Origin: Gammaproteobacteria bacterium
Lineage (GTDB): Bacteria; Pseudomonadota; Gammaproteobacteria; Xanthomonadales; SZUA-36
Direction: 5' to 3'
DNA length: 64,000 bases
Assembly: GCA_021772935.1 (NCBI GenBank)
Contig: JAJFLA010000026.1
Location: 62,001-126,000, forward strand
Part shown: in pieces, positions 1-64,000 of the stretch
Layout of the letters: every line of letters begins with the position of its first letter
Position numbering within the stretch: the first letter of the stretch is position 1
Program-made: the position numbers and the translations under genes
Notes under the pieces: model-generated
What the model saw: only the letters and a program-made list of their open reading frames with translations
Told to the model about the DNA's origin: nothing
Databases searched by the model: none

Positions 1-543
1 GACACATTCAAGTACGACCGCAAAACAACCGGCTTGCTCGCAGGCTATGGCATCCTCCCTGAGCTTTTTAGCTGCGTCATCGCCGCGCCCCTGCACTCGA
101 TAGCCACCCAACTGATTGACAGATTGTGGTGTCAAACCCAAGTGCCCCATTACCGGCACACCCGATTTCACGATGTGAGCAATAGTTTCCGTATTTCCTT
201 CGATGCCTTCCAGTTTGACCGCATGGGCACCAGCCTTCATGACACTGGCAACGGCTCGCATGTTATCCGTCAGCGACTGACGAAATGATAAAAACGGCAT
301 GTCACCCACAATAAATTTATTCTCAGTGCCTCGAGACACACTCTCAATATGTCGGCACATCATTTCAATATCAGCCGGAATGGTCGTGCCATAACCATGC
401 ATGACCATGGCAGCACTGTCGCCCACCAGGATCACATCCACATCAGAATCCTGCACAATGCGTGCGGATGTGTAGTCATAACAAGTCAGCATGACAATTT
501 TTTCGCCTCGGGCCTTACAGGCCCGGATATCGAGTACATTCAT
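1..543 (-). CDS. panB: 3-methyl-2-oxobutanoate hydroxymethyltransferase, N-terminal part (left edge of window)
   Basis: Forms ketopantoate from 2-oxoisovalerate and methylene-tetrahydrofolate, the first committed step of pantothenate synthesis, in the cytosol. The reading frame starts at the ATG at 543 and stays open to base 1, giving about 181 residues. Recognisable PanB segments are MLTCYDYTSARI near residue 18, ILVGDSAAMVMHG near 38 (metal-binding Asp), GDMPFLSF near 82, and GAHAVKLEG near 106. The start overlaps the stop of the upstream gene as ATGA, and GGGAG lies about 8 bases ahead of the ATG, so translation is probably coupled. The C-terminal third is outside the window, and panC would be expected beyond the edge. 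Confidence 0.95.
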   Translation of the reverse strand, partial: MNVLDIRACKARGEKIVMLTCYDYTSARIVQDSDVDVILVGDSAAMVMHGYGTTIPADIEMMCRHIESVSRGTENKFIVGDMPFLSFRQSLTDNMRAVASVMKAGAHAVKLEGIEGNTETIAHIVKSGVPVMGHLGLTPQSVNQLGGYRVQGRGDDAAKKLREDAIACEQAGCFAVVLECV

Positions 544-1295
544 AGTGCTTGCTCCCACAGTTCACTTTGTCCGGTCTCATTTTGGTGAAATACGACAAAA
601 GCCTGATATAAATCCTGCATAGGGTCCCCCGCGAGGGCGTTCAGATGGTGTCCAATCGTTTGTACATCATTGCGTGCTAACGGCCCGGTCAGAGATGTTT
701 CAGGCGCCTGTTTGAAATTAGTCATGAGTTGCTTTAAGTAAGGCTGTAATAGTTTAGCTGGCAACTTATATTGTTCTTCGAAGCGGTCGGAAACACCTTT
801 CCATAACAGCTGTGAAAAATTACCAGCCATCACACACATGGCGTGATACCTGACCTTATCTTCAGCATTGATGGAAAAGTGTGGGTTACACAAGCTGGGA
901 AACAATTCAGCAAACCGCTGTCCTTCCTCAAGTATGAATGGCACCGATCGATAGGTCTGCAATTCATACAGCTCATCCGCAAAGGTCATTAGCGGGTGAG
1001 CCCCAGCAACACCGGGAATACTCAAGGCACCGCTACAGTGAATCAACTGCTTTTCATGCAGGAACGGATACTGTTTCAGCAAGGCACCAAAAGCGCCGTC
1101 TGAAACCAATAGCAAAACCTGCTCTGCCTTGCCAACTGTTTGCCGCAAACGCTGTTCAGCGCTGGCGTGCTCAAAGGTATTGAAAAACGACCCAGTTTCA
1201 CGGGTCCAACGGGTATGGGGGATTTCCAGCAAACGGAAATATTCTGAGAAATGACGTGCAAGCCTGCCGCCACCAACAATAGCGTAGTTAACCAT
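540..1295 (-). CDS. Rossmann-fold/DUF2520 oxidoreductase, possible PanG-type ketopantoate reductase
   Basis: About 251 residues. It opens with a dinucleotide-binding turn (AIVGGGRLARHF) followed by a Rossmann half, and has a C-terminal all-helical half with the DUF2520 look (HAMCVMAGNFSQLL, then ARNDVQTIGHHLNAL). I chose the ATG at 1295 because GGAGG sits upstream of it and the Rossmann motif begins four residues later; the frame could extend back to 1346. Its stop overlaps the panB start by four bases, so the two are one translational unit. From the family and this coupling I infer an NAD(P)-dependent reductase acting on ketopantoate, the step after PanB. A generic NADP oxidoreductase role is the alternative. 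Confidence 0.75.
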   Translation of the reverse strand: MVNYAIVGGGRLARHFSEYFRLLEIPHTRWTRETGSFFNTFEHASAEQRLRQTVGKAEQVLLLVSDGAFGALLKQYPFLHEKQLIHCSGALSIPGVAGAHPLMTFADELYELQTYRSVPFILEEGQRFAELFPSLCNPHFSINAEDKVRYHAMCVMAGNFSQLLWKGVSDRFEEQYKLPAKLLQPYLKQLMTNFKQAPETSLTGPLARNDVQTIGHHLNALAGDPMQDLYQAFVVFHQNETGQSELWEQAL

Positions 1296-1542
1296 AGCGG
1301 TACCTGTCCTCCGGGGATCAAGTCCTGTTTGTTTACAAGCCTGCAAAGCAGACCCGACTTACCGTTTTGCATTCCTGGTATGGTAACCGCCATTAACCGG
1401 TCGGTTCATCTATTCCAGGTGCTGCAAAGCAAGTGTTTATTATACTTCATCCAATTCGCAAGAGGGAACAGTCTTATCTCTGGCACATAACTTAAGGTTA
1501 AGATATGACCTGTTGTTTTTCTTACCTGAGACCTGACAAGCC

Positions 1543-2604
1543 ATGAAAAAGACCCTACTTGTAATATTCTCGATACTAATGCTCGCAATCATCGCACTGC
1601 TCATCTACCCCTCACCCATCGACTCGGTAGCCTGGAATCCGCCAACCGCCCCACAGCTGACCGGTCCTACTGCGCCGAACAACTTGCTGAAGTCTGCACA
1701 ATTGCTTGCCCTTGGCGAGGTTTACGGACCAGAAGATGTCGCCATCGATCAACAGGGTCGCATCTATGCAGGCACCCAGGATGGCTTTATCAAGCGGGTA
1801 TTAACAGATGGCAATGTGGAAACATGGGTAGATACAAAAGGTCGACCACTGGGCCTGCAGTTTGATCATGACGGTAACCTGATTGTTTGTGATGCCTACA
1901 AAGGTTTGTTATCGATCAACCCAGCGGCAGAAATCACCGTATTAACAACCGCTGTGAACGGTGTTCCCTTTGGTTTTGTCGACGATGTCGATATCGCCAG
2001 TGACGGCAAAATTTACTTCACAGATGCATCCAGTAAATGGAATCAGGGTAACTATATGCTGGATCTGCTGGAAACCCGGCCCTATGGCCAATTCCTGGTT
2101 TATGACCCGGCAGATAAGACCACCACCACATTGATCGAAAATATGTATTTCAGTAATGGTGTTGCGGTTTCAGAACATGAAGACTTCGTACTCATCAACG
2201 AGACCTGGCGATACCGCGTGATTCGTTATTGGTTAAAAGGTGAAAAAGCCGGCAGCCATGATATTTTCATCGATAACCTGCCCGGTTTCCCTGATGGCAT
2301 ATCCGCCAACCGCAAAGGACGCTTCTGGCTGGCACTCCCAACGCTACGACTGCCCGCCATGGATAGCATGCACCCCAAACCCTGGCTTAAAAATCTGTCC
2401 GCCAAATTGCCAGACTGGTTAAAGCCCAAGCCGATCGATTACGGTTTTATTCTTGGCCTGGATGAAAAGGGTAATATCGTCATCAGCCTGCATGACCCAA
2501 GTGGTGAAAACCTGAGGGAAATAACTTCAGTCGAAGAACATGATGGGTTTTTATATATAGGTTCGCTCGGCAATGACAGGATTGGCCGCTTTGTCTTGGA
2601 GTAA
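1543..2604 (+). CDS. Membrane-anchored or exported beta-propeller protein, strictosidine synthase/SMP-30-like
   Basis: 353 residues. An N-terminal hydrophobic segment (residues 4-22) acts as a signal or anchor, and the rest is repeated propeller-blade sequence: GPEDVAIDQQGRIYAG, GLQFDHDGNLIVCDAYKG, VDDVDIASDGKIYFTDASSKW, YFSNGVAVSE and FPDGISANRKGRFWLA. This is the pattern of the strictosidine synthase-like/SGL superfamily (the APMAP relatives), whose bacterial members are usually lactone or ester hydrolases of unknown substrate. The gene stands alone on the plus strand between two minus-strand units, so context gives no function. No metal-site residues were traced with certainty. Confidence 0.8.
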   Translation: MKKTLLVIFSILMLAIIALLIYPSPIDSVAWNPPTAPQLTGPTAPNNLLKSAQLLALGEVYGPEDVAIDQQGRIYAGTQDGFIKRVLTDGNVETWVDTKGRPLGLQFDHDGNLIVCDAYKGLLSINPAAEITVLTTAVNGVPFGFVDDVDIASDGKIYFTDASSKWNQGNYMLDLLETRPYGQFLVYDPADKTTTTLIENMYFSNGVAVSEHEDFVLINETWRYRVIRYWLKGEKAGSHDIFIDNLPGFPDGISANRKGRFWLALPTLRLPAMDSMHPKPWLKNLSAKLPDWLKPKPIDYGFILGLDEKGNIVISLHDPSGENLREITSVEEHDGFLYIGSLGNDRIGRFVLE

Positions 2605-2640
2605 TACATAACCAGGTTTAACAACCGAAATCAGATAACT

Positions 2641-2678
2641 GGGACTCAAATGCTTTGATTGCATTTGAATCTGACCCC
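2641..2678. repeat. REP-like imperfect palindrome, copy 1
   Basis: Left arm GGGACTCAAATGC (2641-2653), right arm GCATTTGAATCTGACCCC (2661-2678), with a 7-base loop. The right arm is the same word as the right arm of the second copy at 6904-6922. Extragenic palindromes containing GGGTCAGATTCAAATGC are common in gammaproteobacteria and are often linked to RAYT (Y1 transposase) genes; no such gene is in this window. Confidence 0.6.
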
Positions 2679-2710
2679 TGATTTGGTGATCTCCGGCTTG
2701 GGAACAGACA

Positions 2711-2743
2711 AAAAAACCCGGGATGCCTTAGACATCCCGGGTT
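2711..2743 (-). terminator. Rho-independent terminator of the IPTL-CTERM nuclease gene
   Basis: An 11-bp perfect stem (AACCCGGGATG at 2715-2725, its complement at 2733-2743) with a 7-base loop. Read on the minus strand it ends in six T. It lies 15 bases past the stop codon at 2758. Confidence 0.93.
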
Positions 2744-2757
2744 GTGACTGGACCTTC

Positions 2758-5700
2758 TTACTGACGCTTCAAGCTGTCTGCATGCCTGAGTGTAAATACA
2801 CCCAAACCACCCAGCATCAACAACATCAGCAGCAAACCTGCTGGCCCCAATGTTGGAATTCGCGCGCCACAGCCAAGCTCAGATGCAAGGTCACTCACAG
2901 TGCTTTCGGTCGGGCAGCCGTCTACATCATCACCAACGCCATCACCATCAAAGTCGGTCATCAAAAATAACACCAGACCGTCATGATCCGATGACCGTAC
3001 GGCTGTGGAAGAATCGTTAATCTGATCGTGTCCGGCATCGGCGTTTCCACGACCAAATTGCAAACCCCTGAACCACGGATTTACAGACTGCGACGTCAAA
3101 GCATGATCCAGTGCTTGCGCATTGCCCTCGAAGACGAATGAATATCGCTCAGCGGCTGCAAGTAAATCTACCTGGTTGGTAAGATTCGGGCTGACCAGGT
3201 CTGTACCGGATCTAAGGCTCTCTGCCGGGTTGAAATCACCCTTAATATGGCCAACTGCATCGGCAAAACCATCGGTGAATTCGAAGGCATTGAAATCACC
3301 GACCACGATCAATGGTGTGTTCGGGTTATTACCCTGGAAGGTCTGCACCTTTGCAGCAATTGATTCGGCCTGCGCCAGGCGCTTGAGCTGAACCCTTTCG
3401 GTCTCGATACCATTGAGTGATCGGTTATGCACAACCATAACAGCCAACGAGAAGCTTGCACCATTTCCCGTATAACGACCTTCCAGCAACAGCGGTGGAC
3501 GATCATGCAGTAAGGAACTATCGAAGCTGAATATCTCTGCTGCACCCAACTGGGTCACCGAATCGACACTGATATCGCTACGAACCATAAAACCAACGTC
3601 AATACCACCGACGTCATTGCCTTCCACCAGGAAAGGTATGTATTGGACACTAACATCATCCGTTGCGATTTTATCCGCCAGACTCTGTAATGCGCCAATA
3701 TTGTCCACTTCCTGCACAGCCAAAATATCCGGAGACTTCAATACAGTCCGAATGTATTGGGAAAGCTTACTCAACCGGGTGGCAAAGTCACCATCAGTCG
3801 CAAACCTAAACAGGTTAAATGACCCCACCGTGGTTTCGCCATTCATCTTGCTGCGTACCGCTAGAGGCAGGGCCGCATTGCCAACAGACAGAGCCGTCGG
3901 CCAGATTTCATAATCTCCAAAATCGAAGCCGATCACACCACTGGCTGCAAAGCTGGAGCCTGCCGGAATGATGATATTGGGAAGCCCTAGCCTGTCAGGG
4001 TCCAGTTCAAATACTTCGGGATTTCCGTCCCATGTTGGAATAGAACCACCCAAGCCAGGGAAAATAACGCCGGGTTCCCGGAATGTGCGACTGCTGGCGG
4101 CGGTGACATGCACTTCGGCAACCAGGTCAGAAGAAAAATCCTGGTTTCCACCTGTAACTGTGCCATTTGCAATCTCCACCCGCATGCCTTCATAGCATTC
4201 GTACTCGATTACACAGCTCGGTATCGCTGGATTGTTACTGGGTACGCTTGCTCCCAGCGCGACTGCTGCTGGCAATGGATTGCCAGAGCTGTTGATCGTT
4301 ACTGTCGGGGTGTTGGTAAACTCGGTGAAATCAAAGAATTCATCCACCCGACCCAGCACATCGACATCGTCACCGACCGCCACCGTAGGTACGCCGACCG
4401 TAAAGACATAGATGCCATTAGAAGTATCAACCGAGGCATCAGCACGAGCATCGGGTGTCTGTATAAAGAAGCCCTCAGGGCCGACCGCCGTGACGATATT
4501 ACCAGCCGTCTGAACATCAAAACCATCATGTATGCTGGCGCTGCCGGCACCCTGAATTTCAAATATTTCCAATGCGCCACAACCGTTGATAGCGCCCGGC
4601 GTTGGTGGTGCCTGAGTATACACATCAGTATTTCGGGCACCGCCGAAGCCGTTGGGGCAACGCTGGTTAGAATCTGCAGAACTACCGGTTCCGCCACCTT
4701 CGTTGATCTGTGGCTGACCGGCGTTAAGTAAAACCAGCAATCCCGCATCGTCACTGTCATTAGTGTCATAGACCAGCGCATCCACCAGGTTGGCGGTTGA
4801 GATTGGCGTGTCGTTGGGGAAGTCCACGGCATCACCAAACACCAGCGCAACGGCATCGGCACCGTTTTGTAACAGATTAGTGTCCGGTGTCACATCCAGA
4901 TCGCAATTGGCAACGTTGGCGGCGTTTCCACACAGAACAAAATATCCGTCCGCATTGCTTGAGAACGTATCCAGATCGAATGCCAGGTAGGAAGCATCAT
5001 CTGAGCCGTTATAAAATACCAGGCTGTAGCCATCGAGTGGAAAATTACCAATACCGGGGGTAATCAATTCGATGAATTCCGCAGAGTCTGTTCCAGACTG
5101 ATCAGCATCAACTTCATTGATCAAAGGTAGGATGCAATTATTTACAGCACCCGGTGTGGGCACGCTCTGCGCGTAGCTTCCGGTGTTGCGACCACCACCT
5201 GAACCGTTTGGACAGCGTTGATTTGAATCGGCGCTACTACTACCACCGCCACTTTCGTTTATTTGTGGTTGACTAGCATTGAGCAGTACCAACAATCCCG
5301 CATCATCATTGTCATTGGTGTCATAGACAAGGGCGTCGATCAGAGCAGCCGCGGTCACAGATGTACCATTCGGGAAGCTACTGGCATCTGCCTGATATAA
5401 GGCTACTGCATCAGCGCCGTTTTGTACCAAATTAGTCGCACTGCCAATATCCACATCACAATTTGTAACACTGCCCAAATCACCACACAAAACCAGATAA
5501 CCATCTGCATTGGTAGTCTGGCCATCAAGGTCAAATGCCAGGTACGAAGTATCAGATGAACCGTTGAACAGAACAACAACCAGCCCATCCAGCGCCGTGC
5601 TACCACTACCACCATCAAAAAGCTCGATGAATTCGGCAGCGTCTGTTCCGGATTGATCAGCATCAACTTCGTTGATCAGCATGGGTGAAACTATAGGTGG

Positions 5701-6636
5701 GCCAGCCGTGGTGAAACTGAACTGGTGGTCAGATGCCATTGCATCGGGTGGGTCATCCGTGTCGGTGTCGGTAATTTGCGTAGCTGTGACTGTAACTGTA
5801 CAAATTTCACTCTGGTCAAAGTCTGCATTTGGATTCAAGGTATATACCTGCGGCCCACCCGTCTGCACCGCTGTATGTACACCACTACTGGCACAACTTA
5901 TGGCAATCCAGGAACCCGTCGCGGTAACTGATTCACTAAAATTAATAACGATATCTGAATCCACTGGCACACCACCAGCGTTGTCCAATGGTGTCGTGCT
6001 CGCAACTGAAGGTGCTGTTTCAGGCACAGTGCAACTGTTGACCGCACCTGGTGTTCCCAGGTCACCATCTCCAAAGGCTGAAGTAGCAGTACACCAATTG
6101 CTGCCAACATTATTATCAAGTGCCGAATCCAACAGCGACATTGATGCGCCGTTTGGATCTGGAAAAGTTGCACCGTTATCCCATTCAACACGATCAATTT
6201 CAGTCAGACTCCCGTTCAATAACACCAGCTCATCTGAGCCATTGGAAAGGAAAAAACTACCACCATAACTATAATTGACCGTGGCGCCGCCATTGGTCAC
6301 ACTATTGGTATTATTACCCAACACCAGATAACCGCCAGCCGGAATATTTAACGGTCCACCGTTATTGATGAGATGGCTATCCGAACCATTATCCTTAATG
6401 GTCCAGCCATCGATATCGATGGCAGAACCTGTGGTGTTTGTGAGTTCAAACCATTCACCGCTACCGTCAGAAACAGCTGATGGATTCTGTAAAATTTCAT
6501 TGATCACAACCTGGGCCATGACCTGACCGGATAACACGATTAAAAACCCGGTTAAGATCAGGCTCAAGAGATTTTTTAGTGTCAGATTGTGGTTAGTACA
6601 CGTGGCCTTTTTTGCGCGGTAGAGTTGAGTCGTCAT
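2758..6636 (-). CDS. Surface protein with lamin-tail domains, endonuclease/exonuclease/phosphatase domain and IPTL-CTERM tail
   Basis: 1292 residues, preceded by GAGG at suitable spacing. Order of parts: signal segment to about residue 41; lamin-tail domain 1 (42-200); Ig-like Big_5-type domain (205-312); lamin-tail domains 2 (318-500) and 3 (504-686), which are near-duplicates sharing INEVDADQSGTD and ALVYDTND; an OB-like region of the YhcR type (688-920); and an endonuclease/exonuclease/phosphatase domain (936-1225). Visible catalytic residues of the last are N941, E976 (QEVDN), D1114 and N1116 (GDFNAF), and D1217/H1218 (SDHDG). A calcium-loop motif DFDGDGVGDDVDGCP follows (about 1228-1242). 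The tail IPTL (1260-1263), a hydrophobic stretch and basic residues match the IPTL-CTERM sorting signal. Likely an exported extracellular DNase or phosphodiesterase; the substrate is inferred. Confidence 0.88.
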   Translation of the reverse strand: MTTQLYRAKKATCTNHNLTLKNLLSLILTGFLIVLSGQVMAQVVINEILQNPSAVSDGSGEWFELTNTTGSAIDIDGWTIKDNGSDSHLINNGGPLNIPAGGYLVLGNNTNSVTNGGATVNYSYGGSFFLSNGSDELVLLNGSLTEIDRVEWDNGATFPDPNGASMSLLDSALDNNVGSNWCTATSAFGDGDLGTPGAVNSCTVPETAPSVASTTPLDNAGGVPVDSDIVINFSESVTATGSWIAISCASSGVHTAVQTGGPQVYTLNPNADFDQSEICTVTVTATQITDTDTDDPPDAMASDHQFSFTTAGPPIVSPMLINEVDADQSGTDAAEFIELFDGGSGSTALDGLVVVLFNGSSDTSYLAFDLDGQTTNADGYLVLCGDLGSVTNCDVDIGSATNLVQNGADAVALYQADASSFPNGTSVTAAALIDALVYDTNDNDDAGLLVLLNASQPQINESGGGSSSADSNQRCPNGSGGGRNTGSYAQSVPTPGAVNNCILPLINEVDADQSGTDSAEFIELITPGIGNFPLDGYSLVFYNGSDDASYLAFDLDTFSSNADGYFVLCGNAANVANCDLDVTPDTNLLQNGADAVALVFGDAVDFPNDTPISTANLVDALVYDTNDSDDAGLLVLLNAGQPQINEGGGTGSSADSNQRCPNGFGGARNTDVYTQAPPTPGAINGCGALEIFEIQGAGSASIHDGFDVQTAGNIVTAVGPEGFFIQTPDARADASVDTSNGIYVFTVGVPTVAVGDDVDVLGRVDEFFDFTEFTNTPTVTINSSGNPLPAAVALGASVPSNNPAIPSCVIEYECYEGMRVEIANGTVTGGNQDFSSDLVAEVHVTAASSRTFREPGVIFPGLGGSIPTWDGNPEVFELDPDRLGLPNIIIPAGSSFAASGVIGFDFGDYEIWPTALSVGNAALPLAVRSKMNGETTVGSFNLFRFATDGDFATRLSKLSQYIRTVLKSPDILAVQEVDNIGALQSLADKIATDDVSVQYIPFLVEGNDVGGIDVGFMVRSDISVDSVTQLGAAEIFSFDSSLLHDRPPLLLEGRYTGNGASFSLAVMVVHNRSLNGIETERVQLKRLAQAESIAAKVQTFQGNNPNTPLIVVGDFNAFEFTDGFADAVGHIKGDFNPAESLRSGTDLVSPNLTNQVDLLAAAERYSFVFEGNAQALDHALTSQSVNPWFRGLQFGRGNADAGHDQINDSSTAVRSSDHDGLVLFLMTDFDGDGVGDDVDGCPTESTVSDLASELGCGARIPTLGPAGLLLMLLMLGGLGVFTLRHADSLKRQ

Positions 6637-6935
6637 TGATCTGCCTCTTCATGCTTGCCAGTTGTGGAACATAAATTCGCACCGACAAGGTGGGTTACTG
6701 GAAACCTGCCAAATTCTATGAAGCTGTCAAGTAGAGAAATGAAGTAATTCTTGTAAGAATTTTCTTATTATTTATCTACATCACACAATAATACACGTCA
6801 AAGCGCGGATTGCGAAATCTCCTGGTTATCAATGGGAAAACTCATGTCCAGGGTCAGACTCAAAAGCACACTATTCCCCTGTGTTTTTTTGACTTGTGCC
6901 TGCTGCATTTGAATCTGACCCTTGAATTACTTGAA
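6637..6935. other. Gene-free stretch upstream of the nuclease gene, holding an inverted repeat
   Basis: Between two minus-strand genes. The half near 6720-6790 is AT-rich and probably carries the promoter of the nuclease gene, but I cannot assign boxes with confidence. The other half contains the inverted repeat listed at 6850-6922. No open frame here looks coding. Confidence 0.6.
6850..6922. repeat. REP-like inverted repeat, copy 2
   Basis: Arms AGGGTCAGACTCAAAAGCA (6850-6868) and TGCATTTGAATCTGACCCT (6904-6922) pair at 17 of 19 positions around a 35-base loop. The same right-arm word occurs at 2661-2678, so the nuclease gene lies between two members of one repeat family. Confidence 0.7.
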
Positions 6936-7643
6936 TTATGTGACTCTCTTGCGAAATAACAATTTATGACCACGTCGTTTGCGGAATTTGAAACCAGTGG
7001 ACCGGGCTATGCCTTTGATACCCCTGGCAGAGTTCCATTGGACCAAGTGAGCCAGGTCAGTGGGGTCATTGCGATAGAAACCGGCTTGGGTGAGGAACTG
7101 TTGGTCCTGGCTGCGATTCGGCAACCAGCTGAAGAGGCGGTTCATGTTGGCGAAATCGATCAGTACTTTTCCACCTGGGCGCAAAATACGATTGAATTCT
7201 TTAAAGTAATGATAGATGTCGTAAATATTCAGGTGAATAAAAACTGCCATCGAAATTATTGCATCAACAGAATGGCTCTTAACCGGTGATAGCTTACGAC
7301 TGGTGATTTGTTCAAAATGAATATTGTCCAAATTACCACATTCGCGTCGGGCAAATTCAAGATATGCAGGACTGATGTCACAAGCAATCACGTGCTTGGC
7401 GTACCTGGCAATCGCCGCCGTGCCGAAACCGCAGCCCGAGCCCAAGTCCAGAACCGTATCAGATGACTTGATGTTTGCCACCTTGATGAAGTTGCTAGCG
7501 TAACGGGACCGCTGCTCGCGAATTTCATCCAGATGCTCTTCTGGACGTTCACCAAATCGATCTCCAATCAAACTGGTTAGCATGCGGCGTGTGTCGCCAC
7601 CATCAAGATCAACCCAAGTCTGTTTGCTCATTTGCGAGATCAT
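6936..7643 (-). CDS. Class I SAM-dependent methyltransferase
   Basis: 235 residues (a second ATG at 7631 is possible). Motif I is clear (VLDLGSGCGFGTAAIARYA, about residues 65-83), followed by the acidic motif II (HVIACDISPAYLEFAR), a post-motif segment (DAIISMAVFIHL) and the LRPGGKVLIDF strand typical of the Methyltransf_11/25 group. The C-terminus is basic (RKRRGHKLLFRKR). The substrate cannot be read from sequence. It lies downstream of the two-gene cytochrome operon on the same strand, separated by about 135 bases carrying a long hairpin and a palindrome, so it may be independently controlled. Confidence 0.85.
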   Translation of the reverse strand: MISQMSKQTWVDLDGGDTRRMLTSLIGDRFGERPEEHLDEIREQRSRYASNFIKVANIKSSDTVLDLGSGCGFGTAAIARYAKHVIACDISPAYLEFARRECGNLDNIHFEQITSRKLSPVKSHSVDAIISMAVFIHLNIYDIYHYFKEFNRILRPGGKVLIDFANMNRLFSWLPNRSQDQQFLTQAGFYRNDPTDLAHLVQWNSARGIKGIARSTGFKFRKRRGHKLLFRKRVT

Positions 7644-7647
7644 AGCA

Positions 7648-7681
7648 CTAGTCCAGACTATTCATGAATAGTCTGGGCTAG
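7648..7681. promoter_or_regulatory. 34-bp near-perfect palindrome just upstream of the methyltransferase gene
   Basis: Two 17-base arms meet at the centre TTCATGAA with a single mismatch. It begins five bases from the first ATG of the methyltransferase gene. A dyad this close to the start could be an operator or an mRNA hairpin that masks translation. I see no U-tract, so a terminator is unlikely. Confidence 0.5.
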
Positions 7682-7727
7682 GGCATAGAGGTGATATAGA
7701 GACTGCTTGTCTTTTGTTTTGGTCACT

Positions 7728-7768
7728 GGCAAGGATGTTAGCTGTACCGCGTACGCTAACATCCTGCC
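7728..7768. repeat. Long hairpin after the cytochrome operon
   Basis: Arms of 15 and 14 bases (GGCAAGGATGTTAGC and its complement with one base missing), continued inward by GTAC/GTAC around CGC. It lies 11 bases beyond the stop of the upstream gene. No T-run follows on either strand, so it looks like an mRNA 3'-end stabiliser or attenuating structure rather than a classical terminator. Confidence 0.55.
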
Positions 7769-7778
7769 AAGACCTGAC

Positions 7779-10010
7779 TTACTTTGCTCCCAGTGAACGG
7801 ATGTAATCGACTACTGCAGCGATTTCTTCTTCACTCAATACGTTTTCCCAGGCAGGCATGCCTACACTTATCCGGCCACTTTTCACGGTCTGGATTACAG
7901 CTTCAGGACCGGTGAGTTGCACCAGGGAGTTGTTAACCAGCCTGGGCCCCTCATTACCTACACCCTTTGAGCCATGGCAAACGGCACAATTCGCGACGTA
8001 AATCTGCTCACCGGTCGTTGGTCGCTGCGTAATAACTTGTACATTTTTGCTTCGACCTCTTGCCTGATCAAGATCGAATTCGACCCTCGAGGCAAACACC
8101 GTATCAATACCGTAACGCCCATCGCCACCGCTCATAAATGGGATACCATCACCATCACTATCCATGTTTCCTGCTCGAACCTGTTCGATACTTTCACCGG
8201 TATAAATGTCTTCCGCCTGCATTAGACCGCTCGCGTCCACGCTTTGTACAAAGAATTTTTTAAATCTGTCCAACAGCTCGATATCTCCGTCGATCAGAAT
8301 AATTTCACGTAGTGCAGCCAGTGCTGCTGCGACATCGGTTGGGGTATAAGAAACGTGGCTATCTGCTGCCTTATTTCTGTACAACCATGTATTTTTATCC
8401 CAAAAATCACTATTCCAAACCTTACTGGTTTTGCGGGCAGCTTCCAGGTAAGCAGTATCATGACTGATCTCAAAAGCCGCCAATAAAGCCCGAATTGCAA
8501 AGGCCTGGCTAGTCATATCACGGTGCCCGTGGGGTGTGGCATTTGGCACTTCATATTGCTGAACATAAGAGCCATCATCAGCGGCAACACGCACCAGAAA
8601 ATCTGCCTGTCGACGAAGCAATGCTTCGGCACGTTGTTGTATTGATGGATCCAGGTCCATGGTTTTTACATAATTGGCAAGCGCAACCACGGCGGTGGAC
8701 AGGTCTGTCAGAGAAACCCTGGAGCCACTACCCCCTTTCGGTGTCCACTCAGAGACCAATACTCCCGCAACGCTATGCATCTTCTCTATATTCACGAACA
8801 TCGTGTTTGCCAGCCCTTGTGCAAGCAAAGCATATTTTTGTTCCATCACACTACCGTCGTAAGGCGTTTGATAACCAAATACCTGGTTCCAGTTATCTTG
8901 TTTACGCGGGTTTGAAAAATCGAAAAACTCCGTGGTCGCCCACAACCAGGAAGCCTGATCCCACAAGTGACTGCTTGAATCTTTTACTTTGAAATCATAT
9001 TGTCGGACGGGCAGATCACTCATGTATATCAGCGTAGGCTTTATTTCATGTGGCAGATAACGGAGCGTTGAATCTGACTGGTATCGAGTCGGATCAATAC
9101 CGGTCAGTTTGTTGGTTTCAGGATCATTAAAAAAGGCTGCTTTACCCAATAGCATTGAAGATACTGCTTCCAAGGTCAGAATCGAGCCTCGCAGGCCATC
9201 TTCTGCATTGTTGCCGAGGAAAATTTCCCCAGGAAAATCGTCGTCCATGTGATTACGACGCAAAAAGAATTTGGCCCACAACACTTTCTTTAACATGGCT
9301 TGCGCAACACCACCCATGTCGATGGTTTTGTCCATGCGCCCGTGACCCCAGCGCAATGACTCAAAATCAATTAGATAGTTTGGCCTGCCGTTGGCTGCGG
9401 CGGCGATATCAACAGGTCTGACCAGATGCGGGTCCGCTGCTCGAAACTCCACCATCAGTGGTACAGAATTTTCAAACTTCTGCGGCATACCGGAACGACT
9501 CAAATATGATGTAATGACATCGGTGAGCAATATGTCTTTATTTGAGACTGCAAGTTCACCCCGGTTTCTGCCAAATACATTGTGACGGGTTGCCGCCCGC
9601 GCTCGTAAATCCACGTAAGGACCATGGATCACACCTATACCCATCCTGCCTCGCGCAGTTGCTGACATGAGGTTGTAGCGGGAATACCAATAAGCCTCAA
9701 CATTGGTTAGAAAAGAGAACTGTAAATCATGAGCAATCGGCAGCTGTTTTTCACTCGCCCGCAAGAAAAACTCGGTGCCGGACAGGTAAATCTCATTGGC
9801 CAGATACATGGCTTCATTGGTGTTGAAACGACGATCTACAGCTACTCCGGTAACGCCACTTCGCAAGCTTGAAAGATCGACTTGTTCATTGGTTTGAACC
9901 ACACGCACGCGCCGACCGTCTGGTCTGGACACATAGTCAAATGCGGACACACTGTCAATCCAGCCCAACACAAGCAACAACAAAACAGTTAATCCCGAAC
10001 GGTAATTCAC
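7779..10010 (-). CDS. Large periplasmic protein with C-terminal cytochrome c domain
   Basis: 743 residues. A signal peptide ends at about residue 23 (VSA). Residues 24-650 form a long domain I do not recognise. Its middle and later parts (for example SLTDLSTAVVALANYV, MTSQAFAIRALLAAFEISHDTAYLEAARK, SYTPTDVAAALAALREI) have the paired-helix rhythm of alpha/alpha-toroid proteins. Residues 664-743 are a class I cytochrome c: haem-binding C675-A-V-C678-H679 and the probable axial Met718 (GMPAW). The start overlaps the stop of the preceding cytochrome-barrel gene by four bases, so the two are translated together. I infer that the large domain oxidises or binds a substrate and passes electrons to its haem; the substrate is unknown. 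Confidence 0.75.
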   Translation of the reverse strand: MNYRSGLTVLLLLVLGWIDSVSAFDYVSRPDGRRVRVVQTNEQVDLSSLRSGVTGVAVDRRFNTNEAMYLANEIYLSGTEFFLRASEKQLPIAHDLQFSFLTNVEAYWYSRYNLMSATARGRMGIGVIHGPYVDLRARAATRHNVFGRNRGELAVSNKDILLTDVITSYLSRSGMPQKFENSVPLMVEFRAADPHLVRPVDIAAAANGRPNYLIDFESLRWGHGRMDKTIDMGGVAQAMLKKVLWAKFFLRRNHMDDDFPGEIFLGNNAEDGLRGSILTLEAVSSMLLGKAAFFNDPETNKLTGIDPTRYQSDSTLRYLPHEIKPTLIYMSDLPVRQYDFKVKDSSSHLWDQASWLWATTEFFDFSNPRKQDNWNQVFGYQTPYDGSVMEQKYALLAQGLANTMFVNIEKMHSVAGVLVSEWTPKGGSGSRVSLTDLSTAVVALANYVKTMDLDPSIQQRAEALLRRQADFLVRVAADDGSYVQQYEVPNATPHGHRDMTSQAFAIRALLAAFEISHDTAYLEAARKTSKVWNSDFWDKNTWLYRNKAADSHVSYTPTDVAAALAALREIILIDGDIELLDRFKKFFVQSVDASGLMQAEDIYTGESIEQVRAGNMDSDGDGIPFMSGGDGRYGIDTVFASRVEFDLDQARGRSKNVQVITQRPTTGEQIYVANCAVCHGSKGVGNEGPRLVNNSLVQLTGPEAVIQTVKSGRISVGMPAWENVLSEEEIAAVVDYIRSLGAK

Positions 10011-11578
10011 GAGCCTTCTCCCTTACGGTACAAACCGGAAGCAAATGTGTATTGGAAATTCAACCTGATCACCGAAGAAGGTGACGGGCCCAAATCTGGT
10101 TTGCCGACCCGAAACAGCGCACTCAAGGTCAGACGAAAAAGCGGATTGGGTATCGCAATCAAACTAACACCTGCAAGCTGTGTCGCCCCACCGCTAAAAG
10201 AAGGACGGTTAACCGTCATTGGTGGCATCATCGGTGGCATGGTTGGCACCGCCATCAAGCCAGCATAAGAATCTTTTTGCTGATCGCTATACACGTATGA
10301 AAAATCAACCGACAAGCGATCTCCAATTAGTGGTTTCACCAGGCTTGCAAACACAGTCACCTTATCGCCAGGGTCCACACCCTTGTCTGCGGGTCTGAAT
10401 TCATACAAGCCACCCATATGTACCGATCCACGACCCATGAAGGAATTACCTTCAAAAACGCGGGTCGCAAACATGCCCAAGGAACCACCCAAGGTGCCCA
10501 GACCGGGTTGTAATGGTGCCGGCAAGCGGCCGTCATCAGAGAAGCGTCGGAAAGTGCCATCAGCACTACCGGCAATCGGCATTCCATTGCTATCAACAGC
10601 GGGCAATGGCAGCAGCATGTTCATTCCATTGATATTGACCGTTGTGCGTGGATTGAATCGCTCACTATTGGAGCCGTTGGGGAGCCGTAGTGCAGCCACA
10701 CCGGCAAAACTGAAGTGATGGTTTCCCTGGTCAAAGAACTTTTTCTTCAAAAACACCTGTACATCACCAAACTCCGATGTACTGCCGCTCGGAAATACTG
10801 AGACTGGATCAAGGAAACCGGGATTCAGTTGTTGATGCACACTGGAACTGATAAAGGGGACATTAACACGCAAGGTGTAATTATTATTCAGGCCCAAAAA
10901 GAAATCCAAATCGACAAAATTGCGTTCCAATTCAAAATCAACAAAACGCGCACCAATCTGATCTTGTCCGGCAACATCACCTTCGTCGATTGTTTTAAGC
11001 TCGCGAAAAGACATTGAGGAGCGCATTGCACCTGGCGGCAGAACAAAAGCCGACTGGGTAAACGCAGGCTCGTAGAGTGGCGGAATAAAACTTTGAATCT
11101 GATCCTGCAAATTAAAACGTTGCTCATCAACATATGAATCCTCGGTACCAAGCCGTAAAAATTCATTTTCAGGTGAGTCAGGGTTTAGTTCAGGGGTTGC
11201 AAAAGCTGGAGTAAATTCACTGACGATCTGGTTGTTGGTCGTTACCGGTCTTTCACCAGCGCGTTTGGATTCAAGAAAAAACACAAGTCGAGCACGTTCG
11301 TCATCGGTCAGGTGCATATTTGGCATCTGTGTGCCCGGTTTTACTGCCTCAGGGTCACGCAGCCATGTATACAACCACGCAGCGGTATAACGATCACCAA
11401 CTGTATCAAGTGATGGCCCGGCCTGACCGCCCTGACCATTGATCGAGTGGCAACTGTTGCAGGCTTTAGAAACGAACAGTTCTTGCCCCGACAATTCCGA
11501 TGCTTCTGCTATCACCCCAAATTGCAGTAGAACGATTAGAGCAATTAAACCGATCAAAAAATTATATCGGACTTTCAT
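10007..11578 (-). CDS. Cytochrome c domain joined to a predicted outer-membrane beta-barrel
   Basis: 523 residues; GGAGG precedes the ATG. A signal peptide ends near residue 27. Residues 30-106 are a monohaem cytochrome c: C40-N-S-C43-H44, with probable axial Met in GTQMPNM (85 or 88). After a linker, residues about 205-513 alternate polar and hydrophobic residues as in a barrel. They contain the pattern of the Phenol_MetA_deg/transporter family (DVQVFLKKKFF then FAGVAALRLPNGS) and end in an aromatic-rich strand (IRLNFQYTF), with a short hydrophilic tail. A single-chain haem-plus-porin recalls Cyc2 of iron oxidisers, but the haem domain is longer and the barrel differs. It leads a two-gene operon. 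Electron transfer across the outer membrane is inference. Confidence 0.75.
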   Translation of the reverse strand: MKVRYNFLIGLIALIVLLQFGVIAEASELSGQELFVSKACNSCHSINGQGGQAGPSLDTVGDRYTAAWLYTWLRDPEAVKPGTQMPNMHLTDDERARLVFFLESKRAGERPVTTNNQIVSEFTPAFATPELNPDSPENEFLRLGTEDSYVDEQRFNLQDQIQSFIPPLYEPAFTQSAFVLPPGAMRSSMSFRELKTIDEGDVAGQDQIGARFVDFELERNFVDLDFFLGLNNNYTLRVNVPFISSSVHQQLNPGFLDPVSVFPSGSTSEFGDVQVFLKKKFFDQGNHHFSFAGVAALRLPNGSNSERFNPRTTVNINGMNMLLPLPAVDSNGMPIAGSADGTFRRFSDDGRLPAPLQPGLGTLGGSLGMFATRVFEGNSFMGRGSVHMGGLYEFRPADKGVDPGDKVTVFASLVKPLIGDRLSVDFSYVYSDQQKDSYAGLMAVPTMPPMMPPMTVNRPSFSGGATQLAGVSLIAIPNPLFRLTLSALFRVGKPDLGPSPSSVIRLNFQYTFASGLYRKGEGS

Positions 11579-11972
11579 TCCATACCTCCATTACAAGAAA
11601 ACAACGTGTCTTCAGATGGGGCGCGATAGTAGCTTCACTTGAAGCCATGTTCAATTGATCTAGGTCACTTAAATGGACTTAAATAGTAAATAATTTCAAA
11701 TACTTAGAAATACACCAATAAATCGTTATTAAGTGAAATAAAACCTTGCACAGACCGGTCTCTATAGGGTTAAGGCAGTGTTGGTATCCCGTTTAAACTT
11801 AAAGACTACCTGAAGCTGGTGGATTGAGGTGACAGAAAAATCAAACACAACAAGCGGGGATATATCCCTGTTCACACACCATCCAATCTGGCAAGGCTCA
11901 GGATTGCACCCGGGTAAAATATAATACAGACTACGCCGAACATGAACGGCAGAGAAATCATTCTCCAGACTG
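11579..11972. other. Divergent regulatory region between the cytochrome operon and a membrane-protein gene
   Basis: No coding frame is supported. It carries an FNR/ANR-like site at 11655-11668, an AT-rich block at about 11680-11750, a 12-base palindrome GGGATATATCCC near 11860, and a TATAAT at 11920-11925 that could be the -10 of the plus-strand gene starting at 11973 (no good -35 at 17 bases). Confidence 0.55.
11655..11668 (-). promoter_or_regulatory. Possible FNR/ANR-family binding site
   Basis: TTGATCTAGGTCAC resembles the family consensus TTGAT-N4-ATCAA/GTCAA: the left half is perfect and the right half has three of five. It lies about 77-90 bases upstream of the cytochrome operon start, which fits oxygen-responsive control of a haem protein. 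A single partial match, so only suggestive. Confidence 0.35.
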
Positions 11973-12440
11973 GTGCCAAACGGTATGGATAACTACATTC
12001 CATTTATTCTGATTCCATTTATCGGCTGGGGTGTCAGACACTTTTTAATTAAAAAGCATGACTACACGACTCTCAAGAAGTGGACCCTTGGCATCGGAAT
12101 TTCGGCATACTTTCTAACCGAGATGGCACGTAGTTTTTACCGGCCCTACATCTATGCCAACGACATTAACGATTGCTTCATTGCCGATACAGTGGGGAAC
12201 TCCCTCGGCACAGTAACTGCCATTTTTATGATTATCACGATGGCTGGTAAGGGTAGTAGATGGGACTGGATACTGGTTGCAATCGTGCTCGCCGGTCTCG
12301 TCGCCTACGAACTGACAAATCTGACAGGGCACCACCCGTTTGACGCCAACGATGTAATAGCGACACTGCTCTTCGGCACAATATCAGCCCTGATGTACGC
12401 GGGAATACTCTCTCGTTACAGTGGTGTGACAAAACAATAA
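11973..12440 (+). CDS. Small multi-span membrane protein of unknown function
   Basis: 155 residues from the ATG at 11973; an in-frame ATG at 11985 is an equal candidate. I recognise no family with certainty. It shows about four hydrophobic segments (IPFILIPFIGWG, LGIGISAYFLTEM, LGTVTAIFMIITM, ILVAIVLAGLVAYEL) and a last one near the C-terminus (ATLLFGTISALMYAGIL). The pattern of polar residues between helices (TGHHPFDANDVIATLLFG) is reminiscent of VanZ-like proteins, but this is weak. It stands alone, divergent from the cytochrome operon and convergent with a thioesterase gene. Confidence 0.6.
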   Translation: MPNGMDNYIPFILIPFIGWGVRHFLIKKHDYTTLKKWTLGIGISAYFLTEMARSFYRPYIYANDINDCFIADTVGNSLGTVTAIFMIITMAGKGSRWDWILVAIVLAGLVAYELTNLTGHHPFDANDVIATLLFGTISALMYAGILSRYSGVTKQ

Positions 12441-12518
12441 CATTTCTGGCAAGAGCCAAGCCTGGTGTAGTGTATCGAACTAAGTGTGTTTACTTGTTAT
12501 TCGCGACTTTGCCTAAGA

Positions 12519-12941
12519 TCACTCGGTGTCACGCAACAAGGCTGTACATTTTTCTTTTATATCCTCTGGAAAAGAGCAAGATTTTCTTACTATTGCATCA
12601 ATGTGCACTCCAACCAATTCAGACGTGGCCACCTCCTGTCCCGTTTCAGCGTTATACATGATATGCAGAAACCTGACCGCTTTATCCTTTAGCTCGAGAA
12701 ACTTTGACTTAATAAGCAGTAAATCACCAGATTTGACCTCTGCTTTGTATTTTGTGATTTGCTCAACTGCAGCCATGCCTTTTTTAGTGGCGTCAATATA
12801 TGCTGCAGTTACACCCACCGTCGACATCAAATGCCAGGTGGCTTCATCAAATTTAGCGGTATACCACTGAACATTCATATGCTCCATATGATCCAGTTGA
12901 TGCGGGTAAACCACACCCCGGTACGTTTCAATCATAATCAT
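12519..12941 (-). CDS. Hotdog-fold acyl-CoA thioesterase (4-hydroxybenzoyl-CoA thioesterase family)
   Basis: 140 residues, normal length for the family. The N-terminal motif YPHQLDHMEHMNVQWYTAKFDEATW matches the active-site helix region of 4HBT/YbgC-like enzymes, which hydrolyse acyl-CoA thioesters; the usual catalytic Asp lies in this segment. The later KSGDLLLIKSKFLELKDKAVRFLH strand pair is also typical. AAGGA is better spaced for the second ATG at 12935 than for 12941. It is convergent with the small membrane-protein gene, with no operon partner, so the acyl substrate cannot be inferred. Confidence 0.85.
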   Translation of the reverse strand: MIMIETYRGVVYPHQLDHMEHMNVQWYTAKFDEATWHLMSTVGVTAAYIDATKKGMAAVEQITKYKAEVKSGDLLLIKSKFLELKDKAVRFLHIMYNAETGQEVATSELVGVHIDAIVRKSCSFPEDIKEKCTALLRDTE

Positions 12942-13124
12942 TCCTTAAGACGCCCTTATTTCTTGCCTTCAGTATACATGCGCCACTGGCCGGAAATATC
13001 CCGCGCACTCACGCCTGACAAAACTTAATGAGATGCCGGTACAAACCGGAATAAAGTGGGATCATTATTGGATGCCAAACAATTCGGAGCCCAAAACATC
13101 AGCAGGACTTGTTTTTGATTCGAT

Positions 13125-13144
13125 TACTGTATATATATACAGTA
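13125..13144 (+). promoter_or_regulatory. LexA (SOS) box, perfect palindrome
   Basis: TACTGTATATATATACAGTA is a perfect 20-base dyad and fits the gammaproteobacterial LexA consensus CTGT-N8-ACAG exactly. Its last base is the A of the imuC start codon at 13144. A -35-like TTGTTT (13109-13114) and -10-like TATATA (13132-13137) at 17-base spacing put the box on the promoter itself. Confidence 0.92.
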
Positions 13145-16100
13145 TGGAATCATCTTGCAAATCTAACGACTACGCTGAATTGGTTTGCACCAGCAACTTC
13201 ACCTTCCTCAATGGGGCTTCACACCCCCAGGAACTGGTCGCACGTGCCGCTGAACTGGGATATTGCGCCATTGCGCTAACTGACGAGTGTTCGCTGGCTG
13301 GTATTGTGCGTGCCTTTGAGGAAGCTCGGCGTTGTAAACAGCAAGGACAGGCTATCGAACTCATATCCGGTAGCCTGTTCAGGCTGGAAAATGGTTCACG
13401 GCTGGTGCTACTGGCCGAAGACAACACCGGTTACGCACAATTGTGCACGCTGATTACACGAGGCCGACGCAATGCCCCCAAGGGCAGCTATGCATTGCCG
13501 GACAGTGCTTTTGAGAACAAGCTCGACCATTGCCTGGCATTGTGGCTACCCGATATTCAGAACAATGAATCTGAAAAAAATGGCTTTGAAGACAATCTAC
13601 TAAGCGCACACTGGTTGGCCACGCACTTTCCCGAACGAAGCTGGCTGGCAGTTAATCTCAACCTGGGCCCTGATGACAGCTCACGATTGGCACAACTGAT
13701 CGGTATTGCTGAAGCCACCGGATTGCCAGTGACGGCCTCTGGTGATGTGCAAATGCATACCCGTTCACGACGTATGTTGCACGATTTACTGGCAGCCATC
13801 CGGCATGGTTGTAGCCTGCCGGAGCTGGGTTACCGCGCCCTACCCTGCGGTGAACGACACCTGCGTAACCGGCATCGTCTGGGCACACTGTACCGCCGGG
13901 AATTGCTGGATGAATCCGTGCGCATTGCGCAGCGCTGTCATTTCCGTCTGGACCAATTATGTTACCGCTACCCGCGTGAGGTTGTACCACAAGGTATGAG
14001 CAGTGCTGCTCATTTGCGGGATCTGACCGAAGCCGGTATCAGACAACGCTGGCCAGCCGGTATCAAGACAAAATTACGCCAACAGATTGAACACGAGTTG
14101 AGACTGATTACCTCGCTGAGCTATGAATCATATTTCCTGACGGTACATGATATTGTCCAGTTCGCACGCAGCCAAAATATCCTTTGCCAGGGGCGTGGCT
14201 CCGCTGCCAATTCCGCGGTCTGTTATTGTCTGGGTATTACCGAGGTCGACCCAGCACGGATGAACATGCTGTTCGAACGCTTTATCTCCCGCGAACGTGA
14301 TGAGCCACCGGATATTGATGTTGATTTTGAGCATGAACGCCGCGAAGAGGTTATCCAGTATATCTACCGAAAATACGGCCGTGAACGTGCTGCACTGGCA
14401 GCCACTGTGATTAGTTATCGACCACGCAGCGCCATTCGTGATGTTGGCAAGGCACTGGGTTTCAGCCCCGCTCAGCTTGACCAGTTGGCCCGCAATATAT
14501 CATGGTGGGATGAACCAGACCGTTTTGCCAAGCGGCTCGCAGAGCAGGGGCTGACAGCAAACGACCTGAAAGTCCGGCAACTGTTGTACCTGGTGCAAAG
14601 CCTGATCGGTTTCCCCCGTCACCTGTCGCAACATGTGGGTGGTTTTGTCATTTCTGAAAACACACTGGCATCGCTGGTGCCGGTAGAAAATGCTTCGATG
14701 GCAAACCGCACCGTCATCCAGTGGGACAAGGATGACCTGGAGACCCTGGGCTTGCTTAAAGTGGACTGCCTGGCGCTGGGTATGCTAAGTGCCATTCATC
14801 GTTGCCTGGACCTGGTTAATGATTTTTATAGTACCGATATGGGTCTCGCAGACGTACCTGCCGAAGACACCGAGACCTACGGTATGATCCAAAAAGCCGA
14901 CACCATTGGGGTATTCCAGATCGAATCTCGTGCACAAATGGCCATGTTGCCGCGCTTGAAACCCGCCTGTTTTTATGATCTGGTCATCGAAGTGGCTATC
15001 GTCAGACCCGGCCCCATACAAGGCAACATGGTGCATCCCTACCTTCAACGTCGACGTGGGCTGGAGACAGTTAAGTACCCGTCAAAAGCGCTGCAAAAAG
15101 TACTTCAACGTACACTGGGGGTACCTATTTTCCAGGAACAGGTGATGCAAATTGCCATGGTGGCAGCAGGTTTCAGTGGCTCGGAAGCGGATATGCTGCG
15201 TCGTTCAATGGCCGCGTGGGCGCGGCGTGGCGGTATGGAGCATATGCGCAAGCGCCTGCTCAACGGTATGCTGGAACGGGGCTATCAACGTAATTTCGCA
15301 GAACAGATATTCGAACAAATAAAGGGCTTTGGGGAGTACGGCTTCCCCGAGTCACACGCCGCCAGTTTTGCCTTGTTGGTATACGTGTCCGCATGGTTGA
15401 AATGCCACCACCCCGCAGCATTTACCTGCGCCCTTTTGAATTCACAGCCCATGGGGTTTTACCAGCCAGCACAACTGGTACAGGATTTACGCCGACACGG
15501 TGTAGTCGTGTTACCCGTAGACATCCGTTACAGCAAATGGGATTGCGCACTTGAGCCCTGTGCCAAAAACACAGCTCAGTTTCGTCTCGGCTTCCGTTTG
15601 CTCAAGGGACTGGGGCAACAAACTGCCGAACGTATTACCACCGCCCGTAAAAGCAGGCTGTTTACCGATACACAAGATCTTTGTAGCCGCGCGAACTTGA
15701 ACCGGCGCGAACTTGCCGCACTGGCAGAAGCCGACACGCTCCGTGGCATTGCAGGTCACCGGCACCGCGCACGCTGGGAAGTGGCGGCAACCGAAAAACA
15801 AGCCGATGATTTACTCTGGGGTATCACCCGCAAAGACGATGAAGTCGCAATTCGCCCGGCAACCGAAAACGACAAGCTGCAGGCAGATTATGCTGCCACG
15901 GGACTGACGCTGGGACGTCACCCTGTCGCGTTGATACGTGGTGTTTTACGACAACGACGAGTCTGTACGGCACAGCAATTACTGCATTTGAATCACGGCA
16001 GCCATACACGCGCCTGCGGCCTCATCACTATGAGGCAACGTCCCATGACCGCCAACGGCACTATCTTTCTGACACTGGAAGATGAGACCGGATATGTCAA

Positions 16101-16281
16101 CGTGGTGGTTTGGCAACGTCTGTGGCAACGTCGGCGCAACATTATTCTTAACACATCGTTGATTGCCGTGGATGGTGTAATGGAAAGTGACGGTGAGGTG
16201 TATCACCTGATTGCCCGGCAGGTATATGATTTTGATGGCTTGATCAAAGGATTGAAAACACGTTCGCGGGATTTTTGCTGA
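13144..16281 (+). CDS. dnaE2: Error-prone DNA polymerase, DnaE2/ImuC
   Basis: 1045 residues from the ATG at 13144. It is the translesion paralogue of the replicative DNA polymerase III alpha subunit. The opening YAELVCTSNFTFLNGASHP is the DnaE2 form of the PHP domain start, unlike DnaE1. Further marks are GRGSAANSAVCYCLG, the catalytic PPDIDVDFEHERREEV, QHVGGFVIS, VAIVRPGPIQG, the MRRSMAAW-type segment and a C-terminal OB domain (TLEDETGYVNVVVW). The frame could extend back to ATGs at 13072 or 13033, but homology begins just after 13144. With that start no Shine-Dalgarno fits and the transcript may be leaderless. The usual partners imuA and imuB are not adjacent, so this copy stands alone under its own LexA box. 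Confidence 0.95.
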   Translation: MESSCKSNDYAELVCTSNFTFLNGASHPQELVARAAELGYCAIALTDECSLAGIVRAFEEARRCKQQGQAIELISGSLFRLENGSRLVLLAEDNTGYAQLCTLITRGRRNAPKGSYALPDSAFENKLDHCLALWLPDIQNNESEKNGFEDNLLSAHWLATHFPERSWLAVNLNLGPDDSSRLAQLIGIAEATGLPVTASGDVQMHTRSRRMLHDLLAAIRHGCSLPELGYRALPCGERHLRNRHRLGTLYRRELLDESVRIAQRCHFRLDQLCYRYPREVVPQGMSSAAHLRDLTEAGIRQRWPAGIKTKLRQQIEHELRLITSLSYESYFLTVHDIVQFARSQNILCQGRGSAANSAVCYCLGITEVDPARMNMLFERFISRERDEPPDIDVDFEHERREEVIQYIYRKYGRERAALAATVISYRPRSAIRDVGKALGFSPAQLDQLARNISWWDEPDRFAKRLAEQGLTANDLKVRQLLYLVQSLIGFPRHLSQHVGGFVISENTLASLVPVENASMANRTVIQWDKDDLETLGLLKVDCLALGMLSAIHRCLDLVNDFYSTDMGLADVPAEDTETYGMIQKADTIGVFQIESRAQMAMLPRLKPACFYDLVIEVAIVRPGPIQGNMVHPYLQRRRGLETVKYPSKALQKVLQRTLGVPIFQEQVMQIAMVAAGFSGSEADMLRRSMAAWARRGGMEHMRKRLLNGMLERGYQRNFAEQIFEQIKGFGEYGFPESHAASFALLVYVSAWLKCHHPAAFTCALLNSQPMGFYQPAQLVQDLRRHGVVVLPVDIRYSKWDCALEPCAKNTAQFRLGFRLLKGLGQQTAERITTARKSRLFTDTQDLCSRANLNRRELAALAEADTLRGIAGHRHRARWEVAATEKQADDLLWGITRKDDEVAIRPATENDKLQADYAATGLTLGRHPVALIRGVLRQRRVCTAQQLLHLNHGSHTRACGLITMRQRPMTANGTIFLTLEDETGYVNVVVWQRLWQRRRNIILNTSLIAVDGVMESDGEVYHLIARQVYDFDGLIKGLKTRSRDFC

Positions 16282-16310
16282 TTGGTTTGCATGTGAACTG
16301 CGGTTATAAT
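16282..16310 (+). promoter_or_regulatory. Sigma-70 type promoter of the tandem cytochrome genes
   Basis: TTGGTT (16282-16287), 17-base spacer and a perfect TATAAT (16305-16310). It starts one base after the imuC stop codon and 37 bases before the first cytochrome ATG. Confidence 0.7.
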
Positions 16311-16346
16311 CGCCCGCTACTAATATTTCCTACTGTGATCATTCAT

Positions 16347-16679
16347 ATGTACTTTCAAAAAAACTTACTTACTTTACTCTTGTGCCTCGTATCGATAAAT
16401 GTTTTTGCGGCTGGAGACTACGAAACTGGAAAGATAAAGGCTTACACCTGCACTGGCTGCCATGGAATTGTCGACTATAACAATACTTACCCGACTTACC
16501 ATGTTCCCCGTATCGGCGGACAAAACATGGAGTACCTGGTTATCGCATTGCAGGCCTTCAAGTCAGGGCAACGCAAACACAAGAATATGACGCTGCAGGT
16601 TGAGGCTCTTTCGGATCAGGATATCGAGGATATTGCGGTATACCTTGCTGCGCAAACGAATAACCCGGGTGCTGAATAA
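16347..16679 (+). CDS. Small class I cytochrome c (c553/c4-like), first of a tandem pair
   Basis: 110 residues from the ATG at 16347, chosen because it begins a clear signal peptide (YFQKNLLTLLLCLVSINVFA, cleaved after AA near residue 22); upstream in-frame codons overlap the promoter. Haem site CTGCH, then a loop with PRIGGQNMEYLVIALQAFKSGQR and the probable axial Met in KNMTLQ. This is the c553/c4 pattern of soluble periplasmic electron carriers. One base separates its stop from the next gene, so the two are cotranslated and together resemble a dihaem c4 made as two chains. It probably feeds a terminal oxidase. Confidence 0.88.
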   Translation: MYFQKNLLTLLLCLVSINVFAAGDYETGKIKAYTCTGCHGIVDYNNTYPTYHVPRIGGQNMEYLVIALQAFKSGQRKHKNMTLQVEALSDQDIEDIAVYLAAQTNNPGAE

Positions 16680-16680
16680 A

Positions 16681-17013
16681 ATGAATAAAATCCAAACTAC
16701 AGTAGCTGTCACCCTGCTTTCATTGATCCCTGGCATGGCACTATCTGCTGGCAACGCCACCGAAGGCTACAATAAATCTACGCTCTGCCATGCCTGTCAT
16801 GGCGCCACCGGAATGAGTACCCAAGCAATTTACCCCAAGCTGGGTGGGCAACAACAGGACTACCTGAGCAAAACATTGCGCGACTTTCGTGATGGGGATC
16901 GTCAGAACGCCATCATGAATGGGTTCTCAGCCAACCTCAGTGATGCAGACATCGAAGACATCGCAGCCTGGTATGCAAGCCAGCAAGGTCTCACTGAAAT
17001 CAAAGACAAATAA
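16681..17013 (+). CDS. Small class I cytochrome c (c553/c4-like), second of a tandem pair
   Basis: Also 110 residues. Signal peptide NKIQTTVAVTLLSLIPGMALSA, haem site CHACH, then YPKLGGQQQDYLSKTLRDFRDGDR and the probable axial Met in NAIMNGF. It aligns along its length with the preceding gene (shared P-K/R-x-GGQ and a terminal DIEDIAxYxA helix), so the pair arose by duplication. The ATG at 16681 follows the upstream stop by one base. Convergent with nfuA, from which 13 bases separate it. Confidence 0.88.
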   Translation: MNKIQTTVAVTLLSLIPGMALSAGNATEGYNKSTLCHACHGATGMSTQAIYPKLGGQQQDYLSKTLRDFRDGDRQNAIMNGFSANLSDADIEDIAAWYASQQGLTEIKDK

Positions 17014-17026
17014 AACTTATGGGGTG

Positions 17027-17608
17027 TTACTTGTAATAAGGGTTGTCACCGCTGGTATGGTCGGTGGCATCGATAACAGCCGTAACTTCCGGGAAATATT
17101 CTTTGAGCGTCTTTTCGATACCATCTTGCAGGGTAACATTGACCATTCCGCATCCGTGACAGCCACCACCAAAACGTAATACCACCTCATTTTTAGGTGT
17201 TATCAACTCCAGCTTGACCATACCGCCGTGTGAAGCCAGGCCAGGATTGATTTCCGCCTCCAAAACCCAGTTAATTTTCTCAGCCAGATCCGATGAATCA
17301 TCTGGCTTACTGCCCTTGATCCCCGGTGCCTTGATCGTCAACTGACCACCCGCATCAGATGTCTCAAAATCTATTCTTGCTGCCTCAAGCCAATGCTCGC
17401 TGCCAGCTGGAACATACAAATTAAACTGGTCATAGTTGAACTCAAGTTCCTTTTCACCGGATTGGCCCGGAACATGGAACTGCAGATCACACGAGGCAAG
17501 GGGTGTACCCGGTTTGAGCACAGTTAAATGCAGACCGATGTCATCCATCTCCTGCTGTGCAATCAACCTTGTAAAATATTCTTGAGCAGTTTTTGTAATC
17601 TCAATCAT
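17027..17608 (-). CDS. nfuA: Fe-S biogenesis protein NfuA
   Basis: 193 residues, the usual NfuA length. The N-terminal half is a degenerate A-type (IscA-like) scaffold domain. The C-terminal half is the NifU-like domain with LASHGGMVKLELITP and the cluster-ligating CHGCG (residues about 153-157). NfuA carries [4Fe-4S] clusters to apoproteins, particularly under oxidative stress or iron limitation. Its start lies inside the end of the upstream esterase gene (8-base overlap), an uncommon partner, so coexpression may be incidental. No IscR-like site was found. Confidence 0.96.
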   Translation of the reverse strand: MIEITKTAQEYFTRLIAQQEMDDIGLHLTVLKPGTPLASCDLQFHVPGQSGEKELEFNYDQFNLYVPAGSEHWLEAARIDFETSDAGGQLTIKAPGIKGSKPDDSSDLAEKINWVLEAEINPGLASHGGMVKLELITPKNEVVLRFGGGCHGCGMVNVTLQDGIEKTLKEYFPEVTAVIDATDHTSGDNPYYK

Positions 17609-18674
17609 TTATATTCCAATTATCAACTAGTGCAGTGTCAACCCCACAGGCGAGGTATAAGGCTTTGGCAAGCATTGGCAGTGAAATATCCAGGCGCCAG
17701 TCCATGCCTGAATGCGTGCCGTCGAACTCCTCAAAATGGTACCCGATAGCCAGCTTTTCAAGTCGTCGTATAAAAGCACGGGTCCCATATTGAATGTTGT
17801 ACTGGTCACGACTACCAACATCAATATAGAGCATATTCAGTGAAGCAAGTTGCGTTGCATGTGCTTCAAGCAGGTTCAATGGGTCATGACGCAACCACTG
17901 GCTCCAGCGAAGACTGTCCAACTCACATGTATGTAAATCAAAGGGTAGCCGGATTGCCGTCTCCGGACTATCGCCAGGATCATAACTGGCAGCCATGGCC
18001 AGTGTAATCAGGGTAGTGTAGTCCGGCGAACCCGGAGACTTTTTCTGCCAGAAGTTTTTTAAAAACCGATAAGGGTCCCCACCCAGCGCTGACAATACGG
18101 CAGCCGTGCGTGGAAAACCCGGGCGGTAAACCCATTCAAATCCTATATCACCAGCATGCGATGCCAGCCCACCCCAGATATCCGGATAATACATGGCATG
18201 CACCAATGCGCCATAACCACCAGACGATTTACCGAATACACCACGTCCGTCCCGATCATCTATGACATTAACATGCCTGGACAGGAACGGAACCAGTTCC
18301 TCTACGACGTAGTTGGCATAAAAACCGACCGATGATGAATTCACATACTGGTTACCCCCCAACGAGCTGTAACAGTCCGGCATGGGTACAACCACTGGCG
18401 GCATTTTCCCGCTACCAATCAAACGGTCCAGTCGTTGTGGCAGATTTTCGCCATGATTTCTCCAGTTCAGGTGACCGGGACCTGTGTTGGTAAACGCAGC
18501 GAAGTCCCACAAAGCGACAAAGGCTTTAGCTGAATCCGAATAGCCCGGGGGTAAATAAACATAGAAATCCCGCTCCGCAGGATCAGACCAGATATTTTCT
18601 TGAAGTACTTTCGAATGGTGTTTGAAACAGACAACCTCACCCTGAGGCCATTCGGATTGAGGTCGTACAGTCAT
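17601..18674 (-). CDS. Alpha/beta-hydrolase, esterase D/enterochelin esterase-like
   Basis: 357 residues without a signal peptide. An immunoglobulin-like N-terminus (ERDFYVYLPPGY) leads into the esterase fold: nucleophile elbow GKSSGGYGAL (GxSxG, serine near residue 150), VVVPMPDC ahead of it, and the probable catalytic His in FDGTHSGMDWR near the C-terminus, which is the enterochelin-esterase/S-formylglutathione-hydrolase-like arrangement. The physiological ester is unknown. It overlaps nfuA by 8 bases and starts five bases from the galU stop, so galU, this gene and nfuA may be one transcript. Confidence 0.85.
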   Translation of the reverse strand: MTVRPQSEWPQGEVVCFKHHSKVLQENIWSDPAERDFYVYLPPGYSDSAKAFVALWDFAAFTNTGPGHLNWRNHGENLPQRLDRLIGSGKMPPVVVPMPDCYSSLGGNQYVNSSSVGFYANYVVEELVPFLSRHVNVIDDRDGRGVFGKSSGGYGALVHAMYYPDIWGGLASHAGDIGFEWVYRPGFPRTAAVLSALGGDPYRFLKNFWQKKSPGSPDYTTLITLAMAASYDPGDSPETAIRLPFDLHTCELDSLRWSQWLRHDPLNLLEAHATQLASLNMLYIDVGSRDQYNIQYGTRAFIRRLEKLAIGYHFEEFDGTHSGMDWRLDISLPMLAKALYLACGVDTALVDNWNIND

Positions 18675-18679
18675 AAATC

Positions 18680-19561
18680 CTACCGTTTTCTTATAGTATC
18701 AAAATACGCCAGCAAGTCCTCACGTAATTCATCATGCTCAAGTGCATAATCGACGGTGGCCCTGATAAACCCCTGACGGCTACCACAATCATAACGTATA
18801 CCTTCAAAAGCATGCGCCAGCAATGGCTGACTGGCTAGTTGGGCTGCAATCGCGTCTGTCAGCTGAATTTCACCGCCGACCCCGGCCCGTACCGATTCAA
18901 GCAGGGGGAATATCCCTCCGGACAGAATATAACGACCAACAACACCCAGATTGGATGGCGCTACGTCCGGCGCCGGTTTTTCGACAATCTCCCGGATATA
19001 ACTCCGCCCATCAGAACTTTTTTCTACAGAAACAATACCATAGCGGTCTGTCATGGAAGCTGGTATCTCTTCAACGCCAATCACACCCGCACCGGTGACG
19101 TGATATTCATCCACCATTTGTCTCAGACATCCGGTTTGCGGGGAACGGATCAAGTCATCGGCCAACAGTACAGCGAAGGGTTCATCACCCACCAGGGCTT
19201 TTGCGCACCATACTGCGTGTCCAAGCCCCAAGGCTTCTTCCTGTACTACGTATGCGGTTGATACATGGGTCGGGATAATGTTCTTTATACGTGCATTCAG
19301 CTCATCTTTTCCCTGAGCCAGCAGATGGGATTGTAAATCTTCATCAGAATCAAAATGATCCAGAATCGCCCGCTTTCTGTGACTGGTTACAAAGATCAGT
19401 GTTTCAATACCGGCCTCTATAGCTTCTTCCACGGCATACTGGATCAGAGGTTTGTCCACGATTGGCAACATTTCTTTTGGAATAGACTTGGTCGCTGGGA
19501 GAAAACGGGTGCCCAGACCCGCGACAGGAAATACAGCTTTCCTGATGGGAGGATAGATCAT
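18680..19561 (-). CDS. galU: UTP-glucose-1-phosphate uridylyltransferase
   Basis: 293 residues, typical GalU. It makes UDP-glucose for polysaccharide and LPS synthesis. The nucleotide-binding signature FPVAGLGTRFLPATKSIPKE is at residues 11-30, with KPLIQYAVEEA next; VLLADDLI supplies the metal-binding Asp, and EKP lies in the sugar pocket. It ends in TAG, which shows that TAG is read as stop in this genome. It lies 123 bases downstream of the WbpM-like gene in a surface-polysaccharide set. Confidence 0.96.
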   Translation of the reverse strand: MIYPPIRKAVFPVAGLGTRFLPATKSIPKEMLPIVDKPLIQYAVEEAIEAGIETLIFVTSHRKRAILDHFDSDEDLQSHLLAQGKDELNARIKNIIPTHVSTAYVVQEEALGLGHAVWCAKALVGDEPFAVLLADDLIRSPQTGCLRQMVDEYHVTGAGVIGVEEIPASMTDRYGIVSVEKSSDGRSYIREIVEKPAPDVAPSNLGVVGRYILSGGIFPLLESVRAGVGGEIQLTDAIAAQLASQPLLAHAFEGIRYDCGSRQGFIRATVDYALEHDELREDLLAYFDTIRKR

Positions 19562-19684
19562 AATTCCAGCCCGACGTTATGACGCATCCTTAACCACGAC
19601 CGGCCATTGCCTGTGGTAGGTGCTCTGATTTGTTTTGGATCATCTGCTTAGTTCGTAAAATGACGATTTCACATTGAAACCGAA

Positions 19685-21580
19685 TTAACCGCTACGGTAG
19701 ATTGGAGTGACCTTGGACGATTTTGTATTGAAACCAGATTTGGCCAGCTCCGGCACCAGGCGCAACAATGCATGCTGAAGATGCTTGGTGTCATAACGTC
19801 TGACAGCCAGCTCAGAAGTTCTCAACTCAGCGCGTAATTCATCCCAGTTAGCCTCACGCGGATGGGCCAGGAATATTTTTTCATGTGAGGTTTGTTCATA
19901 GGGTTCCAGTTCATGGAATAACTGTTCAAACAGCTTCTCACCTGGTCGCAGACCGGTGTAAATAATTTCGATATCGCGCCCGGGTTCTTTACCAGCAAGA
20001 CGGATAAGATGCTCTGCAAGATAAGTGATATTGACCGGTTCACCCATATCAAGTACGTATATTTCACCACCACTACCAAGCACGGCCGCCTGCATAATTA
20101 ACTGACTGGCCTCGGAAATGGTCATGAAATAACGTGAAATCTCAGGGTGTGTGACAGTAACCGGACCACCCTTGGCAATTTGCTCCTGGAACAAGGGCAC
20201 GACACTGCCATTTGAATTCAGCACATTACCAAATCGGACGGTAATAAAGCGTGTGCGTGAACGGGCATTCATATTCTGGCAGTACATTTCGGCGACACGC
20301 TTGGTCGCACCCATAATATTTGCTGGATTAACAGCCTTGTCGGTAGAAATTAATACAAAAGTACCGACACCATGACGTTCTGCTGCTTCAGCCACACGCA
20401 TGGTACCAAAGACATTATTTCGAAATGCCTCACGAATTTGTGTTTGCAGGATCGGCAAATGCTTATACGCTGCCGCATGAAAAACCACGTCTGGCTTATA
20501 CTCGCCAATGACCTTCTCTACCGTAGCTGGATCACAAATATCCCCAAGCACCGAATAAAATATCAAGTCGTGATATTCACTACGTAACTCGTGATCAATC
20601 CGGTACAACGAATACTCACTGTGGTCTATGACAATTAACTCAACCGGGTTAAGGCGGGCAATCTGGCGACATAACTCTGAACCAATCGAACCGCCACCAC
20701 CGGTTATCATCACGCGTTTACCAACCAGCCCTTCCCGAATCGATTCCCACTCCAGTGAGACCGGGTCACGCCCTAACAAATCGTCAATTACGACACGCTT
20801 CAAATCACCGATATTAGTTGCCTGTGAACCAAGATCCTGTAACGTTGGTAGGGTTCTGAATTCAATTTCGCTCAGCTCACAAATCTCTACGATACGTTGC
20901 ATCTGCTGGTTGCTCGCAGACGGCATTGCAATAATGGCCAGGTCAGTCTGATAACCCAGCCCGATCCTTGGCAGTTGGTCGATAGGCCCCAACACCGGGA
21001 CACCATGGACCTGTGAACCCCGCAAACGCTTATCATCATCCAGGAAACCTACAACATCGAAACCGCCGCGACGACGTAATTCTCTTTCCAACATCGCACC
21101 TGATCGACCTGCACCTAAAATCAGAACCCGTTTAAAGCCCTTGTCGGAAGTAGCGACTAACAGTCGGGAATCTTTCCAGAACCGGTAACACATCCTGGGC
21201 AGACCCAATAACACAAATAATAATGCGGGGTAAATCAGTGCGGCCGGTAGCCATTGGGTGACAACTGGACCCTGGACGAGTGCCAACACCGCCATGATTG
21301 CAACGGTACCAAAGGCGGTAGCACGGGCAATATTCCACAGATCCTGGAAACTGGCAAAGCGCCACAAACCTTTATATAGACCAGTGGTCCACAATACGCT
21401 GCCCTGTAACAGCATTACCACGAGTAATCCTGTCAAGGTTGATGAACTATTGCTTAAAGATATCGCAGATGTGTTTTCAATGGTCCAGCCTGTTGCAAAC
21501 CAGGCGACCACGACCATGCTAAGGTCATGGATAATCACGGTTGCCCGCGGGTGGCTAATGATGTTGATAATCCGTTTCAT
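19685..21580 (-). CDS. Membrane-bound nucleotide-sugar 4,6-dehydratase, WbpM/CapD family
   Basis: 631 residues from the ATG at 21580, which overlaps the stop of the upstream gene as ATGA; an in-frame codon at 21634 is less likely. The N-terminus has about four membrane spans (from VIIHDLSMVVVAWFATGW) and a CoA-binding-like Rossmann domain (VLILGAGRSGAMLERELRR, residues about 150-170). The C-terminal SDR domain has GGGGSIGSELCRQ and ISTDKAVNPANIMGATKR. Met in place of the SDR tyrosine matches the S-M-K type triad of WbpM. Expected role: UDP-GlcNAc 4,6-dehydration on the path to O-antigen sugars such as QuiNAc or FucNAc. Confidence 0.92.
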   Translation of the reverse strand: MKRIINIISHPRATVIIHDLSMVVVAWFATGWTIENTSAISLSNSSSTLTGLLVVMLLQGSVLWTTGLYKGLWRFASFQDLWNIARATAFGTVAIMAVLALVQGPVVTQWLPAALIYPALLFVLLGLPRMCYRFWKDSRLLVATSDKGFKRVLILGAGRSGAMLERELRRRGGFDVVGFLDDDKRLRGSQVHGVPVLGPIDQLPRIGLGYQTDLAIIAMPSASNQQMQRIVEICELSEIEFRTLPTLQDLGSQATNIGDLKRVVIDDLLGRDPVSLEWESIREGLVGKRVMITGGGGSIGSELCRQIARLNPVELIVIDHSEYSLYRIDHELRSEYHDLIFYSVLGDICDPATVEKVIGEYKPDVVFHAAAYKHLPILQTQIREAFRNNVFGTMRVAEAAERHGVGTFVLISTDKAVNPANIMGATKRVAEMYCQNMNARSRTRFITVRFGNVLNSNGSVVPLFQEQIAKGGPVTVTHPEISRYFMTISEASQLIMQAAVLGSGGEIYVLDMGEPVNITYLAEHLIRLAGKEPGRDIEIIYTGLRPGEKLFEQLFHELEPYEQTSHEKIFLAHPREANWDELRAELRTSELAVRRYDTKHLQHALLRLVPELAKSGFNTKSSKVTPIYRSG

Positions 21581-22617
21581 TTCAACTCCACCTTGGCAAG
21601 TGTGCCAAGCCTCCGGTTTGCAAAGTGCCAACACGCTCCAAGCAAAAAGAACGTAAACCCTGCTATCACCACGGCATATTGCGAATACATAGCTGCCAAT
21701 ACTATAGCTGGCAGTACCAAAATCACGTTAACAGCCTGGTAAACCACCAGCACGCGGCGATGCGACCATCCCTGGGCGATCAGCCTTTGGTAAACATGTT
21801 GGGCGTGCGCAGTATACCACCGCTCTCCACGGAATACCCTTGCAAGTAATGTTAGTGTCGCATCCATAACGAACACTGACATGATCAAAATTGATACAGG
21901 CAAACTCAGGATTCCCACACTCATTCCGTACACTGCTAACGATGCAAATATAAAACCCAGGGGCACACTGGCCACGTCACCCATGAATACACGTGCTTGT
22001 GGGAAATTCAAAGGTAGAAACCCCGCACAGGTCGCCGCCACTATCAGTGATAACAGCGCCATTGCATTGTGACCTCCCGTGTAGAAGAGAGCTGCCAGCA
22101 CCATCCCTGCAAATATTCCTTGAAACCCCGCCATACCGTTGCTTCCATCCATAAAATTGTACAGATTCATCACCCAGATCATTGCCAAAATGCTACTCAA
22201 AAATACGCCTATATCACGCAATGAAAACTGGAACGAAAAGAAGCTTAACAACCACAAGCTGACCGCAAGCTGAACCGATAGCCGCAGCAGTGAAGAAACT
22301 GATGTTTTGTCATCACGCCAGCCAATAATAGCAAGCAAAAGGATGCCCGGAAGCATGTGCTGCCACCAGAAACCAGGTAGCGGCAGTAAAAACTGTAATG
22401 ATACTGATGTCACGATGATACTGAATATCAGTCCCAGACCACCGCCCGTCACCGTAGCAATCTTGTGACTTTGGCGAGGCCCGGGATGTGCAATCCTATC
22501 CGACCGTTTAGCCATTGACATCGCCTGGAGACAACTCAGATAGCTCAGTGTGGCGGCAAACAGGCTAAGCAAGAGCCCAGCGGGAAAAGATTGCCAAGCC
22601 AAGGCAAACTCATTCAT
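21577..22617 (-). CDS. Undecaprenyl-phosphate sugar-phosphate transferase, WbpL/WecA/MraY family
   Basis: 346 residues with about ten membrane spans. Family motifs: the N-terminal SHKIATVTGGGLG, IIGWRDDKTSV (catalytic Asp pair), NLYNFMDGSNGMAG, and ARVFMGDVAS on a cytoplasmic loop. The enzyme loads the first sugar-phosphate onto undecaprenyl phosphate to begin O-antigen or other envelope glycan synthesis. It is coupled by ATGA to the WbpM-like gene and starts four bases after the lapB stop. Sugar specificity (GlcNAc, FucNAc or other) cannot be told from what I can see. Confidence 0.92.
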   Translation of the reverse strand: MNEFALAWQSFPAGLLLSLFAATLSYLSCLQAMSMAKRSDRIAHPGPRQSHKIATVTGGGLGLIFSIIVTSVSLQFLLPLPGFWWQHMLPGILLLAIIGWRDDKTSVSSLLRLSVQLAVSLWLLSFFSFQFSLRDIGVFLSSILAMIWVMNLYNFMDGSNGMAGFQGIFAGMVLAALFYTGGHNAMALLSLIVAATCAGFLPLNFPQARVFMGDVASVPLGFIFASLAVYGMSVGILSLPVSILIMSVFVMDATLTLLARVFRGERWYTAHAQHVYQRLIAQGWSHRRVLVVYQAVNVILVLPAIVLAAMYSQYAVVIAGFTFFLLGACWHFANRRLGTLAKVELK

Positions 22618-22620
22618 GGT

Positions 22621-23787
22621 TTATTCACCAAGGACACCACGAATGATCCGTGTCGTGCTCCAGTTCTTACAACTGGGACATTGCCAATGATGACTATGAC
22701 CTGCATAACCACAGTGGGTACAGCGGTATGATGGTTGTCTGGCCAGCAGTTTTTGTGCAACAGCACGCAATATTTCATCACCGGATTCTGTTTCCGGCCC
22801 CCCTTCGAGCTTCAGCTCAATCAAGTGGTCCAGACCTTTGACTGACGGACGCTGTGTCAGCGCTTCGGCCAGGTACCGGGTGGCAGCGTCAAGCCCCTGC
22901 TCTTCCCGGATTACGCCGGTCTGGGACAATAATAAACTGATGCCATCATAATGCTTGGTCCAGCCTTCCATGCTCGCCAACGCTCGTGGGAATTCTTTGG
23001 CTTCTTGTGCACTGGTTAAGTACGCAGGCAGAATGTCATGGATGTACTCCATATCCATTTCTACGATTTCCTCATAGATATCCAGCGCTTCGGAAAACAT
23101 TTCCTGCTGCCTGGCGATTCGCGCCAGGATGAACCGCGCACGTATGCTTTCAGGGAAATATCGCCTGGCTTGGCGCAAATGCTTTCTTGCCGCGGCCGGT
23201 TTATTTGCTTTCAGATCAATTTCCGCCATTTCACAACAAAAATGGGCCATTACCAAGCCCATTTTTTCGTCCGTCACAACTTCAAGTTGTTGTGCCTGTT
23301 GCAAGGCCTTGTCCCAGTCTTTTTCCTGCTGGTAAATATCCAGCAGGTGCCGCAATGCTGAAGGTGCGTGTGATTCACGCTCTATCAATTCATTGAAAAG
23401 ATTTTCGGCACGATCAAACAAGCCGGCACTCATGTAGTCCTCACCCAGCTCAAGCAAAGCACGGGTTTTCTGACCTTCATCCAGACCTGGTTTTGAAATG
23501 ATGTTCTGGTGAACTCTTATCGCCCGCTCAACCTCACCACGACGCCTGAACAGGCTACCCAGCGCAAGATGGGTTTCAATGGTATCGGCAGTGACCTCTG
23601 CCATTTCTATAAATACGGCAATTGCTTTGTCGGGCTGTTCATCCAGCAGGTAATTTAGTCCCTGGAAATATCGATTACTGAAATTACGATTTCGTTTTCG
23701 TTCCCCGCGGTTGGTTGTACCTTTAGCTAACATCCAGCCAATCCAGAATGCAACCGGAATCAACGCAAGCAACAGGATTTCAATCAT
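22621..23787 (-). CDS. lapB: Lipopolysaccharide assembly protein B
   Basis: 388 residues, the usual LapB/YciM length. An N-terminal membrane anchor (LLLALIPVAFWIGWML) is followed by TPR repeats (FIEMAEVTADTIETHLALGSLFRRRGEVERAI onward) and a C-terminal rubredoxin-like metal site with two CxxC pairs (CTHCGYAGHSHHWQCPSC). LapB acts with FtsH to set LpxC levels, balancing LPS against phospholipid. It overlaps lapA by 8 bases in the conserved ihfB-lapA-lapB order. Confidence 0.96.
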   Translation of the reverse strand: MIEILLLALIPVAFWIGWMLAKGTTNRGERKRNRNFSNRYFQGLNYLLDEQPDKAIAVFIEMAEVTADTIETHLALGSLFRRRGEVERAIRVHQNIISKPGLDEGQKTRALLELGEDYMSAGLFDRAENLFNELIERESHAPSALRHLLDIYQQEKDWDKALQQAQQLEVVTDEKMGLVMAHFCCEMAEIDLKANKPAAARKHLRQARRYFPESIRARFILARIARQQEMFSEALDIYEEIVEMDMEYIHDILPAYLTSAQEAKEFPRALASMEGWTKHYDGISLLLSQTGVIREEQGLDAATRYLAEALTQRPSVKGLDHLIELKLEGGPETESGDEILRAVAQKLLARQPSYRCTHCGYAGHSHHWQCPSCKNWSTTRIIRGVLGE

Positions 23788-24076
23788 CAGTCAGACTTAA
23801 ACCAGGGGCGTCTTGTTTACCAGGGCTGTTTTGTTTTATTAAGGTGCTCCGAACTTGGCGTAACTGGAGCCGTAGCGGAAGCACACGAGCAAAATAAATC
23901 ATAATCAAGCCCGTCACCACCCCCAGTGAGAAGCCCAGCAATATCGTCAAGCCTAATGGAAGTTCCAACTGAATCCAAAGCAGGTCCAGTTGAACAGGAC
24001 TGGAGTTCAACGTGCCAACCAATAGCCCAACCACAATGGCTACGATGGCCAGCAGGATAAAGCCGATTTTTCTCAC
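23780..24076 (-). CDS. lapA: Lipopolysaccharide assembly protein A
   Basis: 98 residues, DUF1049 family. Two hydrophobic spans (IGFILLAIVAIVVGLLVGTL and LGLTILLGFSLGVVTGLIMIY) are separated by the typical NSSPVQLDLLWIQLELPLG loop, and a short charged coil follows. LapA associates with LapB at the inner membrane. Its end overlaps lapB by 8 bases and it lies 29 bases after ihfB. Confidence 0.94.
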   Translation of the reverse strand: MRKIGFILLAIVAIVVGLLVGTLNSSPVQLDLLWIQLELPLGLTILLGFSLGVVTGLIMIYFARVLPLRLQLRQVRSTLIKQNSPGKQDAPGLSLTDD

Positions 24077-24105
24077 GATAACCCTAGTACTCTTACTCTT
24101 ATCTC

Positions 24106-24393
24106 TTACAAGGAGCTATTGTTTACCCGTTCACGTAATGATTTTCCAGGTTTGAAATGTGGCACATGTTTACCTGGCAAGGCGACGGCTTCACCCGTTT
24201 TTGGGTTACGACCCATTCTCGGTGCACGGTAATGCAACGAGAAACTTCCAAAACCTCTGATTTCTATACGTTCGCCAGAAGACAGCGAACCACTCATTTG
24301 TTCTAGAATGGATTTAACACCCAATTCAACATCAAGGTGTGCGAGATGTTGTTGTATGTCTGCTAAACGGTCAATCAATTCTGATTTGGTCAT
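24106..24393 (-). CDS. ihfB: Integration host factor beta subunit
   Basis: 95 residues from the ATG at 24393 ([11 protein letters not shown], the standard IHF-beta start). The frame extends upstream to 24477 but that part reads through the S1 terminator hairpin. The DNA-bending arm [21 protein letters not shown] is complete, including the minor-groove proline region, and [15 protein letters not shown] closes the fold. It pairs with IhfA (not in the window) to bend DNA at promoters and recombination sites. It lies directly after rpsA, as in most gammaproteobacteria. Confidence 0.96.
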
Positions 24394-24433
24394 TGGATTC
24401 TCACGTTCCTGTTTGTGTTTCTTATGGTCAGTC

Positions 24434-24467
24434 AAAAAACGGACGGTTCTGCCTGAACCGTCCGTTT
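24434..24467 (-). terminator. Rho-independent terminator after rpsA
   Basis: A perfect 13-bp stem (AAACGGACGGTTC, 24437-24449, with its complement at 24455-24467) and 5-base loop, followed on the minus strand by six T. It lies just past the S1 stop codon and before ihfB, so ihfB transcription needs read-through or its own promoter. Confidence 0.95.
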
Positions 24468-24473
24468 CCTGAA

Positions 24474-26150
24474 TCAACTATCCTGATCGAGTTGCTCTTT
24501 GAGCAATTCGCCGAGTGAAGTCGTACCACTGGAAGCATTTTGCGAATGATACTCTTCAAGTGCATCAGCAAGCTCATCATCTTCAAGCGCACGAACAGAC
24601 AGAGCCAAGCTCCGGTTCTTACGGTCCAGGCTGATGAATTTAGCTTCAATCTCATCACCAACGGTAAGTTCCTTGCTAGCATCTTCAACCCGTTCTTTCT
24701 TGATATCAGAGGCACGCAAATAACCTTCAACGCCATCGACCAGTTCAATTACGGCTCCACGGGCATCAACTTCCTTGACAATACCTTTCACCTGACTTCC
24801 ACGGGGGTGTTCTGCCATAAAGGTTGCAAATGGATCCTGATCCAATTGTTTGAGACCGAGAGAGATCCGTTCACGTTCAGGATCAACAGCCAGTACAACT
24901 GCTTCAACGTCTTCACCCTTGCTGAAGTTCCGTACTGACTCTTCGCCCGGTGTAAGCCATGAGATGTCAGATAAATGAACCAGGCCATCAATACCGCCGT
25001 CGAGACCAATAAAGATACCAAAATCGGTAATGGATTTAATCGCCCCGGTAACACGATCACCCTTGTTATGGGTAGCCGCGAAGGTTTCCCATGGATTAGA
25101 AGCACACTGCTTCATACCCAAAGAAATACGACGACGCTCTTCGTCAATCTCCAGCACCATAACTTCAGTCTCGTCACCGGTCTGAACAACCTTGGCCGGG
25201 TTGACGTTTTTATTGGTCCAATCCATTTCAGATACGTGTACCAGACCTTCAACACCATCTTCAATTTCAACAAAACAACCATAATCGGTGATATTGGAAA
25301 CATGTCCGAATAAGCGTGCACCTACCGGATAACGACGCGCCAGATCACTCCATGGATCGTCACCCAGTTGTTTCAGACCCAATGAAACACGATTGCGTTC
25401 ACGATCGAAACGCAATACCCGCACTTCCAATTCATCACCTACATTAACGACCTCACTGGGGTGACGGACGCGTTTCCAAGCCATGTCCGTAATATGTAAC
25501 AGGCCATCGATACCGCCAAGATCAATAAACGCACCATAGTCGGTGAGGTTCTTGACCACACCCTTAACAATGACGCCCTCTTCCAGATTTTCGAGCAGTT
25601 GCTCACGTTCTGCACTGAATTCAAGTTCAACAACGGCACGGCGGGAAACCACGACATTATTGCGTTTACGGTCCAGCTTGATGATTTTGAAGTCTAGATC
25701 CTTGCCTTCAAGATAAGTAGGATCACGAACAGGTCGTACATCCACCAACGATCCTGGCAGGAATGCACGAATATCGTTGATATCAACCGTAAAGCCACCT
25801 TTGACTTTTCCGCTGATTTTACCCTGTACGATATCTTCGCTTTCGAATGCATTCTCAAGCTTGTCCCAAACCATTGCGCGCTTGGCTTTCTCGCGTGACA
25901 GACGGGTTTCACCGTAACCGTCTTCGACCGCTTCCAGCGAAACTTCTACACTGTCTCCCACTTCGACTTCCAGTTCTCCGCTCAAAGAACGAAACTGGTA
26001 GATGGGCACAATGCCCTCTGATTTTAGTCCTGCATTGACGACAACGGCGTCGTCTCTGATTTCAACTACCGTACCGGTAATGATAGTACCCGGCTTCAGG
26101 CTTTGTGAAGCGAGGCTTTGTTCAAATAATTCAGCGAAACTCTCAGTCAT
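24474..26150 (-). CDS. rpsA: 30S ribosomal protein S1
   Basis: 558 residues from the ATG at 26150 ([13 protein letters not shown], as in other gammaproteobacterial S1); a start at 26171 is also open. Six S1/OB repeats are visible, with recurrent G-x-V-x-x-I-x-D-x-G-x-F-I/V-x-L blocks (for example [32 protein letters not shown] and [16 protein letters not shown]). S1 brings mRNA to the 30S subunit and is needed for messages with weak Shine-Dalgarno sequences. The cmk-rpsA-ihfB order is conserved. Confidence 0.97.
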
Positions 26151-26224
26151 TGGTTTAATCTCAACAGACATCCTGCAAATAACAGAACACCCACCTGGTT
26201 GTGAGGCACGGTTTTGTGCCAGTT

Positions 26225-26249
26225 AAAAAATCACCACCCATCACGGGTG
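26225..26249 (-). terminator. Probable terminator after cmk
   Basis: A short stem CACCC/GGGTG (26235-26239 and 26245-26249) extended imperfectly, followed on the minus strand by TGGTGA and a run of six T (26225-26230). It is 44 bases past the cmk stop, in the 142-base gap before rpsA. The stem is only five clean pairs, so efficiency is uncertain. Confidence 0.55.
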
Positions 26250-26292
26250 ACACCATATTTTCCTTCTGTAATCAGTTGCTTGCCCTGCAATA

Positions 26293-26964
26293 TCAGACCA
26301 AGGAAACCACTTTAGCAAAGACCTCGTCGATGCTCAAACTTGTCGAATCTATGATCACTGCATTTCCAGCCGGTCTTAGCGGCGCGATACTGCGCGACTG
26401 GTCGCGCAAATCACGGGCTTTGATCTCCCTGAAAAGGCGCGTGAGATTAACACTTTCTCCTTTTTCTTTCAACTGCTTATACCGTCGTTCAGCACGAATC
26501 TCTGCACTTGCGGTAAGAAAAATCTTGAGCTTCGCATCCGGAAAAATCACAGTCCCCATATCCCGGCCATCAGCAACCAGCCCGGGAAGTTGACGAAATT
26601 GCCTTTGCCGCCCGGCCAGCGCTGCCCTAACAGCAGGTATAGTGGCTATCTTTGAAGCCAGAGCGCCGGTGTCTTCACTACGCAAACGTTCGGTGACATC
26701 TTGCTGATCCAGCAAGGCCCTCACGTCCCCCACGCCAGTCTCAAAGCGGATATCAAGATTGGCTGCAATCTCACCCAAAGCAGTCTCATCGTGCAATGAG
26801 AGCTGTTTTTTCATTACTGCCAGCGCCGTCAGGCGGTAAAGCGCTCCGCTGTCAAGAAAGTGCCAGCCCAGATGATTAGCCAGACGTGTTGTAATGGTAC
26901 CTTTGCCAGAACCACCCGGCCCATCAATGGCAATAACCGGCACATCTGCACCGGACGTGCTCAC
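26293..26964 (-). CDS. cmk: Cytidylate kinase
   Basis: 223 residues. Phosphorylates CMP and dCMP with ATP. The P-loop GPGGSGKGT is near residue 15, LDSGALYRLTAL follows, and the NMP-binding core DGRDMGTVIFPDAKLKIFLTAS (about 150) and lid residues RRYKQL are present. The ATG overlaps the aroA stop by four bases. Confidence 0.97.
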   Translation of the reverse strand: MSTSGADVPVIAIDGPGGSGKGTITTRLANHLGWHFLDSGALYRLTALAVMKKQLSLHDETALGEIAANLDIRFETGVGDVRALLDQQDVTERLRSEDTGALASKIATIPAVRAALAGRQRQFRQLPGLVADGRDMGTVIFPDAKLKIFLTASAEIRAERRYKQLKEKGESVNLTRLFREIKARDLRDQSRSIAPLRPAGNAVIIDSTSLSIDEVFAKVVSLV

Positions 26965-28262
26965 GAGCGTTCTCCTAACTGCATATTTGCACCAAGCTGA
27001 CTCATATCACGACTAAAACCAGGGTATGAAGTTGCGATAAACTCTGCATTCTCAATCTGAACCGCGGCTGATGCAATCAAGCCCAAAACGGCAAACGACA
27101 TGGCACAACGGTGGTCTCCGGCGCTTTCAACACAGCCGCCGAAAACTTTACCACCCTTAATATCTATTCCATCGGGGTATTCTTTCAACTCTACGCCTAA
27201 CTTTCGCAGACCGACTGCCATAACCGCTAATCGGTCACTTTCTTTTACCCTAAGCTCCGCTGCACCGCGTATCCGCGTAATACCGGATGCGGTGGCAGCA
27301 AGCGCCATCAACAGGGGCAATTCATCAATCATGTCAGGAATTAGAGCTTCAGGGACATCAACAGCCTTCAATTCACTGCTGAAGACGATGTGAATATCAC
27401 CAATAGGTTCTGTGCTTTGAGAGGATTGATTAATGATATTGATATCAGCCCCCATCGCTTTGAGGCATCTAATAAAACCGGTACGTGTGGGGTTCAACCC
27501 CACTCGCCGCACGCTGACATCTGAACCCGGGGTCATGGCAGCGGCAGCCAAGGTAAATACTGCAGATGAAATATCACCTGGGACAGTAAAACAGCTCGCC
27601 TGCAATTTGGAGCCACCAGTAACACAACACGCTGCCGGCAGATCCACACCAAACAATGGCAACATGCGTTCAGTGTGATCCCTGCTCAGGCGGGGTTCCA
27701 GTACACGGGTAGTGCCGCTCGCAAATAATCCAGCAAGCAACACGCAGGACTTAATCTGTGCACTGGCAACCGGTGAGACATACTCAATGCCATGCAAGCC
27801 ACCACTGGCGTGAATCAACAATGGTGCAGTGCCCGCTGCTGAGGCAGTAATGTCCGCGCCCATCAAGCTAAGTGGTACAACGACCCGCCCCATAGGGCGG
27901 CTATTCAGAGAGTCATCACCACTCAAGGTGCTATCAAAATTCTGAGCACTCAACACACCTGCCAGCAGACGCATCGCCGTACCTGAATTCCCCATATCCA
28001 GGTGTCCCCCAGACGGTGACTCAAGATCGCCAGCGGTACCATTGATGTAAATTTTACCAGCACTACGTTCCACCCTCGCACCCAACTGCTCACAGGCCTT
28101 TAAAGTGGCCAGAGTGTCCTCACTTTCAAGCAGACCGCTGAGTTCAGACCGCCCAACTGCCAGACTGGAAAAAATCAGCGCCCTGTGACTTATGGATTTA
28201 TCACCTGGCGGCGTAAGTTCTCCCTGTAAGCCGGAATCCGCTGGTTGAACTGTCAGTATCAC
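26961..28262 (-). CDS. aroA: 3-phosphoshikimate 1-carboxyvinyltransferase (EPSP synthase)
   Basis: 433 residues, GTG start at 28262. It adds enolpyruvate to shikimate-3-phosphate. Motifs: PGDKSISHRALIFSSLA at residue 17, GNSGTAMRLLAG near 92, LSRDHTERMLPLFG near 190, RRVGLNPTRTGF near 250 and AELRVKESDRLA near 340. No strong Shine-Dalgarno precedes the GTG; instead the stop of a 19-codon frame (28259-28318) overlaps it as GTGA, suggesting coupled re-initiation. Relative to the common serC-pheA-hisC-tyrA-aroA order, hisC and tyrA are missing here. Overlaps cmk by four bases. Confidence 0.96.
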   Translation of the reverse strand: MILTVQPADSGLQGELTPPGDKSISHRALIFSSLAVGRSELSGLLESEDTLATLKACEQLGARVERSAGKIYINGTAGDLESPSGGHLDMGNSGTAMRLLAGVLSAQNFDSTLSGDDSLNSRPMGRVVVPLSLMGADITASAAGTAPLLIHASGGLHGIEYVSPVASAQIKSCVLLAGLFASGTTRVLEPRLSRDHTERMLPLFGVDLPAACCVTGGSKLQASCFTVPGDISSAVFTLAAAAMTPGSDVSVRRVGLNPTRTGFIRCLKAMGADINIINQSSQSTEPIGDIHIVFSSELKAVDVPEALIPDMIDELPLLMALAATASGITRIRGAAELRVKESDRLAVMAVGLRKLGVELKEYPDGIDIKGGKVFGGCVESAGDHRCAMSFAVLGLIASAAVQIENAEFIATSYPGFSRDMSQLGANMQLGERS

Positions 28263-28318
28263 GTCGTCGCCAGGATGTTCAAAAGGTTTTCAAAAACCAC
28301 TACAACGCGTCTGTCCAT
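28259..28318 (-). CDS. Possible 19-residue coupling peptide upstream of aroA
   Basis: ATG at 28318, stop TGA at 28261-28259 sharing bases with the aroA GTG start. The peptide (MDRRVVVVFENLLNILATT) resembles no family I know and is not rich in aromatic residues, so a classical attenuator peptide is unlikely. It starts five bases after the pheA stop. It may simply be the remnant of a deleted gene that still couples translation. Low confidence that the peptide itself matters. Confidence 0.25.
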   Translation of the reverse strand: MDRRVVVVFENLLNILATT

Positions 28319-28322
28319 AGCA

Positions 28323-29465
28323 TCAAGCTTCTTCTTTGCGGTTTGCAAGTCGACTGCTCACTGCTTTTGGATAAGACCCCAACACACGCGTGAGGCTGCT
28401 CAGTTCCAGCATCTCACCGAGTGCAGATTTGAGAGGCTCAGATTCCGCATGACCCTCCACATCAACGAAAAACATATACGTCCAACGAGCAATGCTGGAA
28501 GGTCGCGACTCAATTCGGCTCATATTCAACTTATGACGTGCCAATGGTGACAACAATGAATACAAAGCACCGGGACCTTCATCCCCTGCCAACAACAACG
28601 AGGTTTTGTCATCACCCGATGGGGTCAGTAACTGTCTGCCAATAACCAGGAAACGTGTGGCATTATCAGGTTGGTCCTCGATGCGCGCAAACAATACGGG
28701 TACGCCGTAAATATCAGCCGCAGACTGACTGGAAATTGCAGCCGCATCGGATGATTGTCTTACCCGTCTTGCGGCCTCTGCATTACTGCTAACTGCAATA
28801 CACTCTGCTGACGGTAAGTGCTGACGAATCCAGGTCTTGCATTGCGACAAAGATTGTTGGTGAGAATAAACCCGTTCAATATCCGCCAGGCCCTTCGCTT
28901 GACTTAACAAATTATGGTGAATGGCCATTTCAATTTCACCACAAATTTTCAGATCAGAGCCTACAAACCTATCCAGCGTGTGGCTGACGATACCCTGACT
29001 GGAGTTTTCCACCGGCACGACACCGAAATCTGCCTCGGTGGTTTCTACCTGCATAAAAACATCGTCGATACTGGTGACGCCCAATGCCTGTACGGAATGG
29101 CCAAAGTGCCGGTTAACCGCCTGTTGGGTGAACGTCCCTTCTGGACCCAGGTAGGCAATTTTTAAAGGCTCCTGCTGTGCCAGGCACACAGACATAATTT
29201 CCCGGAACAAGCGTAACATCTCGGCATCGCTGATCGGGCCTTCATTACGTTCACGAACAGCCCTCAGTACCTGTGCCTCACGCTCCGGCCGATAATAATC
29301 CACGGCACTATTCAGTTGCCCTTTTGATTCGCGGACCGCCCATGCCAATCGTGCACGATCGCTGATCAAGCTTTGAATTTGTGCGTCCAGTTTGTCAATT
29401 TTTAACCGTACTTCGCCCAGTGCAGCTTCATTCTGCTTGCCCGACTTGTGTTCTTTTTTTGCCAT
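28323..29465 (-). CDS. pheA: Bifunctional chorismate mutase/prephenate dehydratase (P-protein)
   Basis: 380 residues, with both activities on one chain for phenylalanine synthesis. Chorismate mutase AroQ domain at residues 20-105 (VRLKIDKLDAQIQSLISDRARLAWAVRESK, then ERNEGPISDAEMLRLFREIMSVC). Prephenate dehydratase domain at about 115-290 (AYLGPEGTFTQQAVNRHFG, VPVENSSQGIVSHTLDRF, TRFLVIGR). C-terminal ACT regulatory domain (GPGALYSLLSPLARHKLNMSRIESRPS). The ATG overlaps the serC stop as TAATG. Feedback inhibition by Phe through the ACT domain is expected from the family. Confidence 0.96.
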   Translation of the reverse strand: MAKKEHKSGKQNEAALGEVRLKIDKLDAQIQSLISDRARLAWAVRESKGQLNSAVDYYRPEREAQVLRAVRERNEGPISDAEMLRLFREIMSVCLAQQEPLKIAYLGPEGTFTQQAVNRHFGHSVQALGVTSIDDVFMQVETTEADFGVVPVENSSQGIVSHTLDRFVGSDLKICGEIEMAIHHNLLSQAKGLADIERVYSHQQSLSQCKTWIRQHLPSAECIAVSSNAEAARRVRQSSDAAAISSQSAADIYGVPVLFARIEDQPDNATRFLVIGRQLLTPSGDDKTSLLLAGDEGPGALYSLLSPLARHKLNMSRIESRPSSIARWTYMFFVDVEGHAESEPLKSALGEMLELSSLTRVLGSYPKAVSSRLANRKEEA

Positions 29466-30544
29466 TAACCTGCTTTACTCTCAAATTCCTTCATAAAACC
29501 AATCAGTGCCTCAACACCCTCAATGGGCATGGCATTGTAAATACTGGCGCGCATGCCTCCCACTGAGCGATGACCCTTCAGGCTACTTAAACCAGCTGCT
29601 TCGGCCTCTTCAATAAATCGCCCATGCAGGGACTCATCGACAATCTGAAACGGAACATTCATATGTGAGCGAAATTCAGTTGGTATGTCATTTCGGTAAA
29701 ACGTACTTTGATCCAGGTATTGGTAGAGCGTGTCTGCTTTGTGTTGATTGAGCTTCGCCAAACGTTCTACACCACCGCTCGCTTCGATCCACTCAAACAC
29801 CAACCCAGCCATATACCATGCATAGGTCGGCGGTGTGTTCAGGCGTGAACCTTGCTTGTGTTGAACTTTCCATGACTGTAAGTCTGGAATGTCCGGTGGA
29901 AGATCCTGTAACAGGTCTTTCCTGACAATGACCAGTGTGATACCGGCCTGACCGATATTTTTTTGTGCACCGGCATAGATAACACCGAATTTTTTAATAT
30001 CCACCATCCTGGAGAGTATGTCCGATGACATGTCAGCAACCAACGGCAATGCGCATTCAGGTGGCCGCCTGAATTGCACACCCGAAATGGTTTCGTTGCT
30101 GACATAATGGAGATAAGCGTTATTGTCTTCAAGGTTCCACTCATTTTCCAGAGGAATCGACTTGAATCCGCAGTCCTCACTGCTGCCCGCAAGGTGAGCA
30201 AGCCCTATACGCTGTGCAATATTGAATGCTTTTTTGCTCCAGCTACCATCTACGATATAGGCGCCGCGCCGATCGCTGGAGGCCAGGTTTAGGGGCACCT
30301 GGGAGAATTGTGTGGTCGCTCCACCGGCAAGAAATAAGACTGCATATTCATCAGGTATGGATAACAGGCGCCTGAGACAGGCTTCAGTATTATCTGCAAC
30401 CCCATCAAAGGCAGCACTGCGATGAGAAATTTCCATCACCGACATACCCAGGCCCCGGTAATCCAGCAATTCATCACGGGCTTTTTCCAGCACCGGCAAT
30501 GGTAAAGTTGCCGGGCCTGCACAAAAATTGAAGATTCGCGTCAT
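29465..30544 (-). CDS. serC: Phosphoserine aminotransferase
   Basis: 359 residues from the ATG at 30544 (MTRIFNFCAGPATLPLPVL, the standard start); a longer frame to 30613 lacks similarity. PLP-dependent step of serine synthesis, also used in pyridoxine synthesis. MSVMEISHRS, FLAGGATTQF and YAGAQKNIGQAG (PLP-binding Lys) are present, and SVGGMRASIYNAMP closes the enzyme. It is coupled to pheA by a one-base overlap; a 112-base gap separates it from purF. Confidence 0.97.
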   Translation of the reverse strand: MTRIFNFCAGPATLPLPVLEKARDELLDYRGLGMSVMEISHRSAAFDGVADNTEACLRRLLSIPDEYAVLFLAGGATTQFSQVPLNLASSDRRGAYIVDGSWSKKAFNIAQRIGLAHLAGSSEDCGFKSIPLENEWNLEDNNAYLHYVSNETISGVQFRRPPECALPLVADMSSDILSRMVDIKKFGVIYAGAQKNIGQAGITLVIVRKDLLQDLPPDIPDLQSWKVQHKQGSRLNTPPTYAWYMAGLVFEWIEASGGVERLAKLNQHKADTLYQYLDQSTFYRNDIPTEFRSHMNVPFQIVDESLHGRFIEEAEAAGLSSLKGHRSVGGMRASIYNAMPIEGVEALIGFMKEFESKAG

Positions 30545-30656
30545 AAGATTTATCCACTCTAAAAAAGCTTGTTTCAGCCTTGCATGATAAGGCCTGTGTG
30601 GCCTATCTGCCATAGCGGATAAAAGGAAGTTAGCCTTTCACTCCTGCGTTTGTAAG

Positions 30657-32126
30657 TTAGCTGTTTTCCAGCTTGGCCTGATCTGATCGCCTGATTTGTA
30701 AATCATCCAGGTACCCAGGTTCGACACCGGTGACATATTCACCGGAAAAACAGGAGGTATCAAACCGTGTTATGCCTTCATTGCCTTCTTTGCAAGCACC
30801 AATCAAATCATCAAGTCCTTGATAAATGAGACGATCCGCACCCAATTCCTTTTCAATCTGCTTTTCATCACGGCCACTGGCAATCAATTCAGAAGGTGCT
30901 GGCATGTCAATACCATAAATATTTGGGTAACGAACAGGCGGTGAAGCTGAGGCAAAATAAACTTTCCTGGCACCGGCATCCCGCGCCATTTGAATAATCT
31001 GACGTGATGTCGTCCCGCGAACGATGGAATCATCTACCAACAGTACGTTTTTATCGCGAAATTCAAGCGCAATGGCGTTCAGTTTTTGCGTCACTGAACG
31101 CTTACGTTGCGCCTGTCCTGGCATAATGAAGGTGCGACCTATGTAACGGTTCTTGATAAAACCCTCACGATATTTGACATTCAATTCGTAGGCCAATGGC
31201 AAAGCTGAAGTACGACTGGTATCCGGTATGGGTATGACCACGTCGATATCATGATCCGGCCATTCATTGAGTATCTTTCGCGCCAGTGCCTGACCCATGC
31301 GCAAGCGAGCCTTGTAGACCGAGATATCATCGAGCAAGGAATCTGGGCGGGCAAAATACACATACTCAAAAATACACGGACTGGCCGGCTCCGCATGTGC
31401 GCTTTCATGGGTGTACAGTTGGCCGTCAAGGGTTATAAATATAGCTTCACCAGGTTTCAAATCACGCATCAAGGTGAAATTAAGCACATCCAAAGCCACG
31501 CTCTCGGATGCAATGGCATATTCCCGGCCTTTTTCTGTGTCCCTGTAACCAAGCACCGCGGGGCGAATGCCATGTGGATCCCGAAACCCCAACACACCTT
31601 TACCGGTGATCAGTGCGATCACTGAATAAGCACCCTTGCAACGTTGATGTAATCCATCAACAGCCCTGAATACATCTTCCGGTTGCATACCGCCCGGACC
31701 GAGATTTTGCAACTCATGCGCAAACACATTAAGCAAAACTTCTGAATCCGATTCGGTATTGAGATGCCGACGATCACTATCAAACAGCTCTTTTTTCAAA
31801 GCAGCTGCATTAATCAGGTTACCGTTGTGTCCAAGCACGATGCCATAAGGAGAATTGACATAGAACGGCTGGGCTTCATCCAGGTTATCAGAACCCGCTG
31901 TTGGATACCTGACATGACCAATACCGACCAGGCCCTTCAACTTTTCCAGTTCGGGAGGGGGAAACACATCCCGGACCAGGCCATTACCCTTATATAGGTG
32001 AAGCCGATGACCATCCAGTGTCGCGATTCCTGCTGCGTCCTGTCCCCGGTGTTGCAATATGGTCAGCGCATCATAGATAGACGGTGTAACAGCCTGCTTC
32101 CCGACCATGCCAATAATTCCACACAT
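30657..32126 (-). CDS. purF: Amidophosphoribosyltransferase
   Basis: 489 residues. First step of purine synthesis: PRPP plus glutamine to phosphoribosylamine. The N-terminal nucleophile Cys2 is exposed after Met removal (MCGIIGMVG), with HVRYPTAG and GHNGNLINA of the glutaminase half. The PRPP loop VLLVDDSIVRGTTSRQI is near residue 365. The cvpA-purF order is conserved in gammaproteobacteria. Confidence 0.97.
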   Translation of the reverse strand: MCGIIGMVGKQAVTPSIYDALTILQHRGQDAAGIATLDGHRLHLYKGNGLVRDVFPPPELEKLKGLVGIGHVRYPTAGSDNLDEAQPFYVNSPYGIVLGHNGNLINAAALKKELFDSDRRHLNTESDSEVLLNVFAHELQNLGPGGMQPEDVFRAVDGLHQRCKGAYSVIALITGKGVLGFRDPHGIRPAVLGYRDTEKGREYAIASESVALDVLNFTLMRDLKPGEAIFITLDGQLYTHESAHAEPASPCIFEYVYFARPDSLLDDISVYKARLRMGQALARKILNEWPDHDIDVVIPIPDTSRTSALPLAYELNVKYREGFIKNRYIGRTFIMPGQAQRKRSVTQKLNAIALEFRDKNVLLVDDSIVRGTTSRQIIQMARDAGARKVYFASASPPVRYPNIYGIDMPAPSELIASGRDEKQIEKELGADRLIYQGLDDLIGACKEGNEGITRFDTSCFSGEYVTGVEPGYLDDLQIRRSDQAKLENS

Positions 32127-32184
32127 TCAGAACATCCTTACTCGTAGCAGGCTCATTTCCGCGCGAAGTCTAATCCCAGACACC

Positions 32185-32733
32185 TTATGCATCAACCACT
32201 GCAGCGTTTTTTGTGGGTTTATCACCTGCGTCTATTTCTATTGCGGTCAATTCCAAATGTTGCTGAATGTAGTCAGGTAAAAACTGTGCTGACCACTCAG
32301 CTAAAGGCATTAGGCTTTGTATCGTGCGTGAACTCTGCCACCAGGGATCCTTTGGGACCGGTGTCAAACCCGCGACAAGCATCATGACCAGTACCAGGAT
32401 CAAACCTCTGATGCCCCCAAAAACCCCACCCAGCAACCGGTCTGTGCCACTCAGCCCGGTTTTCTCAACCAACTGTCCAACCAGGTAAGTCAACAAACCA
32501 CCCACCAGCAACACCAAAATAAACAAGCCGGCAAACGCCAGTGAAGTGCGCACAGAAGGCAGTTCGATGTGATTTTCGAGCTGCAGTGCCAATGTCCCAG
32601 AATACTGAAAGGCCGCCAGAAAAGCTGCTGCCCATACAGCCAGTGAAAAGGCCTCCTTTACAAACCCTCTTGTCGCGCCCACCAGGATTGACAAAGTAAA
32701 AACCCCTAGGACAACATAATCAGCATACTCCAT
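32185..32733 (-). CDS. cvpA: CvpA family membrane protein
   Basis: 182 residues. Four predicted membrane spans (YVVLGVFTLSILVGATRGFV, LAVWAAAFLAAFQY, LAFAGLFILVLLVGGLLTYLVG, IRGLILVLVMMLVAGL) with GLSGTDRLLGGVFGGIRG between spans 3 and 4, the CvpA signature. It is named for colicin V production in E. coli; its molecular role in the envelope remains poorly defined. It lies 12 bases after the SPOR gene. Confidence 0.92.
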   Translation of the reverse strand: MEYADYVVLGVFTLSILVGATRGFVKEAFSLAVWAAAFLAAFQYSGTLALQLENHIELPSVRTSLAFAGLFILVLLVGGLLTYLVGQLVEKTGLSGTDRLLGGVFGGIRGLILVLVMMLVAGLTPVPKDPWWQSSRTIQSLMPLAEWSAQFLPDYIQQHLELTAIEIDAGDKPTKNAAVVDA

Positions 32734-32745
32734 GTGCTTACCGCC

Positions 32746-33666
32746 TTATTCCTGAGTGGTTAAGAAAGCATCGGGATGTTGAGCCTTGACTTTAGCGACC
32801 AGTTTTATGGCCCTATCGCGGTCAATCTCGGGTCCGATACGAACCTTATAAACCGTGCCGTTTGTCGAGGACACCTTTTCTAAAAACGCATTCAGCTCCG
32901 CAAGACGTAACTCAGCGACCAGTGTTTCAGCACTTTTTTGATTGCTGAAACTGCCCACCTGAACCACCCAGCGGACCAGAGGATCGGAAGGTATTGATAC
33001 CGGCGCACTCTCTGTCGGCCTCAAATCCAACACACGTGGGTTGATGTCTTTCATTTTTGATCGCAAACTGGAAATAATAAGATCAGCGTCAGAACGATCA
33101 GCGTATGGGCCTATACGCACCCGATGCAAACGGCCTGCCGTCCGGTCAACGACGTCCATGAGTACAGGTAAATTGTCGGCCCGCAGCTGGCTGGCTAATG
33201 TATTGGCGTTTTTCTCACTACTGAAACTGGCCACTTGCACCAAATAACGTGGTGTACTCTGCGACTCGTTAGCGGTTTGTGGCAAGTTGGCATTTTTATC
33301 CCGGCCAGAACTCAAGGTAATTGAAGTTACTTTCGACGATTTAACTTCGATATTGCTGGGCGAATTCGTTTCGGTCGCCGTATTTTCCACGTAATCAGTT
33401 TCAGCGGCTTGCACCTGCTCTTGAACATGACTACCACCAGTTTCACCAGCTTCTTGCCCTGTGGACGCTGCGGCTTGGTTGGGAACGCCGACCGGGAAAC
33501 GACGGGTCTCTATTGATAGCTCTTCCGGCTTTGGCGGCAACTCGATTTGGTGGGATTCCTGCTTGAGCGTATCAGACCGCCCACTGAGCAACATCGGTAA
33601 CACGATGACGGCAAGTATTATTAATACGCTTGCGCCAACCAGTCTTTGTTTTAGTGCTTTATCCAT
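32746..33666 (-). CDS. SPOR-domain membrane protein (DedD position), two SPOR repeats
   Basis: 306 residues. A short cytoplasmic start, one membrane span (ASVLIILAVIVLPMLLSG), a Ser/Glu/Thr-rich linker (about 30-140), then two SPOR domains: YLVQVASFSSEKNANTLASQL to near 215 and WVVQVGSFSNQKSAETLVAEL to the end. SPOR domains bind peptidoglycan stripped of stem peptides at the division site. DedD of E. coli has one SPOR domain; the tandem pair here and the folC-SPOR-cvpA-purF position make it the DedD equivalent. The two repeats differ enough to be an old duplication. Confidence 0.88.
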   Translation of the reverse strand: MDKALKQRLVGASVLIILAVIVLPMLLSGRSDTLKQESHQIELPPKPEELSIETRRFPVGVPNQAAASTGQEAGETGGSHVQEQVQAAETDYVENTATETNSPSNIEVKSSKVTSITLSSGRDKNANLPQTANESQSTPRYLVQVASFSSEKNANTLASQLRADNLPVLMDVVDRTAGRLHRVRIGPYADRSDADLIISSLRSKMKDINPRVLDLRPTESAPVSIPSDPLVRWVVQVGSFSNQKSAETLVAELRLAELNAFLEKVSSTNGTVYKVRIGPEIDRDRAIKLVAKVKAQHPDAFLTTQE

Positions 33667-33701
33667 TTGATTGATCTCAGGGATACTTTTCCAAATTCAC
33701 G

Positions 33702-35006
33702 TCAGGTGATTCTAGCAGCATCATGCCTATCGTGCTGCATGCTGTTTTGAAGCCAGCTTGCAGCACCTGAGACTGTTGAAAAAGAGCCAAAAACCAGAAT
33801 GGTATCATTCTCGTCCGAACTCAAAACCGCCTCCTGCATGGCTTTATCCAGCGTCCCGAAAAAACTGACCTCTGCACCCGGTAGTGCTGTTTTTACGCGG
33901 CCGGCCAACAGCTCTCCCGACTGCCCTCTTTCACCGGGTGAATCGGCACACAACCAGCGTCCGCAGACTTCACTGAGCGCAAGCGCAACCGTCTCAGCCG
34001 ACTTGTCTGCGAGCATAGCCAGCACACAGGTCGTATTTGACCGCCTGTTACTCACCAGATAGGCGGCAACTGCTACTGCAGCCAATTCGTTATGACCTAC
34101 ATCAAAAAGAATTTCAGGTGAAGAAAACACGCGCTGCAGACGGCCTGGCACTCTGCAGCCACGGATTGCAGCTGATATTTCATCGGTTTTTTCGCTGCAA
34201 CCAGGATTCAGCAATACCAGTGCGGCCAGTGCGGCAGCTAGATTGTCAAACTGGTGCATACCCACCATCGATGGTTGTGAAACCCACATCGATTGATCAC
34301 CCAGGGAAAACTGTTGCAGGCTAATCAGCGGGTCTACGGGGGAGGTCAAGTCAAAGTCAATTCCACGTAGGTACACCGGTGCTTGCAGGTCTTCTGCAAC
34401 TTGTAGAATTGGCGAAGGTGGGTTGACCTCCGTACATACAACGGGAACACCAAAACGGATAATCCCGGCTTTCTCTGTTGCTATGGACACTAGATCAGGA
34501 CCTAGAAAATCCTGGTGATCCAAACCGATGGGCGTAATGATTGCACAATCAGCATCAACCAGGTTGACCGTATCCAGACGACCTCCCAGCCCCACTTCTA
34601 AAATTGCGCAATCCAGGTCTGACTGCTGCAGGATCAAAAGTGCGGCCAGTGTTGTAAACTCAAAATAGCTTAACGATATTCCACCACGGGCTGCTTCAAC
34701 CTGTTCAAAAGCACGAATCAGACAATCATCAGATACGGGTTCACCCATGATACTGATGCGCTCGTTAAAACGAAAAATATGAGGAGAAGTATAAGACCCA
34801 TAACGCTGACGCAGACCACCATACATTGCTGCTAGATAGGCTGCTGTAGAGCCTTTGCCATTGGTGCCGGCAATGGTAATCACCTGTTTTGCTGGTCGCG
34901 GTGAACCCAACTGGCTATAAACCGCCCCACAACGCTCAAGACCTAGCTCAATCGCCTGTGAGTGGCGTTGTTCGAGTAAAGTCAACCACGTTTCAAGCGT
35001 CATCAT
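33702..35006 (-). CDS. folC: Dihydrofolate synthase/folylpolyglutamate synthase
   Basis: 434 residues from the ATG at 35006 (MMTLETWLTLLEQRHSQAIELGLERC); the frame runs back to 35066, inside accD, but similarity starts here. Mur-ligase-like ATP site VITIAGTNGKGSTAAYLAAMY, then YTSPHIFRFNERI, DCAILEVGLGGRLDTVN and a C-terminal glutamate-ligase domain. It makes dihydrofolate and then adds glutamates. It lies 37 bases after the accD C-terminal part. Confidence 0.95.
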   Translation of the reverse strand: MMTLETWLTLLEQRHSQAIELGLERCGAVYSQLGSPRPAKQVITIAGTNGKGSTAAYLAAMYGGLRQRYGSYTSPHIFRFNERISIMGEPVSDDCLIRAFEQVEAARGGISLSYFEFTTLAALLILQQSDLDCAILEVGLGGRLDTVNLVDADCAIITPIGLDHQDFLGPDLVSIATEKAGIIRFGVPVVCTEVNPPSPILQVAEDLQAPVYLRGIDFDLTSPVDPLISLQQFSLGDQSMWVSQPSMVGMHQFDNLAAALAALVLLNPGCSEKTDEISAAIRGCRVPGRLQRVFSSPEILFDVGHNELAAVAVAAYLVSNRRSNTTCVLAMLADKSAETVALALSEVCGRWLCADSPGERGQSGELLAGRVKTALPGAEVSFFGTLDKAMQEAVLSSDENDTILVFGSFSTVSGAASWLQNSMQHDRHDAARIT

Positions 35007-35043
35007 AATTGCTGCTGTTGGGCTACACAGACCGTGCTGGGAA

Positions 35044-35412
35044 TCAACTCTCCAGCAGTTCGCCACTCACTGCTTTTGGCATGCTACCTGAGCACAAAAG
35101 TGCCAGCATGGCGCCGATCTCATCGCGCATATTGCGCCGATCCATGATCATGTCAATCGCGCCTTTTTGCAACAGGAACTCGCTACGCTGAAAGCCCTCA
35201 GGCAATTTTTCGCGTACGGTTTGTTCGATCACCCTGGGCCCTGCAAAACCGATTTGCGCCAGCGGCTCCGCCACAATGATATCACCCAACATTCCCAGGC
35301 TTGCTGATACACCACCCGTGGTCGGGTGGGTTAAAACGGATATGAACGGAATACCTTTCTCACTCAGCTTGGCCAGCACCGAACTGGTTTTAGCCATTTG
35401 CATCAGGGACAA
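35044..35412 (-). CDS. accD: Acetyl-CoA carboxylase carboxyltransferase beta subunit, C-terminal part of a split gene
   Basis: 122 residues, opening with TTG at 35412 ([16 protein letters not shown]) directly after an in-frame TAG at 35413-35415. It covers the second half of the crotonase-like domain: [74 protein letters not shown] (35417-35423) lies four bases before the TTG, so separate translation is possible; an ATG follows at 35403. Together with the N-terminal part the sequence aligns to intact AccD without gap or shift, with TAG replacing a Leu codon. It may be a genuine two-chain subunit, a recent mutation or a base-call error. Confidence 0.85.
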
Positions 35413-35934
35413 CTATCCCTCCTGCATTCGTGCACCACCACTGGCAGAAAAACACACCAACGGTACTTTCAGACGCAGGCACTCCTGACCTGCGCGAGCA
35501 AATTTTTCACCGACAACCGAACCCATCGAGCCGCCCATAAAGCCAAATTCAAAAGCGCACACAACAATATCTGCACCTTTAAGCTTGCCTGCGATGGCGA
35601 TCAGTGCATCTGTTTCACCGGTTTTCTTTTGTGCGGCGGATAGACGATCCTTATATTTTTTACTGTCTTTGAAGTGCAATACATCCACCGACTCAAGTCC
35701 TGCTGCGATTTCGCGCTGCTCTCCCGGGTCCAGGAACTGCTCAAGCCGACTGCGAGCATTGACCCGCATGTGGTGACTACACTTTGGGCAAACCTGCAGA
35801 TTTCTTTCCAGTTCTGGGCGATACAAGACCGCGGTGCACACTGTGCACTTGGTCCACAGACCTTCAGGTACATTGCGCTTGTTGCCGCCTTCGGTGCGAA
35901 TTCTCGAAGGTCTTAATTTATGAAACCAGCTCAT
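35413..35934 (-). CDS. accD: Acetyl-CoA carboxylase carboxyltransferase beta subunit, N-terminal part of a split gene
   Basis: 173 residues ending at TAG. The zinc-ribbon that binds DNA/mRNA and shapes the active site is intact (C30, C33, C49, C52), followed by the first half of the carboxyltransferase domain up to [17 protein letters not shown], where the oxyanion-hole glycines lie. In E. coli the sequence continues ARMQEALMSLMQMAK; here it is ARMQEG, stop, LSLMQMAK in the same frame. accD is normally essential for malonyl-CoA and so fatty-acid synthesis. It starts 45 bases after trpA in the usual trpF/B/A-accD-folC cluster. No accA is in the window. Confidence 0.9.
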
Positions 35935-35979
35935 GTCGGTGCATTTATTCCTGTGCGTACGGATGGTTGTGTCAAGTAA

Positions 35980-36789
35980 TTAACCCATATTGTCCAATGA
36001 CTCACGCACCGGCGCAACAAATGCCGTTGCAACTGAACAAGCCTCTTCACTATTTTTGGCAACCGACAGGGCCTCGACCAAGGCGCTACCCATCACAACA
36101 GCATCGGAATGTGCGGCGACATTGACTGCCATTTCAGCATTCTTGATACCAAAACCCACTGCGACCGGTAACTGACTGAATTCCCGGATTTGCTGTATAG
36201 GCTCACGCAACTCGGATGAATCCAACTGCCCTGCACCCGTGATGCCCTTGAGTGAGACGTAATAGATAAAACCATTGGCAACACCGGCAATGTCTTTAAC
36301 CCGTTCGCGGGTAGTCGTGGGCGTAACCAGGCAAATCCCATCGAGCCCGACATCATTCATTGCAACACCCAAGTCATCACGCTCTTGCGGAGGGCAATCC
36401 ACCAGCAGTAAGCCATCAACACCGGCGATCGTCGCATGGTCGGGGAAGCGTTTATTGCCGTAGCGTTCAACCGGGTTCATATAACCCATCAGCACCACCG
36501 GCGTATCGGTATCAGTTTGACGGAATAATTTTACCATTTCCAGCACAGTGCCAAGCGTAACGTGTTTCTCAATGGCCCTTTCACTCGCCAACTGGATCAC
36601 TGGCCCATCGGCCATCGGGTCTGAGAATGGTACACCCAGTTCAATCAAGTCAGCCCCTGCACCGGCCAGTGCATGCATTACGGCCACCGTCCAGCCTGGA
36701 TCAGGATCGCCCGCGGTAATGAAAGGAATCAGTACTTTGCGGCCAGCTTTTTTAGCAAGCTCAAAGCAGTCGGCTATCCTCTGACTCAT
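35980..36789 (-). CDS. trpA: Tryptophan synthase alpha chain
   Basis: 269 residues. Cleaves indole-glycerol phosphate to indole, which is channelled to TrpB. The active-site Glu is in [21 protein letters not shown], the Asp in [12 protein letters not shown], and the phosphate loop is in [10 protein letters not shown]. Overlaps the trpB stop by four bases. Confidence 0.97.
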
Positions 36790-37991
36790 AAGCTAAGCCC
36801 TTCAATTTCCGCAACCGTCTGTACATCTTTGTCACCCCTGCCCGACAGATTGATTAAAACCCGCTGATCCGGACGCATACCAGCCGCCAGCTTAAAACCA
36901 TAAGCCAGGGCATGACTGCTCTCCAGTGCCGGCATGATACCTTCCAGACGGGTTAACTGATGGAACGCCCGTAATGCTTCCTCATCTGTAACAGCAACAT
37001 AGTCTGCCCGGCCAGTTTCTTTCAACCAGGCGTGTTCAGGCCCAACACCCGGATAGTCAAGCCCCGCAGATATCGAATGCGTATGCCGAATCTGACCCGC
37101 ATCATCATCCAGCAAATAGGTGCGGCAACCATGTAAAACTCCCGGCCGGCCAGCACATAGGGAAGCCGCATGTTGTCCGCTTTCAAGACCATGTCCGGCG
37201 GCTTCAACGCCGAACATCTTTACGTTCTTGTCTTCAAGAAATGGGTGGAACAGACCCATGGCATTGGATCCGCCACCGACACAGGCCACCAATGCATCTG
37301 GCAGGCTGTCACACAATTTCAGCATCTGACGACGCGCTTCACGACCGACAACGGCATTGAAGTCCCTGACCATTTCAGGATATGGATGGGGCCCTGCGAC
37401 CGTGCCAATAATGTAAAACGTATCATCCACATTGCCCACCCAATCACGCATGGCTTCATTGAGTGCGTCTTTGAGCGTTGCAGAGCCGGCTGAAACACCC
37501 GTCACCTCGGCACCCAACAAACGCATTCTGAATACGTTGATGGCCTGGCGTTGTATGTCCACATCGCCCATATAGACCCGGCACGACTGGTTTAATCGGG
37601 CGGCTACCGTAGCGGTGGCGACACCATGCTGTCCGGCACCAGTTTCAGCAATGACACGTTTCTTCCCCATGTAACGAGCCAGCAAACCCTGCCCCATGGT
37701 GTTGTTAATTTTGTGTGCACCAGTGTGATTCAGGTCTTCCCTTTTCAGGTAGATTTTTGCACCAGCCGCTGCCTCTGAATATCGCTGCGCGTAATAAATG
37801 GGTGATGGACGGCCCACGTAATTAGCCAGATCCTCGTCCATTCTTTGCACGAACTCCTCATCCTTGCGCCAATGACCATAAGCCTGTTGCAACTCATCCA
37901 GCGCATGCATCAATGTTTCGGAAACAAACTGTCCCCCAAACTCACCAAAATGACCCCGTTTATCCGGTAATCCGGGTTGATTTTCAGTCAT
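36786..37991 (-). CDS. trpB: Tryptophan synthase beta chain
   Basis: 401 residues. PLP-dependent condensation of indole with serine. PLP lysine in [28 protein letters not shown] catalytic loop, and the phosphate-binding GGGSNAMG. The N-terminal [15 protein letters not shown] is the standard TrpB1 start. Overlaps trpA and trpF by four bases each, giving a tightly coupled trpFBA set. Confidence 0.98.
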
Positions 37992-38632
37992 GATTGATTG
38001 TTATTTGAAATTTCATTTTCAACTTCTCTTACTGTCTTAATAAAAGCGGTAATCCTGGCCACATCTTTGATACCAGGGGCCGCCTCCACACCACTTGATA
38101 CATCAACCGCAAACGGCTTGACTGTCCGGATGGCCTGACCAACATTGTCCGCATTCAAGCCACCGGCAAGCCAGACTGGTTTTGCAACAGGCCTTACCAG
38201 TGACCAATCAAATACCTTACCGCCACCACCACGTTTACCCTTCGTATGACTATCGAGCAACAGTCCCGTTGCACCGGGGAAGTCACGCTCGGCCTGCTTT
38301 GCTGACTCAGCATTTTCCATCGCTACCGCTTTCAACCAGGGTAAGTCGAAAGCACTGCATTCCTGTTCGGTTTCACTGCCATGGAATTGCAACATATCAA
38401 GTGGTACAGAATTGACCACTCGATCAATTTCAGACCTGTCCTGGTCCAGGAACAAGCCTACACGCAAAACACCTTCGGGAACATAACCAAGTAAACGAAT
38501 AGCTGTATTGATTGAAATACGCCTTGGACTGGCGGTGAAAACAAAACCAACTGCATCAGCACCAGCCGCAACCGCCACTTTCACATCTTGATCACGGGTC
38601 AAACCACAGACCTTGACACTAACCCGGTTCAT
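37988..38632 (-). CDS. trpF: Phosphoribosylanthranilate isomerase
   Basis: 214 residues. Isomerises phosphoribosylanthranilate, fourth step of tryptophan synthesis. [11 protein letters not shown] (catalytic Cys), [24 protein letters not shown] and the phosphate loop [10 protein letters not shown] are present. Overlaps truA and trpB by four bases each. The remaining trp genes are outside the window. Confidence 0.97.
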
Positions 38633-39420
38633 GCGTCGTCTTGTGCAAAGGGAAAAGTCTCTGCTTGTTCAGGGAGGCTGTATTTTGGATCATAACGAAC
38701 ATTCATAAAACAAAGCCCCCGTGACTCAGCTGTCACCCCGGCAAGCTTTCGATTCTGTGCTGCAAAAATTTCGGCAAACCACTTGTTTGATTTTTTCCCG
38801 AGACCCACAGCGATCAGGCTACCGACAATATTTCGTACCATGTGGTAAAGAAAGGCATTGGCGGCAATATCAATTTTCACAATATCTTCCTGCCGGGTAA
38901 CATTGATTGTAGTAACCTCACGGATTGCATGCTGCGCTGAGCAGCCTGCAGAGCGAAAGGTGCTGAAATCGTGCCGCCCCAACAATACTTGCGCGGCCGC
39001 ATACATCTGCTCCACATCAAGAACATTCCGGCACCAGCCATAATAAGAAACACCAATGGCCGGGCGTACCCATCGGTTTAATATGCTGTATTGGTAGCTT
39101 CTTGAATGTGCGCCAAAACGGGCATGAAAACTGTCATCGACCGCGCGTACCCACAAAACACGAACAGCATCCGGCAAGTTTGAATTGATGCCGAGTATCC
39201 ACTGTCTTTCCGAGCGTTTGGACGAACTGTCGAAATGAACCACTTGGCCACGCGCATGTACACCGGTATCCGTACGCCCAGCACAAATGACCGTAATTGG
39301 ATGGTTAGCAACCACGCCGAGTGCTTGTTCAACACTTTGCTGTACCGACGGTGCGTGACTCTGTCTCTGCCAGCCACAAAAATCAGTACCATCGTATTCG
39401 ATTCCAAGTGCATAACGCAT
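38629..39420 (-). CDS. truA: tRNA pseudouridine synthase A (positions 38-40)
   Basis: 263 residues. The catalytic Asp lies in CAGRTDTGVHARGQVVHFD near residue 52, and YDGTDFCGWQRQ opens the protein. YHMVRNIVGSLIAVGLGK is the C-terminal conserved helix. It modifies the anticodon stem-loop of many tRNAs. It sits 81 bases after fimV and overlaps trpF by four, in the conserved fimV-truA-trpF order. Confidence 0.97.
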   Translation of the reverse strand: MRYALGIEYDGTDFCGWQRQSHAPSVQQSVEQALGVVANHPITVICAGRTDTGVHARGQVVHFDSSSKRSERQWILGINSNLPDAVRVLWVRAVDDSFHARFGAHSRSYQYSILNRWVRPAIGVSYYGWCRNVLDVEQMYAAAQVLLGRHDFSTFRSAGCSAQHAIREVTTINVTRQEDIVKIDIAANAFLYHMVRNIVGSLIAVGLGKKSNKWFAEIFAAQNRKLAGVTAESRGLCFMNVRYDPKYSLPEQAETFPFAQDDA

Positions 39421-39501
39421 GCTTTCAAGCCTGTTTTGGAAATAGATCGCGTAAAACCAGGCTCAATTGCTCCGTGTATTGACGGATTGGACCGACATAC
39501 C

Positions 39502-41628
39502 TCAGAACTCGTCCATCATTTGCTGGGCTTCTGCTTTTTGCGCTTCGTCGCCGCTCTTCATGACTTCATCAAGCATTGATTTTGATGCCTCTTTATCGCC
39601 GAGGGACAGATAAGCACGTGCCAGGTCCAACTTGATTTCAGCGTCATTTGCTTCTGAACCCTCATCATCCTCTGGTTCCGGTTCCGGTTCCGGTTCCGGT
39701 TCCGGTTCCGGTTCCGGTTCTGGTTCTGGTTCAGGCTCTGGTTCAGGCTCTGGCTCTGGCTCTGGCTCTGGCTCAGGCGCTGGTTCAGGCTCAGGCTCAG
39801 GCTCAGGCGCTGGCTCAGGCTCAGGCGCTGGTTCAGGCTCTGGCTCAGGCCATGGTTCTGGCTCCGGTTCCAGTTCTGGCTCTGGTTCTGGTTCGGGTCT
39901 CAATTGCTCAACAGTTTCACCTTCGCTCTCTTCCATCTCTGGACTATCAAGCGTTTCTTCCTCAGCAATTGGCTGCTCCGTTTCCACACCTTCCACCGCA
40001 AGTTGACCAGCACTCCTACGCCGCAGACCCCAAATAATCAACACTATCAATACTGCAGCAAAACCAATTATCAGGAAGGTATTACCGGCGTACCAGGCTT
40101 GTTTTTCACCACCCGGAGTAATTGCGACTGGCGGTTCAGGTTGATCAGCCACACGTTCCTGGGCAAGGCTGGATTCCATAGCTGCCAAGTCTGAATCTTC
40201 GACAACAATGGTCTGAGCCGTTTGTGCCTCCACCTCGGCCTCCAGTTCCTGGATGCGTTCATTTAAATAACTATTTTCCTGTTGCGCATTAAGCAACTCT
40301 TCTTCGCTACGGGCCAGTTCTTCTATCGTAGGTCCGCCAGAAGTGTCCTGCTGTAAACCCTGATTATCTTCTTCAGCTGGCGGTGGCGGCACCAGCTCAA
40401 GATGCCCGGCGTCCTCTTCAACTTCAGGTTCCAAAGCCTGTTCGGTGGATGACGTCTGGTAGTCTCCGCTATCAGCAATGGTCGGGGTACTGAAATCAGA
40501 TGCAACACTGTGGGTGCCAATTAGGACTTCTTCCTGCTGTCGTATAGCCTCCAGCATCGCCTCTCTTGTACTCAATTCGCCCATTTCGTTGAATGACGGT
40601 AAACGAAGGATGGCACCGCGTTTGAGTGAGTTAATGTTGTTCTGTAAAAATGCTTCGGGGTTTTTTCGCTGCAAAGCGAGCATCGCCTGATTAATTGAGT
40701 AACCGCTATCTTTACTAAATTTACTGGCGATACTCCATAAGGTATCACCACGAACCACCGGACCGTAGGCCTCATCGTCAAAGAAGCTTTCCTCTATTTG
40801 TTCCGAAGGCTCCTGTTCTGGCGTCTGTTCTGGATCCGTGTATAAATCCTCACCTGGGTCAGAGTCTTCTGCAACAGGTTCTTCTGCTACCGATTCTTCT
40901 GTAACAGGTTCTTCTGTCATCGATTCCTCTGCAACAGGTTCTTCTGTAACAGGTTCTTCTGTAACAGGTTCCTCTGTAACAGGTTCCTCTGCAACAGGTT
41001 CCTCTGTCACCAATTCCTCTGTGACGGATTCCTCTGCAACAGCTTCTTCTGTCACCGATTCTTCTATAACAGGTTCTTCTGCAACAGGTTCTTTCGTAAT
41101 GGGTTCTTGTACTTCAGATTCTATGCTGTCGGTAACAAGCTCAACCGGAACAGGTTCACTTTCCGGTGGAAGCTTTTCGACCAGAACAGGTTGAGGCGCA
41201 GCTTTGACTACAACTGGCGGCGCTGGTGATTGGAAGGTAGGAGGGTCCAGGAACAAGGTGTATTCACGTAACATCCTGCCACTTTCCCAGACGACTTCTA
41301 CCAGCACCTGTACAACTGGTTCATTGACCTTCTGCGCGCTGGTGATGCGAATATAGGGCTGGTTCGTGTTCGTGACCAGCTCAAAGTTTAGCGGCACGGT
41401 AATGGCTGAACGACTCAAACCGAGCAATTCAAAATCGTCCGCAGACGCAAGCCCAACTGTAATGCTTTGCAATTCGCTACTGGATTGGCTGATCAATTCA
41501 ACCCTGACATCCATTGGCTGACCCAAAAAGGACTCAACGACAGCCCCACCAAGACCCAAAGCAAACAATGTTTGGCTAAAAAGACCCAGTAGAGCAGCGA
41601 CTAACCAGTGAAATCTTCTATGATGCAT
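39502..41628 (-). CDS. fimV: FimV/HubP-like cell-pole protein with two low-complexity tracts
   Basis: 708 residues from the ATG at 41628 (AAGGA twelve bases ahead; an ATG at 41640 has no room for a ribosome site). Signal peptide to about residue 24; an N-terminal FimV domain ([47 protein letters not shown]); an acidic repeat of the type TEEPVAEEP (about 175-255); a LysM domain ([34 protein letters not shown], about 290-345); a coiled coil (about 435-470); one membrane span ([19 protein letters not shown], about 517-535); a long Glu-Pro tract (about 578-651); and the C-terminal FimV helix-turn-helix [22 protein letters not shown]. FimV/HubP binds peptidoglycan and organises the cell pole, including type IV pili. 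Confidence 0.93.
39676..39897 (-). repeat. Hexanucleotide tract encoding Pro-Glu repeats in fimV
   Basis: About 37 near-identical 6-base units coding Pro-Glu in the cytoplasmic part of FimV, with a few Ala, Leu and Trp interruptions. The block at 39677-39720 is a run of nearly exact CGGTTC units. Slippage would add or remove whole codon pairs without breaking the frame. Confidence 0.9.
40864..41106 (-). repeat. 15-base repeats encoding a Glu-rich pentapeptide tract in fimV
   Basis: About 16 tandem units coding variants of V-(T/A/I)-E-E-(P/S/A/L), on the periplasmic side between the FimV N-domain and LysM. Several neighbouring units are identical at the DNA level, which suggests recent expansion. 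Confidence 0.9.
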
Positions 41629-41773
41629 TTTGTTCGTCATTCCTTGGTATTGGACGAAATAGGTCTCTGGTGCAGCAGCCTGATAAGTATTTGCAGGCAC
41701 CGGACCCTGTCATTCCCTGACTCTCAGCTTGTCAATTTTAACACCGACGCTTAAGAGTGTACTTTTGCTTGCC

Positions 41774-42808
41774 TCAGGTTTCCACCGACATTTTACCCGT
41801 AACCATCATTTTCATAATCTGCACGGCGTTCAAGGCAGCTCCTTTTCTAACATTGTCACCCACCACCCACAGATTAATACCACGCGGGTGGCTAAGGTCA
41901 CGCCGTAATCTGCTGACATAAACCGCATCTTTTCCCGCAGCGTGCGTGACCGCCGTCACCTGTGCCTTCGGATCAGTATCATCAACCAATTCCAGACCCG
42001 GCGCCTTATGCAAGGCTTGGCGCACTTCCTTCATGCTGATGTCGCGAGTAGTTTCCAGGTGAACAGCCTCGGAGTGACCGTAAAAAACCGGTATACGTAC
42101 CGCCGTTGCATTTACAGCTATAGCATCATCGCGAAGGATTTTACGTGTTTCCCAATGCAGTTTCATTTCTTCCCGCGTGTAACCATTATCCTGCATGGTG
42201 TCAATAACCGGAATGGCGTTAAAGGCAATGGGTTGGGCGAATACAGACGGTGTGACGTCCTTGAAGCTCAACCGGTCCATGGTTTGACGAGCCAACTCTT
42301 CCATGCCCTTGCTGCCCGCACCTGAAACCGACTGGTAAGTTGCGACGTTGATCCGCTCAATGCCAGCCACTGCGTGTATGGGCGCAATTGCCATCAACAT
42401 CTGTATGGTGGAGCAATTGGGGTTGGCAATGATGCTACCGACACCCAGGTCTGCAAGCAGATCACCGTTAATCTCCGGCACAACCAATGGAATATCATCG
42501 TCAAGTCGAAACGCTGACGTATTATCAATAACCGTACATCCTGCAGCTGCGGCTCTTGGTGCGTGTTTGAGACTAATCGCACCGCCCGCTGAAAACAGCG
42601 CAAAATCTGTCTCAGAGAATTCAAAATCATCAAGTACTTCAACTGCGAGACTACGCATACCGAAATCAACTGTCTTTCCAATTGATTGTTCACTGGCGAG
42701 CGCATGCACATTTGCATCTTTAAAACCAGACTCTGCAAGAATGGATAGCATGGTTTCACCCACAGCACCGGTGGCTCCGACGACCGCAATATTCAATTTT
42801 TTATACAT
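41774..42808 (-). CDS. asd: Aspartate-semialdehyde dehydrogenase
   Basis: 344 residues. Reduces aspartyl phosphate for lysine (and diaminopimelate), threonine and methionine synthesis. NADP site VVGATGAVGETMLSIL, catalytic Cys in IIANPNCSTIQ near residue 133, substrate residues in YQSVSGAGSKGMEEL, and the active His in RIPVFYGHSEAVHLE. It lies between aroC and fimV as in Pseudomonas. Confidence 0.97.
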   Translation of the reverse strand: MYKKLNIAVVGATGAVGETMLSILAESGFKDANVHALASEQSIGKTVDFGMRSLAVEVLDDFEFSETDFALFSAGGAISLKHAPRAAAAGCTVIDNTSAFRLDDDIPLVVPEINGDLLADLGVGSIIANPNCSTIQMLMAIAPIHAVAGIERINVATYQSVSGAGSKGMEELARQTMDRLSFKDVTPSVFAQPIAFNAIPVIDTMQDNGYTREEMKLHWETRKILRDDAIAVNATAVRIPVFYGHSEAVHLETTRDISMKEVRQALHKAPGLELVDDTDPKAQVTAVTHAAGKDAVYVSRLRRDLSHPRGINLWVVGDNVRKGAALNAVQIMKMMVTGKMSVET

Positions 42809-42840
42809 TTCAATCTCAAATCCCTGGGAGTTTGTCGGCT

Positions 42841-43902
42841 TTAGCCGTTCTGTGCTCTGTGTCTGAGCACGTGATCCATTAACACGAGTGCCAACATGGC
42901 CTCGACAATAGGTGTGGCCCTGATACCCACACAGGGGTCATGGCGACCCTTGGTAATCACTTCTACAGCATTACCTTCAATATCTACACCCCTGCAAGGA
43001 ATACGCAGGCTGGATGCAGGCTTGAAAGCCACGCTGACTAACACGTCCTGACCACTGGATATGCCACCCAAAATACCACCGGCATGGTTACTTAGAAAAC
43101 CATTGGGCGTCATTTCATCCCTGTGTTCGGTACCCAACTGATCAACACAATTGAACCCGGCCCCAATTTCCACGGCCTTGGCGGCATTGATACCCATCAT
43201 GGCGGAGGCAAGGTCTGCATCCAGCTTGCCATACACGGGCTCACCCAGGCCTGCAGGCACATTGCGCGCCACGGCTGATATCCGCGCGCCACAAGAATCA
43301 CCAGATTTTCTCAACTGGTCCATATGCCTTTCAAGTTGTTCAATAACACTGGCATCCGGGCTGAAAAATGGGTTTTTTTCTATGCTGTCCATGTCCATGA
43401 CATTATCAGTCCGGATGGGACCCAGCTGAGCCAACCAGCCTTGTATCTCAATGCCAAACTGCTGCTGTAGGTATTTTCTGGCGATGGCCCCTGCTGCAAC
43501 CCGCATCGTGGTTTCACGCGCGGAAGAGCGCCCACCACCACGATAGTCGCGGATGCCATACTTTTTCCAATAGGTGTAATCCGCATGACCCGGTCTGAAT
43601 TTCTCCGCAATATCACTGTAATCACGCGAACGGGCGTCGGTATTTTCTATCAAAAGTGCAATGGGTGTGCCGGTCGTACGACCTTCAAACACACCGGAAA
43701 GAATCTGTACTTCATCTTTCTCTTTGCGCTGTGAGGTATGTCTGCTCTTACCGGTAGCACGACGCACCAGTTCCCGTTGAATGTCGTCCGCATGAATTTC
43801 CAGTCCCGGCGGGCAACCATCAACAATACAACCGATAGCCGGACCATGGCTTTCACCAAAAGTCGTCATTCTAAATAAACGACCGAAGGTATTGTCAGAC
43901 AT
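42841..43902 (-). CDS. aroC: Chorismate synthase
   Basis: 353 residues from the ATG at 43902 ([24 protein letters not shown], the normal start; the frame reaches back to 43947). Converts EPSP to chorismate with reduced FMN. Signatures [35 protein letters not shown] and GGISSGQDV are complete. Together with aroA and pheA in this window it supplies chorismate for Phe and Trp. Overlaps prmB by 8 bases. Confidence 0.98.
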
Positions 43903-44809
43903 TTTCCCGTTGCTCCAAAACCGTGCGCACATCAGCTTGACATGCAATTAATTGATCATACTCCAGCAAAAATACCCCGTCTCCACCCTGCTGGAATTCC
44001 AACCAAAGAAATGGCACTCTCGGTAAGAGTTTCAACAATGCCGGTGCACTCTCACCGACTTCAACAATCAGGATGCCCTGCGGTTTCAGGTATTGGGGTG
44101 AAGCATCCAGTATTTTCAACACAATATCCAGTCCATCTTCACCGCAAACCAGCCCAACTGCAGGCTCAGCCTGGTATTCGGCTGGCAAGGCCTCAAATAC
44201 ACCGACAGAAACATAGGGTGGATTACTGACGACCAGATCATATCGTGTGTCACCGAGTGCAGAGAAAAGATCCGACTGAATCAAACTGACACGATCAGTG
44301 ACTGCATGACGCTCCGTATTTTGAGCGGCTACTTTTAACGCCACGGCTGAAACATCAACCGCATCCACTATTATTTCCGGCATGGACATGGCCATTGCGA
44401 CAGCGATGCAAGCACCACCTGTGCACAGGTCCAATACCTTGCCTCCCTGACTCAAATCCAGCCAGGGCGAGAACTGCTCCCGGATCATTTCCGCCAACGG
44501 TGAGCGCGGAATCAGTACATCAGGGCTTACGATAAAATCCAGATCACAAAACCGCGCCATACCGGTCAGGTAAGCCAGCGGACAGCGCTCGGCTATTCTG
44601 CGGGCGAGAAGACTTTCAAGCTTACTCTTCTGGGTTTGGCTGAGCCGGGTATCCCATTGTGTAAAACTACCGTCCAGTGGCGCTCCGAGCACATGCAAAA
44701 GCAACCATGCAGCCTCATCATGCGCATTATCAGTTCCATGTCCGAAGAACAAGCCCGCACGGGTCATCTCATCAGCACAATAATCAAGCCAGTACTCTGC
44801 AGTTTGCAT
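43895..44809 (-). CDS. prmB: Ribosomal protein L3 N5-glutamine methyltransferase
   Basis: 304 residues. HemK-type methyltransferase: SAM motif [17 protein letters not shown] near residue 127, catalytic NPPYVS near 197, and the N-terminal helical recognition domain ([34 protein letters not shown]). The prmB-aroC order is conserved and, with the NPPY context, distinguishes it from PrmC. Overlaps aroC by 8 bases. Confidence 0.94.
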
Positions 44810-44911
44810 AATTGTCCTTTAGCCGCATATTGCGGACCGGATATCCTGAATCACATTATAATTAACTGCCACGAAAATCGTACAAGCCATTACGATTAAT
44901 AGGATTGCAGA

Positions 44912-45766
44912 ATGAAATCAATAATTGAACGAATACTTGCAGGCTTCCAATACATCCTGCCACAACACTTCCTGTCTCGGCTCGTATATGCGTTGATGCG
45001 CTGCGAAATTATCTGGGTTAAAAACCTATTGATCAGCTTGATCAGTCGTATTGCTGGAATCAATTATGACGAAGCCCTGTCACCCAACCCGGTCGACTAT
45101 GCCAGCTTCAATGCCTGGTTTACACGGGCATTAAAACCAGCTGCGAGGACATTTGATTCAGATCCAAAGGCATTCCTGTCTCCTTGTGATGGCAAGATCA
45201 GTGAGACTGGTACCTTAGTGGAAAACCGACTATTACAAGCCAAGGGCAAGGATTATACACTGCAGGATTTACTGGCCAACGACCCTGTTTGCACGCAGCT
45301 TGCCAATGGCTACTTCTCCACTATTTACCTTTCACCACGTGATTATCACCGCATCCACATGCCCCTGTCCGGTCGCCTTCAACGCATGATTCATGTGCCT
45401 GGCAGACTATTCTCGGTCGCACCTTACACCGTCCGTCGGGTGCCACGTTTGTTCGCTCGTAATGAACGTGTTATTTCTGTCTTCGAAACTGATTCAGGGC
45501 CATTAGTGATGGTACTCGTGGGTGCAATGCTGGTCTCCAGTACCGAAACAGTGTGGGCAGGTGAAGTAACCCCTACAAAAAATAAGGAAGTGAGTGTCAA
45601 AGACTACTCAGGTGAAAAAATATCGTTGGCAAAAGGCGATGAAATGGGTCGTTTCAACATGGGTTCTACAGTCATTTTATTAATGCCACCCGGCGCACTG
45701 AAGAACCTCCGCGAGTTGAATTCAGGCGATATGGTTCAGGTTGGACAAAGCTTGGGTAACATTTAA
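44912..45766 (+). CDS. psd: Phosphatidylserine decarboxylase proenzyme
   Basis: 284 residues. Makes phosphatidylethanolamine at the inner membrane. The self-cleaving motif FNMGSTVILL near residue 247 yields the pyruvoyl alpha chain from the Ser, and YHRIHMPLSGRL and LSPCDGKISETG are the other conserved blocks. Divergent from prmB; TATAAT at 44857-44862 is a candidate -10 for this gene, though no good -35 is at standard spacing. Confidence 0.96.
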   Translation: MKSIIERILAGFQYILPQHFLSRLVYALMRCEIIWVKNLLISLISRIAGINYDEALSPNPVDYASFNAWFTRALKPAARTFDSDPKAFLSPCDGKISETGTLVENRLLQAKGKDYTLQDLLANDPVCTQLANGYFSTIYLSPRDYHRIHMPLSGRLQRMIHVPGRLFSVAPYTVRRVPRLFARNERVISVFETDSGPLVMVLVGAMLVSSTETVWAGEVTPTKNKEVSVKDYSGEKISLAKGDEMGRFNMGSTVILLMPPGALKNLRELNSGDMVQVGQSLGNI

Positions 45767-45886
45767 AGACCTACAGCAAGCAAACAGCGGACATCATTGA
45801 TGCTGCCAGAGACACACGGGGAATACATCCCCGCAGGCCCATAAACCGTAAAACCCCATCACAACCAGCCGGAGGGCGAAGAATCT

Positions 45887-47722
45887 TTACCAACCGCACT
45901 GACGCCCCTGGTTCTGCTCATCCAGCCAAACTTTCAATGGTGAAAAATAGTCCAGAATGGCAGTTGCGTCCATATTGCGCTGACCCGTCAAAGCTTCCAA
46001 TTCATCGGGCCACGGTTCGCTTCGACCCATTTCCAGCATGGCGTTCAGACGCTCTCCCGCCTGTTGATTACCGTATATAGAACAGCGGTGTACGGGACCT
46101 TCGTCACCTGCAATTTCACACAAAGTTCGATGGAACTGGAATTGTAAAATCCGTGCCAGGAAATATCGCGTGTACGGTGTATTGCCCGGTACATGGTACT
46201 TGGCACCTGGGTCAAACGCATCAGCGGGACGCTCATTGGGTGCCTTTACACCCTGATATTTTTCGCGTAACTGCCACCATAAATCGTTATAGCCTTCAGG
46301 ACCGGTTTCACCAGCGAATACTTTCCAGCGCCATTGGTCCACCATCAGGCCGAACGGCAAAAAGGCGATGCCTTCCAACGCTCGTTTCATCAACAATGCG
46401 AGATCACCAGATGCATCAGGTACATTCTCGAGCAGCCCGATTTTTTGCAGATATTCGGGCGTGATGGACAGTGCAATGGTGTCACCGACCGCTTCGTGAA
46501 AGCCATCATTGGCACTGGTGCGGTATAGATAACTTTCCTTGTTATAGGCTCGTTGGTAGTAGTTATGTCCAAGTTCATGGTGAATCGTATTGAAATCTTC
46601 GGCGTTGACCTTGATACACATCTTGATACGAAGATCATCCTTCTCATCTACGTCCCAGGCCGAGGCATGGCAAACTACATCGCGGTCTGCCGGTTTGACG
46701 AATAAGGATCGTTGCCAGAAGGTCTCAGGTAATTTTTCGAAACCCAGTGAACTGAAAAAGGCTTCACCCGCCTGCACCATGTTGATCGCATCAAAACCTC
46801 TTTCTTTCAGGATGGCGCTGAGGTCATAGGCCGCTACTGTTTCCGGTGGTGCAACCAGGGGGTAAATGTTGCTCCAGTCCTGTGCCCACATATTACCGAG
46901 TAAATGCGCAGGAATTGGGCCATCCTGAGGCACGAGCCCGGCACCATATTCTTCACCGAGTTTTGCCCGCACATGACAATGCAGTGCCTCGTACAGGGGT
47001 TTCACCTCACCCCACAGCCGGTCCAGCTCAGTGGGGAACTCTTCGGGCGGCATGTCGTAGGCAGACCGCCACATCGTACCGAGGTCTGAAAAACCCAGTT
47101 CGGCTGCGCCTTCATTGGCCAGTTCAACCTGGCGGGCATACAGGTCTTTCATCGGCGGCGACACCTTTCTCCAGCCGTTCCAGGCTTCGAGCAAAGCAGC
47201 AGGGTCACGGGATTCAGCCATGATATCGCTCAAATGTCCCAGGTCGAGGCATTCTCCATTGGCATAGCAGTATTCACCCTTGCCATACATACCGCCTAGT
47301 TTTGCCCCAATTTTCGACTGCTCCACTGTTTTGGCAGCATCACGAGGCGCGGGAATGACGATCCCGCTGCGTAACATATTGAGTTTACGTCGGGTATCAC
47401 CATCAACACCTTCAATGTCATTAAATTTTGCCGCCTCAACTGCCAGTTCTACCTGCCTTGCAGTGAATTTACTACTGGCATTGGCTGCCAGCTTTTCTGT
47501 ATCTTCGGTGATGAAGTTACTGTAGACCCAGGACATGCGTTCCGCTTCCTGCCCCAGTTCAGCAAGCTGATATTCAGACTGCTCGACAAATTTAACAGCA
47601 TTCTCTACTGTTGGTTTATCATCAACGCCCGATCCAGCTACAGTTACATCATCCATTGGCTTGCAGGCAAAAAGAACCAGTGGCAACAGCACGATATGGA
47701 AACGTTTGAAAGTCTTAATCAT
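45887..47722 (-). CDS. Peptidyl-dipeptidase A (M2, ACE-like), lipoprotein
   Basis: 611 residues. The N-terminus is a lipoprotein signal (LVLFAC, lipid-bearing Cys20), so it sits in the periplasm on a membrane. M2 zinc motif H382-E-L-G-H386 (THHELGH-type context IHHELGHNYYQRAY), third ligand Glu in GFHEAVGD about 24 residues later, and the substrate-binding region RYFLARILQFQFHR near 510. The family removes C-terminal dipeptides; here it probably helps peptide feeding. Convergent with psd; no obvious terminator apart from a weak hairpin at 45817-45833. Confidence 0.93.
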   Translation of the reverse strand: MIKTFKRFHIVLLPLVLFACKPMDDVTVAGSGVDDKPTVENAVKFVEQSEYQLAELGQEAERMSWVYSNFITEDTEKLAANASSKFTARQVELAVEAAKFNDIEGVDGDTRRKLNMLRSGIVIPAPRDAAKTVEQSKIGAKLGGMYGKGEYCYANGECLDLGHLSDIMAESRDPAALLEAWNGWRKVSPPMKDLYARQVELANEGAAELGFSDLGTMWRSAYDMPPEEFPTELDRLWGEVKPLYEALHCHVRAKLGEEYGAGLVPQDGPIPAHLLGNMWAQDWSNIYPLVAPPETVAAYDLSAILKERGFDAINMVQAGEAFFSSLGFEKLPETFWQRSLFVKPADRDVVCHASAWDVDEKDDLRIKMCIKVNAEDFNTIHHELGHNYYQRAYNKESYLYRTSANDGFHEAVGDTIALSITPEYLQKIGLLENVPDASGDLALLMKRALEGIAFLPFGLMVDQWRWKVFAGETGPEGYNDLWWQLREKYQGVKAPNERPADAFDPGAKYHVPGNTPYTRYFLARILQFQFHRTLCEIAGDEGPVHRCSIYGNQQAGERLNAMLEMGRSEPWPDELEALTGQRNMDATAILDYFSPLKVWLDEQNQGRQCGW

Positions 47723-47980
47723 GGTAGAAATCCTGTCCTGAGCTCAATCCGGCAAAGGCTAACAGAATGCAAACAACGACTCCACAACTAACCTTGTTTT
47801 TCGCAATGATTGGCATTCTATCCTCTGTTCGCGGTATAAGATTATTTATGTCACCATAACTAAGGATCAGACGGATTTGACTCATCCGGCGAAAGAAAAC
47901 AGATCCGAGTTATTTTTTCCGTCTTTTAGGACGGTTAGCACCCTGTGTAGGGAAAAAGAGTGGGTAATCGGGAATCAGTG

Positions 47981-48676
47981 ATGAGAAGCCATATCCTGCT
48001 GTTGGGCACATTGTTGGTTTTTGACACATTGCTTTATGCCGCCGAACAGAACACTCCGGTCGATGCCGTTGAGCGCCTGGAAACCCCTATCAGTCTGTCT
48101 GAACTGGCTACACAAGCCGACCTGGTCGCCGTGGCCCAGGTTCAAGACACCGATTATGTCTACACCCGTTCATTTCCAAGCGAAGGCAGCGCTTTTCTCA
48201 GAATCCTGATCGCTTACAAGCGCGACAAAACCAGTGAAGACATCATAGAAATCTACGAAAAAGGTTTACACCACCATGAGTGTTATTTCGAAAATCCGAC
48301 GGTGCTTGAAGAAGGCCGTCGATACCTGGTGTTTTTTCGCCACGACCCTCAAAACCCTGAATACTACCGTGGACTGGCAGCAGGCTGCGCACTTGAGATA
48401 CTGGTGACCGATAACAACCGTTACGCACTCAAATACCCGCTCGAGGGCATCCAACTGGCGGACAATCTGGATGAACTTGTAGCTAAATATGATTTTCGCG
48501 ATAACTATGCGTTGGTTTCCGAACAGGCGCTCTCACCCGTACAACGAGATGATTTACTGACAAAAGGATTAATCATCCGTTACCAGGGTGAATTCAAATA
48601 CACACATGGTATTGACCTGACTGCCGCTCGAAACCTGATGGATATCAAAGCACTGAGACAAAACCGAACTGATTAA
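47981..48676 (+). CDS. Exported protein of unknown function
   Basis: 231 residues from the ATG at 47981, which begins a signal peptide (RSHILLLGTLLVFDTLLYA, cleaved before AEQ); a GTG at 47960 is the alternative. The mature part runs SLSELATQADLVAVAQVQDTDYV, a strand-rich section with FLRILIAYKRDK, then HHHECYFENPTVLEEGRRYLVFFRHDP and GCALEILVTDNNRYALKYP. The theme (avoidance of a cost or signal, a rise in current through strands ending RYLVFF) is seen in small periplasmic beta-proteins of unknown role. I recognise no enzyme motif. Divergent from the M2 peptidase, convergent with ppnN. Confidence 0.65.
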   Translation: MRSHILLLGTLLVFDTLLYAAEQNTPVDAVERLETPISLSELATQADLVAVAQVQDTDYVYTRSFPSEGSAFLRILIAYKRDKTSEDIIEIYEKGLHHHECYFENPTVLEEGRRYLVFFRHDPQNPEYYRGLAAGCALEILVTDNNRYALKYPLEGIQLADNLDELVAKYDFRDNYALVSEQALSPVQRDDLLTKGLIIRYQGEFKYTHGIDLTAARNLMDIKALRQNRTD

Positions 48677-48686
48677 GTCTGATCGC

Positions 48687-50060
48687 TTATTTCGACACCA
48701 CCCGGTAACAAGGGCTATAGGTCGTACCCGGTAGTTTCATACGCCGTTGCTCAATAAACGATGCCAGTAAATTATCCAATGCCTGCATGATGTCTTTTTC
48801 GCCATTGATTTCAAACGGTCCATCCTGGCGCACCGATTTGATGGTTTCCGGTTTGACATTGCCGGCGACAATACCCGAAAACGCACGACGTAAATTAGCC
48901 GCCAATAAATGCTTGGGCTGATCACGATGCAAATGCAAAGATGCCATGTTTTCGTGGCTCGGATCAAATGGTTGCTGGAATTCAGGCTGTATTTGTAACA
49001 ACCAGTTAAAATAATATGCGTCTTTATGCTTCCTGCGATAAGCCTTGACCTGCGCCAAACCTGACGACATCGTCTGTGCCACCCTGTCGGCATCGTTAAT
49101 GATGATGGTGTATTTTGCCTGCGCTTCTTCACCCAGGGTCAGCCCAATAAATGCATCGATCTGCTCAAAATAAGCAGCTGATTCGGCGGGACCGGTCAAC
49201 ACAAACGGAAAGGTTAATTCATCATTTGCCGGGTTCAGCAATACCCCCAACAGGTAGAGTATTTCCTCCGCAGTGCCCACACCTCCTGGAAACACAACAA
49301 AGCCGTGACCCAGACGCACAAATGCTTCCAGCCGTTTTTCAATATCGGGCATGATGACCAATTGATTAACAATCGGGTTGGGTGATTCTGCCGCGATGAT
49401 GCCAGGTTCAGAAATACCGACATAACAACCATCTGATATACGCTGCTTGGCGTGTGCAATGGTTGCGCCTTTCATCGGACCTTTCATCGCGCCCGGCCCA
49501 CAACCCGTGCAAATATTTAACTTGCGCAGACCCGTTTCATAACCCACTTTCTTGGTGTAGTTATATTCCAGGCGTTCAATGGAGTGCCCGCCCCAGAAAA
49601 CAACCACATCAGGTTCGCGGGTTGGGTCCAGTACTTGTGCATTACGTAAAATTTCAAAAACAGCAGTGGTAATACCTTCCTGACTGTCCAGATCGGTGGA
49701 TGCGCTACCAGAAATTTCTGTATCAAAATAAACCAGATCACGAATGACTGCAGACAACAACTCGCGGATACCCTGAACCATGATCCCGTCGACAAAGGCT
49801 GAGCCTGGGGCATTGCTCAATTCCAACCGGATGCCGCGATTGACCTGCTGCACTTCTATTTTGAAATTCTGGTGACGTTGCAACAGAGCTTCCGCGTCAT
49901 CACCATCATTGCCGCTATTGAGCACACCCAGGGCACAACGGCGTAGCAACTCACCCAATTCTCCACGACTGGCGTCATGCAAACGTTCAACTTCCATGCG
50001 ACTTAGCACGGTCAATATTCCAGCCGGGTAAATCCGGGCACTTATGGGCTCAGCAGACAA
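48687..50060 (-). CDS. ppnN: Nucleotide 5'-monophosphate nucleosidase PpnN (LOG family)
   Basis: 457 residues, the full-length YgdH/PpnN form rather than the short LOG protein. The central LOG motif FPGGVGTAEEILYLLG near residue 260 and the upstream GCGPGAMKGPMKGA nucleotide loop are intact, and the N-terminal domain (SARIYPAGILTVLSRMEVERLHDAS) and the C-terminal domain found only in the long form are present. It cleaves purine and pyrimidine 5'-monophosphates to base and ribose-5-phosphate, and in E. coli is activated by (p)ppGpp. Confidence 0.93.
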   Translation of the reverse strand: MSAEPISARIYPAGILTVLSRMEVERLHDASRGELGELLRRCALGVLNSGNDGDDAEALLQRHQNFKIEVQQVNRGIRLELSNAPGSAFVDGIMVQGIRELLSAVIRDLVYFDTEISGSASTDLDSQEGITTAVFEILRNAQVLDPTREPDVVVFWGGHSIERLEYNYTKKVGYETGLRKLNICTGCGPGAMKGPMKGATIAHAKQRISDGCYVGISEPGIIAAESPNPIVNQLVIMPDIEKRLEAFVRLGHGFVVFPGGVGTAEEILYLLGVLLNPANDELTFPFVLTGPAESAAYFEQIDAFIGLTLGEEAQAKYTIIINDADRVAQTMSSGLAQVKAYRRKHKDAYYFNWLLQIQPEFQQPFDPSHENMASLHLHRDQPKHLLAANLRRAFSGIVAGNVKPETIKSVRQDGPFEINGEKDIMQALDNLLASFIEQRRMKLPGTTYSPCYRVVSK

Positions 50061-50126
50061 GACAAACTCCGTTTTATTTATATGGTCTATTCACATGACC
50101 ATTATTGTTGTGATTTTCTCACAGTG

Positions 50127-50158
50127 AAAAAAAGAGAGGCCAGCATCAAGCTGGCCCC
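50127..50158 (-). terminator. Rho-independent terminator of the TonB-dependent receptor gene
   Basis: Stem GGCCAGC/GCTGGCC (50138-50144, 50150-50156) with a 5-base loop; on the minus strand it continues TCTC and seven T. It lies 48 bases past the receptor stop. Confidence 0.85.
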
Positions 50159-50205
50159 CCGGTCACTCCCCCAATACAGTTCAAAAAAGAACCATGCTGA
50201 TGGTA

Positions 50206-53200
50206 TTAATTAAACATATAGGTCAAACCCACCTGGATGCGCCATACACTGTCGTCCACATCAAGGCTGAGCGGATTAAAGGTCGGTGCGCTATTGCCAC
50301 CACCTGGATTGAAGTTCGAAAGAATGAACTGCGTTCCGTCACTGCTGAGCCTGGCATCCATAACCGGAACGGCCTCACCAACGTCACCGTTGTTGACAAA
50401 CTTCTGGATGTTATTGCCATCTGAGAGCAGATTCAAAACATTCTCAATATCAAAGAAGAACTTCAGGCGGTGGTTAAACCGTGGCAAAGGAATATCCTGT
50501 GAAATACGAATATCTACATCGGTATTCCAGGGCCCGGTGAAACCATTCTTGGGTGAAACCTGACCCGCATACTTGTTCAGACCTTTACGTTCCAGGAAAT
50601 CAAAGAATGCCGCCGTTGTTCCCTGTGCATCCAGCGCTGACAAATCAACCAATGGATCATTCGGTCCTGTTGGTACATAAAACAGGTTGCGTTCTTCATT
50701 ATCGGAATCACCGAATACGCTTGTCGGTGTATTGTTGTCATAGGCGTAGCTGAAGGGGCGACCAGACCGCTTGCGGAAAAATATACCAATGCTGGTCGGG
50801 TGATCTTCAAAGAAGAAATGCTTGAAGGTCGTACCGATCACAAAATTGTGTTTGTTGGCATTGACCGAAGGTCCTAACTGGTTATTGTTAAGGACTGCCG
50901 TGGCAACTTCCTCAAAGCCCGATGTCGCGGTAGAGCTATTGACCGGGTTACCCACTTTGGAGTCGGTATAGGCATAACCAAAACGGAAGTTCGCAGAGGT
51001 GTTGTCGCCGAATGAGAATAGTTTTTCAGCCTGGAAAGAGATTGAAGTGGTCGAACCACTGATACCATTCACCATCAGGATATCCTGATCGTCACGACCT
51101 GCATTACAAGCTGCCGTTACATTGGCAAAACCTTCTCCCGGACCGATAAATGTCGCGTCACAACCTGGTAAACGTGGGTCAACTGCAAAAAACTGCGGAC
51201 GACCATCCGGTAAAAATACAGGATTGCCATTGTCATCGATGCGTTGGGTCAGGGTCATGTCAATAAAATCAACAGAATCTTTGTGGTTGCTGTAAATATA
51301 ATCAAACTGCAGTTCCCATTCGTTCAGGAAACTGTTATTGGACTGAGTGAACAGAGTCGCACCAAAGTTCCAACGCTGTTGTGACGGCAGTTCAAAGTCA
51401 GTTGCAACCGCGTCGGCGCGACCGGTATTCTGCGTTGCTTCAGCAATCTGCTGTTCCTGGATACAGGGTGGAAGACCATTGAAGCCGCCACTACTTAAGA
51501 CCAGCAAATCTGCATCTGTACAATTACCGCGACCACTGCGACCACGACCAATGGCACCACCAAAGTTCTGGAAGGCATTGGCAAAATGCACGGTTGGATC
51601 ACCACCGGTAAAGATACCAAAACCGGCCCGCAACTGGATGTCACCGAGTTTGTTAGTCGGTAACTCGTAGGTCATACCCAGCCGTGGCATTAAAATATCC
51701 AGACCATTGAACGAGGTGGTATTGGTAAAGCCATAACGTTCTACAAAAATCGGATTTAAAATCGGGTTATCGTCGGAATCATAGTAGTCATAACGCAGAC
51801 CGGCCGTAATGGTCAGACTGTCTGATGGTGACCATTTATCCTGGATGTAGAAGGTATTGATATCCCGCTCAAAATTAGCGGCGGCGTCGTTGATGTCACC
51901 GGTAAAGGAACCATTGGCATCGATGTCACTGGCAATTCCTGCATCGAGGTCGTCAATGGATGCAAAAGTGATGGTGCCGGTACCATTGGCCACAAACAGG
52001 TTGAATACATCAAGACTATCCAGTTCATAACCCGCTGTCAGGCTGTGGTCGCCGACATCGTAGACACCTGCAAACTTGAACTGATCCAGTGTGTATTGCA
52101 AGTCATTGGCACTACGGAAAAAGCCTGGACCGCTAACCAGTATGTCATCGCCAGAGCCATCCTCGACCTGGATACGAGGTTTATTGTCATCTTGTGCTTC
52201 ACCACCACCGAGAGGACCCTGAAAATCCTGTACATCGAGTCTGGAGGCACGAACTTCCGTCGAGAAGCTATCGCTCCAGTTTGAAAACAGACGCAGGGAG
52301 TAAGATTCCGATGCGGTTCCTCTTTGTTGGAAATTATCCGAAAAAGTGAAGCCATTAAAGCCAAAATCATCCGCGGTCAGACGTAATTCTTCCAAATCGG
52401 TGTAGCTAAACTCAACACGGTGCCCGTCGTTGATATTCCAGTCAAGACGCGCAAATTTGCGTTCACTGGTCTGTGGTAGGGTCCGGACGATAGAGCCCAC
52501 ATCACGACCATATTTGCTGGATAAAATATCAGATACCCGGTTCGCGTCTGCAACCGTTATAAAGCGTTCATTGGCGAAACCACCACCGATCGGACCACTG
52601 TTTTGTGCCCCGCCTTCATCAGTTTCTTCATAAGATACATAAAAGAACAATTTGTCCTTGATGATTGGACCACTGAACTCAGCACCCCAGTTCTTGTCTT
52701 CAAAGGGCTCAGAAATTACTGTTCGGCCATCAAGGCTATCGCCCGTCAGGTCGTCGTCGTTATAAAGATAAAATGCCGATCCACTAAACTCGTTGGAGCC
52801 CGATTTGGACACAACGTTAATATTACAACCAGTGAAATTACCATACTGGACATCAACCGGTGCAAACTCAACCGAGGCTGCACGGACGGTATCAAATGGG
52901 ATCGGGAAAGTGTTTCGTGCCGAATTACCACTGGCGTTGAGACCAAAGCCGTCAGCACTACGAACACCATCAATGGTAAAAGAGTTGGCCCGGTCGGTAC
53001 CACCCAGACAGGAAATACCAAAATTACTCCCTGAACGTGAAATATTCACACGTGGATCAAGCCGGATGACATCACGAATTTGTCGGTTGATGGTCGGCAT
53101 GGCCGAAATTTGTGTCAGATCAAAGTTCGAGTTAGGGCCGATGGCAAGCTCGGCACCGATCACACTGGAGGATGCAACCACGATGACCTCTTCCAGCATA

Positions 53201-53547
53201 CCTTCTTCGAGGCTGATGTTGTATGTTGCTGCACCAGAGAGCTTGGTAAATACATCAGTTACCTGAGTACCGCGATATTGATCCGAATCAAAGCGGATCG
53301 TAAACGGACCACCAACAGTCAGGCCACGAACATTGTAAGCGCCACTCTCATTGGCTGTGACTTGGCGACTGGAACCGGTTCTGGTGTCAGTCACCGTCAC
53401 TGATGTCCCTGCAGCGTGCTCGCCGGAAGGTGTGAGTACGGTGCCACGTACTGAGCCTGTGATTTCCTGTGCAGAACCGACCATTGGAGCCGTCAGAATG
53501 ACTAGGAAAACCAGGAAAGCAAATGAATTTCGGATTCTTGTATACAT
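50206..53547 (-). CDS. TonB-dependent outer-membrane receptor, Oar-like, with carboxypeptidase-regulatory domain
   Basis: 1113 residues from the ATG at 53547 (GGTGG nine bases ahead; the codon at 53559 is a GTG overlapping that site). Signal peptide ends at SAQ. An N-terminal Ig-like CarboxypepD_reg domain (GSVRGTVLTPSGEHAAGTSV to TYNISLEE) is followed by a TonB-box-like EEVIVVASS and a plug. A long 22-strand-type barrel ends in an aromatic/Asn residue (IQVGLTYMFN). Such Oar-type receptors import or bind large polymers or peptides; no ligand is indicated by neighbours. Single gene with its own terminator. Confidence 0.9.
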   Translation of the reverse strand: MYTRIRNSFAFLVFLVILTAPMVGSAQEITGSVRGTVLTPSGEHAAGTSVTVTDTRTGSSRQVTANESGAYNVRGLTVGGPFTIRFDSDQYRGTQVTDVFTKLSGAATYNISLEEGMLEEVIVVASSSVIGAELAIGPNSNFDLTQISAMPTINRQIRDVIRLDPRVNISRSGSNFGISCLGGTDRANSFTIDGVRSADGFGLNASGNSARNTFPIPFDTVRAASVEFAPVDVQYGNFTGCNINVVSKSGSNEFSGSAFYLYNDDDLTGDSLDGRTVISEPFEDKNWGAEFSGPIIKDKLFFYVSYEETDEGGAQNSGPIGGGFANERFITVADANRVSDILSSKYGRDVGSIVRTLPQTSERKFARLDWNINDGHRVEFSYTDLEELRLTADDFGFNGFTFSDNFQQRGTASESYSLRLFSNWSDSFSTEVRASRLDVQDFQGPLGGGEAQDDNKPRIQVEDGSGDDILVSGPGFFRSANDLQYTLDQFKFAGVYDVGDHSLTAGYELDSLDVFNLFVANGTGTITFASIDDLDAGIASDIDANGSFTGDINDAAANFERDINTFYIQDKWSPSDSLTITAGLRYDYYDSDDNPILNPIFVERYGFTNTTSFNGLDILMPRLGMTYELPTNKLGDIQLRAGFGIFTGGDPTVHFANAFQNFGGAIGRGRSGRGNCTDADLLVLSSGGFNGLPPCIQEQQIAEATQNTGRADAVATDFELPSQQRWNFGATLFTQSNNSFLNEWELQFDYIYSNHKDSVDFIDMTLTQRIDDNGNPVFLPDGRPQFFAVDPRLPGCDATFIGPGEGFANVTAACNAGRDDQDILMVNGISGSTTSISFQAEKLFSFGDNTSANFRFGYAYTDSKVGNPVNSSTATSGFEEVATAVLNNNQLGPSVNANKHNFVIGTTFKHFFFEDHPTSIGIFFRKRSGRPFSYAYDNNTPTSVFGDSDNEERNLFYVPTGPNDPLVDLSALDAQGTTAAFFDFLERKGLNKYAGQVSPKNGFTGPWNTDVDIRISQDIPLPRFNHRLKFFFDIENVLNLLSDGNNIQKFVNNGDVGEAVPVMDARLSSDGTQFILSNFNPGGGNSAPTFNPLSLDVDDSVWRIQVGLTYMFN

Positions 53548-53955
53548 TTCGTTGTCCACCTGTAAACCATCAAAATTTGTTGAGTTTCAGGGAGCCAGTA
53601 ACAGATAGATCGGTTTTAACGAGTCAGAATCAAATATGCTTCTAACTGTTTAAACGCCCAGCCCTGCAAACACCGCCTCCTCACACACCACTTGCGTGAT
53701 GATCCGGCGATTGTAGCAAGGATTTCTTACAAAATCTTAACAATTGATAAGATTTTGTAGATTGGATGTACAGCAATTTGTAGTTTGTCTCTCTATGTGA
53801 TTGTTGGCTTGGATTTTTTTTGTTGACGGCCTCCAGATAATCATTTTTTACCAGACGACAATTAACCTCTCTCAAGGCAAGAAGTCAGGTCGAAAAAGAA
53901 TAAGCCCCGGATTCTTTCAATGCACACTCCGCTTGGTTAGAATACGCAACTTAGT
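53548..53955. other. Gene-free stretch between the TonB receptor and tRNA-Pro
   Basis: It should hold the receptor promoter (minus strand) and the tRNA promoter (plus strand). For the tRNA a -10-like TAGAAT is at 53938-53943 followed by a GC-containing discriminator; a weak TTTCAA (53915-53920) is at 17-base spacing. An inverted repeat lies at 53728-53759. The short open frame at 53681-53875 (minus) lacks coding character. Confidence 0.5.
53728..53759. promoter_or_regulatory. Perfect 12-bp inverted repeat, possible operator
   Basis: TACAAAATCTTA and its exact complement TAAGATTTTGTA around the 8-base spacer ACAATTGA. AT-rich and 181 bases upstream of the receptor ATG. No T-run follows, so an operator or structural element is more likely than a terminator. 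Confidence 0.4.
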
Positions 53956-54032
53956 CGGGGTGTAGCTCAGCCTGGTAGAGCACCACGTTCGGGACGTGGG
54001 GGTCGTGAGTTCAATTCTCGCCACCCCGACCA
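53956..54032 (+). tRNA. tRNA-Pro (anticodon CGG)
   Basis: 77 bases including an encoded CCA. Acceptor stem CGGGGTG/CACCCCG, D-arm with GCTC/GAGC, anticodon stem CCACG/CGTGG with loop TTCGGGA (anticodon CGG), T-arm GTGAG/CTCGC with loop TTCAATT, discriminator A. All four arms pair. Confidence 0.97.
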
Positions 54033-54044
54033 ATTAACATAAAA

Positions 54045-54080
54045 AAGTCGCTTTCGCCCAGCCTTAAGCGGCTTTTTTTT
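54045..54080 (+). terminator. Terminator of tRNA-Pro
   Basis: Stem AAGTCGCTT/AAGCGGCTT (54045-54053, 54066-54074; one G-T pair) with a 12-base loop, running into eight T to 54080. Confidence 0.8.
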
Positions 54081-54129
54081 GTTGATTGGGCGGACCTCAT
54101 TGGAAATCACCCGTGATTCACAAATTCGC

Positions 54130-54295
54130 CAGGAGCGAATTTCGAACGACGAGCGTAGCGAGGAACCCATAGGGCGAGGCGCATGGAAGCGCCGAGTAAT
54201 TCTCGCCACCCCGACCAACAAGTGCAGTCGCAAAGCGACAAACCCCGCAGGGGCGAGCCTCATGGATGAGACGAGTAAATCTCGCCACATCTCAA
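54130..54295 (+). repeat. Two tandem 79-base structured repeats carrying the tRNA-Pro 3' end
   Basis: Unit 1 (about 54130-54209) and unit 2 (about 54210-54288) match at fixed 79-base offset: GGGCGAG (54172, 54251), CATGGA (54182, 54261), and CGAGTAATTCTCGCCAC (54193) against CGAGTAAATCTCGCCAC (54272). Between these words each unit has a small hairpin around ATGG: unit 1 GGCGC/GCGCC, unit 2 changed on both sides (a G-C pair becomes T-A). Unit 1 continues as an exact copy of the last 20 bases of tRNA-Pro, AATTCTCGCCACCCCGACCA (54013-54032 and 54198-54217). Unit 2 keeps only the first part. Confidence 0.75.
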
Positions 54296-54319
54296 GCTCG
54301 AAAGACCACAGACCTATCG

Positions 54320-56194
54320 CTACAGTCCCAATGCCGTTGCAATTTCATCCAAAACTCCGGGGTCTTCAATGGTTGCCGGCATTTTGTACTGCTTGCCATC
54401 GGCTATCTTTTGCATTGTGCCTCTGAGGATTTTGCCCGAACGGGTCTTTGGCAAGCGGGCCACGATATGGATATCTCTTGGTGTGGCAATTGGACCAACC
54501 TGAGACCGCACTGTCTCCATCAGATCTTTTCTTAATGCACTTTCATCGACAGTTGAACCACTGTTCAGCACCACGAAACCCAGCGGCATCTCCCCCTTGA
54601 GTTTATCCGCAACGCCTATGACTGCACATTCGGCGACATTGTAATTGGTGATCAGCGCCTCTTCCAATGCACCGGTCGACAGGCGGTGGCCAGCGACGTT
54701 GATCACATCATCAATACGACTCATGACCCACAGGTAGCCTTCTTCATCCATTACCCCGGCATCACCGGTCAGGTAATAGCCTTCAAAACGGGAAAGATAC
54801 GCGTCGAAATAGCGTTGTCGGTTGCCCCACAGGGTTGGCAAGTTGCCGGGTGGTAAGGGTAACTTGACCATGATGTTACCCGACTGGCCTCGCGGTACTT
54901 CCATACCCTCGTCATCAAGTACACGTATGTCATAACCCGGTACTGCCACCGTGGGTGACCCAGCCTTCACTTCGAGTTGCTCCACACCCATTGGATTGGC
55001 AGCCATTGGCCAACCACTCTCAGTTTGCCACCAGTGATCAATGACCGGAATACCAAGCTGATTTTCTGCCCAGTGCAAAGTATCAGGGTCACAACGCTCA
55101 CCGGCCAGAAACAGGGATTCCAGGCTGCTGATATCGTGACGTTTAAGCAATTCGCCCTTAGGGTCTTCGCGACGGATTGCCCGGAACGCTGTCGGGGCCG
55201 TAAACAGGCACTTGACCTTGTGTTGCTCGATCACACGCCAGAAAGCACTGGCGTCAGGTGTGCCCACCGGTTTGCCTTCATAAAGTATGGTCGTACAACC
55301 ATGAAGTAGCGGTGCATAAACAATATAGGAGTGTCCAACAACCCAGCCGATATCCGAAGCCGCCCAGTAAACGTCACCGGGCTGTACATTATAAATGTGC
55401 TTCATGCTCCACTTGAGTGCAACAGCGTGCCCGCCATTTGGGCGCACAACCCCTTTGGGCTCACCGGTAGTGCCAGAGGTATACAGGATATAAAGCGGAT
55501 CGGTCGCTGCAACAGGAACACAGTCCACCGCGTGGGCTGCGGCAACGGCATCCTGCCAGAGGATAGCCGAAGGGTGCAATTCCTCAATCGGTAACTGTGG
55601 TCGGGAAACAAGGATTCGCGTTAAACCTCCAGCACCGGCAAGCTCAAGTGCTTCATCAAGCAAGGGCAAATACGCAATTACCTTTTTACCTTCGATGCCG
55701 CAACTCGCACTGATGACGAGTTTTGGGTTCGCATCAGTCACCCGGGTAGCCAACTCCTTTGCGGCAAAGCCACCGAATACCACCGAATGAATTGCGCCAA
55801 TTCGGGCGCATGCCAGCATTGAAATGATGGCCTCCGGGATCATCGGCATGTAGATGATGACGCGATCACCTTTGGAAACACCGTTTCTTTGCAATACATT
55901 GGCAAAAATCGCCACCTCGTCCCGAAGCTCAGCATAACTGTACTTTCGAACCTGCCCTGTCACCGGGCTGTCATAAATTAATGCGGTCTGAAGAGCCCGG
56001 CCTTCGTTGCAATGTCGGTCAAGCGCGTTAAAGCAGGTGTTGATCTCACCACCTTGAAACCACTCATAATAAGGCGGCTCCGAGTCATCAAGTACCTTTT
56101 CCCAGGGTTTGATCCACTCCAGATCGGAGGCGCAATCAGCCCAAAATTCTTCCGGAGTATCCAATGAGCGTCGATAAAGTGTTTGGTAATCCAT
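54320..56194 (-). CDS. prpE: Propionyl-CoA synthetase
   Basis: 624 residues from the ATG at 56194 (GGTGG eight bases ahead). AMP-forming acyl-CoA synthetase; the sequence WFQGGEINTCFNALDRHCNEGRALQTALIYDSPVTG follows PrpE rather than Acs. AMP site YILYTSGTTGEPKGVV near residue 235, WWQTESGWPM near 390, YYLTGDAGVMDEEGYLWVMSR near 470, and the acetylatable catalytic Lys in KTRSGKILRGTM near 590. Activates propionate and probably other short acids to CoA thioesters. It is the last of the minus-strand genes that follow the DUF4212/symporter pair. The 102-base gap ahead suggests its own promoter. Confidence 0.9.
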   Translation of the reverse strand: MDYQTLYRRSLDTPEEFWADCASDLEWIKPWEKVLDDSEPPYYEWFQGGEINTCFNALDRHCNEGRALQTALIYDSPVTGQVRKYSYAELRDEVAIFANVLQRNGVSKGDRVIIYMPMIPEAIISMLACARIGAIHSVVFGGFAAKELATRVTDANPKLVISASCGIEGKKVIAYLPLLDEALELAGAGGLTRILVSRPQLPIEELHPSAILWQDAVAAAHAVDCVPVAATDPLYILYTSGTTGEPKGVVRPNGGHAVALKWSMKHIYNVQPGDVYWAASDIGWVVGHSYIVYAPLLHGCTTILYEGKPVGTPDASAFWRVIEQHKVKCLFTAPTAFRAIRREDPKGELLKRHDISSLESLFLAGERCDPDTLHWAENQLGIPVIDHWWQTESGWPMAANPMGVEQLEVKAGSPTVAVPGYDIRVLDDEGMEVPRGQSGNIMVKLPLPPGNLPTLWGNRQRYFDAYLSRFEGYYLTGDAGVMDEEGYLWVMSRIDDVINVAGHRLSTGALEEALITNYNVAECAVIGVADKLKGEMPLGFVVLNSGSTVDESALRKDLMETVRSQVGPIATPRDIHIVARLPKTRSGKILRGTMQKIADGKQYKMPATIEDPGVLDEIATALGL

Positions 56195-56296
56195 GGTCAG
56201 TCCACCATTCAAAATTCACAGCACGAATATTTTTTTATTTTATGACAGAAGGCTGATCAAAAAATATTCGACTTTAGTTAGGGTCAGGGATAACAC

Positions 56297-56983
56297 TTAA
56301 AAATAGGTCAGGTGGGGTTGCAAATTAAGAGAGCCGACAGCTTCCATTTTCGCAGCCACAGCCAGCAACAGCTCCGCGGTAGCACATGCATCTATTAAGG
56401 CATTGTGAGCCGTGTAGGCGGGCAATTTGTAATTTGTCCTGAGTTTGCCCAGTTTCAGGTCGCCCTGATGGATCGGCAAATTTTGTCGTTTACGAATATC
56501 CAGTTCCATTTTCATGGTATCCAGGACCATGAAGGGCATGACAACACCCGCCCAGGCAATGCACGCCTGCTGCAAAAAAGCCACATCAAGACCGGCATGG
56601 TGAAATAGCCACAACCGACCACGGGCGGCCTCAAACAAGGCTTCAAGCCCCGTCTCCAGCGGCACTCCACGGGCCACATCGTTATCCATCAGTTCATGAA
56701 TAGCTGCACTGTATCCGACCGATTGTTGTGTGTTGATTAGAAGATGGCGATTGGAAGCAAGACGAATACGACCGTTATCCAATTGCGTCCAGGCAATGGC
56801 TATGATGTGATTTTGTTTTGCATCAAGCCCAGTCATTTCAAGATCGACCGAAATTATTGGCGTATTTAACAGCTTGTCTACGATGAGTCCCACGCACCCC
56901 GCGGAATAAGCAGCCACTGTTGGCTGTACACAATCCTGTGCGAGCGCGCGGCAGCGCCTGCGGTAACGCCATCGACTCAACAT
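56297..56983 (-). CDS. DEDDh 3'-5' exonuclease, DNA polymerase III epsilon-like
   Basis: 228 residues. Exonuclease motif I ISVDLEMTGLDA (Asp and Glu metal ligands, near 46), motif II LWLFHHAGLDVAFLQ (Asp), and motif III YTAHNALIDACAT (His and Asp). It is shorter than replicative DnaQ. Genes of this kind regularly follow the CBS/DUF294 gene next to actP in gammaproteobacteria, and here it overlaps it as TGATG. The biochemical tie to acetate uptake is unknown. Confidence 0.88.
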   Translation of the reverse strand: MLSRWRYRRRCRALAQDCVQPTVAAYSAGCVGLIVDKLLNTPIISVDLEMTGLDAKQNHIIAIAWTQLDNGRIRLASNRHLLINTQQSVGYSAAIHELMDNDVARGVPLETGLEALFEAARGRLWLFHHAGLDVAFLQQACIAWAGVVMPFMVLDTMKMELDIRKRQNLPIHQGDLKLGKLRTNYKLPAYTAHNALIDACATAELLLAVAAKMEAVGSLNLQPHLTYF

Positions 56984-58818
56984 CAGTGCACCTGGTACCT
57001 CGAAGCTAAGGCCTTTTGAGCTTCTGCCACGAGCATGAAAGCAGCCTTGAGGTTCCGCCTGAGCAAAGGCGAAAGATCCTCAATTGGCACGAAATTCGTT
57101 GGCTTTTCTCCCGCCATCATCTGGGTCGACTGGTGATTAAGGCGTATACGGTTGATCAGCCGTAAAGCATCACGCAGACTGCTGGCATCATTTTCATTCA
57201 TGACACCGCTCACGGTCGCCAATTCAATTCGTCTGAAAGTATTGGCGTCCTGTATGCCCGACTCGAGAGCACGCATCCTCACCAGGTCAGTGATGGGTAC
57301 AATTCCACGATGTTTCAGGTTTAAACCCTCGCTATGCGAACCGTCATCTTCCTGCACAAATCGACGGAAAAAACCCAATGGTGGTTTATGTAGCAGAGCA
57401 TTTGTAGCCATAAAGCGACGGAAAATCCGGTTTTCCATTGCGCGAGTACTGGCATGGTTTTGCAAATCCTGAACCAGCTGCTTGTCGCCATACAGGTAGC
57501 GAATATCAAAAAATATGCTGCAGTACATTACTGACTTCGGTTCTGGTTCGTCGATCCAGCTATCAAAATGCTGTTTCCACCGGGTCAGTGAAACGCGCCA
57601 TTTCAAGTTAAGTGCCATGATCTCACCCGGGCAAAAAACATAACCCAGTTTATCCAGACCTTCGCATACAAAATCGGATAACTTCGCAAAATAGACTGCT
57701 TCATCTGCATCGGTATCGCGCTCAAGAACAATGCCGTTGTCCTGGTCTGTTCGTGCGGTTTGTTCCTCGCGAGCCTGGGAGCCGAAAACAACCCAGGCAT
57801 ACCTCATCGGAGCAGGGCCCAGGGATTGCTCAGCAAGCTGAATCAACCGGGTTGTAAACGCGTCTGTGATGAGCGTGACCAGTCGACCAATTTGTTCAAC
57901 ATCACGCCCCAGGTTTACCATACGTTCAAAGAGAGATGGCAACCGCCCATGTAACTTGAGCAGGCCTTCTATCGAATTCTGTTTATAAATATCACGCACA
58001 ATTCGCAGCGGGTGTTCTGACTGTGCACGTAAAATATCTCCTGCAGTCACCAGCCCCAGTGGTCCGGTTTCATCCATAACCGGTAAATGATGATAATTCT
58101 GGCGCATCATCATTAGCAAAGTAGCATCTACTCCTGCATCAGCTGCAACGCTCATGGGGTTGACAGTCATCACTTTCTCAATCGCTTCATCAGGATTCAA
58201 AGCCTTTGCCAGCACCCTTTGGCGTAAATCCTTATCTGTGACAATTCCGCACAATTTTTTGTCACACATCACCAACACGCTGGAAACATTCTCGGCGCTC
58301 ATCTTTTTGGCTACCGCGTGAATACTCATACGTCTGTCAACTGACACCGGAGGTCTTTTCAAAAGATCACGTACTTGCGTTACGTTGTGCTTCACTTGGG
58401 TTGCAGCACGCAAACGTGTATTGAGGTGACTGCTAAAATACTCACCAATCAAGTTGTTTTCACTTCGCAGTTTTTCGAAATCATCGGCTCCCAGGTGCCA
58501 TAACAGGCAATCTTCTTCCGCCTCCGCAATATATTCTTTCTTTTCGCCATGAAAAAAAATCTCATGCCCAAAAAGTTCACCCTCGGAACGTTTATCCAGA
58601 AACTTATGTGACTCATCAGCCAGTCTCACTGCCCCCTTACGTATGATGGCAATTCCAGCTGATGGGCTGGATGAGAGAATGGTTTTCCCCTGTACGTAAT
58701 AGGCAACTTCCAGCTTGCTGGCGAGTTTGTGTAAAGCTCCGGTTTCAATTGAATTGAATGGTTGTACCGTGTGCAGAAATTCCGCAATGAAACTCAGGTC
58801 ATGAAATTTTTTAGGCAT
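56983..58818 (-). CDS. cNMP-binding/CBS/DUF294 nucleotidyltransferase-like regulator
   Basis: 611 residues. A cyclic nucleotide-binding-type domain (residues about 20-135), two CBS domains (about 155-275: MSIHAVAKKMSAENVSSVLVMCDKKLCGIVTDKDLR, then a second), a DUF294 GlnD-like nucleotidyltransferase domain with VFGSQAREEQTARTDQDNGIVLE near residue 345 (both metal-binding Asp present), and the DUF294 C-terminal helical domain. This fits a sensor of adenine or cyclic nucleotides that modifies a partner. It lies just after the symporter terminator and is translationally coupled to the exonuclease. Confidence 0.9.
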   Translation of the reverse strand: MPKKFHDLSFIAEFLHTVQPFNSIETGALHKLASKLEVAYYVQGKTILSSSPSAGIAIIRKGAVRLADESHKFLDKRSEGELFGHEIFFHGEKKEYIAEAEEDCLLWHLGADDFEKLRSENNLIGEYFSSHLNTRLRAATQVKHNVTQVRDLLKRPPVSVDRRMSIHAVAKKMSAENVSSVLVMCDKKLCGIVTDKDLRQRVLAKALNPDEAIEKVMTVNPMSVAADAGVDATLLMMMRQNYHHLPVMDETGPLGLVTAGDILRAQSEHPLRIVRDIYKQNSIEGLLKLHGRLPSLFERMVNLGRDVEQIGRLVTLITDAFTTRLIQLAEQSLGPAPMRYAWVVFGSQAREEQTARTDQDNGIVLERDTDADEAVYFAKLSDFVCEGLDKLGYVFCPGEIMALNLKWRVSLTRWKQHFDSWIDEPEPKSVMYCSIFFDIRYLYGDKQLVQDLQNHASTRAMENRIFRRFMATNALLHKPPLGFFRRFVQEDDGSHSEGLNLKHRGIVPITDLVRMRALESGIQDANTFRRIELATVSGVMNENDASSLRDALRLINRIRLNHQSTQMMAGEKPTNFVPIEDLSPLLRRNLKAAFMLVAEAQKALASRYQVH

Positions 58819-58845
58819 AAGCAGAGTTTAAATCGTAAACAGTAC

Positions 58846-58876
58846 AAAAAAAAAGGGCCAGCACAAGTGCTGGCCC
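58846..58876 (-). terminator. Rho-independent terminator of the symporter gene
   Basis: Perfect 10-bp stem GGGCCAGCAC/GTGCTGGCCC (58855-58864, 58867-58876) with a 2-base loop, followed on the minus strand by nine T. It separates the symporter operon from the CBS gene 28 bases on. Confidence 0.95.
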
Positions 58877-58898
58877 ATACAAAACTAACAGGTTTTGC

Positions 58899-60683
58899 TT
58901 AATGATCGGCTGCTGCTTTCGCTGCACCCATAGGTACACGGATATCCTCCACGAGATGTTGGATATGCTCTGGTGGAGGAGGCGTAATTTTGGAAACAAC
59001 ATAGGCTGCGGCAAAGTTTAGCATTGCCCCTACTGCCCCAAATGCTTCAGGCGAAATACCCATGAACCAATTATCCGGCGTGTTTGCTGCCATTGCGGTT
59101 CCGGGAATAAAGAACCAGCCCTTGAACCAGAAAATGTATAGCAGCGTGGACAACAGGCCCACCAACATACCAACGATAGCACCCTTGTCGTCCATGTTCT
59201 TGTTAAAGATACCCATCATCAGGGCGGGGAAGATCGAAGATGCCGCCAGGCCGAAGGCCAGGGCCACCACCTGGGCCGCAAAGCCGGGTGGATTCATACC
59301 CAGGTAACCTGCCACAACGATCGCGCCTGCCATTGCAATACGACTTGCCAGCAGCTCTTTCTTCTCCGAGATACCCGGTGAAATCATACCCTTGATCACG
59401 TCATGCGAAATGGCTGTGGATATGGCCAATAACAAGCCTGCAGCAGTCGAGAGTGCCGCTGCCAGACCACCGGCAGCCACCAGAGCGATCACCCAGTTGG
59501 GCAGATTGGCGACTTCTGGATTGGCCAGCACCATAATATCCCGGTCGACCTTAACCATCTCGTTGCCTTGCCAGCCAAAACCCGCGGCCTTTGCGGCAAA
59601 TGCCTCATTCTTGTCATTGTAATACTGAACTCGGCCGTCACCATTTTTGTCTTCAAACTTCAGAAGCCCGGTGGTTTCCCAACTCTTGAACCAGGATGGC
59701 CTGTCTGCGTATACCATGTTGCCTTCAACTGCACCAACCTCGCCAGACTGGATAGTATTCATCAGGTTCAGGCGAGCCATCGCACCCACTGCAGGTGCTG
59801 TGGTATAGAGGATGGCGATAAACACCAAAGCCCAACCAGCTGAAGTACGTGCGTCTGCTACCTTGGGTACTGTGAAGAAGCGCATGATGACGTGTGGCAG
59901 ACCGGCCGTTCCGATCATTAACGACAAAGTCAACAGGAACATATTCATCGTTGACATCTTCTGTGCCGTATACGCGGCGAAACCAAGATCTGTCACGATC
60001 ATGTCCAGTTTGTCCAGCAATGCCATACCTGAGCCATCGGCCATGGAACTACCCAAACCCAGCTGTGGAATCGGGTTACCCGTCAGGTTCAACGAAATAA
60101 AGATGGCCGGTACCGTGTAGGCAAATATCAGTACACAATACTGAGCGATCTGGGTGTAGGTAATACCTTTCATACCGCCCATAACAGCGTAAATGAACAC
60201 GATTGTCATACCCACAAAAACACCGGTGTGGAAATCAACTTCCAGGAAGCGCGAGAAAGCCACGCCGACGCCTTTCATCTGGCCGATAACATAGGTGATT
60301 GAAGCCACAATAAGGCAAATTACAGCCACCATGCGTGCGGCCTTGGAATAGTACCGTTCGCCGATAAATTCAGACACAGTGAACTTGCCGAATTTACGCA
60401 GATAAGGCGCTAACAAAAGAGCTAACAGAACGTAACCGCCGGTCCAGCCCATCAGGTACACCGATGCATCATAGCCCATGAAGGCGATCAGACCCGCCAT
60501 GGAAATAAATGACGCAGCGGACATCCAGTCAGCAGCAGTAGCCATACCATTGGCAATCGGGTGTACACCTGTACCCGCCACGTAAAACTCCTTGGTGGTT
60601 GAAGCCCTGGCCCAGATTGCAATGCCAATATACAACGCGAATGTCGCGCCGACGACTAAAAAAGTTAGTGTTTTAAGATCCAT
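58899..60683 (-). CDS. actP: Cation/acetate-type sodium:solute symporter (SLC5, VC_2705 family)
   Basis: 594 residues, 13 membrane spans. It opens with the SLC5 start (LTFLVVGATFALYIGIAIWARASTTKEFYVAG) and has GMATAADWMSAASFISMAG, the YTQIAQYCVLIFAYTVPAI span and a soluble loop with VQYYNDKNEAFAAKAAGFGWQG near residue 355 typical of this subfamily. SAA-type cation-binding residues appear in GLAAALSTAAGLLLAISTAI. It is preceded by the small DUF4212 partner (12 bases between the genes) and followed by a strong terminator. Role: uptake of acetate or related short-chain acids. Confidence 0.93.
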   Translation of the reverse strand: MDLKTLTFLVVGATFALYIGIAIWARASTTKEFYVAGTGVHPIANGMATAADWMSAASFISMAGLIAFMGYDASVYLMGWTGGYVLLALLLAPYLRKFGKFTVSEFIGERYYSKAARMVAVICLIVASITYVIGQMKGVGVAFSRFLEVDFHTGVFVGMTIVFIYAVMGGMKGITYTQIAQYCVLIFAYTVPAIFISLNLTGNPIPQLGLGSSMADGSGMALLDKLDMIVTDLGFAAYTAQKMSTMNMFLLTLSLMIGTAGLPHVIMRFFTVPKVADARTSAGWALVFIAILYTTAPAVGAMARLNLMNTIQSGEVGAVEGNMVYADRPSWFKSWETTGLLKFEDKNGDGRVQYYNDKNEAFAAKAAGFGWQGNEMVKVDRDIMVLANPEVANLPNWVIALVAAGGLAAALSTAAGLLLAISTAISHDVIKGMISPGISEKKELLASRIAMAGAIVVAGYLGMNPPGFAAQVVALAFGLAASSIFPALMMGIFNKNMDDKGAIVGMLVGLLSTLLYIFWFKGWFFIPGTAMAANTPDNWFMGISPEAFGAVGAMLNFAAAYVVSKITPPPPEHIQHLVEDIRVPMGAAKAAADH

Positions 60684-60695
60684 TATTTTTCTCCT

Positions 60696-60956
60696 TCAGT
60701 CTTCGTGCACATTGAATTTTCTGTCGATTTTTCCAATGCGGTTCGCATAGAAAAATATCAGAACTACAAAGATATACATTGAACCCTGCTGGGCAAACCA
60801 GAAGCCCAACCTGTATCCGCCAATACTGATGACGTTCAACTGGTCGACCAAGATAATCCCAAATAGGTACGACACGACAAACCAGATGCTCAGGCACAAT
60901 GCCACTAGCTTCAGGTTTGCCTTCCAATAAGCTTGTCTTTGTGTTTGTTCACTCAT
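60696..60956 (-). CDS. DUF4212 small subunit of the sodium:solute symporter
   Basis: 86 residues from the ATG at 60956 (AGAGAGG eight bases ahead). Two membrane spans (LVALCLSIWFVVSYLFGIIL and FWFAQQGSMYIFVVLIFFYANRIG) separated by a short loop with the typical NVISIGGYRLGFWFAQQG, ending RIGKIDRKFNVHED. DUF4212 proteins are encoded immediately ahead of VC_2705-type symporters and are thought to assist them. Divergent from the kinase gene across about 140 bases. Confidence 0.92.
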   Translation of the reverse strand: MSEQTQRQAYWKANLKLVALCLSIWFVVSYLFGIILVDQLNVISIGGYRLGFWFAQQGSMYIFVVLIFFYANRIGKIDRKFNVHED

Positions 60957-61097
60957 GGGGTAGCCTCTCTTTGATGGTAAATTCCCGATCACTATGTTAC
61001 GTTCAGAGCACAAGCATAACGCTCCTACTTTAGTCGTAGAGGGCGTTCAGCCTAAGGATAGTCCGTTGCAATACACCAAGAAAAAGCTCTGCGGCAC

Positions 61098-64000
61098 ATG
61101 CTTAATCCCTGGAAATTAACCCTCATTGTGCTGGCCTACATGGGCCTGCTATTCGCCATTGCATGGATCGGTGACAAGCAACGGATTAGCCAGGACCACC
61201 GAAAATTCAAGGCCATCATTTACTCTCTTTCGATGGCGGTTTACTGCACTTCCTGGACCTTTTATGGCGCAGTGGGCAGAGCCGCTTCAAGCGGTTGGGG
61301 GTTTTTGCCAATCTATCTCGGGCCTGCACTGATGATGTTGATCGGGTTTGACGTCATCCGACGGATTGCTATAACAAGTCGGGATCAGCGCATCACTTCA
61401 ATCGCTGACTTTATTGCCTATCGTTACGGGCGCAGTCACGCCATCGCAGTGTTGGTTACATGCGCTGCAGTACTTGGTGCGGTGCCCTATATAGCATTAC
61501 AGCTAAAGGGCATTACGACAGGCATCGAAGTGATCAGCAAAGCGACAGGAAACGCATCGGTTTTACCCGATCAGCTACCGTTATACCTGGCGCTGACATT
61601 GGCAGCGTTTGCGATGATGTTTGGCACTCGGAATATGGATGCCAGTGAGCATCACCGTGGTTTGATGTGGGCCATCGCATTTGAATCCCTGGTTAAGTTA
61701 CTGGCTTTCGTCGCGATTGGCTTGTTCGCTATATTCGGTGTTTTTGGGGGTCTCGACAGTGTCGCGCAAACCATGCGTGAAAACGGTGAATACCAGCAAC
61801 TGTTTACACCCTGGAGATTACCAGAAGGTTTTGGAATCCAGATGGGGTTGGGTATGGTGGCCATCCTATGCCTGCCGCGCCAGTTTCACGTGGCGATTGT
61901 CGAATTTAGGGACACCACCGACTTACGTGTTGCACGCTGGGTCTTCCCAGCCTATTTGTTTGTGTTCTCTGCGCTTGTCATACCCATCGCGCTGGCCGGA
62001 TTGACACAGTTTTCCGGACAGGATGTCAATCCCGACACCTACGTATTGTCCCTGCCACTGGCCTTTGACCAACCCATGCTTACCCTGTTGGCATTTCTAG
62101 GTGGTTTTTCCGCAGCCACGGGTATGGTCATCGTCTCCACGGTCGCATTGGCAATCATGGTCAGTAACGACATCGTGATGCCTTTGCTGTTACGTACCGG
62201 CCTGACCAATAATCGTGGCAAGCTGGACTTGTCACAAACACTATTACGTGTTCGTAGAATATCAATTCTGCTACTCGCTCTGGCAGCCGTTGCCTACTAC
62301 CGGGCTATCGAAGCCGGCGTTCCACTTGCGTCGATAGGTTTGTTGTCTTTCTCGGCTGCTGCACAATTTGCTCCAGCAATGCTGATCGGCATTTACTGGC
62401 AAGGCGCGAGTAAAACAGGTGCTATCTGGGGGCTTTCACTGGGCGTAACCAGCTGGGTCATCTGGTTGCTGCTACCTTCTTTCACCACGATCGACCCGTT
62501 GGTGAATCTGCTCAGCCTTATTCCTTCGATGAATTTCAATCAAGGGGCGTTATTTTCACTATTAGTGAACACTTCAGCCATCATCCTGGTATCCCTTCTA
62601 AGACCAGACAAGGAGCTTACTTCTGTTACCGGTGTGACGAGCAAAAGCAATAGTGGGCTGATCACTCTGGAAGAATTGGAATACACCATCGGTCGCTTTC
62701 TGGGCATGAGTAAAACCAACAAAGCGTTATCTACCCACCTCGGGTTAACCGAGATACAAGCTGGAGCACTGGCAACACCGGAAACAATCCAATTCGGAGA
62801 ACGCCTGCTCGCGGGCTCGATTGGCTCAGCCTCCGCAAGAACCGTTCTGAGCACCGCATTGCATCACCGTGGCCTGGGGCCCGAAGCAGTAATGGAACTG
62901 CTGGACCGCACATCACAAGCTGTCCAGTTCAATCGCGAACTACTGGAATCCACCCTTGATAACATGTCACAGGGTGTAAGCGTCGTTGACCAGGGTTTGC
63001 GCATAGTTGGCTGGAACCGGCGTTACGTAGAACTGATGGAGTACCCGGAAGGCACTCTCCATCTCGGCAAACCGATTGAAGAATTAATCGACCTGAACGT
63101 GAAAAGAGGACTAATCGGTGACCACAAAAGCGAAGTACTCAAACGTCTGAAACATTTACGCAGTGGTCAGAACTATCGCTACGAACGTCGGTGGCTAGGC
63201 GACAAAGTGCTTGAAATCCAGGGCAACCCCATGCCTGGCGGTGGTTATGTGACGACATTCACCGACATTACTTACTTCAAGAATGTTGAACATGAGTTGC
63301 AGTTGATCAACGAAACACTGGAACAACGGGTACAACAACGTACCGTTGAGCTCAGAAGGGCCAACACCGAATTGGAGGAAGCAAACCTGGTTGCGGAAGA
63401 GGCAAACCTGAGTAAAACACGTTTTCTGGCCGCTGCCAGTCATGACTTGTTACAACCAATGAATGCCGCCAGCCTGTTCGTATCCATTTTACGCCAGCAA
63501 CAAGAGGGTTCCGACGACGAACAATCCCATTTAGTTAAACGCATTGATCGCAGCCTGCGGGCATCAGAACAACTCTTGAGTGCGCTACTGGATATCTCCA
63601 AGCTGGATTCCGGCATGTATCAACCGGAACCGGAAGCCATCTCGGTATCCGAGCTTTTCGAACAATTACTCAGACGCTTCAAAGCACTGGCTGGCAACCG
63701 GAACCTTCTGTTGCGAGTTCACCCGACAGATTACGTGATTTACAGCGACCGAAATTTGTTGTATCGCATTTTGCAAAATTTTCTTGCCAACGCCATCCAT
63801 TACACGGAAACCGGCGGTGTTTTACTGGGTTGCCGATTACGCGGAGATAAGCTGCAACTCAGTGTTTGGGACACAGGTGTCGGCATTGACAACTCAGAAG
63901 CGAAGGCAATCTTCCAGGAATTTCATCGCCTGGATTACGCCCGCCGCATGGATGAAAAGGGTCTGGGTCTGGGGCTTGCCATCTGTGACCGGATTGCACG
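61098..64000 (+). CDS. CrbS-like symporter-histidine kinase, cut by right edge
   Basis: 967 complete codons from the ATG at 61098, open to the window edge. N-terminal SLC5-type membrane module of about 12-13 spans (MLNPWKLTLIVLAYMGLLFAIAWIG; WTFYGAVGRAASSGWGFLPIYLGPALM; YRYGRSHAIAV), then a STAC-like segment, a PAS domain (LLESTLDNMSQGVSVVDQGLRIVGWNRRYVELMEYPEG, near 615), a coiled coil, the phosphoacceptor His782 in LAAASHDLLQPMNAA, and ATPase boxes DTGVGI and GLGLGLAI. This fusion is the CrbS type, which with CrbR controls acetyl-CoA synthetase genes in Vibrio and Pseudomonas; here it is divergent from the acetate symporter. A C-terminal receiver may follow beyond the edge. Confidence 0.93.
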   Translation, partial: MLNPWKLTLIVLAYMGLLFAIAWIGDKQRISQDHRKFKAIIYSLSMAVYCTSWTFYGAVGRAASSGWGFLPIYLGPALMMLIGFDVIRRIAITSRDQRITSIADFIAYRYGRSHAIAVLVTCAAVLGAVPYIALQLKGITTGIEVISKATGNASVLPDQLPLYLALTLAAFAMMFGTRNMDASEHHRGLMWAIAFESLVKLLAFVAIGLFAIFGVFGGLDSVAQTMRENGEYQQLFTPWRLPEGFGIQMGLGMVAILCLPRQFHVAIVEFRDTTDLRVARWVFPAYLFVFSALVIPIALAGLTQFSGQDVNPDTYVLSLPLAFDQPMLTLLAFLGGFSAATGMVIVSTVALAIMVSNDIVMPLLLRTGLTNNRGKLDLSQTLLRVRRISILLLALAAVAYYRAIEAGVPLASIGLLSFSAAAQFAPAMLIGIYWQGASKTGAIWGLSLGVTSWVIWLLLPSFTTIDPLVNLLSLIPSMNFNQGALFSLLVNTSAIILVSLLRPDKELTSVTGVTSKSNSGLITLEELEYTIGRFLGMSKTNKALSTHLGLTEIQAGALATPETIQFGERLLAGSIGSASARTVLSTALHHRGLGPEAVMELLDRTSQAVQFNRELLESTLDNMSQGVSVVDQGLRIVGWNRRYVELMEYPEGTLHLGKPIEELIDLNVKRGLIGDHKSEVLKRLKHLRSGQNYRYERRWLGDKVLEIQGNPMPGGGYVTTFTDITYFKNVEHELQLINETLEQRVQQRTVELRRANTELEEANLVAEEANLSKTRFLAAASHDLLQPMNAASLFVSILRQQQEGSDDEQSHLVKRIDRSLRASEQLLSALLDISKLDSGMYQPEPEAISVSELFEQLLRRFKALAGNRNLLLRVHPTDYVIYSDRNLLYRILQNFLANAIHYTETGGVLLGCRLRGDKLQLSVWDTGVGIDNSEAKAIFQEFHRLDYARRMDEKGLGLGLAICDRIA

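Follow-up and report, generated by a model that had tools for sequence, protein, structure and literature searches.

A conserved gene pair encoding a cytochrome c fused to a predicted outer-membrane barrel and a predicted toroid-cytochrome protein

The window, a stretch of 64,000 nucleotides, carries two overlapping genes on its minus strand, here called P2 and P1 (Table 1). Their coordinates, strands and four-base overlap agree with the preliminary description of this DNA. A purine-rich, ribosome-site-like stretch, read by eye, lies ahead of the P1 start codon. Promoter-like sites were below the shuffle level; terminator-like sites numbered 7 versus 4.5 (s.d. 1.9). The GC content of both genes is 0.48 (window, 0.49) and GC3 is inside the range of ten other genes. 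A foreign composition was thus rejected, i.e. these measures gave no sign of recent transfer.

Table 1. Features of the P2/P1 gene pair. Positions are those of the window.
Feature	Position	Strand	Remark
P2, cytochrome c + predicted outer-membrane barrel	10007..11578	(-)	523 aa, ATG start
P2 signal peptide, residues 1-26	11501..11578	(-)	judged by eye
P2 cytochrome c domain, residues 31-104	11267..11488	(-)	PF00034, 44.6 bits, cut-off 21.3
P2 conserved pre-barrel segment, residues 141-184	11027..11158	(-)	alignment of five barrels
P2 predicted beta-barrel, residues 185-513	10040..11026	(-)	~12 strands, low-confidence model
Overlap of P2 stop and P1 start, GTGA, four bases	10007..10010	(-)	sequence
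P1, predicted toroid domain + cytochrome c	7779..10010	(-)	743 aa, GTG start
P1 signal peptide, residues 1-23	9942..10010	(-)	by eye
P1 predicted (alpha/alpha)6-toroid region, residues 88-647 (~560 residues)	8070..9749	(-)	fold match
P1 cytochrome c domain, residues 662-736	7803..8027	(-)	PF13442, 58.3 bits, cut-off 27

Both proteins carry a haem domain, as had been claimed, and Pfam cytochrome c models scored above their cut-offs at either site. The haem motifs are CNSCH at residues 40-44 of P2 (C40, C43, H44) and CAVCH at 675-679 of P1 (C675, C678, H679). Each protein has two cysteines, both within CxxCH, and none of 5000 residue shuffles per protein produced the motif. Met85 in P2 and Met718 in P1 are the presumed distal ligands; each is invariant in three aligned orthologues. 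Both proteins have CxxCH and, further along the same Pfam domain, a conserved Met, and qualify as class-I cytochromes c with presumed Met ligation.

The large domain of P1 had been described as unrecognised and partly made of paired helices. No Pfam or NCBIfam family exceeded its cut-off here; C5-epim_C (PF06662) reached 16.7-17.0 bits, under its cut-off of 23.3. The best fold match was an (alpha/alpha)6 toroid, and the helical hairpins match those of solved toroids. The structure model was poor, as was that of P2. Prediction supports an (alpha/alpha)6-toroid fold for residues 88-647. The helical-hairpin fold is common to the cellobiose 2-epimerase/AGE family, GH76, GH88 and the DsbH-toroid (YyaL), and is known for non-redox sugar chemistry. 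Unlike known (alpha/alpha)6 toroids, P1 has a C-terminal cytochrome c, a linked barrel gene and no passing family model. Nine residues of the region (E105, W245, H254, W357, D385, H412, E600, D619 and D621) are invariant in 10 homologues, as is E73 just ahead of it.

The C-terminal part of P2 was said to have a barrel pattern, and this is supported as a prediction by the Foldseek ranking, the predicted strands and weak matches to PF13557 in four of five barrel homologues (E up to 1, best 0.0013). The model, with an alignment of 3 rows behind it, has a pLDDT of 37 and ~12 predicted strands, and barrel closure was not obtained. The channel structure 4rl8 ranked second in Foldseek and VIA-align alike. 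P2 scored 13.9-14.8 bits against PF13557, below the gathering cut-off of 22; the best scorer among the five barrels, L012, reached 19.1-20.7 bits, still under it. A PF13557 search of the window's genome had no match at E 0.01, and in eight other genomes L012 was the sole unit barrel recovered, below the cut-off. Comparing the barrels at profile level with four PF13557 proteins yielded a probability of 1.2% (toroid control, 0.2%), and profile searches of the PDB with the barrels gave no convincing match. Windows of alternating hydrophobicity numbered 11 in P2 versus 5.4 expected, with 5 of 500 shuffles as high. This test was set aside because the other four barrels were not distinct (53, 71, 162 and 58 of 500 shuffles as high) and the helical domain of P1, a control, was raised as well (25/500; second control, 265/500).

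The segment preceding the P2 barrel is shared with COG4313/Phenol_MetA_deg channels, which have such a segment before strand 1 (4rl8; PMC4493636, in excerpt). In all five barrels it contains the motif FIPPL..PAFTQ.(S/A)FVLPPG; by analogy with the COG4313 structure in that excerpt it is a candidate lumen plug. The Pro-Thr-Gly conserved in COG4313 channels according to the same excerpt has a counterpart in four of the five barrels (PNG in P2). P2 differs from COG4313 channels by its score under the Pfam cut-off, its fused haem domain, a longer N-terminal segment and a redox partner. Taken as a prediction, the C-terminal part of P2 resembles 12-stranded outer-membrane channels of the COG4313 type.

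Two MAGs, one titled Deltaproteobacteria and the other Parvularculaceae, contain the intact pair, with identities of 57-65% (L004 and L005: 58 and 57% for P2, 65 and 64% for P1). Each of the five barrel genes recovered is immediately followed by a toroid-cytochrome gene; the barrel searches covered genomes known to hold toroids, plus plasmids. The pair is a real conserved unit, and the co-occurrence supposed earlier holds in the few genomes bearing the genes. By a CxxCH scan the barrel is without haem in two of the five homologous units. Half of the 10 toroid homologues in the tree lack a cytochrome domain; haem-less toroids occur, for example, in Anoxybacillus and Aeromonas. The five that are fused to a cytochrome form one group, and all are tied to a barrel. 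Because of these haem-less barrels and toroids we conclude that the conserved core is channel plus toroid-cytochrome and that the barrel haem is an add-on. Weak, partial toroid matches in G1013, G1012 and G1053 (E 1e-10 to 2e-9) were left out of the analysis, and G710 and G662 (E 5e-6 and 8e-6) were dropped since on reading they resemble DsbH/YyaL-type proteins. A search for relatives of a distant haem-less toroid in G698 returned G698 itself as the sole match, its order holding one genome. The L012 barrel had no match among plasmids, and the scan of viral contigs yielded no relative. The patchy distribution suggests recent transfer.

Both units with haem-less barrels sit in respiratory clusters. 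One includes dihaem cytochromes as separate proteins along with a bd-like oxidase. In the other (G1099) the barrel/toroid pair directly precedes a set similar to the IdrABP1P2 cluster (PMC8692401, in excerpt), in the gene order of an Azonexus plasmid. Its Mo subunit shares 51-54% identity with three proteins encoded on plasmids and no more than 30.7% with the other 22 of 25 listed. A MauG-like dihaem protein also neighbours this unit, and the gene adjoining the Anoxybacillus toroid encodes a beta-propeller/MauG-like dihaem protein. The G698 toroid has a multihaem protein beside it and an FTR1 iron permease two genes away.

We propose, tentatively and in the knowledge that it may well prove wrong, that P1 and P2 form an outer-membrane/periplasm module for substrate oxidation which delivers electrons to host-specific terminal acceptors. 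The COG4313-like barrel of P2, its N-terminal segment probably in the lumen, would admit a small molecule, perhaps amphipathic or saccharide-like. In the periplasm this molecule would be bound and oxidised in the toroid cavity of P1 by means of the invariant Glu/His/Asp set, which is possibly a metal site. Electrons would move from the toroid to the C-terminal haem of P1 and on to the periplasmic haem of P2, a free cytochrome or a cupredoxin. The terminal acceptor of the final step would differ between hosts.

A bolder version, which we regard as rather improbable, supposes that the toroid has turned into a redox enzyme, its cofactor being either a metal or protein-derived (Trp-based). Equipped with a c-haem and served by a dedicated channel, it would be an exchangeable electron-input unit, and the whole would form an outer-membrane redox module of a class by itself. 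Acceptors could be oxygen via the bd-like oxidase, iodate via the Idr-like enzyme or, where the barrel bears its own haem, the general cytochrome pool. The idea of a Trp-based cofactor derives from the invariance of W245 and W357 and from the MauG-like neighbours in Anoxybacillus and G1099.

Alternatively, P2 may be a metal oxidase like Cyc2: Fe(II) or another metal ion would enter its pore and be oxidised at its haem, with P1 relaying the electrons. Cyc2 and Cyc572 of iron oxidisers likewise combine one N-terminal c-haem and a predicted outer-membrane barrel in a single chain (PMC8406198, PMC10654088, both in excerpt), and P2 has the single N-terminal CXXCH fused to a barrel, here predicted. 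The iron permease and the multihaem protein near the G698 toroid also fit. Yet the Cyc2 signature upstream of CXXCH, AXPXFAR[Q/K][T/Y] in the excerpt of PMC8406198, was absent from all 15 proteins scanned (regex A.P.FAR[QK][TY]), and membership of P2 in Cyc2 was rejected, in line with the distinction drawn in the preliminary description. The PXL found 4 residues past CXXCH in Cyc2 has as its counterpart P55-S-L57, which starts 11 residues after H44. Unlike Cyc2, P2 carries a Pfam cytochrome c domain of ~75 residues, its barrel resembles 12-stranded channels, and a toroid-cytochrome partner adjoins the barrel in every copy found; the ~12 strands of the model, instead of 16, argue weakly in the same direction. 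As sister barrels lack haem, it is no essential oxidation site there, and the large toroid is left without explanation. We consider a metal oxidase unlikely.

Equally, we think it not very probable that the toroid is non-redox. It would then serve as a binding protein, hydrolase, epimerase, lyase or metal-binding protein for an imported molecule, the haems having a side role in sensing, cofactor maturation or peroxide handling. The fold class includes sugar epimerases, GH76, GH88 and lyases, and the homologues without cytochrome domain and the MauG-like neighbour in Anoxybacillus agree with such a role. Against it stands the clustering of the five cytochrome-fused toroids, tied to a barrel; furthermore, covalent haems on toroid and barrel suggest electron transfer as their purpose.

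It had also been proposed that electrons cross the outer membrane by way of the fused barrel. In favour, P2 joins a haem domain to a predicted barrel of the outer membrane and has a haem partner in the periplasm; MtrCAB, MtoAB and PioAB likewise pair a barrel with a cytochrome. Such a conduit is very unlikely. MtrCAB-type conduits employ decahaem chains in 26-stranded barrels (PMC8406198, in excerpt), whereas P1 and P2 have a single CxxCH each, no decahaem wire and an apparently smaller barrel, and a lone haem on the periplasmic side is unlikely to span the membrane. Because this haem is N-terminal and two of five barrels have none, electron conduction is probably not the central role of the barrel. 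Least probable of all is a part in iodine-oxyanion metabolism: the G1099 cluster speaks for it, as does the pair-bearing G657 with a TIGR02693-type Mo subunit on a different contig, but no AioA/IdrA-type Mo subunit (TIGR02693, E 1e-30) was found in the window's genome (G000) or in G658, and the excerpt of PMC8692401 gives four genes as the iodate reductase core and does not contain the words 'outer membrane'.

A full-text search of a library of open-access papers found no described system with such a pair, as supposed in the preliminary description. Fused cytochrome-porins of the Cyc2 type are used as candidate markers of iron oxidation. Given a second such fusion, whose barrel differs and whose partner is a toroid-cytochrome, not every cytochrome-porin fusion should be read as an iron oxidase. 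The pair also draws attention to a family of haem proteins of the periplasm, likewise without a description in that search, which occurs in distantly related hosts and has a bd-like oxidase and an iodate-reductase-like enzyme among its neighbours. If the toroid is indeed a redox enzyme, this would be new chemistry for the (alpha/alpha)6 fold.

The genes of P1 (a predicted (alpha/alpha)6-toroid with a C-terminal cytochrome c) and P2 (a cytochrome c followed by a predicted outer-membrane barrel) overlap by GTGA. Both proteins have two cysteines, all within the respective CxxCH, a motif which occurred by chance in none of 5000 shuffles of either protein. Elsewhere in the window two small cytochrome-like ORFs unlinked to the pair are possible electron acceptors; a CTACH frame is probably due to chance.

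The preliminary description took the two genes to be an operon; the pair proved real and conserved. Two of eight pattern matches in a genome-contig scan were relatives of the pair, L004 in a MAG titled Deltaproteobacteria OFTM159 (G657) and L005 in the Parvularculaceae OFTM380 MAG (G658). Order and strand are those of the window, with a 10-base overlap in L004 and a 12-base gap in L005. P1 was 65% (L004) and 64% (L005) identical to the window copy, P2 58% and 57%. By reading, the methyltransferase-like gene had no evident counterpart next to the pair at either locus. The earlier statement that no described system contains such a pair also held in the open-access literature, most subscription papers being outside its scope: searches for a cytochrome-barrel fusion beyond Cyc2/Cyc572, the fused cytochrome-porins of iron oxidisers, or for a toroid-cytochrome listed no paper whose title or abstract describes such a pair. 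The pair is undescribed in the open-access literature searched and a new form among outer-membrane cytochrome-barrel systems; outside its haem domain P1 scores over the cut-off of no family model. Membership of P2 in Cyc2 was rejected because it failed the test for the signature motif, taken from PMC8406198.

Features of the window and of related loci
Locus	Coordinates	Strand	Content
Window, P2	10007-11578	-	Sec-type signal (by eye); cytochrome c domain, residues 31-104; about 330 residues with predicted strands
Window, P1	7779-10010	-	Sec-type signal (by eye); unassigned domain; cytochrome c domain, residues 662-736
Window	6936-7643	-	methyltransferase-like gene downstream of pair
Window	16275-17013	+	two overlapping ORFs (134 and 137 aa), one CxxCH each; tandem monohaem cytochrome look-alikes
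Window	54043-54423	+	CTACH in 127-codon stop-to-stop frame
L005	5538-5999	-	cupredoxin gene (plastocyanin/azurin-like), divergent from pair
L012 (second unit, G658)	6397-16839		on one strand: subunit I of a bd-like oxidase (passes the PF01654 cut-off); dihaem cytochrome; trihaem cytochrome with EB_dh domain; haem-less barrel, 504 aa, C-terminal Phe; 926-aa toroid-cytochrome; further dihaem cytochrome
L030 (unit of G1099)	7073-18296		haem-less barrel, C-terminal Phe; 950-aa toroid-cytochrome; 289-aa protein; downstream, two MauG/CCP-type dihaem proteins, Rieske protein and Mo subunit (passing the cut-offs of TIGR02694 and TIGR02693 respectively)
L027 (Anoxybacillus plasmid)	7920-12018		haem-less toroid; beta-propeller protein with CCP_MauG domain, MauG-like dihaem
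L019 (G698)	8779-15210		haem-less toroid; multihaem protein; FTR1 iron permease
L028, L029 (Aeromonas plasmids)	6434-15938		toroid gene, glgC and EAL-domain gene between two same-strand ISAs12 copies
L044	5819-9307		haem-less toroid; adjoining divergent gene, outer-membrane-protein-like (by eye)
L049 (separate contig, L004 genome)	1-15000		very long upstream ORF, multicopper-oxidase-like (by eye); TIGR02693-type Mo subunit; downstream ORFs with two CxxCH

The toroid domain is rare in the window's own class and phylum. Its profiles matched one of 398 genomes of the phylum, the window's own, with nine same-order genomes among the misses listed; whole P1 matched 3 of 274 genomes of the class, two of these via the cytochrome domain only. 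Matches were found in 4/289 genomes of the G658 class (two weak and DsbH-like), 6/188 of the G657 phylum (three weak and partial) and 3/90 of the G1099 class. This patchy spread fits transfer between lineages, despite the native base composition of the pair genes.

Distant haem-less homologues were present in the genomes G698, G1067 and G1138 and in 5 of 72,556 plasmid records, namely one Anoxybacillus plasmid and four Aeromonas records, one of the latter chromosome-sized; the five plasmid-set matches cover 94-97% of the query at about 25% identity. The ISAs12-flanked Aeromonas segment is like a composite transposon. An unrooted tree of ten sequences splits the five cytochrome-fused toroids from the five haem-less ones (support 1.000) and sets apart the copies of the window, L004 and L005 (0.999). 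Thirty-five positions are identical in all ten, including E73, E105, Y107, W245, H254, W357, D385, H412, E600, D619 and D621; such residues could suit metal or acid-base chemistry. The gene order of L019 hints that part of the family handles iron.

The search with a barrel profile was biased in being confined to six genomes in which a toroid had been found before. Four of them contain barrels, five copies in all, and every copy lies directly upstream of a toroid-cytochrome gene; G1067 and G698, whose toroids are haem-less, gave no match. Among the plasmids, too, the L012 barrel had no match. The neighbour of the L044 toroid suggests that the toroid-channel association may predate the haems.

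The second barrel of G658 belongs to L012; we know of no description of a respiratory cluster of this type. Among the 25 matches listed for the L030 Mo subunit, out of 41 matching records, three plasmid-borne proteins share 51-54% identity with it, whereas the remaining 22 reach 30.7% at most. The genes of the Azonexus copy run peroxidase, peroxidase, small, large, c-type cytochrome, the same as in the iodate reductase (Idr) set described in PMC8692401. Because of this identity and gene order the L030 set appears Idr-like; it is preceded by barrel, toroid-cytochrome and 289-aa protein.

The electron wire through the fused barrel that was initially envisaged is disfavoured by the single haem per chain and the haem-less sister barrels. 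We read P2 as a barrel that gained its own electron carrier, because the barrels of two units are haem-less and the haem domain of P2 is similar to the free dihaem cytochromes on either side of the L012 unit. Channels of the 12-stranded COG4313 family are implicated in uptake of hydrophobic molecules and have an N-terminal segment in the lumen (PMC4493636, consulted in part). A putative substrate would enter through the COG4313-like channel of P2, the toroid of P1 would oxidise it and the electrons would presumably leave the toroid by way of the haems. Channel entry, toroid oxidation and haem exit are the simplest account of all parts.
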